Of a stretch of 33,394 nucleotides of DNA, positions 1 through 33,394 are shown one piece after another; position 1 is the first letter of the stretch, and each line of letters starts with the position of its first letter. The stretch comes from a virus. The stretch covers positions 1-33,394 of IMG/VR virus record IMGVR_UViG_3300031977_000802; one strand, written 5' to 3'. The position numbers were made by a program, and so were the translations under genes. The notes beneath the pieces are model-generated. The model was not told the origin of the DNA. It made no database searches and saw only the letters and a list, made by a program, of their open reading frames with translations.

Positions 1-112
1 GTTGTGGGTCTTCACCTTCTAGGCAGTAGTAGTCTTTAACCAGACTCTGTGCCTGTGCAGATAGGTATTCGTTACGCCCGTAATCCAGTTTAATTCCTAA
101 GTACTCACTCAT
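1..112 (-). CDS. nrdA: Ribonucleotide reductase large subunit, N-terminus only (cut by window edge)
   Basis: Reading leftward from an ATG at 112, the frame stays open to the window edge and gives 37 codons. The start reads MSEYLGIKLDYGRNEYLSAQ and continues with a VKDYYCLEGED stretch. That resembles the beginning of class I RNR alpha subunits, where a short 'LxxxYLLxGE' motif precedes the catalytic barrel. NrdA with NrdB reduces ribonucleoside diphosphates to deoxynucleotides for phage DNA synthesis. The beta subunit is in this window at 31596-32546, supporting class I. The ATG overlaps the 3' end of the MazG-like gene by 8 bases, so the two are probably co-transcribed. The catalytic domain lies outside the window. 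The identity rests on a short stretch plus the presence of nrdB. Confidence 0.72.
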   Translation of the reverse strand, partial: MSEYLGIKLDYGRNEYLSAQAQSLVKDYYCLEGEDPQ

Positions 113-404
113 CTTTAACAAATACTCCGTCAACCATCTTACCTTTACGCTGAGCAATCACGCCATAGGCTTGGCATAGGCTCTCGTATGCTGACAAACC
201 CTGCAGTTCAGCCAAGATAATCAACACAACCTGCATGTCACCAATAGCATCCGCAATTTCTTCTTTGTTATTCGCAGCAATAGCATCAACCAATTCGTTG
301 TGCTCTTCAGCCAACTTATCTAGCTGTCCTGCTACTGTACCTGCAGCAAGAATGCCACGATCTTTTGCCCAACCTAATACTAAGTGTTCCATGTTATAGC
401 TCAT
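105..404 (-). CDS. MazG-like nucleotide pyrophosphohydrolase
   Basis: A 99-residue all-alpha protein with the MazG/dUTPase-like metal-binding pattern: EExxE at residues 33-37, then E49-x2-D52-x3-D56 in 'EEIADAIGD'. Proteins of this family hydrolyse NTPs or dNTPs to the monophosphate and pyrophosphate. Marine phages often carry short single-domain versions, proposed to adjust nucleotide or alarmone pools during infection. It is preceded by an AGGA ribosome-binding site six bases before the ATG. It overlaps the 68-residue gene upstream and the nrdA start downstream, so it belongs to the nucleotide-metabolism end of the leftward operon. The family is well supported; the actual substrate is not known. 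Confidence 0.82.
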   Translation of the reverse strand: MSYNMEHLVLGWAKDRGILAAGTVAGQLDKLAEEHNELVDAIAANNKEEIADAIGDMQVVLIILAELQGLSAYESLCQAYGVIAQRKGKMVDGVFVKDE

Positions 405-600
405 CGTCTGTTCCTAGTTCGTAATCAGCATCGTCACTGAATACATCGTCAATTTCTAAATCTTCCTCAAGGTAGTCGCGCTTGTCTTCGACTACATCTT
501 GGAAGCGGTCTACGATCTGACCACTCTTAATGTCTAGTACCTCAAGCAGCAGAGTTTCCTCTAACTGCTTAAGGCGTTCACATAACTCATTGAATGTCAT
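394..600 (-). CDS. Small acidic phage protein, function unknown
   Basis: A 68-residue protein with a helical N-terminal half (MTFNELCERLKQLEETLLLEVLD) and a strongly acidic C-terminal half rich in D and E with no basic residues near the end. The pattern fits a small helical protein with a disordered acidic tail, but no catalytic or metal-binding motif is visible. The start codon overlaps the stop of the DUF3310-like gene upstream as ATGA, and its 3' end overlaps the MazG-like gene by 11 bases. Both overlaps support it as a genuine coupled gene. I recall similar short proteins from other marine phages, with no known function. Confidence 0.7.
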   Translation of the reverse strand: MTFNELCERLKQLEETLLLEVLDIKSGQIVDRFQDVVEDKRDYLEEDLEIDDVFSDDADYELGTDDEL

Positions 601-899
601 ACGTGATCAAGCATCTTAGATAGGTAGTGTTGTGCCTTCTCCAAGTCTTGCTTGCCTCCTTTATCTTCCCAACGACTCATGTACTTTATCACGTTGCCCC
701 ATAGGTAGCCAGTGAATTGCTCTTCAGACATGATAGCTTCCATGTATTCCCATGGCTGTATCGATTTCTGATAGTGCTCACCGCCTACCTGATGTTGATC
801 GGGAAAGAAAGTAGGATCATTCTCCAAGCTATCTTTAACCCAGTCAAGGAACTCTGGATCGTGCATTACATTCTCGAATGTGTATTGAACCTTACCCAT
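597..899 (-). CDS. DUF3310-like protein
   Basis: A 100-residue protein whose second half carries the DUF3310 signature: 'VGGEHYQK' then 'IQPWEYMEAI', 'GNVIKYMSRW' and 'GGKQDLEKAQHYL'. The family is very common in phage replication and nucleotide-metabolism clusters. It is sometimes annotated as a nucleotide kinase-like protein, but its activity is not established. The start at 899 is chosen over an upstream in-frame ATG because a strong CGGAGGAAGT ribosome-binding site sits directly before it. A longer start would also extend far into the phosphoesterase gene. It overlaps that gene's stop by 8 bases and overlaps the next start as ATGA. Confidence 0.82.
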   Translation of the reverse strand: MGKVQYTFENVMHDPEFLDWVKDSLENDPTFFPDQHQVGGEHYQKSIQPWEYMEAIMSEEQFTGYLWGNVIKYMSRWEDKGGKQDLEKAQHYLSKMLDHV

Positions 900-1656
900 A
901 CTTCCTCCGTAGGTAGTTGATAGATACTGGAAGCTCATCGAAGCTACCGTTGTTAACCTCATGGAACATCCAGATACCAGACCAACTGCCGTTAGTTTGT
1001 GGTGTCAGGTAGTCTTCGTCATGTACATAATAGATACCTGCGAAGAGACCAGTAACACTAGTGCCGTCAGCCTTACGTGCGAAGGCGATGTCTCTGTCTT
1101 GAACGTGGCCCATGACACACGACATCATTTTCTTCTGCAGCATTAGCTTAGCACTACTCACTGGTCTACCCATAACACCAGATGTGAAGTAGTGACAGTA
1201 CACAATACCATCTACTACTACGGGTTCTAAGAAGTCATAGACCTCCCAACCCATCTCTTCTAGTTTCAGATCGTGGTATCCAATTAGCCCTTCTAGCTTT
1301 GCATCGGATTCAATAGCACGCTCAATGCGTTGCTCGTGATTGCCCAATGTAAAGACAAGGCGTGGATTCCAACGCTTCTTTTTGTTGATGCGTAGTCGCT
1401 CCTGTTCCTCAAGTATAGGAGTCATGAATGCTTCCATACCTGTGATACCTGCTGCGATGTCGTCAGCGTAGCGTCTACCTTCAAATGATTTCTTACCTAC
1501 GTCATACACTGATAGCGAAGGCATGTCCCAGTGATCGCCTAAGTGCACGATAACATCTGGCTTCTTCTCAACAGCGTACTGTCCTGCCCATGTTAGGTGC
1601 TCGACAGTTCCGTTGGGTTTGACCTGCGTATCAGGTACGACCATGTGTTTAATCAT
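892..1656 (-). CDS. Calcineurin-like metallophosphoesterase
   Basis: A 254-residue protein with the ordered metal-ligand motifs of the calcineurin-like phosphoesterase superfamily: D9-x-Q near the N-terminus, GDHWD at 40-44, GNHE at 105-108, H155 in 'YCHYFTSG' and GH at 183-184. These residues normally hold a two-metal centre that hydrolyses phosphomono- or diester bonds. Similar genes sit beside replication genes in marine podoviruses, where DNA-end processing or nucleotide salvage has been suggested; the substrate here is unknown. The start overlaps the HNH gene's stop as ATGA. A GGAAGAAGAA purine run lies just upstream. The length is normal for a single-domain member. Confidence 0.88.
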   Translation of the reverse strand: MIKHMVVPDTQVKPNGTVEHLTWAGQYAVEKKPDVIVHLGDHWDMPSLSVYDVGKKSFEGRRYADDIAAGITGMEAFMTPILEEQERLRINKKKRWNPRLVFTLGNHEQRIERAIESDAKLEGLIGYHDLKLEEMGWEVYDFLEPVVVDGIVYCHYFTSGVMGRPVSSAKLMLQKKMMSCVMGHVQDRDIAFARKADGTSVTGLFAGIYYVHDEDYLTPQTNGSWSGIWMFHEVNNGSFDELPVSINYLRRKYG

Positions 1657-2024
1657 TTCTTCTTCCTCTCCTCAGCGGTCTTCGCTTTGTGGCACGGCTT
1701 ACACAGCACCTGAAGGTTGTCACTTTCGCAGAACAAGTTGGAAACAAAAGAAGGAAGATCATCGTAGCACTTCAAAGACCCTGCGGGTTTGATGTGATCT
1801 ACTTGAACTTCCTTCGCTTTGAACCATCCCTGACACTCGGCACACTGGTGTTCTACCTTGTGCCTTTGTCCAGTTACTCTTCGCTGTGAATCCTTAAGCA
1901 CTTGGTACTTAACAGGGTAGCGAGAGAATGCTCCACGTAGTGCGGTACGTATGAACTGAAAATACCTAGACTCTGTCCAAGTATCTCCTGCTCTACACTT
2001 TACTCCTCTCTTGGGGCTTTGCAT
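1653..2024 (-). CDS. HNH endonuclease
   Basis: A 123-residue basic protein with a zinc-ribbon-flanked HNH nuclease core: C61-x2-C64, then the catalytic D76-H77, N103 in 'SDNLQVLC', and C108-x2-C111-H112. The two Cys pairs bind structural zinc and the His-Asn-His set binds the catalytic metal for DNA cleavage. Its position within the replication genes is compatible with host-DNA degradation, a recombination or packaging nuclease, or a homing endonuclease. It is not flanked by intron signals, so a free-standing nuclease is more likely. The ATG at 2024 lies within the end of the 77-residue gene and has only a weak ribosome-binding site, so the exact start is less sure than the family. Confidence 0.87.
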   Translation of the reverse strand: MQSPKRGVKCRAGDTWTESRYFQFIRTALRGAFSRYPVKYQVLKDSQRRVTGQRHKVEHQCAECQGWFKAKEVQVDHIKPAGSLKCYDDLPSFVSNLFCESDNLQVLCKPCHKAKTAEERKKK

Positions 2025-2233
2025 TTGACTTCTATGTCTCCGCGTGATCCATCGTGAATAGTGAATGAGATGTCATTCTTAAACCCGACACGGTCATCGT
2101 ATAAGAATGAAACAAAATCAGACACCACATCTTCTAAGTCGAAGCTTCTTGCTTTGTAGACGGTGGTGTCGAATCCATCGTCGTGTTGGAACAAGAAGGT
2201 GTAGGTGTAGACATCTTCACTGGTGGGTTCCAT
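2000..2233 (-). CDS. Small protein overlapping the exonuclease 3' end, function unknown
   Basis: A 77-residue protein, acidic and aromatic in its first two-thirds ('DVYTYTFLFQHDDGFDTTVYKARS' region) with a charged end. No known motif is visible. The alternating hydrophobic pattern suggests a small beta-rich fold. The start is supported by an AGGAG ribosome-binding site nine bases before the ATG. The gene overlaps the last 100 bases of the exonuclease in another frame, which is long for this operon. It also overlaps the HNH start by 25 bases. The exonuclease tail in the shared stretch is low-complexity (Ser/Thr/Pro), so this frame is probably the more constrained of the two. Confidence 0.6.
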   Translation of the reverse strand: MEPTSEDVYTYTFLFQHDDGFDTTVYKARSFDLEDVVSDFVSFLYDDRVGFKNDISFTIHDGSRGDIEVKCKAPREE

Positions 2234-2892
2234 AGTTCGTTCTCCTCTCGTCTAAGGTAGAGGAGTCGCCCATTCTCTACTGCTCTATCATAACCAAGGT
2301 GTTCCGCACAGATCGAGAACATTTCATACTGATCCCCCTCTGCATTGGTTAACAGTTTGTTTGCTTTCACAGGGCCGATGCCTTTGACACCGACAATGTT
2401 ATCAATGCGATCACCTGTTAAGAACTGCATGTAGAAATTGAGCAACCCCTCTTCAGCAGTGACGTAGTACATCTCGTCCTTGACAAAGTTATAATGCCAT
2501 CCTTGAACCTGATCAAAGTCTTTGTCAAGGCTAACGATAATACCATCATCACCTAATTGGGTAGCACGTATAGCGATAGCGTCATCTGCTTCCTGACCTT
2601 CTGCTACACTGGCGTTCCATTCCTGTTGAAGGAACTGACGTAGCGTTTCAAAGTGTACAGGCTTCTTAAGTCCGGCACGATTACCCTTATAAGGAACAGT
2701 GACGGCTATCTCGTTACGGAAGTTACCCTTTCCAGTGAGGAAAAGCTCCCAGTTAATAACATCCAATGTTCCAATAATGTCAGTGACAAACTTATCCATC
2801 GTCTTAGTGGCAACGCTTGCACTTTCCTTGTTGCAAGCGAAGCCAATACGATAGCACAACATGTCAGCGTCTATGAGTGCTACCCGTTCCAT
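2134..2892 (-). CDS. 5'-3' exonuclease (FEN/T7 gp6-like)
   Basis: A 252-residue protein of the PIN/FEN nuclease fold. Metal-binding acids appear in order: D8 and D10 ('LIDAD'), E101-x-D103-D104 ('EADD'), D123 and D125 ('SLDKDF'), D161 and D164 ('GDRIDN'). They are followed by a helix-hairpin-helix 'GVKGIGPVKA' at 168-177 that grips DNA. T7 gp6 and related enzymes remove RNA primers, degrade host DNA and process recombination ends; that is the likely role here. The start overlaps the SSB stop as a single shared base. The last ~33 residues are Ser/Thr/Pro-rich and overlap the 77-residue gene, so the conserved domain ends near residue 225. Confidence 0.9.
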   Translation of the reverse strand: MERVALIDADMLCYRIGFACNKESASVATKTMDKFVTDIIGTLDVINWELFLTGKGNFRNEIAVTVPYKGNRAGLKKPVHFETLRQFLQQEWNASVAEGQEADDAIAIRATQLGDDGIIVSLDKDFDQVQGWHYNFVKDEMYYVTAEEGLLNFYMQFLTGDRIDNIVGVKGIGPVKANKLLTNAEGDQYEMFSICAEHLGYDRAVENGRLLYLRREENELWNPPVKMSTPTPSCSNTTMDSTPPSTKQEAST

Positions 2893-3305
2893 TATAGAAC
2901 CTCTTCGATCTCTTCGTCGGCAGCTACAGCATCGCTGATGTACTCTACCATGTCGGTCACGATTAGTTTCTTAATGGACATCGACACTCCCTTCTTACCC
3001 GCAGGGTTTTTCCAAGAGTAACCGTCGAATACGATTGTTGCTTTAGAACCGTTGCCGATTGTAACGCCTTTCAGCTCGTTACCTGATGTGTCGTATGGCT
3101 TGATCTCAAAGTTCTTAGACTTAGCTGTCAAGAAGTTATTGCGATCATCACCTTTGTTACGCACATTGATACCCATGTCTTCAAGCTTCTCTACCTGAGC
3201 GTCAGATAGATTAGAGATGTCGACTTGGTATGCACCAGATAGGCTGTTGCGCTCGTAAAGGAACGGCCAGTAAAGTGTAACGTCTGTGAATTTAACTAGG
3301 GACAT
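2892..3305 (-). CDS. Single-stranded DNA-binding protein (gp2.5-like)
   Basis: A 137-residue protein starting MSLVKFTDVTLYWPFL. It has an OB-fold-like pattern of short beta stretches and ends with a strongly acidic tail (AADEEIEEVL). That tail is the hallmark of T7 gp2.5-type SSBs, which use it to contact polymerase and helicase. The gene lies directly between polymerase and exonuclease, matching this function. The start at 3305 is chosen because AAAGGAGAAA precedes it; the open frame extends upstream only through the promoter region. It has its own sigma-70-like promoter at 3336-3364, suggesting a need for more SSB than the polymerase read-through would give. Confidence 0.82.
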   Translation of the reverse strand: MSLVKFTDVTLYWPFLYERNSLSGAYQVDISNLSDAQVEKLEDMGINVRNKGDDRNNFLTAKSKNFEIKPYDTSGNELKGVTIGNGSKATIVFDGYSWKNPAGKKGVSMSIKKLIVTDMVEYISDAVAADEEIEEVL

Positions 3306-3335
3306 AATGTTTCTCCTTTGATTAGGTACGACTAG

Positions 3336-3364
3336 ATAATAATACTCGCTCAGTTGCATGTCAA
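3336..3364 (-). promoter_or_regulatory. Sigma-70-like promoter for SSB
   Basis: On the minus strand the sequence reads TTGACA, a 17-base spacer, then TATTAT. The -35 is perfect and the -10 matches five of six positions of the sigma-70 consensus. It sits in the only sizeable gap between replication genes (3306-3372), about 30 bases upstream of the SSB start codon. It should drive SSB, exonuclease and the downstream leftward genes, separately from the early transcript. Confidence 0.78.
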
Positions 3365-3372
3365 GTATTATT

Positions 3373-5013
3373 TTAGTGGGTCTCGTACCAGTTGTTACCC
3401 ACCTTAGCTTCAGCATCCACTGGGACACGGAAGTTTAAAGCATCTCCTGCTAGTGCAGCAGCTTTAACCATTAGTTCGGCAGCCTTCTCAGCCTGATCCT
3501 CTCGAACCTCTAGCTGAATCTCATCGTGTACAAATGCTACCTGTTTGTAATCGATGTTCGCTTTGCGTAGTAGCTTGTGTGCTTCAATGCACCACTGCTT
3601 TGCAATGATACTACCGCACGACTGAAGCAAACTGTTCAGTGCTGCGTGCTCACTGCGTATGATCACACGTCTACCATCCAGTGCGGGTACGTAACCCTGA
3701 CCTGCTAAGCGTTGCACCTTACGCAACAGCTTCTCAAGTGCGGGCATGTTGCCCATGAACTTATCTATAAGTGCCTTACCCTTTTGAGCAGAGCCTCCAA
3801 CGATGCTTCCGATCTTAGCCGGTCCTGCACCATAGAGGAGCGCATAGATAAAAGTCTTTGCTTGATCTCGGGTGTCAAGACCCGCAGCTTTCTGGTTGGC
3901 TGTGTGTATGTCGCCCTCCAATAGTTCATGTGTGTATGCCTCGTCTTGCATGTAATGAGCAAGGCAACGTAGCTCGATACCAGATAGGTCAGTACCGACT
4001 AGCTTGTAGCCATTAGGTACAGTCCAACACTGACGTGACTCCTTACCATACTCTGATTTGACAGACGTAATCTGTCCCATGTTGGGAGAGTAATGAGCCA
4101 TGCGTCCAGTGATAGTACCAATAGGATTGACACGACCATGAACACGACCATCAGCCTCACAGTTATCGATCCAACTATCGAGCATACCAACACGCTTCTG
4201 TAGCATAAGGTACTCAGCAATGAGTTGTGCTTCAGGGCGGTTGATAGCCTTGAGTGTTGGTTCGTCTACGATGATTGAACCCTTCTCAGTTTTCTTAGTG
4301 AACTCTACACCAAGACTCTGAAGGCGGGATGCAATCTGCTTGCGTGATCCTACGTTGAACTCTTCGACCTTATCCTTAAGTCGCTTGCCTGTCTTCTCTG
4401 ACCAACGCTCATGAACTAGCGGAGGGAATACCTCTTGCAGTTCCATAGTGATAGTAAGCATACGCTCACGCATCATCGTTAGTAGGTCAGTGCATAGACG
4501 CTCATCAAGCATGAAGCCATTGCGTTCTTGTAGAGCCATGTGCATAGCCACACGATTCTCTAGGTCAAGAGATTGCGATGGGTCTTTCCATGTGTTGAGT
4601 TGTGCGTCGAGGTGTTTGTGTAACATCTCTAGCACGTCAACGTCACGCTTACAGTAGGTGATCATCTCATCAGTCAGTCCACCGTCGAAGTCTTCCGTAT
4701 CGAAGTCCATCTTATCAAAGCCAAGACGTTTGCCCCATGCCTTGAGAGAGTGACCACCTTCAATAACAGGATTAACTAAGCGTGACATGACTAACGTGTC
4801 AACCGCATTCTTTACTGGGATAGTGATACCCCATACCTTCCGTAGTACAGGAGCATCGAAGCCTATCAGGTTGTGGGCAGCAACTTGGTGTCCGTTAAGG
4901 TATGACTGTAAGCCAACGCCTTGTGTCCACACTTTTGTTTCGCCATCCTTCTTAGTCACACAACACCAGATTTTATCGTGTGCTAGGTTAGTTTCGATGT
5001 CCAAGTAAATCAT
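3373..5013 (-). CDS. Family A DNA polymerase with 3'-5' exonuclease
   Basis: A 546-residue replicative polymerase. The N-terminal proofreading domain has ExoI 'YLDIETN' (D5, E7), ExoII 'HNLIGFD' (D53) and ExoIII 'YCKRDVD' (Y120, D124). The polymerase domain has motif A 'DLSGIELR' (D342), motif B 'RDQAKTFIYALLYG' (R382, K386, Y394) and motif C 'HDE' (496-498). It is shorter than T7 gp5 (about 700 residues), with reduced exonuclease and thumb regions but every catalytic motif intact. Tyr at the motif B position equivalent to T7 Y526 is expected to discriminate poorly against some analogues. The ATG at 5013 overlaps the upstream stop as ATGA and is preferred to a GTG four codons earlier. It works with the adjacent primase-helicase and SSB. 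Confidence 0.95.
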   Translation of the reverse strand: MIYLDIETNLAHDKIWCCVTKKDGETKVWTQGVGLQSYLNGHQVAAHNLIGFDAPVLRKVWGITIPVKNAVDTLVMSRLVNPVIEGGHSLKAWGKRLGFDKMDFDTEDFDGGLTDEMITYCKRDVDVLEMLHKHLDAQLNTWKDPSQSLDLENRVAMHMALQERNGFMLDERLCTDLLTMMRERMLTITMELQEVFPPLVHERWSEKTGKRLKDKVEEFNVGSRKQIASRLQSLGVEFTKKTEKGSIIVDEPTLKAINRPEAQLIAEYLMLQKRVGMLDSWIDNCEADGRVHGRVNPIGTITGRMAHYSPNMGQITSVKSEYGKESRQCWTVPNGYKLVGTDLSGIELRCLAHYMQDEAYTHELLEGDIHTANQKAAGLDTRDQAKTFIYALLYGAGPAKIGSIVGGSAQKGKALIDKFMGNMPALEKLLRKVQRLAGQGYVPALDGRRVIIRSEHAALNSLLQSCGSIIAKQWCIEAHKLLRKANIDYKQVAFVHDEIQLEVREDQAEKAAELMVKAAALAGDALNFRVPVDAEAKVGNNWYETH

Positions 5014-5276
5014 GCGATCACCCACACCACTGCGTTACGGTTAGAAGTTGTCTTGCGTTTACGTCCAGAGTCCACAATGAATCCGTCATCTTCTAGGCTC
5101 TTGCGTACACCGCACACTGATTGTAGTTTGATGCCAGTCTTGATCGACATCTCTTCAAGGGTCATCCCCTCACTGCCTTCCTTCTGCACTGCCTCGTATA
5201 CCTTGGCTTGCATCTTTGGCATGTGGTCTAGTACTGAATCGTATGCTTCAAGTGAAGTTAGTTGCATCTGTCTCAT
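5010..5276 (-). CDS. Small winged-helix-like DNA-binding protein
   Basis: An 88-residue protein with a helix-turn-helix or winged-helix pattern: 'MTLEEMSIKTGIKLQSVCGVRKSLEDDGFIVDSG' reads as a recognition helix followed by a two-strand wing, with a basic 'GRKRKT' loop near the end. This resembles short MarR/LexA-type wHTH domains that bind DNA. It sits between the polymerase and primase-helicase genes, so it may regulate the operon or aid replication; neither role can be decided from sequence. The ATG at 5276 is chosen over one seven codons upstream because AGAGGAA lies eight bases before it. Its stop overlaps the polymerase start. Confidence 0.72.
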   Translation of the reverse strand: MRQMQLTSLEAYDSVLDHMPKMQAKVYEAVQKEGSEGMTLEEMSIKTGIKLQSVCGVRKSLEDDGFIVDSGRKRKTTSNRNAVVWVIA

Positions 5277-5277
5277 C

Positions 5278-6879
5278 TTATAATTCCTCTTCGTCATTTC
5301 GTTCGAACATCCTACCAGTCACGTGATTAAATAACAACCTACCTGCCGGACCAGTGATCCCACAGAAACGGTTCTTAAGTACACGTACATACGTAGTGTT
5401 TCGTTCTTCAGGGTCTTCAGCCTGTCCATTACGTTCAAGGCCGAGCACCATGTCAGATAGCTGAGCGATTGCACCAGAGCCACGTAGCTGAGCCAGTGAC
5501 GTTGATGCACCCTCTTCATGTCCCTTACCTTCAGGGCGTTTGAGATGTGATACGACAATCAATGCTACGCCAGTCTCCTGAACAAGCATACGTAGTCGTG
5601 TCATGATTTCATCTATCGCCTTGCGCTCATCACCACTAGCCTGAGCAGAAACCACAATAGAAATGTGGTCAAGAAAGATGTAGCCACAACCCAATCCTTT
5701 AGCAAGGTATCTGACGCGGTTGATAATGTTATCCACGCTAGTAGAGCCAAAGTGATCAAATAGGTAGAGTCTACCAGTACCAAGAGTAGCGTTGAACGCA
5801 TCGTCTTTCTCCTCTTGTGTTGCTTCACAGTCCGGCAAATGTAATGGTTTGTTAGCGGCTAAACTCATGATAGATAGGCCAGTCTTCTTGGTTCCTTCCT
5901 CTAGGAACAGAGCACCGATACCTTCATCAGTCTTGTTGAAGATGTGCCAGATCATCTCACGTAGCACTTGTGATTTACCTAAGCCAGAACCTGCCGTGAT
6001 AGTAACCAACTCACCCTTGCGGATACCGTATGTCAGTTTGTTGAGTGCCTTCCACGGGTAGTCACAGTCACATGGAGCAATGGGAGCCATCACTTCATCG
6101 TACAGCGTAGCACCATTGATGATGCCATCAGGTACGAATTGATCTGCGTTCCACCATAGGTCACTGAACTCTTTGTTCAATCCTTGGCGTTGATAATCGC
6201 ACGCATCCTTCTGATTAGTGGCGTGCTTGAATACCTTAGCCTTAGCACCGAACAGCTCAGCAACTTGGTTGCTTGCCTTAAGTCCTGCTTCGTCATTGTC
6301 AAAACAGATGACGATGTTCTCGAAGGTAGATAGCCATTCATACTGTGCCTTACAATCCTTCAGTGCACCGCTTGCACCGTTGCGGATAGACACGACAGGC
6401 CACTTACTGCCGAGCAGTTGATAACCTGCCAGAGCATCAAGCTCACCCTCTACGATAGTGACATACTTACCACCTGCTGAGAACAAAGACTGACCGTACA
6501 AACCTGCCGTCTTCCAGTCACCTTGAATGATGAAATCCTTGGTAGGTTTGCGAGTCTTCGTAGCGCAGAGCACACCGTCCTTAGATGTGTATCCAAAGAT
6601 GATGTCCTCTCCGTCTAGGAAACACTTGTATTTCTCGCATGTCTCCCTTGAGATTCGACGGTCGGTCAATGTCCTGTATTGCTTGTGTGTTAGCATGTCA
6701 ATGACGTTGTTATTTAGCGGAGTCGTTGTCACGATTCTCTCCCTTGGTGTTGCCACTTGGTCAACTTGTTTACGTTCATGACAGACAAAGCAAGTGCTCC
6801 ATCCGTCAGTGTTAATTGATAGCCCGTCACTGCTACCACAGTCAGGGCATGGTAGATGTGTCTCAGCCCAGTCAGCCAT
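5278..6879 (-). CDS. DNA primase-helicase (T7 gp4-like)
   Basis: A 533-residue bifunctional replication protein. An N-terminal zinc ribbon (C11, C14, C30, C33) recognises priming sites. A TOPRIM primase domain follows, with E145 in 'VEGELDA' and D194/D196 in 'CFDNDEAG'. The C-terminal RecA-type hexameric helicase has Walker A GSGLGKS at 297-303, an acidic 'LEEGT' near 326-330, Walker B 'IFLDH' at 401-405, H445 in 'SHLKRP', a 'GASTSLAQLRGSGAIAQLSD' stretch and an arginine-finger-like 'KNRF' at 502-505. It unwinds the fork and makes RNA primers for the polymerase encoded just downstream. Length and order match the T7 family. The start ATG lies inside the tiny ORF at 6872-6934. Confidence 0.95.
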   Translation of the reverse strand: MADWAETHLPCPDCGSSDGLSINTDGWSTCFVCHERKQVDQVATPRERIVTTTPLNNNVIDMLTHKQYRTLTDRRISRETCEKYKCFLDGEDIIFGYTSKDGVLCATKTRKPTKDFIIQGDWKTAGLYGQSLFSAGGKYVTIVEGELDALAGYQLLGSKWPVVSIRNGASGALKDCKAQYEWLSTFENIVICFDNDEAGLKASNQVAELFGAKAKVFKHATNQKDACDYQRQGLNKEFSDLWWNADQFVPDGIINGATLYDEVMAPIAPCDCDYPWKALNKLTYGIRKGELVTITAGSGLGKSQVLREMIWHIFNKTDEGIGALFLEEGTKKTGLSIMSLAANKPLHLPDCEATQEEKDDAFNATLGTGRLYLFDHFGSTSVDNIINRVRYLAKGLGCGYIFLDHISIVVSAQASGDERKAIDEIMTRLRMLVQETGVALIVVSHLKRPEGKGHEEGASTSLAQLRGSGAIAQLSDMVLGLERNGQAEDPEERNTTYVRVLKNRFCGITGPAGRLLFNHVTGRMFERNDEEEL

Positions 6880-6934
6880 GGCACACCGCCACGATAGCCA
6901 TGACAGCTAGGTTAAACATAATCATTTCAATCAT
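6872..6934 (-). CDS. Possible 20-residue membrane peptide
   Basis: An ATG at 6934 opens a 20-codon frame, MIEMIMFNLAVMAIVAVCHG, that is almost entirely hydrophobic and could span a membrane once. The ATG overlaps the stop of the 77-residue gene as ATGA, and the frame ends 8 bases inside the primase-helicase gene. It therefore fills the gap between them and may couple their translation. A GAGG lies about ten bases upstream. It may be a true small membrane peptide or simply a translational bridge; very short ORFs like this arise by chance. Confidence 0.35.
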   Translation of the reverse strand: MIEMIMFNLAVMAIVAVCHG

Positions 6935-7164
6935 GGTTTCAATACCTCATCTGCGTTGTCCATCTTAAGCAAGACGTGCTCATACTTCTCAGCTATACGT
7001 AGTAACTGAGACATGACGTGTTGTTCTTGAGGGTTGTTCATGTAGCGGACGATCTCACGCAGTGCCACGACTACGCCAGACTCATCAATGAATTGAGCAC
7101 AATCAAATACTTCGAAGTAATGCTGTGCTTCTGTGAAGTTTTCTTGAGTATCTATAGAGTCCAT
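6931..7164 (-). CDS. Small helical protein, function unknown
   Basis: A 77-residue acidic protein that looks all-helical, with 'QHYFEVFDCAQFIDESGVVVALREIVRYMNN' and 'HVMSQLLRIAEKYEHVLLK' as two amphipathic helices. I recognise no domain. AAAAGGAA lies about eight bases before the ATG. It is the first gene downstream of the promoter at 7238-7266 and precedes the primase-helicase, so it heads the replication transcription unit. Its stop overlaps the start of the 20-codon ORF. Confidence 0.6.
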   Translation of the reverse strand: MDSIDTQENFTEAQHYFEVFDCAQFIDESGVVVALREIVRYMNNPQEQHVMSQLLRIAEKYEHVLLKMDNADEVLKP

Positions 7165-7237
7165 CTTCGTATTCCTTTTAATAAAAGATTAATACTTAAG
7201 ATGCTGTGTGCTGTCCCGTGTCTCTATAGTAGGACTG

Positions 7238-7266
7238 AGGGTAGCACGTTTGCATCTATGCGTCAA
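7238..7266 (-). promoter_or_regulatory. Extended -10 promoter for the replication unit
   Basis: On the minus strand: TTGACG, 17 bases, TACCCT, with TGC directly before the -10. Spacing and TGC element match three rightward promoters in this window (10981, 15732, 23582), and the -10 is identical to that at 23582. The match to the sigma-70 -10 is poor, so activity probably depends on the extended TGn element or an activator. It overlaps the end of the zinc-ribbon gene and leaves a leader of roughly 65 bases before the 77-residue gene. Confidence 0.62.
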
Positions 7267-7435
7267 CGTTTAAGTATTCCAGATCATCATCACTAGCTAG
7301 ATCAAGTCTGTCGTGTGTGACGATGCCCGATACTGACAGACATTCATTGCACATGTCAACGAATTGATTTGTCTTGATGTCCTTACGGGTTGATTCGAAG
7401 TCTGTTAGTTCTTCGTTACATACTACGCAGTGCAT
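7256..7435 (-). CDS. Small zinc-ribbon protein
   Basis: A 59-residue protein with two CxxC pairs, C3-x2-C6 and C29-x2-C32, spaced as in a treble-clef or zinc-ribbon fold, followed by an acidic tail (DLASDDDLEYLNVDA). Such small zinc proteins in phage early regions often bind nucleic acid or host proteins, but no specific function can be named. The ATG at 7435 is preferred to a GTG three codons earlier because AAGGAG lies eight bases before it. It overlaps the upstream HTH-like gene by 13 bases, and its 3' end carries the promoter for the next unit. Confidence 0.65.
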   Translation of the reverse strand: MHCVVCNEELTDFESTRKDIKTNQFVDMCNECLSVSGIVTHDRLDLASDDDLEYLNVDA

Positions 7436-7722
7436 GGTTTCCACTCCTTGCTAAGCCATTGTAAAGAGAGGCCATCGCCAGTCATGCTGTCAGGTACGTG
7501 TGACAGTCGATCCTGTGCTCTTGCTTTATCTCTCCGTCTCTTGTGCCCACCTGTAACAGTGCCACGGTGCTTCATGTTAACACCTGCCTTGACCCCTCGT
7601 CTAGTCACTGCACTAGCAGAGAGGCCGTAGCGTTTACCGATGTCCTCAGATGTGAGGTCGGTGGTCTTTAGTAGGTGCACGATCTCCTCATCTTGGAACG
7701 TGCTTGTCTTTTTGGATGTCAT
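7423..7722 (-). CDS. Basic helix-turn-helix protein
   Basis: A 99-residue protein. Residues about 10-45 ('EEIVHLLKTTDLTSEDIGKR' then 'YGLSASAVTRRGVKAG') read as a helix-turn-helix of the homeodomain-like or resolvase-like type. They are followed by a very basic linker (HKRRRDKARAQDR). This suggests a DNA-binding protein, perhaps a transcription regulator acting on the nearby control region or on host promoters. A GGAGG lies ten bases upstream of the ATG. The start overlaps the stop of the 27-codon membrane peptide gene as ATGA, so the two are probably translated together. Function is inferred from fold only. Confidence 0.62.
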   Translation of the reverse strand: MTSKKTSTFQDEEIVHLLKTTDLTSEDIGKRYGLSASAVTRRGVKAGVNMKHRGTVTGGHKRRRDKARAQDRLSHVPDSMTGDGLSLQWLSKEWKPCTA

Positions 7723-7802
7723 CCTAAGTAACCCTCCAAATAGGCTGCCATAAATAGACAGCCGAGAATAATTGTTAGTACATAAGGCACGCGATCAAAC
7801 AT
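7719..7802 (-). CDS. 27-residue single-span membrane peptide
   Basis: The short frame MFDRVPYVLTIILGCLFMAA plus seven residues carries one clear hydrophobic segment at residues 6-22. The ATG overlaps the stop of the 62-residue gene upstream as ATGA and its own stop overlaps the start of the HTH gene the same way, so it sits exactly in the reading chain. GGAGGAAG precedes the ATG. These overlaps on both sides make it much more convincing than its length alone. A small inner-membrane peptide acting early on host membrane processes is possible; no homologue is recognised. Confidence 0.58.
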   Translation of the reverse strand: MFDRVPYVLTIILGCLFMAAYLEGYLG

Positions 7803-7990
7803 CACTCTTCCTCCACTACAGGTACGTCACGCCATTCTTCTGCAACCTTTTGGGATGCTATGCCCTGCATAGTTATTACCTCTTCCCACTTCTGCTGAAG
7901 GATTTGCTTATCCCAGTTAAACGTAGTGTCTCTACTAATGTCTCTCACTATCCAACGTAGTTCATTAGTTGCTACCCAGTTACTAGCCAT
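7802..7990 (-). CDS. Small early protein, function unknown
   Basis: A 62-residue protein (MASNWVATNELRWIVRDISR start) with a Trp-rich helical N-terminal half and an acidic end (VVEEE). No motif is recognised. The ATG at 7990 is chosen over the GTG directly before it because AAGGAGGAG lies about seven bases upstream. It begins at the last base of the preceding gene's stop (TGATG arrangement) and ends in the ATGA that starts the membrane peptide gene. It lies in the cluster of small early genes likely to act on the host. Confidence 0.6.
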   Translation of the reverse strand: MASNWVATNELRWIVRDISRDTTFNWDKQILQQKWEEVITMQGIASQKVAEEWRDVPVVEEE

Positions 7991-8169
7991 CACAGCTCCT
8001 CCTTAATCCAGTACTGCCCTCGACAGTCCTTGTCCTGCATGACAAAGCCCTGCTTGAGTGCTAGTTCGAACAGCTCTTCACCATCCTTCTCGAAGTTAAA
8101 CGCGGGCGCGTAGTGTTTGAATAGGTAGTCGCACATCTGTGGTTGTGACATCATCGTTAGTGTGGTCAT
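7990..8169 (-). CDS. 59-residue early protein, function unknown
   Basis: Starting at an ATG at 8169, this frame encodes MTTLTMMSQPQMCDYLFKHY, continues with a charged 'FNFEKDGEELFELALKQGF' helix, and ends in KEEL. The TGA shares one base with the next gene's ATG, a tight junction typical of this operon. The coding stretch fills what would otherwise be a 180-base gap. GAGG lies about eleven bases upstream. The pattern looks like a small helical protein with an aromatic N-terminal face; no family is recognised. Confidence 0.6.
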   Translation of the reverse strand: MTTLTMMSQPQMCDYLFKHYAPAFNFEKDGEELFELALKQGFVMQDKDCRGQYWIKEEL

Positions 8170-8171
8170 GA

Positions 8172-8474
8172 TTAGTAATCCTCTGATTCAATTGTTTCTG
8201 TTAGGTAGTCGGTGATCTGTTGATCTGTCATCGCTAGGTTGATCGGTGGTTCTCCTATACCACAGCCGATCTCTTCGCCATCCTGATCGAACAGCGCCCA
8301 GTCTACCCATTCCCAATCGCATTCAGTGTATCCGTAGTAGTCGTCGCTACTATCGCAAGTGTACTTACTTCCTTTGTGTGGTGGTTGGTTGAAGTAGTGA
8401 GTCACCTCCACAGTGAACTCACACATTTGACTAATGTTATCTCTGTTCTCACTCTCGATCTCGAAGAAGCTCAT
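8172..8474 (-). CDS. Acidic early protein, function unknown
   Basis: A 100-residue, strongly acidic protein rich in aromatic residues, including a 'DDYYGYTECDWEWVDWALFDQDGEE' region and a glycine turn before a helical C-terminus (MTDQQITDYLTETIE). Highly acidic early phage proteins are sometimes DNA mimics that inhibit host nucleoid or restriction proteins; this one has the charge but no diagnostic motif, so that is only a possibility. GGAGGTGTGAGCA precedes the ATG. It overlaps no neighbour but is spaced by only 2-3 bases from each. Confidence 0.6.
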   Translation of the reverse strand: MSFFEIESENRDNISQMCEFTVEVTHYFNQPPHKGSKYTCDSSDDYYGYTECDWEWVDWALFDQDGEEIGCGIGEPPINLAMTDQQITDYLTETIESEDY

Positions 8475-8477
8475 TGC

Positions 8478-8651
8478 TCACACCTCCATTACCATCGTAC
8501 ATTTGCCGTCATCATCTTCAAACATGATAACGTAGCTGTTACCTGTCGCGTCTTGATAGTCTTGACCTGATTGATCCGCATCAACAGGGCACTGCGAAGA
8601 GTAGATAGTTATCCACTCGTTCGCGTTTACATTAGCTAACACTATGAACAT
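8478..8651 (-). CDS. 57-residue early protein, function unknown
   Basis: An ATG at 8651 opens a 57-codon frame beginning MFIVLANVNANEWITIYSSQ, with a later 'SYVIMFEDDDGKC' strand-turn region and a TGA at 8478. The alternating hydrophobic pattern suggests a small all-beta protein. The first codons overlap the last ten bases of the papain-like gene, and AAAGAGG lies eight bases before the ATG. The next gene's ribosome-binding site lies across its stop. It fills an otherwise unexplained gap in a packed operon. No family recognised. Confidence 0.6.
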   Translation of the reverse strand: MFIVLANVNANEWITIYSSQCPVDADQSGQDYQDATGNSYVIMFEDDDGKCTMVMEV

Positions 8652-9073
8652 TTGCCGTACCTCTTTGCTTTACGTTCTGCGTTCTTGGATTGCTTGCGGG
8701 TCACTTCCCACACTAGTTTTGGTTGGTGTCTACGTCCTTTGGTCCAGTCTTGCACGACCCCATGACGCACCGCTACGATGTGCCCACGTGTCAGCACTAG
8801 ATAAACTTTTGTTTTGTCTGCTCTCTGTTCAAACTGGTTGATCGTGCGTGCACCTGTCATCACTTGTTTAAGCACTAGCCCCGCCTTCTCATAAGCTTCC
8901 TTTAGTGGGTTCAGTGTCATGCCCTTGCGTGGCTTACGTCCGTGTTCTGCAAGGTGTGCGTGCGCTTTCTTGTAAGGCATCTGACCCGCAATAGCTAAAG
9001 CCTTTACCGTGCAGTCACCTGACTCTCTGAAGCGATCAGAGACCGCTTCACAATCTTTAAAATTAATAGCCAT
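8642..9073 (-). CDS. Papain-like fold protein (putative cysteine protease-like)
   Basis: A 143-residue protein. 'GDCTVKALAIA' places C21 at the start of a helix, 'YKKAHAHLAEHGRK' follows, and H98 in 'TRGHIVAV' and D109 in 'VVQDW' come later. The order Cys, His, Asp with these contexts matches small phage proteins with a papain/C39-like fold, so C21-H98-D109 is a plausible catalytic triad. The last ~30 residues are highly basic (RKQSKNAERKAKRYGK) and may bind nucleic acid. In the early region it could cleave or modify a host protein. The fold assignment is from memory of related phage proteins and activity is untested. Confidence 0.6.
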   Translation of the reverse strand: MAINFKDCEAVSDRFRESGDCTVKALAIAGQMPYKKAHAHLAEHGRKPRKGMTLNPLKEAYEKAGLVLKQVMTGARTINQFEQRADKTKVYLVLTRGHIVAVRHGVVQDWTKGRRHQPKLVWEVTRKQSKNAERKAKRYGKCS

Positions 9074-9091
9074 CTCTGATACCTCCTCAGA

Positions 9092-9388
9092 TTAAAAGTC
9101 TTCTACAATGACGTGACCGTTCTCACAGTCAATCACTGTTGTGTTGTGGCGTAGATCGTTCTCATGGCGGTCAATGCTGTATGCCTTCATCGCTTCCTCG
9201 ATAGATTCGTACTCGCTGAAGCAACAACGCATTGCTACGCGATCCCATTCCAAATCTTCGCCTAGTTCTTCGCTTAAATCCTCCCAGTATTCCGCCAGTG
9301 CACGTGCTCCTTGTGGGGACCATGCTGCGTATTCGTCGCACATTAGATCAGAAATCATTTCGTATACAGTTACAGTTTTATACATCAT
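9092..9388 (-). CDS. Conserved-looking early protein, function unknown
   Basis: A 98-residue acidic helical protein containing 'CDEYAAWSPQGARALAEYWEDLSEELGEDLEWDRVAMRCCFSEYES'. I recall this arrangement from hypothetical proteins in diverse phages and plasmids, with no known role. The ATG at 9388 is chosen because AAGAAGG precedes it. The frame extends further upstream only into the 49-codon gene. Placed early in the leftward transcript, it is a candidate host-interaction protein, but nothing in the sequence shows its target. Confidence 0.65.
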   Translation of the reverse strand: MMYKTVTVYEMISDLMCDEYAAWSPQGARALAEYWEDLSEELGEDLEWDRVAMRCCFSEYESIEEAMKAYSIDRHENDLRHNTTVIDCENGHVIVEDF

Positions 9389-9389
9389 T

Positions 9390-9539
9390 TTAGCGTACCT
9401 TCTTAATAACAATTGTTGTTGGTTTAACACCAGTAACCTTGAAGTAATGGTCTGATGCGAACTCAGCTTTTACTGGGTGATCATACGTTTGCAAGTGTTT
9501 ACCGTCTTGATCGACTAGCTTGTAGAATGTTTTAGTCAT
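9390..9539 (-). CDS. 49-residue basic early protein
   Basis: An ATG at 9539 opens the frame MTKTFYKLVDQDGKHLQTYD and continues through 'KAEFASDHYFKVTGVKPTTIVIKKVR' to a TAA at 9390. The pattern (strand, strand, helix, strand, basic end) looks like a compact fold. CTGGAGCAA gives a GGAG ten bases before the ATG. The TAA ends one base before the ATG of the next gene, whose ribosome-binding site lies inside this frame. It occupies an otherwise empty 150 bases. No family is recognised. Confidence 0.62.
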   Translation of the reverse strand: MTKTFYKLVDQDGKHLQTYDHPVKAEFASDHYFKVTGVKPTTIVIKKVR

Positions 9540-9600
9540 TTTGTATTGCTCCAGTTGGTTGATTAATCGAGAACACTCAGCGAATGCTCTCTGTTAATCA

Positions 9601-9876
9601 TTAGTATAATTGCTTGCGCTCTACGCATCGACAGATGAACGAAACGCCTCGCTCTTTCTGTCGCTCAGTTGGTGCGAAATAGTGGCGTAGACTCATTTCA
9701 TCGGACAGCACCGGATCGCCTGAAGATTCGTACTCATCAGCATAAATCTTTAGGTCCAACTCTAGCGCGCTGAGCGCATCTTTCTTTCTAGCAAACAGCG
9801 TTGTAAGTGCTGTTGGCTTGGTGTTGTCACGGTAGAAAGATTCAACGCGTAGTTCATAAACGTATTTATTTGACAT
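9601..9876 (-). CDS. First gene of the leftward early operon, function unknown
   Basis: A 91-residue protein with mixed charge. It has an N-terminal strand region (YVYELRVESFYRD), a central helix (KKDALSALELDLKIYADEYES) and a C-terminal 'VSFICRCVERKQLY'. No motif is recognised. AAAAGGAAAA lies nine to ten bases before the ATG. It is the most promoter-proximal leftward gene, directly after the boxA-containing leader, so it should be among the first made on infection. First genes in phage early operons often disable host defence or shut off host functions, which is a hypothesis only. Confidence 0.62.
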   Translation of the reverse strand: MSNKYVYELRVESFYRDNTKPTALTTLFARKKDALSALELDLKIYADEYESSGDPVLSDEMSLRHYFAPTERQKERGVSFICRCVERKQLY

Positions 9877-10059
9877 GGTATGTTTTCCTTTTGGGTTGTT
9901 TGCTTAATCAAAAGCTCTGTCGTTTGTTGATCTATTCGGATGCCCTTTCGATCAGTGACAAAGCTTTTTGTTAAGCCCACTTAGCAACTTGTTTTATCTT
10001 GAAGGGTTCGCCTAGCCGATACCGTTCACCTTATTCAAGCGATTCAGTGTAAATACAAA

Positions 10060-10072
10060 TTGTTAATGAGCG
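10060..10072 (-). promoter_or_regulatory. Second boxA-like site in the early leader
   Basis: The minus strand reads CGCTCATTAACAA, one base different from the boxA at 10186-10198. It is followed by TTTG, as rrn boxA is typically followed by TTT. It lies about 180 bases into the predicted leader and ~185 bases before the first gene. It may be a second NusB/S10 loading site or a degenerate copy. Confidence 0.42.
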
Positions 10073-10185
10073 TGCTCACAACCAGAACCCTCTCTCTGTT
10101 TTCAGCTACCTGATCCCACGCGCTAGGGCGTTGCTACTAGGGGGTTGCGTCCACATGTGCCAGAGTGGTGTGCGAAGGTTCCGAG

Positions 10186-10198
10186 TTGTTAAAGAGCG
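10186..10198 (-). promoter_or_regulatory. boxA antitermination site (rrn-like)
   Basis: The minus strand reads CGCTCTTTAACAA. This is the boxA sequence of gammaproteobacterial rRNA leaders except C for T at the first base, and it contains the phage nut boxA consensus CGCTCTTTA. boxA RNA binds NusB and ribosomal protein S10, which load onto RNA polymerase and suppress Rho termination. It lies about 45 bases into the transcript expected from the promoter at 10249-10277, ahead of the whole leftward early operon. Confidence 0.66.
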
Positions 10199-10208
10199 AT
10201 CACCGAAG

Positions 10209-10239
10209 CGATAAGTGAATGATAGAGGAACGCTTATCG
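10209..10239 (-). promoter_or_regulatory. Hairpin immediately upstream of boxA (boxB-like)
   Basis: CGATAAG and its exact complement CTTATCG are separated by 17 bases, forming a 7-bp stem in the leftward leader RNA, ending ten bases before boxA. The order hairpin then boxA matches rrn antitermination leaders (boxB-boxA) and is the reverse of lambda nut sites. The loop is long, so the hairpin may be only moderately stable. Confidence 0.4.
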
Positions 10240-10248
10240 AGTTGTCTA

Positions 10249-10277
10249 ATAATACTTTTTCATAAGCTTATAACCAA
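10249..10277 (-). promoter_or_regulatory. Candidate leftward early promoter (proximal)
   Basis: On the minus strand: TTGGTT, 17 bases, TATTAT. The -10 matches five of six and the spacing is ideal; the -35 is weak (TTG only). It would start transcription near 10241, just upstream of the hairpin-boxA leader, which is the layout expected for an antiterminated early transcript. It is one of two leftward candidates here. Confidence 0.45.
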
Positions 10278-10281
10278 ATTG

Positions 10282-10310
10282 AAGCACCATGACGCAGTGC
10301 TTTTTTATTT
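10282..10310 (+). terminator. Rho-independent terminator (rightward)
   Basis: AAGCAC at 10282-10287 pairs exactly with GTGCTT at 10297-10302 around a 9-base loop and is followed by a T-rich run to 10310. It is a good intrinsic terminator in the rightward direction only; read leftward, the stem is followed by CAATTTG. No rightward gene precedes it, so it probably blocks spurious or antisense rightward transcription. Confidence 0.62.
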
Positions 10311-10412
10311 GTAGACAGTCTGATCTTGACCTATCAGAACATGACGACGAATGCAAAGAACATTTAGTTATAGCCTCCTGGTACCTTTGGTTATAACGGC
10401 TGTAAGTTGTTG

Positions 10413-10442
10413 ATTATAAAGAGGAATCGAGTTCTCTCTTAA
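10413..10442 (-). promoter_or_regulatory. Candidate leftward early promoter (distal)
   Basis: On the minus strand: TTAAGA, 18 bases, TATAAT. The -10 is a perfect consensus and the -35 matches four of six. It would produce a leftward transcript passing through the terminator-like stem in its inactive orientation and then through the boxA leader. Together with the candidate at 10249 it could give a tandem early promoter. Confidence 0.45.
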
Positions 10443-10617
10443 CTTGACCTGACCTACCGCCTCGGCTCAAAAACTCTTAGGGAGCCTCTGAGGAGCTTCT
10501 AGGGCGTAGATCAATTAGTTATAAAGCTATGTCCTGTTATAACTAGGGAGGTTCTAAGCTTATAACTGGGACGACTAGGGAGACTGAAGCGAAGGTGTGA
10601 ATACAGTTGGGGGTGTA

Positions 10618-10640
10618 AACTGTTTAGTACTACAACAGTT
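10618..10640. repeat. 23-bp palindromic repeat, copy 1 (operator-like)
   Basis: The arms AACTGTT and AACAGTT are exact complements around TAGTACTAC, whose first eight bases are themselves palindromic, so the whole element is a near-perfect dyad. A second copy lies 64 bases to the right. Dyads of this size usually bind a dimeric regulator. A half-site-like ACAGTTG lies just upstream near 10603. Confidence 0.6.
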
Positions 10641-10681
10641 GTGTGTATCTATAGTAGGGTGCTTCACTAATACATTCATTC

Positions 10682-10704
10682 AACTGTTTAGTATTACAAC
10701 AGTT
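10682..10704. repeat. 23-bp palindromic repeat, copy 2 (operator-like)
   Basis: Identical to copy 1 at 22 of 23 positions, the only difference being T for C in the centre (TAGTATTAC). The 64-base offset is about six helical turns, so two bound dimers would lie on the same DNA face and could loop or cooperate. Between the copies lies TCTATAGTAGG, which also occurs beside the promoter at 7238-7266. Confidence 0.6.
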
Positions 10705-10720
10705 ATGCTGTACAACACTA

Positions 10721-10751
10721 GGGAGGGTCTAGGGAGGGGCGGGGGAGGGGG
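10721..10751 (+). other. G-quadruplex motif
   Basis: Six runs of three or more G (10721-10723, 10725-10727, 10732-10734, 10736-10739, 10741-10745, 10747-10751) are separated by loops of 1, 4, 1, 1 and 1 bases. This far exceeds the minimum for an intramolecular G-quadruplex, with short loops that favour great stability. The surrounding DNA is AT-rich. It lies 17 bases beyond the second palindrome and about 230 bases upstream of the late promoter. Confidence 0.72.
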
Positions 10752-10980
10752 TTGTGTTTGCAGTGGTGGTGGTGCTGCTTCTCAGACACAAAAAAGAGGT
10801 AAAATAGAACTAAATAAGAATGGTTCTCATTAGCTACTTAACCTCTGTTAATCTGTGCTAAGTCTTTGAAATCTAAGGCGGTCTGCGGAGACAGGGATAC
10901 TCTCCATACCCGCTTGAGTTGACCTATGGAAAAGGTGAGGGAGTGTCTAGGGAAATAATAAAAAAAGTAGTGCTAGGGTA

Positions 10981-11009
10981 TTGACTTTTTAGAAAAAGTA
11001 TGCTATGTT
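10981..11009 (+). promoter_or_regulatory. Rightward late promoter
   Basis: TTGACT, 17 bases, TATGTT, with TGC directly before the -10 (extended -10). It lies 140 bases before the first rightward gene and is the only strong rightward promoter ahead of the packaging and head genes. Its -35, spacing and TGC element match the promoters at 15732 and 23582. Confidence 0.72.
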
Positions 11010-11149
11010 ACACTACATAGATTAACGTGACAACAAGACACCGCATTAATAGTAATTAATCTTAAAGAAGACATAACTTCGCATGTATGTTTCTTAACCT
11101 GTGTTCCTTGTCATGTAATACAATGTAACATCTCTATAGAGGTACTGTC

Positions 11150-11545
11150 GTGACAGAGAATACTTCACAACCTAAGCGTCGAGGAAGACCACCGAAGACT
11201 GCTGTTGTAGAAAAGAAGAAAGGTAACAGAGTTGCTAGGGGTCGTCCGAAAGGTGACGCAGCTATCATCAATGAATACAAAGCAAGGATGTTAGCTTCAC
11301 CTAAAAGTGCGAAGGTATTAGAAAAGATTTTTGATGCGGCACTTGACGATGAACATAAACATCAAGCTGCTGCATGGAAGATAATAACAGACCGTGTCCT
11401 GCCTACCGCAGCGTTTGAGAAAGACATAGTAAAAGGGAGTGGCAAGAATGCCATTCAAATTAACATTACCGGAGTTGGTGGCGATACTACTATCATTGGT
11501 GGTGATGACGATGCCATTGATGCAGAATTTGAGGACATAAACTAA
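11150..11545 (+). CDS. Putative terminase small subunit with AT-hooks
   Basis: A 131-residue protein from a GTG start preceded by AGAGGT. The N-terminus carries two AT-hook-like motifs (RRGRPPK near 10-16 and ARGRPKG near 29-35) that would bind the minor groove of AT-rich DNA. A helical region follows ('SAKVLEKIFDAALDDEHKHQAAAWKIITDRV') and then an acidic Gly/Asp-rich tail. Position as the first late gene, two genes before TerL, and the DNA-binding N-terminus suggest the packaging recognition subunit. The middle resembles small terminase-like proteins of marine podoviruses as I recall them. It is not diagnostic, and a different DNA-binding late protein is possible. Confidence 0.55.
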   Translation: MTENTSQPKRRGRPPKTAVVEKKKGNRVARGRPKGDAAIINEYKARMLASPKSAKVLEKIFDAALDDEHKHQAAAWKIITDRVLPTAAFEKDIVKGSGKNAIQINITGVGGDTTIIGGDDDAIDAEFEDIN

Positions 11546-12357
11546 TGGGCTTGTGGGATAAAATAAAAGAGTACGGTAGCGATACATGGGAAGCATTGAA
11601 AGATGCCCCAATCGATACTGTAACTAATGCAGTTAAAGTTGCAGGTAGTGACGCAGGTTCACAGTTTATGAAAGGTCTGGTTGGTAAAGTAACTGGTACT
11701 GACCTTCTGCAAACTGAAGAGCACTTCTCTCCTGAAGTAGTAGAGTCTATCCGTAAGGTAACAAGACGTGCACTACAAGACGGTCGTAGAGGCACAGCAT
11801 ACGAAGATTACGACGACCTACCTGATGGTACACCTATGGGTGAGTTCGTGCGTTCATCAGAAGCACGTGGCGGTGTAGGTAACTTCATGGAAATGTTTAA
11901 CGCATCTCCTGATGCTCAGGCTGCATTTAGCGTTGGTCGTGGCTCTATTGAGATTACTGATGACGGTGACGTATACTTCACTGATAAGTATAACTTCTCT
12001 GGTTCGTCTTCTAACAAGGGTAAAGATTCTTACTCTGCGTTACGCTCTGTAGCCGGACGTATGATGCAGGAAGATGAAGGTGATACTACTGGTAATACCA
12101 TTCGCATCTACGTAGGTAAGGAAGATGAAATCCTTGGACGTAAAGTTAAGAAAGGCGACACGCTAGGTAAGATTGCTAAAGAGATGGGCGTATCAGTTCA
12201 GGAACTAGCAGATTACAACGGCATCAAGGATGTAAACAGAATTAACGTAGGTCAACGTATTGCTAAGCCACCTGCTAAAGAAGAAGTAAAAGAAGAAGTA
12301 GTTTCAGCAGAAGAGTTGATGGGAACATACGATCCGTTTAAATCTGGGATTCTATGA
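11545..12357 (+). CDS. LysM-domain virion-associated protein
   Basis: A 270-residue protein. Residues ~199-241 form a LysM domain ('VKKGDTLGKIAKEMGVSVQE' then 'LADYNGI ... NVGQRI'), which binds peptidoglycan sugars. The N-terminal ~150 residues have no recognised domain; they contain a 'GTAYEDYDDLPDGTPMGEFV' turn-rich region and a beta segment ending 'VYFTDKYNF'. A short charged tail ends the protein. It overlaps TerS by one base and TerL by four, so it is co-expressed with packaging genes. No catalytic lysin motif is visible, so a structural or ejected protein that engages the cell wall is more likely than an endolysin. Confidence 0.68.
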   Translation: MGLWDKIKEYGSDTWEALKDAPIDTVTNAVKVAGSDAGSQFMKGLVGKVTGTDLLQTEEHFSPEVVESIRKVTRRALQDGRRGTAYEDYDDLPDGTPMGEFVRSSEARGGVGNFMEMFNASPDAQAAFSVGRGSIEITDDGDVYFTDKYNFSGSSSNKGKDSYSALRSVAGRMMQEDEGDTTGNTIRIYVGKEDEILGRKVKKGDTLGKIAKEMGVSVQELADYNGIKDVNRINVGQRIAKPPAKEEVKEEVVSAEELMGTYDPFKSGIL

Positions 12358-13607
12358 CAGCATTAAACGTAAAGCTGCTAGAGTGGCAGCAAGAGGTATT
12401 TAGTGATCCTACACGATTTAAGATTGTGGCTGCAGGACGACGTACAGGTAAGAGTAGACTTGCTGCTTGGAAGCTCATCCTTAACGCTCTCCAAGTTGAA
12501 CGTGGTCATGTCTTTTATGTAGCGCCAACACAAGGTCAGGCACGTGACATCATGTGGTCTACGCTGCTTGAACTTGGACATGAAGTTATTAAGTCTGCTC
12601 ACATTAACAACCTACAGATTACGTTGATTAATGGTGCAACGATAAGCCTCAAAGGTGCTGACCGTCCTGAGACAATGCGTGGTGTTTCCTTGAAGTATCT
12701 TGTCATGGATGAATACGCAGACATGAAGCCTGAAGTGTGGGAACAGATTCTACGTCCTGCACTTGCCGACCAGAAGGGTGGAGCGTTGTTCATTGGAACA
12801 CCGATGGGACGTAACCACTTCTATGATCTGTACATGTACGGTGAGGTAGGTGATGATCCTACGTATAAGTCTTGGCACTTTACGTCATACGATAATGAAC
12901 TACTAGACCCAGAAGAAATTGACATGGCTAAGAAGTCAATGTCATCTTTTGCGTTTAAGCAGGAGTTCATGGCTTCGTTTGCTGCACAAGGCAGTGACAT
13001 CTTTAAAGAAGACTGGGTGCAGTTTGATGACGAAGAACCAGAAGACGGTGACTACTACATCGCAATCGACCTTGCTGGATTTATTGACGCAAGCTCGACA
13101 AGTAAAAAGAACAAGCGACTAGATAACACTGCCATCTCAATTGTTAAAGTTGGCGAGTTCGGATGGTGGGTCAAAGAAATAATCTACGGACGTTGGACGT
13201 TAGACAAGACAGCAGAAAAGATTTTTAACGCTGTAGCTAAGTACCAACCTGTAGCAGTGGGAATAGAACGTGGTATTGCAAAGCAAGCCGTAATGTCTCC
13301 ACTATCTGACCTGATGAAACAACGCAGTCGTTTCTTTCGTGTAGAAGAACTTACGCATGGTAACAAGAATAAAATTGACCGTATTGTTTGGGCACTACAA
13401 GGACGCTTTGAACATGGAAACATTACGTTAAACAAAGGTGAGTGGAACAATGAGTTCCTTGACCAGTTGTTTCAATTCCCTAACCAATTAGTGCATGACG
13501 ACTTGATCGACTCCCTAGCATACATTGACCAAATGGCGCAAGTCGTTTATCATTATGACTGGGAAGAAGATGACTTTGAAATGCTTGACCCTATAGCAGG
13601 ATACTAA
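12354..13607 (+). CDS. terL: Terminase large subunit
   Basis: A 417-residue packaging motor. The N-terminal ATPase has Walker A AGRRTGKS at 27-34, Walker B 'YLVMDE' at 115-120 and the coupling motif 'FIGTP' at 146-150. The C-terminal RNase H-like nuclease has D239 ('IAIDLAG'), E305 ('GIERG') and an acidic 'HDDLIDSL' at 381-388 that completes the metal site. It cuts concatemeric DNA and drives it into the prohead through the portal encoded next. The start overlaps the LysM gene as ATGA. The length is typical of a compact TerL and all essential residues are present. Confidence 0.93.
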   Translation: MTALNVKLLEWQQEVFSDPTRFKIVAAGRRTGKSRLAAWKLILNALQVERGHVFYVAPTQGQARDIMWSTLLELGHEVIKSAHINNLQITLINGATISLKGADRPETMRGVSLKYLVMDEYADMKPEVWEQILRPALADQKGGALFIGTPMGRNHFYDLYMYGEVGDDPTYKSWHFTSYDNELLDPEEIDMAKKSMSSFAFKQEFMASFAAQGSDIFKEDWVQFDDEEPEDGDYYIAIDLAGFIDASSTSKKNKRLDNTAISIVKVGEFGWWVKEIIYGRWTLDKTAEKIFNAVAKYQPVAVGIERGIAKQAVMSPLSDLMKQRSRFFRVEELTHGNKNKIDRIVWALQGRFEHGNITLNKGEWNNEFLDQLFQFPNQLVHDDLIDSLAYIDQMAQVVYHYDWEEDDFEMLDPIAGY

Positions 13608-13608
13608 A

Positions 13609-15576
13609 ATGTACGATGATAATGAATTAGAATTTGGTAACGACCTTACCACTTGGATCATGTCGAAATGCGAAGACTGGCGTGACCATTATGATACAAC
13701 CTACCGCAACGACCATGAAGAATACTACCGTCTATGGCGTGGTATTTGGGCTGAAGAAGATAAGATGCGTCAGAGTGAACGCTCTCGTCTTATCTCACCT
13801 GCACTACAGCAAGCAGTTGAGTCTTCTGTAGCAGAAGTAGAAGAAGCTACGTTTGGACGTGGTAAATGGTTTGACATCCGTGACGATAAAGCAGACCAGA
13901 ATCCACGTGACATTCAGTTGCTACGTAGCCAACTAGAAGAAGACATGGAGTTTGTTAAAGCTCGTAAGTCTGTAGCTGAGTGTATTCTTAACGCAGCTAT
14001 CTACGGTACTGGTATCGGTGAGATTGTACTAGAAGAAGTGACTGAATTAGCTCCTGCTACACGCCCTGCACTTGATGGTGCTATGCGTGCGATAGGTGTT
14101 GAAGAGCGTCAGCGTTTTGTTGCTAAGCTTGTACCTGTACTACCACAAAACTTCTTGATTGATCCTGTTGCCACTAACATTGAAGAAGCTCTAGGCGTAG
14201 CAATCGACAAGTTTGTGCCTAAACACATCGTAGAAGAAGGTATTGCATCAGGTATTTATTTTGATGTTGACCTAGAAAACTGCTCTCATAGCGATGAAAT
14301 TGCTTTTGATAGTGAGGAAGAGACCACATACGATGACGATAAGGTACGTTTAACTACGTATTACGGTAAAGTTCCTGCTGACATCTACAATAAAGAGATG
14401 TACGGAGACTACGAAAGCGAAGAAGACGCTGAAGACATGATGGAAGGGGCTTATGTAGAGGTTGTTGCAGTCATTGCTAACGAATCTGAACTACTTAAGA
14501 TCGAAGCTAACCCTTACATGATGGGTGATCGTCCTGTTGTCGCGTTTGCATGGGACAATGTGCCGTCACGCTTCTGGGGTCGTGGTGTTTGTGAGAAAGG
14601 TTACAACTCTCAGAAGGCTCTTGACACTGAACTACGTGCTCGTATCGACGCTCTTGCGCTAACTGTACACCCAATGATGGCAGTTGACGCATCTCGTCTT
14701 CCACGTGGTGCTAAGATGGAAGTGAGACCCGGAAAAACACTGCTTACTAACGGTAATCCTGCAGAGATTCTACAGCCATTTAAGTTCGGCAACCTTGATC
14801 CGAATACATTCAACCAATCGGCTCAACTACAGCAGATGGTTCAGCAAGCTACAGGCGCTATTGACACCGCAGGTATCCCTTCATTCGCAGGTTCTGAGGC
14901 TACGGCAGCAGGTATCAGCATGTCATTGGGTGCAATCATTAAACGCCACAAGCGTACACTGATTAACTTCCAAGATAGCTTCTTGATTCCATTCGTAACT
15001 AAAGCTGCACACCGTTACATGCAGTTTAACCCTGAGTTGTACCCTGTTCAGGACTACAAGTTCATCTCTTCGTCGTCACTAGGCATCATTGCACGTGAAT
15101 ACGAAGTGACTCAGCTTGTTCAGTTGCTGCAAACTATGGGACAAGACAGCCCATTATACGTAACACTTGTTCAATCTATCATTGATAACATGAACCTAAG
15201 CAACCGTGAAGACTTGATTGCTCAGATTCAGCAAGCAGCACAGCCTGACCCACAAGCAGCTCAGATGCAGCAAGCTCAAGCACAGCTTCAGCTACAACAG
15301 TCTCAACTTCAGCTTGAATACATGAAAGCACAGGTTGCTGAAATCCAGAGCCGTGTACAGCAGAACGCTGTTGAGACACAGCTCATGCCGTTTGAAGCAG
15401 AGTCTGAGCGTATCCGCAGTATGTCTGTTGGTATGCGTGATGAAGACCCAACGCAAACTGATTTTGAGAATAAAACTAAGGTTGCTGAGTTGGCTCTTAA
15501 AGAGAAAGACTTGGACATTAAAGCAGAAGCAATGCGAAATCAACTACGCATGGCAATGGCAAAAGGAAATAAATAA
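13609..15576 (+). CDS. Portal protein
   Basis: A 655-residue protein directly after TerL. The start 'WRDHYDTTYRNDHEEYYRLWRGIW' followed by 'SRLISPALQQAVESSVAEVEEATFG' is typical of large podovirus portals. The middle has the beta-rich core and 'PSRFWGRGVCEKGYNSQKALDTELR', the conserved stem region. From about residue 537 to 600 the C-terminus is extremely Gln-rich with coiled-coil character, consistent with the barrel of P22-like portals. Twelve copies form the ring at the unique vertex through which DNA enters and leaves. The ATG is preceded by AGGA. Its stop overlaps the next small gene as TAATG. Confidence 0.9.
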   Translation: MYDDNELEFGNDLTTWIMSKCEDWRDHYDTTYRNDHEEYYRLWRGIWAEEDKMRQSERSRLISPALQQAVESSVAEVEEATFGRGKWFDIRDDKADQNPRDIQLLRSQLEEDMEFVKARKSVAECILNAAIYGTGIGEIVLEEVTELAPATRPALDGAMRAIGVEERQRFVAKLVPVLPQNFLIDPVATNIEEALGVAIDKFVPKHIVEEGIASGIYFDVDLENCSHSDEIAFDSEEETTYDDDKVRLTTYYGKVPADIYNKEMYGDYESEEDAEDMMEGAYVEVVAVIANESELLKIEANPYMMGDRPVVAFAWDNVPSRFWGRGVCEKGYNSQKALDTELRARIDALALTVHPMMAVDASRLPRGAKMEVRPGKTLLTNGNPAEILQPFKFGNLDPNTFNQSAQLQQMVQQATGAIDTAGIPSFAGSEATAAGISMSLGAIIKRHKRTLINFQDSFLIPFVTKAAHRYMQFNPELYPVQDYKFISSSSLGIIAREYEVTQLVQLLQTMGQDSPLYVTLVQSIIDNMNLSNREDLIAQIQQAAQPDPQAAQMQQAQAQLQLQQSQLQLEYMKAQVAEIQSRVQQNAVETQLMPFEAESERIRSMSVGMRDEDPTQTDFENKTKVAELALKEKDLDIKAEAMRNQLRMAMAKGNK

Positions 15577-15722
15577 TGGTTACGCAGAAAGACATACAGG
15601 ATGTAGTCAAAGCACTTAACGAAGTGTTGCGAGAAATCGATAAGCGTATCACAGCGTTGGAGGAGGCTGCAAAGCCTTCTTCTCCGCAACGTGGTAGACC
15701 GAAAAAAGTTACAGAAAAGTAA
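15576..15722 (+). CDS. 48-residue coiled-coil/AT-hook protein
   Basis: An ATG sharing one base with the portal stop opens MVTQKDIQDVVKALNEVLRE, continues 'IDKRITALEEAAKP' as a clear amphipathic coiled coil, and ends with a basic 'SPQRGRPKKVTEK' tail that resembles an AT-hook. AAAGGAAA precedes it. It lies between portal and scaffold genes, where small head-associated or DNA-binding proteins are often found. The AT-hook is reminiscent of the two in the putative TerS, so both may touch packaged DNA. No family is recognised. Confidence 0.62.
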   Translation: MVTQKDIQDVVKALNEVLREIDKRITALEEAAKPSSPQRGRPKKVTEK

Positions 15723-15731
15723 AAAAAGTAC

Positions 15732-15760
15732 TTGACAAAGTCTGCAAAGTGTGCTATGGT
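15732..15760 (+). promoter_or_regulatory. Internal late promoter for scaffold and capsid
   Basis: TTGACA, 17 bases, TATGGT, with TGC directly before the -10. It lies in the gap between the 48-codon gene and the next gene and would boost expression of scaffold and major capsid, the most abundant virion proteins. Confidence 0.72.
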
Positions 15761-15795
15761 TCACTTACTATTAACACACCACAGGGATAAAGTCA

Positions 15796-16035
15796 ATGAC
15801 TCCTGAGTTAGAAAAATACTACGAAACATACTTTGATTTATTCACGACCGATGGTTGGAAACAATTTATTGAAGATGTAACGGCTAATGCCGAATCGTTT
15901 GATGTACGTAATGTACCAGACGAAAAGGCTCTCAAGTTCGTTCAAGGTCAACTGCTGATCATGGACAAACTTCTTAACTGGGAAGCATCCGTAGAGATGG
16001 CATACAACCAAGTTAAGGAAGAAGATGAAGAATAA
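15796..16035 (+). CDS. Small acidic protein before scaffold, function unknown
   Basis: A 79-residue acidic helical protein (MTPELEKYYETYFDLFTTDG start, then 'WKQFIEDVTANAES' and 'LKFVQGQLLIMDKLLNWEAS'). Proteins of this size and pattern occur immediately before scaffolding genes in marine podoviruses, as I recall. A head assembly or scaffold-associated role is therefore plausible but not shown. AGGGAT lies before the ATG. It is the first gene of the transcript from the promoter at 15732. Confidence 0.62.
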   Translation: MTPELEKYYETYFDLFTTDGWKQFIEDVTANAESFDVRNVPDEKALKFVQGQLLIMDKLLNWEASVEMAYNQVKEEDEE

Positions 16036-16104
16036 ACCCACGGCTTTGGGCATGGGCCTCTTCTTAATTTTATCCACAATACTGTTACCAGTACGGAGTT
16101 TATA

Positions 16105-16920
16105 ATGGCAGAACTACTTGATGATGATTATCAAGATGAAACCCTACCAGAGGGCGAAGAGTACACATCCTTTGATGAACCGGACAATGAACCGGACAAC
16201 TCAGCAGAGGAACAACCCGCAGAGCCAGAGGCTACGCAGGACGACGACGAAGACATTCCGGACAAATACCGAGGCAAGAGTGCCAAAGAAATTGTTCGAA
16301 TGCACCAAGAAGCTGAGAAGCTGCTAGGTCGTCAGAGTTCAGAGGTTGGTGAACTACGCAAACTAGTAGATAACTTTATCTTATCTCAGACAGAAGCTGC
16401 AAAGCCCAAGGAAGAAGAAGACGACATCGACTTCTTTGAAGACCCACAAAAAGCAATTGAAGCTGCTATCAATAAGCATCCTAAAGTAAGGGAAGCAGAA
16501 CAAGCATCTGCTGCCATGAAACAACAGGCTGCGATGGCTACTTTGAAAGCTAAACATCCTGACTACCAAGAAGTGCTAGGTGATCCTGCATTCTCTGAGT
16601 GGGTACAGGCAAGTAAGATTCGCATGGAGTTGTATAACCGTGCTGACCGTGGCTACGATGCTGATTCAGCGGATGAGCTACTATCAACATGGAAAGAACG
16701 CAAGCGTATTGTGAGTCAGACAAAAGAAGTAGAAGAGAAAGAGTTGTCACGTCAACGTAAAGCTGCTGCAACAGGTGGTGGTAAAGGTGGCGGTGAAGGA
16801 CGTTCTCGCAAGGTGTATCGTCGTGCTGACATTATCAACTTAATGCAAAATGATCCGGCACGTTACCTTGAATTAGCAGATGAGATTACTGCTGCTTATT
16901 CCGAAGGCCGTGTCAAATAA
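16105..16920 (+). CDS. Scaffolding protein
   Basis: A 271-residue protein with typical scaffold composition. The first ~55 residues are very acidic and disordered; then comes 'DIPDKYRGKSAKEIVRMHQE' and a coiled coil (LLGRQSSEVGELRKLVD). A helical middle follows, then a Gly-rich basic linker near 226-240 and a C-terminal helix that would contact the capsid. It lies directly before the major capsid gene, as scaffolds do. It guides capsid assembly and leaves before or during DNA packaging. CGGAG precedes the start. Confidence 0.86.
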   Translation: MAELLDDDYQDETLPEGEEYTSFDEPDNEPDNSAEEQPAEPEATQDDDEDIPDKYRGKSAKEIVRMHQEAEKLLGRQSSEVGELRKLVDNFILSQTEAAKPKEEEDDIDFFEDPQKAIEAAINKHPKVREAEQASAAMKQQAAMATLKAKHPDYQEVLGDPAFSEWVQASKIRMELYNRADRGYDADSADELLSTWKERKRIVSQTKEVEEKELSRQRKAAATGGGKGGGEGRSRKVYRRADIINLMQNDPARYLELADEITAAYSEGRVK

Positions 16921-16940
16921 CACTATTGAGGTAAATTAAA

Positions 16941-17819
16941 ATGGCTCTTGGCTCAAATCACGTAACTAACACAACTGCTGCAACTTTTATCCCTGAACTA
17001 TGGTCAGACGAAATCGTTGCTGCGTACAAAAACTCGCTAGTAATGGCTAACGTAGTAAACAAAATGCCAATGAAAGGTAAGAAAGGTGATACTATTCACA
17101 TTCCTAAGCCTACTCGTGGCACTGCGTCTGCTAAGGCTGCTTCTACTCAAGTAACTCTACAGGCTGCTACTGAGTCTGAAGTTGTTGTTACTATCGACAA
17201 ACACTACGAATACTCTCGTCTAATCGAAGACATCACTGAAGTACAGGCTCAGGCTTCTCTTCGTAAGTTCTACACTGATGATGCGGGCTACGCTCTAGCT
17301 AAACAGGTTGATTCTGACCTATTCGCTGAAGCTCAAGCTAACTTCACTCTTTACGAAGTAGGCGCAGGTGGCGGTCTTGAAGCATACACTGCTAACGGTG
17401 CAGCTAACGCTTTCACTGACGCTGCTCTACGTGACGGTATTCAGCTTCTTGATGACGAAGACGTACCAATGGACAACCGTGTCCTAGTTGTACCTCCAAG
17501 TGCGGTTAACACTATCCGTGGTATCGACCGTTACATGTCTTCTGACTTCGGTGGCGCAGGTGTCATCAAAGGTCAGATCGGTACTCTATACGGTATCCCA
17601 GTAGTTGTTTCTACTAACTGTCCTGAACTAGAATCTGGCGCTAACAAGCTAGGCGTACTAATGCACAAAGATGCAATCGTCTTCGCTGAACAGGTCGGTG
17701 TACGTTCACAGACTCAGTACAAACAAGAATACCTATCAACTCTGTTCACTTCTGACACTCTTTACGGTGTAGAAACTCTACGTGCAGAGTCTGGTATCGG
17801 TATCGTACTACCTGCATAA
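16941..17819 (+). CDS. Major capsid protein
   Basis: A 292-residue protein after the scaffold gene. The start 'NTTAATFIPELWSDEIVAAYKNSLVMANVV', followed by 'KGDTIHIPKPTRG', 'ITEVQAQAS' and 'VPPSAVNTIRG', matches HK97-fold coat proteins of marine podoviruses: N-arm, E-loop, spine helix and P-domain in order. Its codons are strikingly uniform (CTA, CGT, GAA, and ACT preferred), as in highly expressed genes. GAGGTAAA precedes the ATG. A strong terminator follows, limiting read-through so that coat protein is made in excess. Confidence 0.9.
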   Translation: MALGSNHVTNTTAATFIPELWSDEIVAAYKNSLVMANVVNKMPMKGKKGDTIHIPKPTRGTASAKAASTQVTLQAATESEVVVTIDKHYEYSRLIEDITEVQAQASLRKFYTDDAGYALAKQVDSDLFAEAQANFTLYEVGAGGGLEAYTANGAANAFTDAALRDGIQLLDDEDVPMDNRVLVVPPSAVNTIRGIDRYMSSDFGGAGVIKGQIGTLYGIPVVVSTNCPELESGANKLGVLMHKDAIVFAEQVGVRSQTQYKQEYLSTLFTSDTLYGVETLRAESGIGIVLPA

Positions 17820-17827
17820 GCAGACTA

Positions 17828-17858
17828 GGGGGCTCTTCGGAGCCTCCTCCTTTCTTTC
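17828..17858 (+). terminator. Rho-independent terminator after the capsid gene
   Basis: GGGGGCTC at 17828-17835 pairs with GAGCCTCC at 17840-17847 (one G-T pair) around a TTCG tetraloop, followed by a T-rich run to 17858. UUCG-capped 8-bp stems are exceptionally stable. A small GGGC/GCCC hairpin follows at 17863-17875. It separates capsid from tail-fibre transcription. Confidence 0.88.
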
Positions 17859-17913
17859 CAATGGGCTTAGCGCCCTGAGTCCATCGCAAAGAGACATCTA
17901 TAGGAGATTGTAA

Positions 17914-20439
17914 ATGGCAATCTATCGCGGTACGGGTGGATCATCCACTACTACAGACGAAACAACAGTTAACGCTGTTAACCAGAAAGCTGCTGAAGCT
18001 GCAACATCTGCAAGCTCTGCAGCTTCTTCTGCTTCTAGCGCAGCGACTTCAGCTTCTACAGCTAATACTAAAGCCTCACAAGCATCTACATCTGCGTCAT
18101 CAGCAGCTACGTCAGCTACTCAAGCCTCAGCCTCTAAAGACACTGCGGTATCTTCTGCAGCAGCAGCACAAGCAGCTCAAACAGCAGCAGAGACTGCTCA
18201 GACTGCAGCAGAAGCAGCAGAGACTAATGCTATCTTGTACGGTAACATGGCTAACACTGCAGCAGGTGACGCTATTACAGCTAAGATTAACGCTGAAGCA
18301 GCCGAAACAAATGCTGAGTATTGGTATAATCAAGTAGCATCTGCTGAAGTTAATGCTGACGCATCTGCAGCAGCAGCAGCAACATCTGAAAGTAATGCAG
18401 CAGCTAGTGAAACAGCAGCTGCTTTATCAGAAAGTAATGCGTCAAGTTCAGAGACAGCAGCAGCAGCAAGTGCAATTGCAGCCGATGCTAGTGCAAATGA
18501 TGCAGCTACATCAGAAGCAAACGCAGCAGCTTCAGAGACAGCCTCTGCAGCGAGTGCAGCTTCAGCTAGTACGTCAGCTACTACAGCAACTACGCAAGCT
18601 ACAGCAGCCTCTACGTCAGCTTCAGCAGCAGCTACGTCTGCAAGTAATGCTTCTGCTTCAGAAAGCGCAGCAGCAGCTAGTGAATCTGCAGCAGCTACTT
18701 CGGCTACTAATGCAGCAGCATCAGAATCTGCAGCAGCTACATCAGAAGCAAACGCAGCAGCATCACAAACTGCAGCAGCCTCTTCAGCTACATCAGCAGC
18801 CTCTTCAGCTACAGCAGCATCTAGCAGTGAAACTAACGCAGCAGCTTCGGAAACCGCTGCAGCAGCTTCGGAAACCGCTGCAGCAGCATCAGAATCTGCA
18901 GCAGCTACATCAGAAACTAACGCAGCAGCATCACAAACTGCAGCAGCCTCTTCAGCTAGTGCAGCAGCTACGTCAGCTACTAATGCAGCAGCAAGCGAGA
19001 CAAACGCAGCGTCTTCTGAAACTGCAGCAGCTACCTCAGCTACAGCAGCATCAGCAGCTAAAGATGCAGCACTAGCAGCACTTGATTCATTTGATGATCG
19101 TTACCTTGGCGTTAAATCCTCTGATCCTACTTTAGATAATGACGGTAACGCATTAGTTTCTGGCGCATTGTACTTTAATGACGTGTCAGGGGTAATGAAA
19201 GTATACGATGGTGCTCAGTGGCTTGCAGCGTATGCTGATTTATCAGGAGCTTTGGTAGCTACGTCAAACCTTTCTGACTTAACTAATGTAGCTGCAGCAC
19301 GTGTTAACCTTGGTTTAGGTACAGCAGCGACTACAGCATCAACTGATTACGCTACAGCAGCACAGGGTGCATTGGCTGACAGCGCACTGCAGTCATTCAC
19401 TGAAACTGACCCAGTATACACAGCATCTTCTTGGTATACGACTACCAACAATGCGTCAAACTGGGATACAGCATACGGTTGGGGCAATCATGCTTCAGTA
19501 GGTTACATTACAGGCTATACAGTAACTCAAGATGATGTCACTGCACACGAAGCAGCATTAACTATTGCTCAGTCCCAAGTTACAGGACTTTCAACAGCTT
19601 TAGCGGGTAAAGTAGATGACAGTCAGGTTCTAACTAATGTTCCTGCAGGTGCAGTGTTTACTGATACTACATACAGTGTAGGTAATGGTGGTCTTACTGA
19701 GATTAACTTTACTTCTGCACGTAGTTCTAAACTAGATGGCATCGAAGCAGGTGCTGAAGTAAACGTCCCTACTAACTTAGGTAGTGGTACTACTTCAACT
19801 ACTGTAAGTATTGTTTCTTCAACAGGTTCTGGTACTACTGTTCCGGCAGCAACTACTACTACTGCAGGTGCATTAACTGCAGCAGACAAGACTAAGTTAG
19901 ATGGTATTGCTACTAACGCAAACAACTACACTCACCCTAGCTACGCAGGTGATGACATTAACCTAGACACAGGTGCGTTGTCAGGTGCTACAGTAATTAG
20001 TGATTTGGATTTTAACGTAACTACCGATACACAGGGTCACGTTACAGACGCTAATGCTACATACTCTACGCGTAACCTAACTGCTGCTGACATTGGTGCA
20101 CAACCTGCGGGAAGTTATTTAACTACGTCTACTAGTTTTAGTGGTGATGTCTCTGGTACATACAACGCAATTGTCGTAGCTAATGATAGTCATACACATG
20201 ACGGACGATACTACACTGAAAGTGAATCAAATGTGCGTTATGCGTATAAAGCAGGTTCTAGCTCTCAAACATTTTCAGTATCTACACTTAATGCTACAAC
20301 TGTTGACTTAGGAAATTGGACTATTACCGAGTCTTCAGGTGTTTTATACTTTGCTACACTTGGCGTAAATAAAATGAAATTAGATGCGTCAGGTAACTTA
20401 ACAGTTGTAGGCGATGTAACAGCATACGGTACAATCTAA
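17914..20439 (+). CDS. Tail fibre with alanine/serine-rich heptad shaft
   Basis: An 841-residue fibre. A short N-terminal segment (MAIYRGTGGSSTTTDETT) probably attaches to the tail. Residues ~25-385 are an Ala/Ser/Thr-rich array with a seven-residue repeat (forms such as ETNAAAS and ESAAATS), expected to make a long trimeric shaft. Then follow 'SNLSDLTNVAAARVNLGLGTAA', 'HTHDGRYYTESE' (tail-fibre repeat) and a C-terminal 'LYFATLGVNKMKLDASGNL' segment typical of phage fibre ends. It should mediate receptor contact along with the glycine-rich adhesin next to it. No chaperone-like self-cleaving end is visible. GGAGATTG precedes the start. Confidence 0.85.
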   Translation: MAIYRGTGGSSTTTDETTVNAVNQKAAEAATSASSAASSASSAATSASTANTKASQASTSASSAATSATQASASKDTAVSSAAAAQAAQTAAETAQTAAEAAETNAILYGNMANTAAGDAITAKINAEAAETNAEYWYNQVASAEVNADASAAAAATSESNAAASETAAALSESNASSSETAAAASAIAADASANDAATSEANAAASETASAASAASASTSATTATTQATAASTSASAAATSASNASASESAAAASESAAATSATNAAASESAAATSEANAAASQTAAASSATSAASSATAASSSETNAAASETAAAASETAAAASESAAATSETNAAASQTAAASSASAAATSATNAAASETNAASSETAAATSATAASAAKDAALAALDSFDDRYLGVKSSDPTLDNDGNALVSGALYFNDVSGVMKVYDGAQWLAAYADLSGALVATSNLSDLTNVAAARVNLGLGTAATTASTDYATAAQGALADSALQSFTETDPVYTASSWYTTTNNASNWDTAYGWGNHASVGYITGYTVTQDDVTAHEAALTIAQSQVTGLSTALAGKVDDSQVLTNVPAGAVFTDTTYSVGNGGLTEINFTSARSSKLDGIEAGAEVNVPTNLGSGTTSTTVSIVSSTGSGTTVPAATTTTAGALTAADKTKLDGIATNANNYTHPSYAGDDINLDTGALSGATVISDLDFNVTTDTQGHVTDANATYSTRNLTAADIGAQPAGSYLTTSTSFSGDVSGTYNAIVVANDSHTHDGRYYTESESNVRYAYKAGSSSQTFSVSTLNATTVDLGNWTITESSGVLYFATLGVNKMKLDASGNLTVVGDVTAYGTI
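18721..18957 (+). repeat. Nested DNA repeats in the fibre shaft
   Basis: A stretch at 18721-18789 recurs at 18889-18957 with only a few mismatches, an offset of 168 bases (eight heptads). Between them a 21-base unit is repeated exactly at 18841-18861 and 18862-18882. All offsets are multiples of 21 bases, so changes in copy number keep both frame and heptad register. This makes the shaft prone to length variation by slippage or recombination. Confidence 0.75.
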
Positions 20440-21365
20440 TGGCATTACAATCATCAGGACCAATAAGTATTCAAGACATTGCGACAGAGTTTGAGGACGC
20501 AGCTCCTCATTCTTTGTCCGAGTTTTATGGTGCTGCATCTGGCGTACCTACTTCAGGGGCAATTAAAGTAGCTCAGGATTTTTATGGTAAAGCTAATGCT
20601 GCTTATTTCCAAGGAACGGGAGGCACAGTAAATACCTATAACGGTTATACCTATCATGTGTTTACTGCTAGTAGTACTTTTACTGTGACTAATGCGGGTA
20701 ATGCAGTAGGTAATGCTGAGTTTGATGTCATGGTGGTTGCCGGTGGTGGTGGAGGCGGTAGCGGTGGTCTATCACGTGGTGGCGGTGGTGCAGGTGGTCT
20801 TTTGCACTCTACTGGCTTAACTGCGAGTGTGCAGGGATACACAATTACAGTTGGTGCAGGAGGTGCTACAGGAAGCAACGGCTCTAACAGTTCAGCTTTT
20901 GGTATAACATCTACTGGCGGTGGTAGAGGTGGTTCACAATACGGTGCTGGACCTACTTCTGGTGGTTCAGGCGGTGGTTCTGCTTATAACCAAGGAAGTG
21001 GTGGCGCAGGTATTTCGGGCCAAGGTAACAATGGCGGTTACGCTGCGGGGGGCAGGTACGCTAAGTCTGGAGGTGGTGGCGGTGCTACTGAAGTAGGCCA
21101 GAGTACATCCGGAGATTTTAACCAAGCTAGAGACGGCGGTGATGGCGCTAATAAATCGTCATACTACGGTACATCTGTAGGTGAATCAGGATGGTTTGCC
21201 GGAGGCGGTTCTGGTTATCACGGAGAAACTGGTATGGGTACTGGCGGTTTAGGCGGTGGCGGTAATCGTGCACAATCAGGTCAAGCAAACACTGGCGGTG
21301 GCGGTGGTGGTGCTGCCGGAGGGGGCAGTGGTATTGTTATTGTACGTTATTTAACCCCTGCATAG
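20439..21365 (+). CDS. Glycine-rich tail adhesin
   Basis: A 308-residue protein. The N-terminal part (MALQSSGPISIQDIATEFED, then 'HSLSEFYGAASG') is a tail-attachment region seen in marine phages. Residues ~99-300 are dominated by Gly runs separated by short variable segments, ending in 'GSGIVIVRYLTPA'. Such Gly-rich domains form packed polyglycine-II helices in the gp38-type adhesins of T-even phages, with the variable loops contacting the host receptor. It starts on the last base of the fibre gene (TAATG) and is probably the receptor-binding tip. The structural analogy is inferred from composition. Confidence 0.75.
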   Translation: MALQSSGPISIQDIATEFEDAAPHSLSEFYGAASGVPTSGAIKVAQDFYGKANAAYFQGTGGTVNTYNGYTYHVFTASSTFTVTNAGNAVGNAEFDVMVVAGGGGGGSGGLSRGGGGAGGLLHSTGLTASVQGYTITVGAGGATGSNGSNSSAFGITSTGGGRGGSQYGAGPTSGGSGGGSAYNQGSGGAGISGQGNNGGYAAGGRYAKSGGGGGATEVGQSTSGDFNQARDGGDGANKSSYYGTSVGESGWFAGGGSGYHGETGMGTGGLGGGGNRAQSGQANTGGGGGGAAGGGSGIVIVRYLTPA

Positions 21366-21374
21366 GAATAAAGT

Positions 21375-21719
21375 ATGTCTCATTATGCAAAAGTTATAAA
21401 TAACATTGTTGAAGAAGTAATTGTTGCTGAACAAGATTTTATTACAACATTACCTGACTCAGAACATTGGATTCAAACATCGTATAACACGCATGGAGGG
21501 CAGCATCCAGAAGGACGCCCTTTACGTAAAAACTTTGCAGGTATAGGTTTTTCTTATGATCCTGTTAAAGATGCTTTTATTCCTCCAAAGCCTTTTGACT
21601 CATGGTTACTTAATAATGAAACGTGTTTATGGGAAGCTCCTGTATCTCCACCATTAAACGCGAATAATTATTATTGGGATGAAGCTACTCGTTCATGGGT
21701 AGTGGTTACAGGGGAATAA
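21375..21719 (+). CDS. Tail-fibre-associated accessory protein
   Basis: A 114-residue protein: 'HYAKVINNIVEEVIVAEQDF', 'GGQHPEGRPLRKNFAGIGFSYD', 'DAFIPPKPFDSWLLNNETCLWEAP' and a C-terminal 'YYWDEATRSWV'. I recognise this pattern from marine phages, including T4-like cyanophages, where it is located with fibre and baseplate genes. Its exact function is unknown; a small beta-rich fibre-associated or decoration protein is likely. AGGAAT precedes the ATG. Confidence 0.72.
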   Translation: MSHYAKVINNIVEEVIVAEQDFITTLPDSEHWIQTSYNTHGGQHPEGRPLRKNFAGIGFSYDPVKDAFIPPKPFDSWLLNNETCLWEAPVSPPLNANNYYWDEATRSWVVVTGE

Positions 21720-21722
21720 TGT

Positions 21723-21989
21723 ATGGATGAGTCACGCTTTGACAGACTTGAACAAAAGATTGATAAGCTAACTGATGCTGTGACAAAGATTGTCCGTGTC
21801 GAAGAACAACTTATCTCCAACAACAAACGTGTAGATCGCTTAGAGCTACGGATGGACAAGACAGAAGATGACATTGATAGTCTTGCTGACATTATAAGAA
21901 CTAATCAAAGTGTTAGTACGTTTGCTGAACGTCTCTTCTGGATTGTTGTTACAGCCGCTGTAAGTGCTTTATTTTGGTTTATGAGGTAA
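21723..21989 (+). CDS. Coiled-coil membrane protein, lysis cassette
   Basis: An 88-residue protein. Residues ~6-60 are a charged coiled coil (FDRLEQKIDKLTDAV and following, then KRVDRLELRMDKTEDDIDSL) and residues ~70-87 are a single C-terminal membrane segment. It directly precedes the holin-like and endolysin genes. This topology fits a small lysis accessory protein, such as an alternative holin or a spanin-like component. The membrane anchor is C-terminal, unlike most inner-membrane spanins, so I leave it unassigned. Confidence 0.6.
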   Translation: MDESRFDRLEQKIDKLTDAVTKIVRVEEQLISNNKRVDRLELRMDKTEDDIDSLADIIRTNQSVSTFAERLFWIVVTAAVSALFWFMR

Positions 21990-22361
21990 ATGATGTTAGG
22001 CGTTATTAGTAAAATCTTTGGATCAGGTGACGTAATCTCTAAAGGTATTGATCTTATCGATTCAATGCACACAAGCACAGAAGAAGAGATTGTAGCTAAG
22101 ACTAAGGCTAAGGTAGACATCATGAATGCGTATGCCCCGTTTAAACTGGCACAGCGTTACCTAGCTCTGATGTTCACTGCTGTGTTTATCTTTATCATGG
22201 TCAACGGTGTGTTAGGTTCTCTGTATGGCGTAGTACCTTTAGAGAACGTAGAAGAAGCTAAACGCTTTGCCAATGAAATGTGGCTAGGTGAGATCATGTT
22301 AACTATCGTAGGGTTTTACTTTGGCGGTGGTGTCGTAGAGTCAATCAAAGGTAAAAAGTAA
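21990..22361 (+). CDS. Putative holin
   Basis: A 123-residue protein with two membrane segments (about 57-80 and 98-116), an amphipathic N-terminal region and a short basic tail (ESIKGKK). The 'PFKLAQRYLALMFTAVFIFI' entry into the first segment resembles 3TM-type phage holins. It ends overlapping the endolysin start as TAATG, the usual holin-endolysin order. It would form lesions in the inner membrane that release the endolysin. Two adjacent ATGs (21990 and 21993) could give dual starts; GAGG fits either. Identity is based on topology and position. Confidence 0.72.
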   Translation: MMLGVISKIFGSGDVISKGIDLIDSMHTSTEEEIVAKTKAKVDIMNAYAPFKLAQRYLALMFTAVFIFIMVNGVLGSLYGVVPLENVEEAKRFANEMWLGEIMLTIVGFYFGGGVVESIKGKK

Positions 22362-22732
22362 TGTCTCAATACTTCAGTGATAAAGAAATGGCATGTAAGC
22401 ATTGCGGTAAAGTTAACATGGACCCTTTGTTCATGGATTACCTTGATGAAGTACGTGAACAATACGGCAAACCATTGATTGTTACGTCAGGTTATCGCTG
22501 TCCTGAACATCCTATTGAAGCTAAGAAAACTAAAGCAGGTGCACACACTACAGGCCGTGCTGTTGACTTTGCAGTAGATCGTAAAGACGCTTACGAATTA
22601 TTAGAGATTGCTATAGGTACTGATTGGTTTACTGGTATTGGTATACAGCAGAAAGGCTCAGGCCGTTTTATTCATTTAGACATTTGTGAAGAACCAGAGA
22701 TGTCTCCTCGACCTACCATTTGGAGTTACTAA
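22361..22732 (+). CDS. Endolysin, M15-family L-Ala-D-Glu or D,D-peptidase
   Basis: A 123-residue Peptidase_M15_3-type protein. The zinc ligands are in place: H62 and D69 in 'GAHTTGRAVDF' (HxxxxxxD) and H105 in 'RFIHLD', with the substrate motif 'SGYRCPEHP' at 43-51. The enzyme cleaves peptide bonds in peptidoglycan cross-links or stems and lyses the cell at the end of infection. There is no signal peptide, so it needs the adjacent holin. Length and motifs are typical of single-domain phage endolysins; the exact bond cut cannot be told from sequence. Confidence 0.9.
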   Translation: MSQYFSDKEMACKHCGKVNMDPLFMDYLDEVREQYGKPLIVTSGYRCPEHPIEAKKTKAGAHTTGRAVDFAVDRKDAYELLEIAIGTDWFTGIGIQQKGSGRFIHLDICEEPEMSPRPTIWSY

Positions 22733-23574
22733 TGGCAGACTTACCACAGTACACTGGCGTAACTTATGATGCCGGATACTTTAAACAACCACAAGAAAGC
22801 ATGGCAGAATACATGCAACGTCTTGCAATGCAGCGTGCATCAGGTGTATTAGGCGGTGGCGGTATGCTCAATACTGCAACTGTGGATCAAGAGATCACGG
22901 ACAAAGACTTAGGTTCTGTACAGCAGAATTGTCCTGCAGGCTACCGTTGGAACGGTAACGCATGTGTACTTATCAATGAAAGTGATGAAACGCAAAAACT
23001 TCCAGAAGTAAGTAAGCAACAAGCATACGAAGGCGCTCGTTGGCTACTTGACAATCCTATGGCAGCAGACGCTCTACGTGCTGTTATGCCATTTGGAATA
23101 GGTTCTCTTTTAATGAGTGATCGTCAGTTAGAAGGACAAGTACGTAATACACAGAATGAAGCTACAAAGAGTCAAGGCTTCTTACAGTACTTGATGGGTA
23201 AAGATGGTGACGTAGTTCTTGGTGATCGAGGTACAGGATCGGGTAGTCTTGTTACGGGTAAAGAAACAGAAATAACTCGTGGCATGTTCCCTGAAATCTT
23301 TGATCCTCTTAAGTTTAGTGCTACATACGGTACACAAGCAGCAAACGTAGACCCCACTAAAGGAATGTTTATGGGTGCTGTTACTACCGGTCCTGATGCA
23401 ATTAATCCTACGGCATCTAACTGGTCTATTGTTGATAACGATAGTAGTCCCACTGGTTCTATTAGTGTGTACACTCCTTCTGAGTGGTCTCCAAGTGACA
23501 TTACTTCTACACCTAGTACGTCTAATGAGACACCTGATTGGTACTCAGCTGCTACTGGTGAAGATTGGGATTAA
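22732..23574 (+). CDS. Putative virion protein, function unknown
   Basis: A 280-residue protein starting MADLPQYTGVTYDAGYFKQP. It has an internal 'CPAGYRWNGNACV' pair of cysteines, a hydrophobic 'ALRAVMPFGIGSLL' segment and a Ser/Thr/Pro-rich C-terminus. No domain is recognised. It sits between endolysin and tail tube genes in the virion block, so it is probably a minor structural or ejected protein. The ATG at 22732 shares a base with the endolysin stop and follows TTGGAG. A promoter lies immediately after it. Confidence 0.55.
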   Translation: MADLPQYTGVTYDAGYFKQPQESMAEYMQRLAMQRASGVLGGGGMLNTATVDQEITDKDLGSVQQNCPAGYRWNGNACVLINESDETQKLPEVSKQQAYEGARWLLDNPMAADALRAVMPFGIGSLLMSDRQLEGQVRNTQNEATKSQGFLQYLMGKDGDVVLGDRGTGSGSLVTGKETEITRGMFPEIFDPLKFSATYGTQAANVDPTKGMFMGAVTTGPDAINPTASNWSIVDNDSSPTGSISVYTPSEWSPSDITSTPSTSNETPDWYSAATGEDWD

Positions 23575-23581
23575 ATAACGC

Positions 23582-23610
23582 TTGACTTTTGGGTAGTTTT
23601 ATGCTACCCT
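23582..23610 (+). promoter_or_regulatory. Internal late promoter for tail-tube and internal virion genes
   Basis: TTGACT, 17 bases, TACCCT with TGC before the -10. Its -10 is the same as the leftward promoter at 7238-7266. It is in the short gap before the tail-tube gene. The poor -10 suggests dependence on the extended element. Confidence 0.66.
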
Positions 23611-23635
23611 CAATTACATAAATACGGTGTATAAC

Positions 23636-24283
23636 ATGACGTACCTTCAAATGGTAAACAATGTACTGAAACGACTACGTGAACGTGAAGTTAGCTCAGT
23701 AAATGAAAACTCTTACTCCGCATTGATTGGTGTTTTACTAAATGATGCGAAAAAAGAAGTAGAAAACAGTTGGGACTGGAGTGCATTACGCACTTCTTTT
23801 GCTGCTACTACTTCTTCTAATGTCTACAGCTACTCTTTAACTGGGTCAGGTAATACTGTTAAGATGCTTAACGTATTTAATGATACAGATGATGTCGAGA
23901 TGAAATACGCAGATGCTAAGTGGATGACTCAGCAAATGCTATTGGACAATCGTCAAGAAGGCTCTCCTTACTACTACTCTTTTAACGGTATTGATGCTAA
24001 CGGTGATACTGTCGTGGACATCTACCCTATTCCTGACGGTACATACAATCTTTATTTCAACGCAGTAGATCGCAACGCTGAGTTAGAAGATAACGCAGAT
24101 GAAACAATTCTACCAACTCAACCTATTCTTCTATTAGCTTATGCTAAGGCTATTGAAGAGCGTGGTGAAGATGGAGGCATTGGAGCATCGTCTGCTTATG
24201 CTACAGCTAATCGCTCACTAAACGATCACATCAGTCTTGATGCAATCAAACACCCTGAAGAACTAATCTGGCAGGAAGTATAA
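23636..24283 (+). CDS. Tail tubular protein A (gp11-like)
   Basis: A 215-residue protein. The start 'MTYLQMVNNVLKRLREREVSS', followed by 'LLNDAKKEVENSWDWSALR' and 'PILLLAYAKAIEERGEDGG', is the arrangement of podovirus tail-tube adaptor proteins (T7 gp11 type), which form the ring connecting the portal to the nozzle. It is followed immediately by the gp12-like gene, the normal order. The ATG at 23636 is preferred to a GTG three codons upstream; both have weak ribosome-binding sites. Confidence 0.85.
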   Translation: MTYLQMVNNVLKRLREREVSSVNENSYSALIGVLLNDAKKEVENSWDWSALRTSFAATTSSNVYSYSLTGSGNTVKMLNVFNDTDDVEMKYADAKWMTQQMLLDNRQEGSPYYYSFNGIDANGDTVVDIYPIPDGTYNLYFNAVDRNAELEDNADETILPTQPILLLAYAKAIEERGEDGGIGASSAYATANRSLNDHISLDAIKHPEELIWQEV

Positions 24284-25830
24284 TGGCTAAACCGCTACAG
24301 TCAGCAAGTATTGCAGCCCCTGGGTTTTACGGGCTCAACACTCAGGAGAGTTCTATTACTCTCGCTGCGGGCTTTGCGCTGCAAGCAGACAACTGTGTTA
24401 TAGATAAGTACGGTCGTCTAGGTGCACGTAAAGGTTGGCAGCTACTAACGGAAGGGCACACAGGCGTTAACCTGTTAGGTGCTCATGAGTTTATTGACAT
24501 TAACGGTACACGCTACTTCGGTGCTTGGTCTGACACAGGCTTCTACATTGTTGATGGCGCTACTCTAACGTCAGTTACGTACAACGGCTCTAACGACCTA
24601 AGTGATAACAACTGGGATACAGCAACTCTTAACGATGCTGCATACCTTGTGTCACGTGATCATAAGATGATTTACTTTAGCCCAACATCAGGTGTTCTTG
24701 ATGATGTGGTTAACGTAGCGTCTAACAGTAACAAGTTTGTACCACAGCCTAACACTATCCTCTCTGCTTACGGACGACTATGGGCAGCAGACACTACAGA
24801 TAATAAAACAACAGTGTACTGGTCTGACTTGCTTGATGGTGTTACATGGGAAGATGGCACTGCAGGTTCAATTGACTTGTCGTCTGTACTTGTTAACGGT
24901 AATGATGAGATTGTTGCATTAGGTGCGCACGCAGGTCGCCTCATAATCTTCTGTAAAGACAACGTAGTTATCTACGGGGATACAGATGGCGATACATCAT
25001 TGAACCCTGCCACTATGCGTCTTGTCGAGGTTATCAACGGTGTTGGTTGCATCTCACGTGATAGCGTACAGAACACTGGTACTGACATCTTGTTCCTAGC
25101 TAAGGATGGCTTACGTTCACTCGGTCGTTTGATTCAGGAGAAGTCACAGCCAATGCGTGATTTGTCTAAGAACATTCGTGATGACCTTGTACGTGAAGTA
25201 TTGAACAGTGATCCCACTGCTGTGAAGAGTGTCTACTCTGCATCAGAGGCATTCTACTTATTACTAATCCCTGAGTATCAACGTATGTACTGTTTTGATA
25301 CGCGCTCTATGCTACAGGACGGCTCAGCACGTGTTACTGTCTGGGATAACCAAGTGCAGAGTAACATGATTGAAGCTAACAATACATTGTACTTTACGGG
25401 TATTGATGGTATGTCACGGTACTACGGCTACACAGATAATGGCAATACTTACAGAATAAAATACTACACTAACTACTTTGACTTTGGGGACTCGACTAAA
25501 CAGAAGTTCTTGAAGCGTCTGTCTACCACATTGATTGGTGGTTCTGGTCAGGACATCGTACTTAAAGTAGGTTATGACTATGACGACAGCTATCGTTCAT
25601 TCCCTGTTCAAATAACATCACAAGCTAATGCTGAGTATGGTATAGCAGAGTATGGTGCCAACGCAGCTATAGTAGCTGAATACACAGTTGGTACATTGTC
25701 AGACACAGTACGTGCTCCTGTTGGTGGATCAGGCGGTGTATTACAGGTAGGATTTGAAGCAACGATTAACGGAAGTCAGCTATCTATTCAGAAGCTAGAC
25801 ATCTACACTAAAGAAGGACGGGTATACTAA
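24283..25830 (+). CDS. Tail tubular protein B / nozzle protein
   Basis: A 515-residue protein: 'MAKPLQSASIAAPGFYGLNT' then 'FALQADNCVIDKYGRLGARKGW' is the characteristic start of podovirus nozzle or stabilisation proteins in marine phages. Repeated beta segments follow, consistent with a beta-propeller-like body, ending in 'LDIYTKEGRVY'. It is shorter than T7 gp12 (about 790 residues) and closer to P22 gp10-type stabilisers. It would close the tail tube and bind the fibres. It overlaps both neighbours as TAATG. Confidence 0.82.
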   Translation: MAKPLQSASIAAPGFYGLNTQESSITLAAGFALQADNCVIDKYGRLGARKGWQLLTEGHTGVNLLGAHEFIDINGTRYFGAWSDTGFYIVDGATLTSVTYNGSNDLSDNNWDTATLNDAAYLVSRDHKMIYFSPTSGVLDDVVNVASNSNKFVPQPNTILSAYGRLWAADTTDNKTTVYWSDLLDGVTWEDGTAGSIDLSSVLVNGNDEIVALGAHAGRLIIFCKDNVVIYGDTDGDTSLNPATMRLVEVINGVGCISRDSVQNTGTDILFLAKDGLRSLGRLIQEKSQPMRDLSKNIRDDLVREVLNSDPTAVKSVYSASEAFYLLLIPEYQRMYCFDTRSMLQDGSARVTVWDNQVQSNMIEANNTLYFTGIDGMSRYYGYTDNGNTYRIKYYTNYFDFGDSTKQKFLKRLSTTLIGGSGQDIVLKVGYDYDDSYRSFPVQITSQANAEYGIAEYGANAAIVAEYTVGTLSDTVRAPVGGSGGVLQVGFEATINGSQLSIQKLDIYTKEGRVY

Positions 25831-26432
25831 TGTCTAACTATACTAAACTAACTGACTTTGCCTCTAAGGATACTCTTCCTTCTGGCAATGCTGCAAAGAT
25901 TCTAAAGGGTACAGAAATTGACGATGAGTTTGAAGCCATTGAAGCAGCTATAGAAACTAAGGCTGACATTTCGTATGTAGATGCTATTAACTTGTCTGTG
26001 GTATGGCCTGTAGGTTCTGTCTACATAAACGCTTCTTCTTCGTCTAATCCATCTACTCTTCTTGGATTTGGTACTTGGGTTGAGATAGGAGCAGGTAAGG
26101 TTCTTGTCGGTCAAGACGCTGCGGATACATCGTTTGATACGTTAGGTGCTACTGGTGGTAGTAAAGATGCAATTGTTGTTGAACATACTCATACAGCATC
26201 AACTAGCACTGCAGGTGAGCACACTCACTCAGTAACCAATGCAGGTCGAGATGGTAGTTTAGGCGGTTACTTTGACAAAGCATCTAGCACAGGTGAGAAC
26301 ATAGGTTCTGATGCTATGGAACCGGCAGGTGAGCACACTCATGACATTACTGTTGATTCTACTGGTCAAAGCGGCACTAACGCTAATTTACAGCCGTATG
26401 TCGTTGTTAAAATGTGGCAGCGTACAGCTTAA
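25830..26432 (+). CDS. Tail protein with HxH repeats
   Basis: A 200-residue protein. 'WPVGSVYINASSSSNPSTLL' and 'GTWVEIGAGKVLVG' form the tail collar/short-fibre signature, and the C-terminus 'NLQPYVVVKMWQRTA' is typical of the same family. Three HTH triplets occur (H119-H121, H131-H133, H169-H171). In trimeric phage fibres, HxH motifs coordinate metal ions such as iron along the axis, so this is probably a small trimeric tip or spike. It lies after the nozzle gene, consistent with attachment there. Confidence 0.78.
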   Translation: MSNYTKLTDFASKDTLPSGNAAKILKGTEIDDEFEAIEAAIETKADISYVDAINLSVVWPVGSVYINASSSSNPSTLLGFGTWVEIGAGKVLVGQDAADTSFDTLGATGGSKDAIVVEHTHTASTSTAGEHTHSVTNAGRDGSLGGYFDKASSTGENIGSDAMEPAGEHTHDITVDSTGQSGTNANLQPYVVVKMWQRTA

Positions 26433-26448
26433 TTAAGAGGAATAAATA

Positions 26449-27255
26449 ATGGGTTTCTTTGATACTATCACAGGAGCAATTGCTGACAATCCTTTCCAAG
26501 CAATTGGCACAGGATTAGGTGTTATTGGTTCTATTAATGCAGGTAACGCAGCAGAAGACGCAGCAGCAGCTCAGTTAGAAGCAGCTAAGATTGCAGCAGA
26601 CGCAGCAGCATTTAAACCATACAGTGTCACTACTGGTCTTGGTACTTCTTACTTTGATACTGAAGGTAAAACTGCAGGGTATGGACTTGATCCTGCTCTA
26701 GCAGCATGGCGTGATCAGATGATGTTGGCAGCAGGACAAGCTATGCCTACGTCATTTGACACTACAGCTAACGCACAGCAATACTACGATGAGATGCAAG
26801 CTATGATGGCTCCTTCTCGTCAGCAAGAAAACCTACAGATGCAACAGGACTTGTTCGGTTCTGGTCGTCTAGGTATGCGTATGGCAGGTGCAGGAGCAGG
26901 TGCAGGAAGCGGTATGGTACAGCCTGACGTATTTGGCATGAACCAAGCACGTGCACAGGCAGATCAGGCTCTAGCTCAACAGGCTCGTGCTCAAGCACAG
27001 ACAGAACTTGATCAGGCTATTGCTCGTGGTACTGGTTTGTTCCAGACTGGTGTTGGTATTGAACAGCTTGGTCTTACTCCTCTTGAACTTGGTGGTACAT
27101 TCGGTGGTTACGGTAGCTCAGCAGGTAGCTCACAAGCTAACGCTCTATTGCAGGGTGGTCTAGGTGCAGCTCAGGCTAACTTGGCAGCAGGTCTAGGCTC
27201 TAGCAACATGCTAGGTCAGCTTGGTCTTGGTCTAATGAAATTTAATCAGGAGTAA
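26449..27255 (+). CDS. Internal virion protein 1 (ejection protein)
   Basis: A 268-residue protein with a Gly-zipper hydrophobic stretch near 18-36 (IGTGLGVIGSINAGNAAEDA) and an Ala/Gln-rich helical body with Gly-rich patches. It lacks Cys. This composition is typical of podovirus internal core proteins that are ejected into the cell envelope to form the DNA channel (T7 gp14 role). The gene order, first of three before the large internal protein, supports this. GAGGAATAA precedes the ATG. Confidence 0.72.
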   Translation: MGFFDTITGAIADNPFQAIGTGLGVIGSINAGNAAEDAAAAQLEAAKIAADAAAFKPYSVTTGLGTSYFDTEGKTAGYGLDPALAAWRDQMMLAAGQAMPTSFDTTANAQQYYDEMQAMMAPSRQQENLQMQQDLFGSGRLGMRMAGAGAGAGSGMVQPDVFGMNQARAQADQALAQQARAQAQTELDQAIARGTGLFQTGVGIEQLGLTPLELGGTFGGYGSSAGSSQANALLQGGLGAAQANLAAGLGSSNMLGQLGLGLMKFNQE

Positions 27256-27257
27256 TC

Positions 27258-27995
27258 ATGGCTACTAACATCGCAGGATTATTTTCAAATCCAAATGACA
27301 TTCGTGCAGAACGTCTAAACGAACTAGCTCAGCAACGTCAAGCCATCTCTAACATGGGTGGCTCTATGTCTGATCTTCTTGGTCAGGTTGCTGCAGGTGG
27401 TGGTGCTACTGGTGCTATGATGGCTGAAGGACTAGGCGGTATGTTTGGTCTTAAGACTCGTGAAGAACAGAAGGCTGCTCAGCTTAACGACATGGCTAGT
27501 AACTTTGACTTGAATACGTCAACTGGTCTTGCGTCATTTGCTAAACAGCTTAACGACATGGGCATGACGAAAGAAGCTATCATGGTCATGGATAAGTACC
27601 AGTCTGTATTAGGTGCTGAGCGTGCTGAGCAGGATCGTCAGGAGCGTATTGCTAAAGGTGATACTCGTACCATGACTAAACCTGTTATGCTGCAAGAACC
27701 TGTATGGAATACCAAAAAGACTGAAGTTGTTGGCTACAAGCCTGTTGTTAAGAACGTGTCGTGGACTCAGACTTGGAATCCTAAGACTAAGACTTGGGAA
27801 CCTGCTGAACCACCTACAGGTAACTCGACAGGTAACGGCACATCTGGTATGGTAAGCACTACAAGCGGTAACGCTCGTGCTGCTCAAGGTACTACTGTAG
27901 CACGTCCAGTTCCACCTCCTGATCCTAAACAGATGGAAATAGATCAGAAACCGATGGACCCTTGGGATGAGTTTAGCCGTAACGGTATGATGTAA
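27258..27995 (+). CDS. Internal virion protein 2
   Basis: A 245-residue protein starting MATNIAGLFSNPNDIRAERL, with a helical Gly/Met/Ala-rich first half and a Pro/Thr/Trp-rich second half (a 'VSWTQTWNPKTKTWEPAEPP' segment). The first half resembles ejection proteins of marine podoviruses, with repeated 'LNDM' helices. It is placed between the other two internal virion genes and is probably a core component in the head (T7 gp15 position). CAGGAG precedes the start. No enzyme motif is visible. Confidence 0.66.
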   Translation: MATNIAGLFSNPNDIRAERLNELAQQRQAISNMGGSMSDLLGQVAAGGGATGAMMAEGLGGMFGLKTREEQKAAQLNDMASNFDLNTSTGLASFAKQLNDMGMTKEAIMVMDKYQSVLGAERAEQDRQERIAKGDTRTMTKPVMLQEPVWNTKKTEVVGYKPVVKNVSWTQTWNPKTKTWEPAEPPTGNSTGNGTSGMVSTTSGNARAAQGTTVARPVPPPDPKQMEIDQKPMDPWDEFSRNGMM

Positions 27996-28008
27996 ATAGG
28001 AGATAGCA

Positions 28009-31000
28009 ATGCCATTTGTACGCATTGAACATCCTTTGTTTCCTGACGGAGTTGAGGTGGAAGAAAGCCTCCTCCAAAAAGGTAACGAAGAACTATTAAA
28101 TAGAGAGTTGATTGAGCTAGGCAGTAAAATACTGCCTGATGAAGGTATTGCCGGATACGGTTATGACTTTATTCAAGGCTTAACTTCTTCTCAACGTGGT
28201 CTATCTGACTTCTTTGGTGGCGATGAAACTGAGGGAGTTAAGAAAGACATTGAAATGTTTCAGCGTATGCGTAGTGAGGGTGACAATGTCGCCTTCGGCA
28301 TGCGTATGGCAGGTGAACTCCTAGACCCTGTAACAGCCCCTGCTGCCGTTCTTAAGTTTCTTAAGGGTAAGACCATCATTACGGAGCTAATGAAGCGTGG
28401 TGCTGCTGCAGGTGGCTTCAGTGGTGTTATTCAACCAGTGTATGAAGAGTTCGGTGATAGCCGTGCACTTAACACAGGCGCAGGTGTCGTGCTTGGTGGC
28501 GGTATTGGTGCTGCTCTAGGTACAATTGCTCGTAAACTAGGCTACAAGTCTGCTGATGAAATGGCTCAGGCCATGGCGCAGATGAAGGCCGAGGAAGCTG
28601 CACGACTAGAAGAAGCAGTGCGTAAAGAAGTGGATGCACTTCAACGCATTGGTGATAACAATCGTCAGAAGGTAGCAGACAACGAAGCTGCTGCTGCACG
28701 TCAGGCTGAAGAGACTGCACGTTTAGAAGCTGAAGAAGTTGCTGCACGTACAGATGCTGAAGCACGTGCTGTCGAGGAACATAAAGCAGAACTAGCAGCT
28801 AAGATTGACGAAGTACCTGATGATGCTCCTGACTACCGTCAGCTTGATAAGAACATCAAGTCGATGGAGAATCAAGTCAAGTTCATGGAAGGCGATAAGC
28901 GTCTTGCTGATTTGAACAAACGCATTGAACGTCTACGTAACAGTAAGTTGACACCACGTCAGAAAGAAAAAGCACTTTCTCCGTTATACGAAGAACGTAA
29001 GCGTATGACTGCTATTAAGGATGAGGCGCAGAAGCTACTCGACCAGAACATTGCAGAGCGTTCACGTCTTCAGGAAGCTAATCGTGCTCGTGAAGAGCTA
29101 CGTGCTATTGAGGAAGGTAACTACACTCCTCAACTACAGCAGCGTATCAAGGTTAAGGGTGATGAGGCAGTTGTTAAACTAAATGAAGTACGTAACATGC
29201 CAGAGCCTAAAGCTCCTAAGCAAGCGCCTCAACAAGCTTCACTAGCTCAGGCAGTACAGCAAGCACAAGGTACGGCAGCAGTGCCACAGCGTGCTACGTC
29301 TGCTCCTTTACGTGGTGCTCCTGCTCCACAAGGTACAGCACCAGTACAGCAAGCACCTGTTGCGTCATCTGCAACACCTGCTGCTCCGGCTACACCTACA
29401 GCTCCTGCTCCGTATGTTGCTCCAACTACAGCACAGAAAGTAGGTAAGGCTTTTGAGAACGCACTAGGTAACATCTCTACCCGCCTTCGTGAGAAGTTTG
29501 CTCCTGTATTCCAAGAGCTACGTCGATACGAAAGCAAAGTACAGGAAGATGCTAACCGTAGAATCAGAGAGTCTAAACCATTCTTTGATGAGGTAGGTCG
29601 TCTATCACCAGAGATGCGTAGTCAGTTGAGTGGTCACTTGTTTAGTGGCGACTTTGATGAAGCATACAAGCTCATGACACCAGAGATGCGTAAGGGCTTT
29701 AACGTCATCCGTCAGGAACTTTACAAGGTACACAAAGAACTCAAGGATGTCGGTATTGACATTCCGTACATTGAGAACTACTTCCCTCGTAGAGTTAAAG
29801 ACTTAGATGGTCTACGTGCTTACCTTGGTCGTCAGCATCAGAGTGAGATGGATCGTGTCATTGCTGAGTACCGTGACAAGAATGACGTTAAGCCTAGTGA
29901 GCAGCTTGATCCTCAGATTGAAGCAGATTTGATAAACAAAGTTGTACGTAACATTCAACGTAAGCGTACAATCAAGGCAGGTCCAACAGCTAAACGTACC
30001 GTAGATAAGAAGTTTAACGCTGAGTTGCTTTCATTCTACGAAGAACCTTCTGAGTCACTAACTAAGTACTACCAGAAGATGACCGAAGACTACTACAAGA
30101 GTAAGTTCTTTGGGCGTAGTGGCGTTAAGGATACTGAAGGTAACATCGACCTAAAAGATTCTATTGGCAACACTATCAATGACATGCGCCTACAGGCTAA
30201 CGGGTTCTCTGACGCTGAAGAGCGTGAGCTACTTGAAATCCTACAGGCACGCTTCATTGAAGGTGAGAAGGCCATGAACATTGTGTTCGCTACTGGTCGT
30301 GACCTTGGCTATGTCGGTACGATTGCCAACGTAATCTCAGCCGTTACCAACCTTGGTGACATCGGTACATCAGCGGGTCTTCACGGTGTACGTAACACTG
30401 TTAGGGCAATGCTTGGTGTAGGAGGTGACAACAAGTATAACGTAGTTGACATGGGTATAGATCATACGATTGCACATGAGCTACGTGGTAACAAAGCTAC
30501 CGCTAACTTCCTTAACAAAATGTTTAAGGGATCAGGCTTCGCAGCACTTGACCGTCTAGGTAAGAACACCGTTGTTAACGCAGCAATGCGTAAGAACGAG
30601 GAACTTGCTCAGACTGACGCAGGTAAAGCTAAGCTACGTGCTAAGTGGGGTAAGGCATACGGTGATGAGATTGAAAGCTTAATCACTGACCTAGAGAACC
30701 GTAACATTACAGACAACACTAAGCTACTTGCTTTCCATGAGTTGTCTGACGTACAGCCTATCTCATTGAGTGAGATGCCTAAGTGGTACTTGGAGAATCC
30801 TAACGGACGTATCCTGTACATGCTCAAGTCTTTCACCCTCAAGCAGTATGACATCGTGCGTCGAGAGATTGTACGTGAATACGCTAAGGGTAATAAGAAG
30901 GATGCGATAGCTAAGGCAACTGCTCTAGTAGGTTATGCAACTGCAGCCAACTTGGGTACACAGGTAGTTAAGGACATGGCACAGGGTCGTGAGGTACGTC

Positions 31001-31299
31001 CTGAAGACTTGCCAAGCAAAGCTATGTGGACTCTACTTGGTATCTACGGTTTGAACAACTACATTGCAGAGCGTTACATTTCACAGGGTGATCTAGGCGG
31101 TGCGTTAGTTAACACTATCCTACCGCCAATGCCTATAGCTGATTCTATTAAGCAGGGTATCACACAAACTACGAAGATGATTGAAGACGAAGACTACAAC
31201 TACTTCAAGGCAACAAGAGCATTCCCTATCTTTGGACCTCTTGTTTACTCTTGGATGGGTGGTGGTGCTGAACGATACAATGATAGGTTGGATGACTAA
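28009..31299 (+). CDS. Large internal virion protein (T7 gp16 position)
   Basis: A 1096-residue protein, the largest here. The N-terminal ~150 residues are globular. A glycine-zipper hydrophobic segment lies near 156-172 (TGAGVVLGGGIGAALG), a long charged coiled coil near 184-400, and a Pro/Ala/Gln-rich linker near 400-476. A large C-terminal helical region follows ('YIENYFPRRVKDLDGLRAYL', 'ISLSEMPKWYLENPNGRILY' and others). It occupies the position of T7 gp16, which with the other internal proteins builds a channel across the envelope. I see no lytic transglycosylase motif at the N-terminus, unlike T7 gp16; the LysM protein and endolysin are the only wall-related proteins in the virion block. 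Confidence 0.8.
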   Translation: MPFVRIEHPLFPDGVEVEESLLQKGNEELLNRELIELGSKILPDEGIAGYGYDFIQGLTSSQRGLSDFFGGDETEGVKKDIEMFQRMRSEGDNVAFGMRMAGELLDPVTAPAAVLKFLKGKTIITELMKRGAAAGGFSGVIQPVYEEFGDSRALNTGAGVVLGGGIGAALGTIARKLGYKSADEMAQAMAQMKAEEAARLEEAVRKEVDALQRIGDNNRQKVADNEAAAARQAEETARLEAEEVAARTDAEARAVEEHKAELAAKIDEVPDDAPDYRQLDKNIKSMENQVKFMEGDKRLADLNKRIERLRNSKLTPRQKEKALSPLYEERKRMTAIKDEAQKLLDQNIAERSRLQEANRAREELRAIEEGNYTPQLQQRIKVKGDEAVVKLNEVRNMPEPKAPKQAPQQASLAQAVQQAQGTAAVPQRATSAPLRGAPAPQGTAPVQQAPVASSATPAAPATPTAPAPYVAPTTAQKVGKAFENALGNISTRLREKFAPVFQELRRYESKVQEDANRRIRESKPFFDEVGRLSPEMRSQLSGHLFSGDFDEAYKLMTPEMRKGFNVIRQELYKVHKELKDVGIDIPYIENYFPRRVKDLDGLRAYLGRQHQSEMDRVIAEYRDKNDVKPSEQLDPQIEADLINKVVRNIQRKRTIKAGPTAKRTVDKKFNAELLSFYEEPSESLTKYYQKMTEDYYKSKFFGRSGVKDTEGNIDLKDSIGNTINDMRLQANGFSDAEERELLEILQARFIEGEKAMNIVFATGRDLGYVGTIANVISAVTNLGDIGTSAGLHGVRNTVRAMLGVGGDNKYNVVDMGIDHTIAHELRGNKATANFLNKMFKGSGFAALDRLGKNTVVNAAMRKNEELAQTDAGKAKLRAKWGKAYGDEIESLITDLENRNITDNTKLLAFHELSDVQPISLSEMPKWYLENPNGRILYMLKSFTLKQYDIVRREIVREYAKGNKKDAIAKATALVGYATAANLGTQVVKDMAQGREVRPEDLPSKAMWTLLGIYGLNNYIAERYISQGDLGGALVNTILPPMPIADSIKQGITQTTKMIEDEDYNYFKATRAFPIFGPLVYSWMGGGAERYNDRLDD

Positions 31300-31592
31300 T
31301 GGCTACGAAGAAGAAGGATTCAAGACTAGAACGTGCGGGTGTGTCAGGCTATAACAAACCAAAGCGTACCCCTAACCACCCGACAAAGTCACACGTTGTT
31401 GTGGCTAAAGAGGGTGATCAAGTTAAGACTATTCGTTTCGGAGAACAAGGAGCTAAGACGGCAGGAAAGCCAAAGGCAGGAGAGTCTGAGAAGATGAAGA
31501 AAAAGCGTGCCAGTTTTAAAGCTAGACACGCTAAGAACATCAAGAAAGGCAAGATGTCTGCAGCTTACTGGGCTGACAAGGTGAAGTGGTGA
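31299..31592 (+). CDS. Small basic protein (DUF6321-like)
   Basis: A 97-residue, extremely basic protein: 'SRLERAGVSGYNKPKRTPNH', 'SHVVVAKEGDQVKTIRFGEQG' and 'RASFKARHAKNIKKGKMSAAYWADKVKW'. I recognise this from many marine phages as a conserved short family, which I believe is DUF6321; its role is unknown, with DNA binding plausible from charge. It starts on the last base of the large internal protein gene (TAATG) and closes the rightward block. Its stop is only three bases from the nrdB stop on the other strand. Confidence 0.78.
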   Translation: MATKKKDSRLERAGVSGYNKPKRTPNHPTKSHVVVAKEGDQVKTIRFGEQGAKTAGKPKAGESEKMKKKRASFKARHAKNIKKGKMSAAYWADKVKW

Positions 31593-31595
31593 GGC

Positions 31596-32546
31596 TTACC
31601 AACCCCACTCACCAGTCATTCCGTTAGCATTATAATCGGTAACAACTCCTTCAAAGAAGTTCTTGAATGAGTCACCTGAGACAATCCACTCCAACCACGG
31701 TAGTGGGTTGTCTTCAATACCCCAGTTAGGTTTCAGTCCTAGCTGAATTAATCGACGGTCAGCTACGTATCGAATGTACGTTTTAACTTCTTCCATGCTG
31801 AGACCTTCCACGTCACCAAGCTCAAATGCAAGCTCAATAACTTTATCTTCAAGTGAAACCGCATCGCGGAACATTTGGTAGATAGTTGCTTTGAACTCAT
31901 CTGTAACGATGCGTGGATGTTCTTCACAATACGTGCGGAACAGCTTCGCCATTCCTTCACAGTGCATAGTTTCATCACGAATACTCCATTCAACAATCTC
32001 GCACATGCCCTTCATCTTACCAAAGCGTTGGTAGTTCAGAAGCATAGCAAATGCAGAGAACAAGGACATACCCTCATTCATGGCTGAACGTGCAACTGCA
32101 AGAGCAAGGCCAGTACTTGTGTGTACGTCAATGTCTTGCATGAAAGAAATCTTCTCAGCCATAGCTTCATACTCAAGGAATGCACTGTACTCGGACTCAT
32201 CCAAGCCAAGCGTGTCATTGAGCAATGCGTAACTACGTTGGTGAACAAACTCCCTGTTAGCAAAGGAGCATAGCATAGCCCTGATCTCGTTGTTCTTGAA
32301 CTTGGGCATGTAGTATTCAATGTAGTTAGTACCTACTGCTACGTCAGACTGAGTGAACAGACGTAGTATCTGTGTGATGTGGTTCTTCTCAGCAGGTGAT
32401 AGCTTGTTGCTCTTCCACTGTGTCACGTCATCTTGTAGCTTAGCTTCCCATTCACCCCAGTGTACCTCTTCATGGTCGATAGCCATGTTCACAGCCCAAG
32501 GGTAGCGGAAAGGTTTGTATGTTACGTTAGGTGTTGTTAGGCTCAT
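31596..32546 (-). CDS. nrdB: Ribonucleotide reductase small subunit
   Basis: A 316-residue class I beta subunit. The di-iron ligands are all in place: D68, E99 and H102 (E-F-V-H), E158 in 'NEGMSLFSAF', E192 and H195 in 'RDETMHCEG'. Y106 stands at the radical-tyrosine position (E-x2-H-x3-Y), so a tyrosyl radical enzyme is expected. NrdB passes the radical to NrdA (cut at the left edge) for reduction of ribonucleotides to deoxynucleotides. The C-terminus ends 'YNANGMTGEWGW', which should dock on NrdA. It overlaps the upstream TTG-start gene as ATGA and converges on the virion block. Confidence 0.94.
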   Translation of the reverse strand: MSLTTPNVTYKPFRYPWAVNMAIDHEEVHWGEWEAKLQDDVTQWKSNKLSPAEKNHITQILRLFTQSDVAVGTNYIEYYMPKFKNNEIRAMLCSFANREFVHQRSYALLNDTLGLDESEYSAFLEYEAMAEKISFMQDIDVHTSTGLALAVARSAMNEGMSLFSAFAMLLNYQRFGKMKGMCEIVEWSIRDETMHCEGMAKLFRTYCEEHPRIVTDEFKATIYQMFRDAVSLEDKVIELAFELGDVEGLSMEEVKTYIRYVADRRLIQLGLKPNWGIEDNPLPWLEWIVSGDSFKNFFEGVVTDYNANGMTGEWGW

Positions 32547-32722
32547 AGGTCTTCCTCTGGTGGTTGAAGTGATACAGTGATGTTACCCTGCGCTATGTCA
32601 AGACAGGCCATGCCGTACCCTTCATCGTATCCTGCGTTGTATGCTTTAGCCCATGCGTGATAGAAAGCAAAGGCGAAGACAGCAAGGATAATAAACCCTG
32701 CTTCGTATGTCAATTCAATCAA
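32543..32722 (-). CDS. 59-residue membrane protein with a TTG start
   Basis: A TTG at 32722 opens the frame MIELTYEAGFIILAVFAFAF (TTG read as Met), with one membrane segment near residues 9-22. It is followed by 'YHAWAKAYNAGYDEGYGMAC' and an acidic tail. TTG is the best start because AAGGAGG lies seven bases upstream, and TTGA overlaps the stop of the preceding gene exactly. The stop overlaps the nrdB ATG as ATGA, so it is coupled to nrdB. The Y/G-rich 'YNAGYDEGYGMA' stretch is typical of small phage membrane proteins of unknown function. Confidence 0.65.
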   Translation of the reverse strand: MIELTYEAGFIILAVFAFAFYHAWAKAYNAGYDEGYGMACLDIAQGNITVSLQPPEEDL

Positions 32723-32937
32723 TGTAAATCCTCCTTCTTAGCGGGACGTGATGTCATCATACTGTCAGTCATTAAGTACGTAGCGTGCTGTAAGAACATG
32801 ACGTATTCGTTCATCAATGCCAGTAGATCAGCAGGGTCTTGACAATTCTCTAGCTCATCTAGGAATGTATCGCTACTGTCCTTCATACTGCCGTACAGTT
32901 CCGTTAGTACGATGTCGAAGCTAGTGTAAGAACTCAT
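32719..32937 (-). CDS. Small helical protein, function unknown
   Basis: A 72-residue acidic helical protein (MSSYTSFDIVLTELYGSMKD, then 'FLDELENCQDPADLLALMNE' and 'VMFLQHATYLMTDSMM'). The start at 32937 is supported by AAGGAAA; the longer open frame upstream lies inside the 58-codon gene. Its stop overlaps the TTG start of the next gene. The mixed helices suggest a small helical bundle. No domain is recognised. Confidence 0.6.
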   Translation of the reverse strand: MSSYTSFDIVLTELYGSMKDSSDTFLDELENCQDPADLLALMNEYVMFLQHATYLMTDSMMTSRPAKKEDLH

Positions 32938-32938
32938 C

Positions 32939-33115
32939 TTATTTCCTTCTGTGTTTGTTAATCCAGTATCCGTAACCCCATCGGTTACTAGGGTAGGTGC
33001 GTAAGCCACCAGAGTAGGGCTTAGCACGTTTATGATTCAGATGTGTAACAACGTAAGTTATCTGATACTTCTTGAAGCAGCCTTTACCCTTCAAGGACCA
33101 GTAGAACTTAGACAT
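32939..33115 (-). CDS. 58-residue basic, aromatic protein
   Basis: An ATG at 33115 opens MSKFYWSLKGKGCFKKYQIT and continues through 'VVTHLNHKRAKPYSGGLRTY' to a 'RWGYGYWINKHRRK' end. The protein is very basic and rich in Tyr and Trp, which suggests nucleic acid or ribosome binding, but no family is recognised. Its first codons overlap the last 8 bases of the upstream gene and its TAA lies one base before the next ATG, so it fits the operon chain. It occupies an otherwise empty 170 bases. Confidence 0.58.
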   Translation of the reverse strand: MSKFYWSLKGKGCFKKYQITYVVTHLNHKRAKPYSGGLRTYPSNRWGYGYWINKHRRK

Positions 33116-33296
33116 GGGTACAGTCCATCTTGTGTTGACCGTTTGGTAACTTACATTGTGGGCAGATGTCGTACAGTCTATACATACGATCTATGCCTTC
33201 TTGTATTCCTGCTTCCCAAGCCCACTTAGCCATGTACTCTGGAATCTCAGAGCCGACAGCGCCTCTTGTTCCTTTAAGCCATTCTTCAAAGGTCAT
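33108..33296 (-). CDS. Small putative zinc-binding protein
   Basis: A 62-residue protein: MTFEEWLKGTRGAVGSEIPE, an amphipathic helix 'YMAKWAWEAGIQEGIDRMYR', then C45-x2-C48 and C59/H61, which could bind zinc. The ATG at 33296 follows GGAGAAGAAGG. The N-terminal helix-turn resembles small phage proteins found near nucleotide-metabolism genes. Function is unknown. Confidence 0.6.
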   Translation of the reverse strand: MTFEEWLKGTRGAVGSEIPEYMAKWAWEAGIQEGIDRMYRLYDICPQCKLPNGQHKMDCTHV

Positions 33297-33387
33297 CCTT
33301 CTTCTCCATGTAATCCTTGAACACTTGCTCAGGCGTGACACCAGTAGCACCTGCAATGATAGACCAGAGGATGCCTTGCTGCGTCAT
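33286..33387 (-). CDS. 33-residue small protein near window edge
   Basis: An ATG at 33387 opens MTQQGILWSIIAGATGVTPE followed by a charged helix ending KKDDL. The stop overlaps the next gene's start by 11 bases. A hydrophobic stretch near residues 5-16 is followed by a 'GVTPEQVFKDYMEKK' helix, so it may be complete. Only seven bases precede the ATG inside the window, so the ribosome-binding site cannot be seen and a longer protein starting outside is possible. Confidence 0.45.
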   Translation of the reverse strand: MTQQGILWSIIAGATGVTPEQVFKDYMEKKDDL

Positions 33388-33394
33388 GATGATA

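Follow-up and report, generated by a model that had tools for sequence, protein, structure and literature searches.

A candidate ribosomal-type antitermination leader with two boxA sites and a covarying helix ahead of the early operon of a marine phage

A compact boxA leader

The leftward early operon of a marine phage is preceded by a leader that, judging from its sequence, probably acts as a compact antitermination signal of the kind found in ribosomal RNA (rrn) operons, loading host Nus factors onto RNA polymerase. Comparison with other loci demonstrates the boxA sites of this leader, their conservation, a covarying helix, recurrence of the arrangement in other phages and a topology like that of Escherichia coli rrnB; from the known role of boxA we infer binding of NusB–S10 and resistance to Rho. 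Phage antitermination via boxA is known from phages that bring their own N protein, and our search of the literature on boxA and phages, with most subscription papers outside its reach, found no description of an N-free phage boxA leader. Unrelated phages appear to copy the host ribosomal signal, helix included, and with the copied signal, early transcription would withstand Rho from the very first transcript. The original prediction of a boxA leader in this DNA is real at its core, its stem is wrong, and the element is larger than first described.

The source virus, which infects bacteria, is represented by an IMG/VR virus contig of 33,394 bases, analysed over its whole length and here called the window. 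Its early operon (Table 1) encodes, after a first gene that precedes the others, an HTH protein, primase-helicase, DNA polymerase A, exonuclease, HNH, phosphoesterase, DUF3310 and MazG-like proteins; the packaging and structural genes run rightward, opposite to it. The portal is distantly similar to portals of HMO-2011-like or related podoviruses, and among named phages we found neither a DNA match to the window nor a match to its terS. An attempt to assign a host through genome contigs turned up no more than four contigs, whose metagenome bins belong to different bacterial phyla, and was taken as uninformative. The window has no match in Rfam, and no rRNA genes follow the leader. The statement that the phage has no visible RNA polymerase or N/Q-like gene stood to the extent that searches of the window detected neither a T7-type RNA polymerase nor N or Q; two of the family searches (PF00940 and PF11438) lacked a working positive control. 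N proteins are short and diverse.

Table 1. Positions of the leader elements and early genes in the window
Feature	Position	Strand	Remarks
Predicted sigma-70 promoter, TAGACA-18-TATCAT	10219..10248	(-)	10/12 consensus matches; start expected at ~10212
Hairpin, AUCGC-UUCG-GUGAU	10212-10199	(-)	Abuts boxA1 on its 5' side; boxB-like position
boxA1, CGCTCTTTAACAA	10198-10186	(-), early-transcript strand	Exact GYTCTTTAANA match
Long helix, 5' arm	10176..10197	(-)	GCUC (boxA1), UUUA unpaired, ACAAC, CGGAACCU
Branched insert between the helix arms	10091..10175	(-)	Own covarying stems; helices 4, 6 and 8 with compensatory changes
Long helix, 3' arm, GGGUUCUG-GUUGU-GAGC	10074..10090	(-)	Complements boxA1 and its 3' flank; stops 2 nt before boxA2
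boxA2-like site, CGCTCATTAACAA	10072-10060	(-)	One base off consensus; 126 nt downstream of boxA1
Second leader hairpin, AAAAGCUUUGUC...GACAGAGCUUUU	9910..9968	(-)	From the fold; sequence kept in L002 and L083; before the first gene
First gene of the leftward early operon	9601..9876	(-)	91 aa, without family match
Remaining genes of the leftward early operon	105..9430	(-)	

boxA1, its hairpin and its promoter

From its G onward, boxA1 fits GYTCTTTAANA exactly, as had been predicted of all but its first base. This consensus, derived by Baniulyte and co-workers (PMC5725501), is gammaproteobacterial and may not be that of the host. The record of 33,394 bases has a single GCTCTTTAACAA, and dinucleotide shuffling of the 1.6-kb leader region produced an exact consensus match in just 7 of 1000 trials. 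With two mismatches tolerated, the frequency of the motif across the window does not exceed chance (6 sites compared with 4.8), so that the weight lies on the exactness of the boxA1 match, on where it stands and on its being conserved.

A comparable TTGACA/TAGACA box takes the place of the predicted promoter in the close relatives L002, L083 and L094. The hairpin before boxA1 reads AUCAA-GUGA-UUGAU in L094 and CGAC..GGC..GCC..GUCG in L083 and L164, and is only weak in L002. It is not the stem first proposed, a 7-bp pairing of 10209-10215 with 10233-10239: the letters of that stem are complementary, but the 60-nt stretch folds like its shuffles (z -0.46), the arms are not conserved in an alignment of close relatives, and they overlap the promoter-like sequence, so that the 5' arm would fall upstream of the predicted start site. 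Because the hairpin listed in Table 1 adjoins boxA1, the rrn-type order of hairpin and then boxA stands, with other coordinates.

A covarying helix between two boxA sites

The single deviation of boxA2 from consensus is shared by L002, L083 and L164, and in L094 and L005 this site is an exact GCTCTTTAACAA; both L094 sites are exact. In the folded leader the GCUC of boxA1 and its flank, ACAAC-U-CGGAACCU, pair with GGUUCUG-GUUGU-GAGC directly before boxA2. Since part of boxA1 is thereby paired, the helix and NusB–S10 may compete.

We measured pairing of the boxA1 region with the 34 nt before boxA2 and set it against ~2900 windows from the same locus. In the phage studied here the arm duplex reaches -27.1 kcal/mol, which none of 2974 random windows equalled, and the arms likewise paired better than all random windows in L164, L094, L264, L290 and L326. 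Pairing was weaker in L002 (2/2915 random windows as good), L083 (16/2925) and the E. coli prophage L284 (82/2818), and modestly better than random windows in L294 (31/2923) and L265 (37/2850).

The helix is kept through sequence change. The ACAAC/GUUGU pairing of the window is replaced by ACAGU/ACUGU in L002 and L083, and L094 keeps the layout with other paired sequences. Across four homologous leaders, RNAalifold gave 37 pairs, 13 of them with compensatory changes, counts that are few and come from four related sequences in which any change could reflect a single event. The slid controls give a clear contrast: 98.6% of the cells at paired positions can pair, as compared with 27-43% for slid partners, and the observed covariation was reached by none of 500 shuffles.

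Conservation among relatives

Related loci were gathered with terminase and helicase queries and de-replicated to 89 leader clusters. Seven of these carry an exact consensus boxA, with eight sites on the transcript strand; the antisense, reversed and complemented controls gave none, and the shuffle mean was 0.41. The boxA1 word GCTCTTTAACA is identical in all four close relatives that carry the leader (L002, L083, L164 and L094), while its flanks covary. Comparison of the relatives, by which the original prediction was to be judged, thus retained boxA1, lost the proposed stem and found the leader missing in several phages. The whole leader is absent from the close relatives L085, L165, L167 and L169, and several phages with terS 76-85% identical lack it, so the leader comes and goes as a cassette. 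It is missing as well from the related cultured phages Ss1 and VA-RY-3; together with its absence from close relatives, this means that phages with this way of life can do without the element.

Recurrence in other phages

Pattern scans for two boxA sites found the boxA1–helix–boxA2 layout in L259 and L265 (one phage type), L264, L290, L294 and L326. At least five phage types that are unrelated or at most distantly similar to the window thus share the layout; two of them (L265 and L294) have helix statistics that are weak on their own. In these loci the two boxA sites are 118-124 nt apart (118-126 nt with the window included, 202 nt in L094) and the 3' arm stops, where measured, 1-4 nt before boxA2. 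Of the window proteins tested, terminase alone had a match in these loci, at 29% in L326. The element and the terminase genes point away from each other in L326 and L294, as in the window, and a covariance model built from four window-type leaders detects L326, which was outside the model, with an E value of 1.2e-4.

Tandem boxA matches within coding repeats, which serve as a natural control, show no helix of this layout. Several other non-coding tandem boxA arrays also have no helix; thus, boxA and helix need not go together. A scan for GTTC-type tandem boxA returned coding repeats only, and Corynebacterium phage P1201 (L332), which has tandem repeats with a boxA-like word, was set aside as unrelated.

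Two further kinds of leader came to light. On 68-73-kb contigs without a match among named phages, boxA-like words stand in series, each followed by a short hairpin (L346:3590-4230, and similarly L353, L354 and L358); these leaders resemble repeated nut sites. The E. coli prophage L284 (L284:1510-1840), which lies beside an integrase at tRNA-Thr, has several boxA-like sites, as does L324, with GCGCTGACAAAGCGC hairpins directly before boxA and hence the order hairpin and then boxA; the same hairpin is found in a 933W-like phage, in a region annotated as nutL.

Comparison with ribosomal operons and a proposed mechanism

E. coli rrnB, our positive control for a boxA that enters a long-range helix, has a hairpin directly before boxA, and part of this boxA pairs with the 16S trailer where the leader–trailer helix ends; its spacer holds a second hairpin and boxA. 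In such operons, according to PMC10250234, boxA-bound NusB is presumed to keep boxC, the segment behind boxA, close to where RNA leaves the polymerase, so that boxC pairs with the trailer once the trailer emerges. The phage leader resembles this arrangement in its consensus boxA, the hairpin 5' of boxA, the entry of boxA into the arm of a long-range helix and a second boxA downstream (with its one deviation), the rrn order being compressed into ~150 nt. It differs in that its helix closes ~85 nt rather than 16S rRNA, in that there is no rRNA and the operon behind it is protein-coding, and in that its 3' arm lies right against boxA2, where rrnB has a tRNA and ~300 nt in between.

On the preferred reading, host RNA polymerase would start at the sigma-70 promoter, recognized by its consensus match, ~15-20 nt upstream of boxA1. 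The short hairpin would emerge, followed by boxA1, to which host NusB–S10 would be expected to bind; SuhB, NusA and NusG would then join and render the polymerase Rho-resistant over the ~310-nt untranslated stretch behind boxA1 and the ~10-kb operon. Some 100 nt later the 3' arm would emerge and pair with boxA1 and its 3' flank, like the 16S leader–trailer helix. This helix would take up or displace boxA1 and leave boxA2 single-stranded at the helix end, where it could be bound instead. Where the gap permits a loop, the 3' GAGC could alternatively pair with the GCUC of boxA2 itself, and the minimum-energy folds of L265 and L294 favour such a local hairpin at boxA2; a hand-over or a second-chance switch is therefore possible. 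We likewise infer that boxA1 hands over to boxA2 and that no phage protein is needed. More tentatively, hairpin, boxA1, helix and boxA2 may form a recurrent module by which unrelated phages load the host's ribosomal antitermination complex with no phage protein involved, the 3' arm being an anti-boxA that can pair with either boxA and so moves the Nus factors on from boxA1 to boxA2, a suggestion that we regard as possible and somewhat short of probable.

Alternative readings of the leader

Like the nut sites of lambda and P22, the leader places boxA in an early phage transcript, where host Nus factors would be expected to act, and a hairpin beside boxA belongs to the ingredients of lambda nut as well. 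An unrecognised, N-like, arginine-rich phage protein might thus bind the leader hairpin by boxA and be required for antitermination, and the hairpin that prophage L284, retrieved by the same tandem-boxA search, shares with nutL directly before its boxA2 is in keeping with this. We nevertheless consider it unlikely. The loops of the hairpin before boxA1 vary even among close relatives (UUCG, AACA, AUCA and GUGA), the order is hairpin and then boxA, two boxA sites are joined by a helix, and no lambda-type boxB lies shortly 3' of boxA1, where the long-helix arm is found as in rrnB; in this the early judgement that the order is not that of lambda nut was correct. No N or Q family was found, the N36 search among them having been run without a positive control. 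The HTH protein of the window (7423-7722) has a basic stretch, KRRRDKARAQDR, but this stretch is not kept in the boxA-bearing L094, and L085, which is without boxA, has the gene; as an arginine-rich N candidate it was rejected because it is not conserved.

A folded leader could also serve RNase III processing or translation control, with boxA as a by-product or as a repressor site of the suhB kind. The helix is real and long enough for processing, and boxA represses suhB expression in E. coli (PMC5725501); suhB and the other non-rRNA boxA genes described there are similar, too, in having an N-independent boxA outside rrn, an independence that would also hold for the phage. The suhB boxA, however, represses from near the start codon, and the search of that study looked for boxA within ~50 nt of a start codon, whereas here the distance to the first start codon is 310 nt for boxA1 and 184 nt for boxA2, in a structured leader. 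As boxA1 keeps its letters whereas the loop and large parts of the arms vary, and as boxA is the element common to unrelated phages, we hold this second alternative to be quite improbable.

Cultured phages with boxA clusters

Cultured E. coli phages of the phiEco32-like group carry boxA clusters of their own. phiEco32 has four exact sites at 73,619-74,273 (L370:7620-8274) and NJ01 has five (L367:4155-4848), all on the early strand in non-coding early DNA, some of them 15-33 nt behind promoter-like sequences; a reversed-pattern control gave none. Several exact sites on the early strand, sigma-70-like promoters and a non-coding setting are features that these phages share with the window. They belong to an unrelated phage group, and unlike in the window no boxA1–boxA2 helix was found. 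In the 12 kb examined of phage 7-11, also phiEco32-like, no boxA was found; its authors state that some antitermination strategy remains to be defined (PMC8948821). The clusters of phiEco32 and NJ01 give a direct test in cultured phages of that group.

Sites in such numbers, four to five in phiEco32-like phages and two exact ones in L094, would also suit a sponge, an abundant early tandem-boxA RNA that titrates NusB–S10 off ribosomal operons and lowers host rRNA synthesis, but we think this most improbable, given that the early mRNA itself carries the window sites in its 5' leader, that boxA1 can be held in the helix and that promoter–boxA distances are short, as for a cis-acting signal.

Other features of the window

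Between the divergent operons (window 10262-10570 and 10618-10705), TTATAAC words are repeated and an inverted repeat, AACTGTTTAGTA.TACAACAGTT, occurs in two copies; words and repeats are possible origin or operator sites. A tRNA-His call inside the tail fibre gene (18874-18967, minus strand) is probably false. A C-rich run on the transcript strand, CCCCCTCCCCCGCCCC, is found at window 10724-10752, with TTTTTTGTGTC nearby at 10788-10798. Both lie in the divergent region, where the run is kept in 25 and the nearby word in 34 of 140 leaders, with no antisense occurrences, and phages Ss1 and VA-RY-3 have C-runs that resemble the run of the window.
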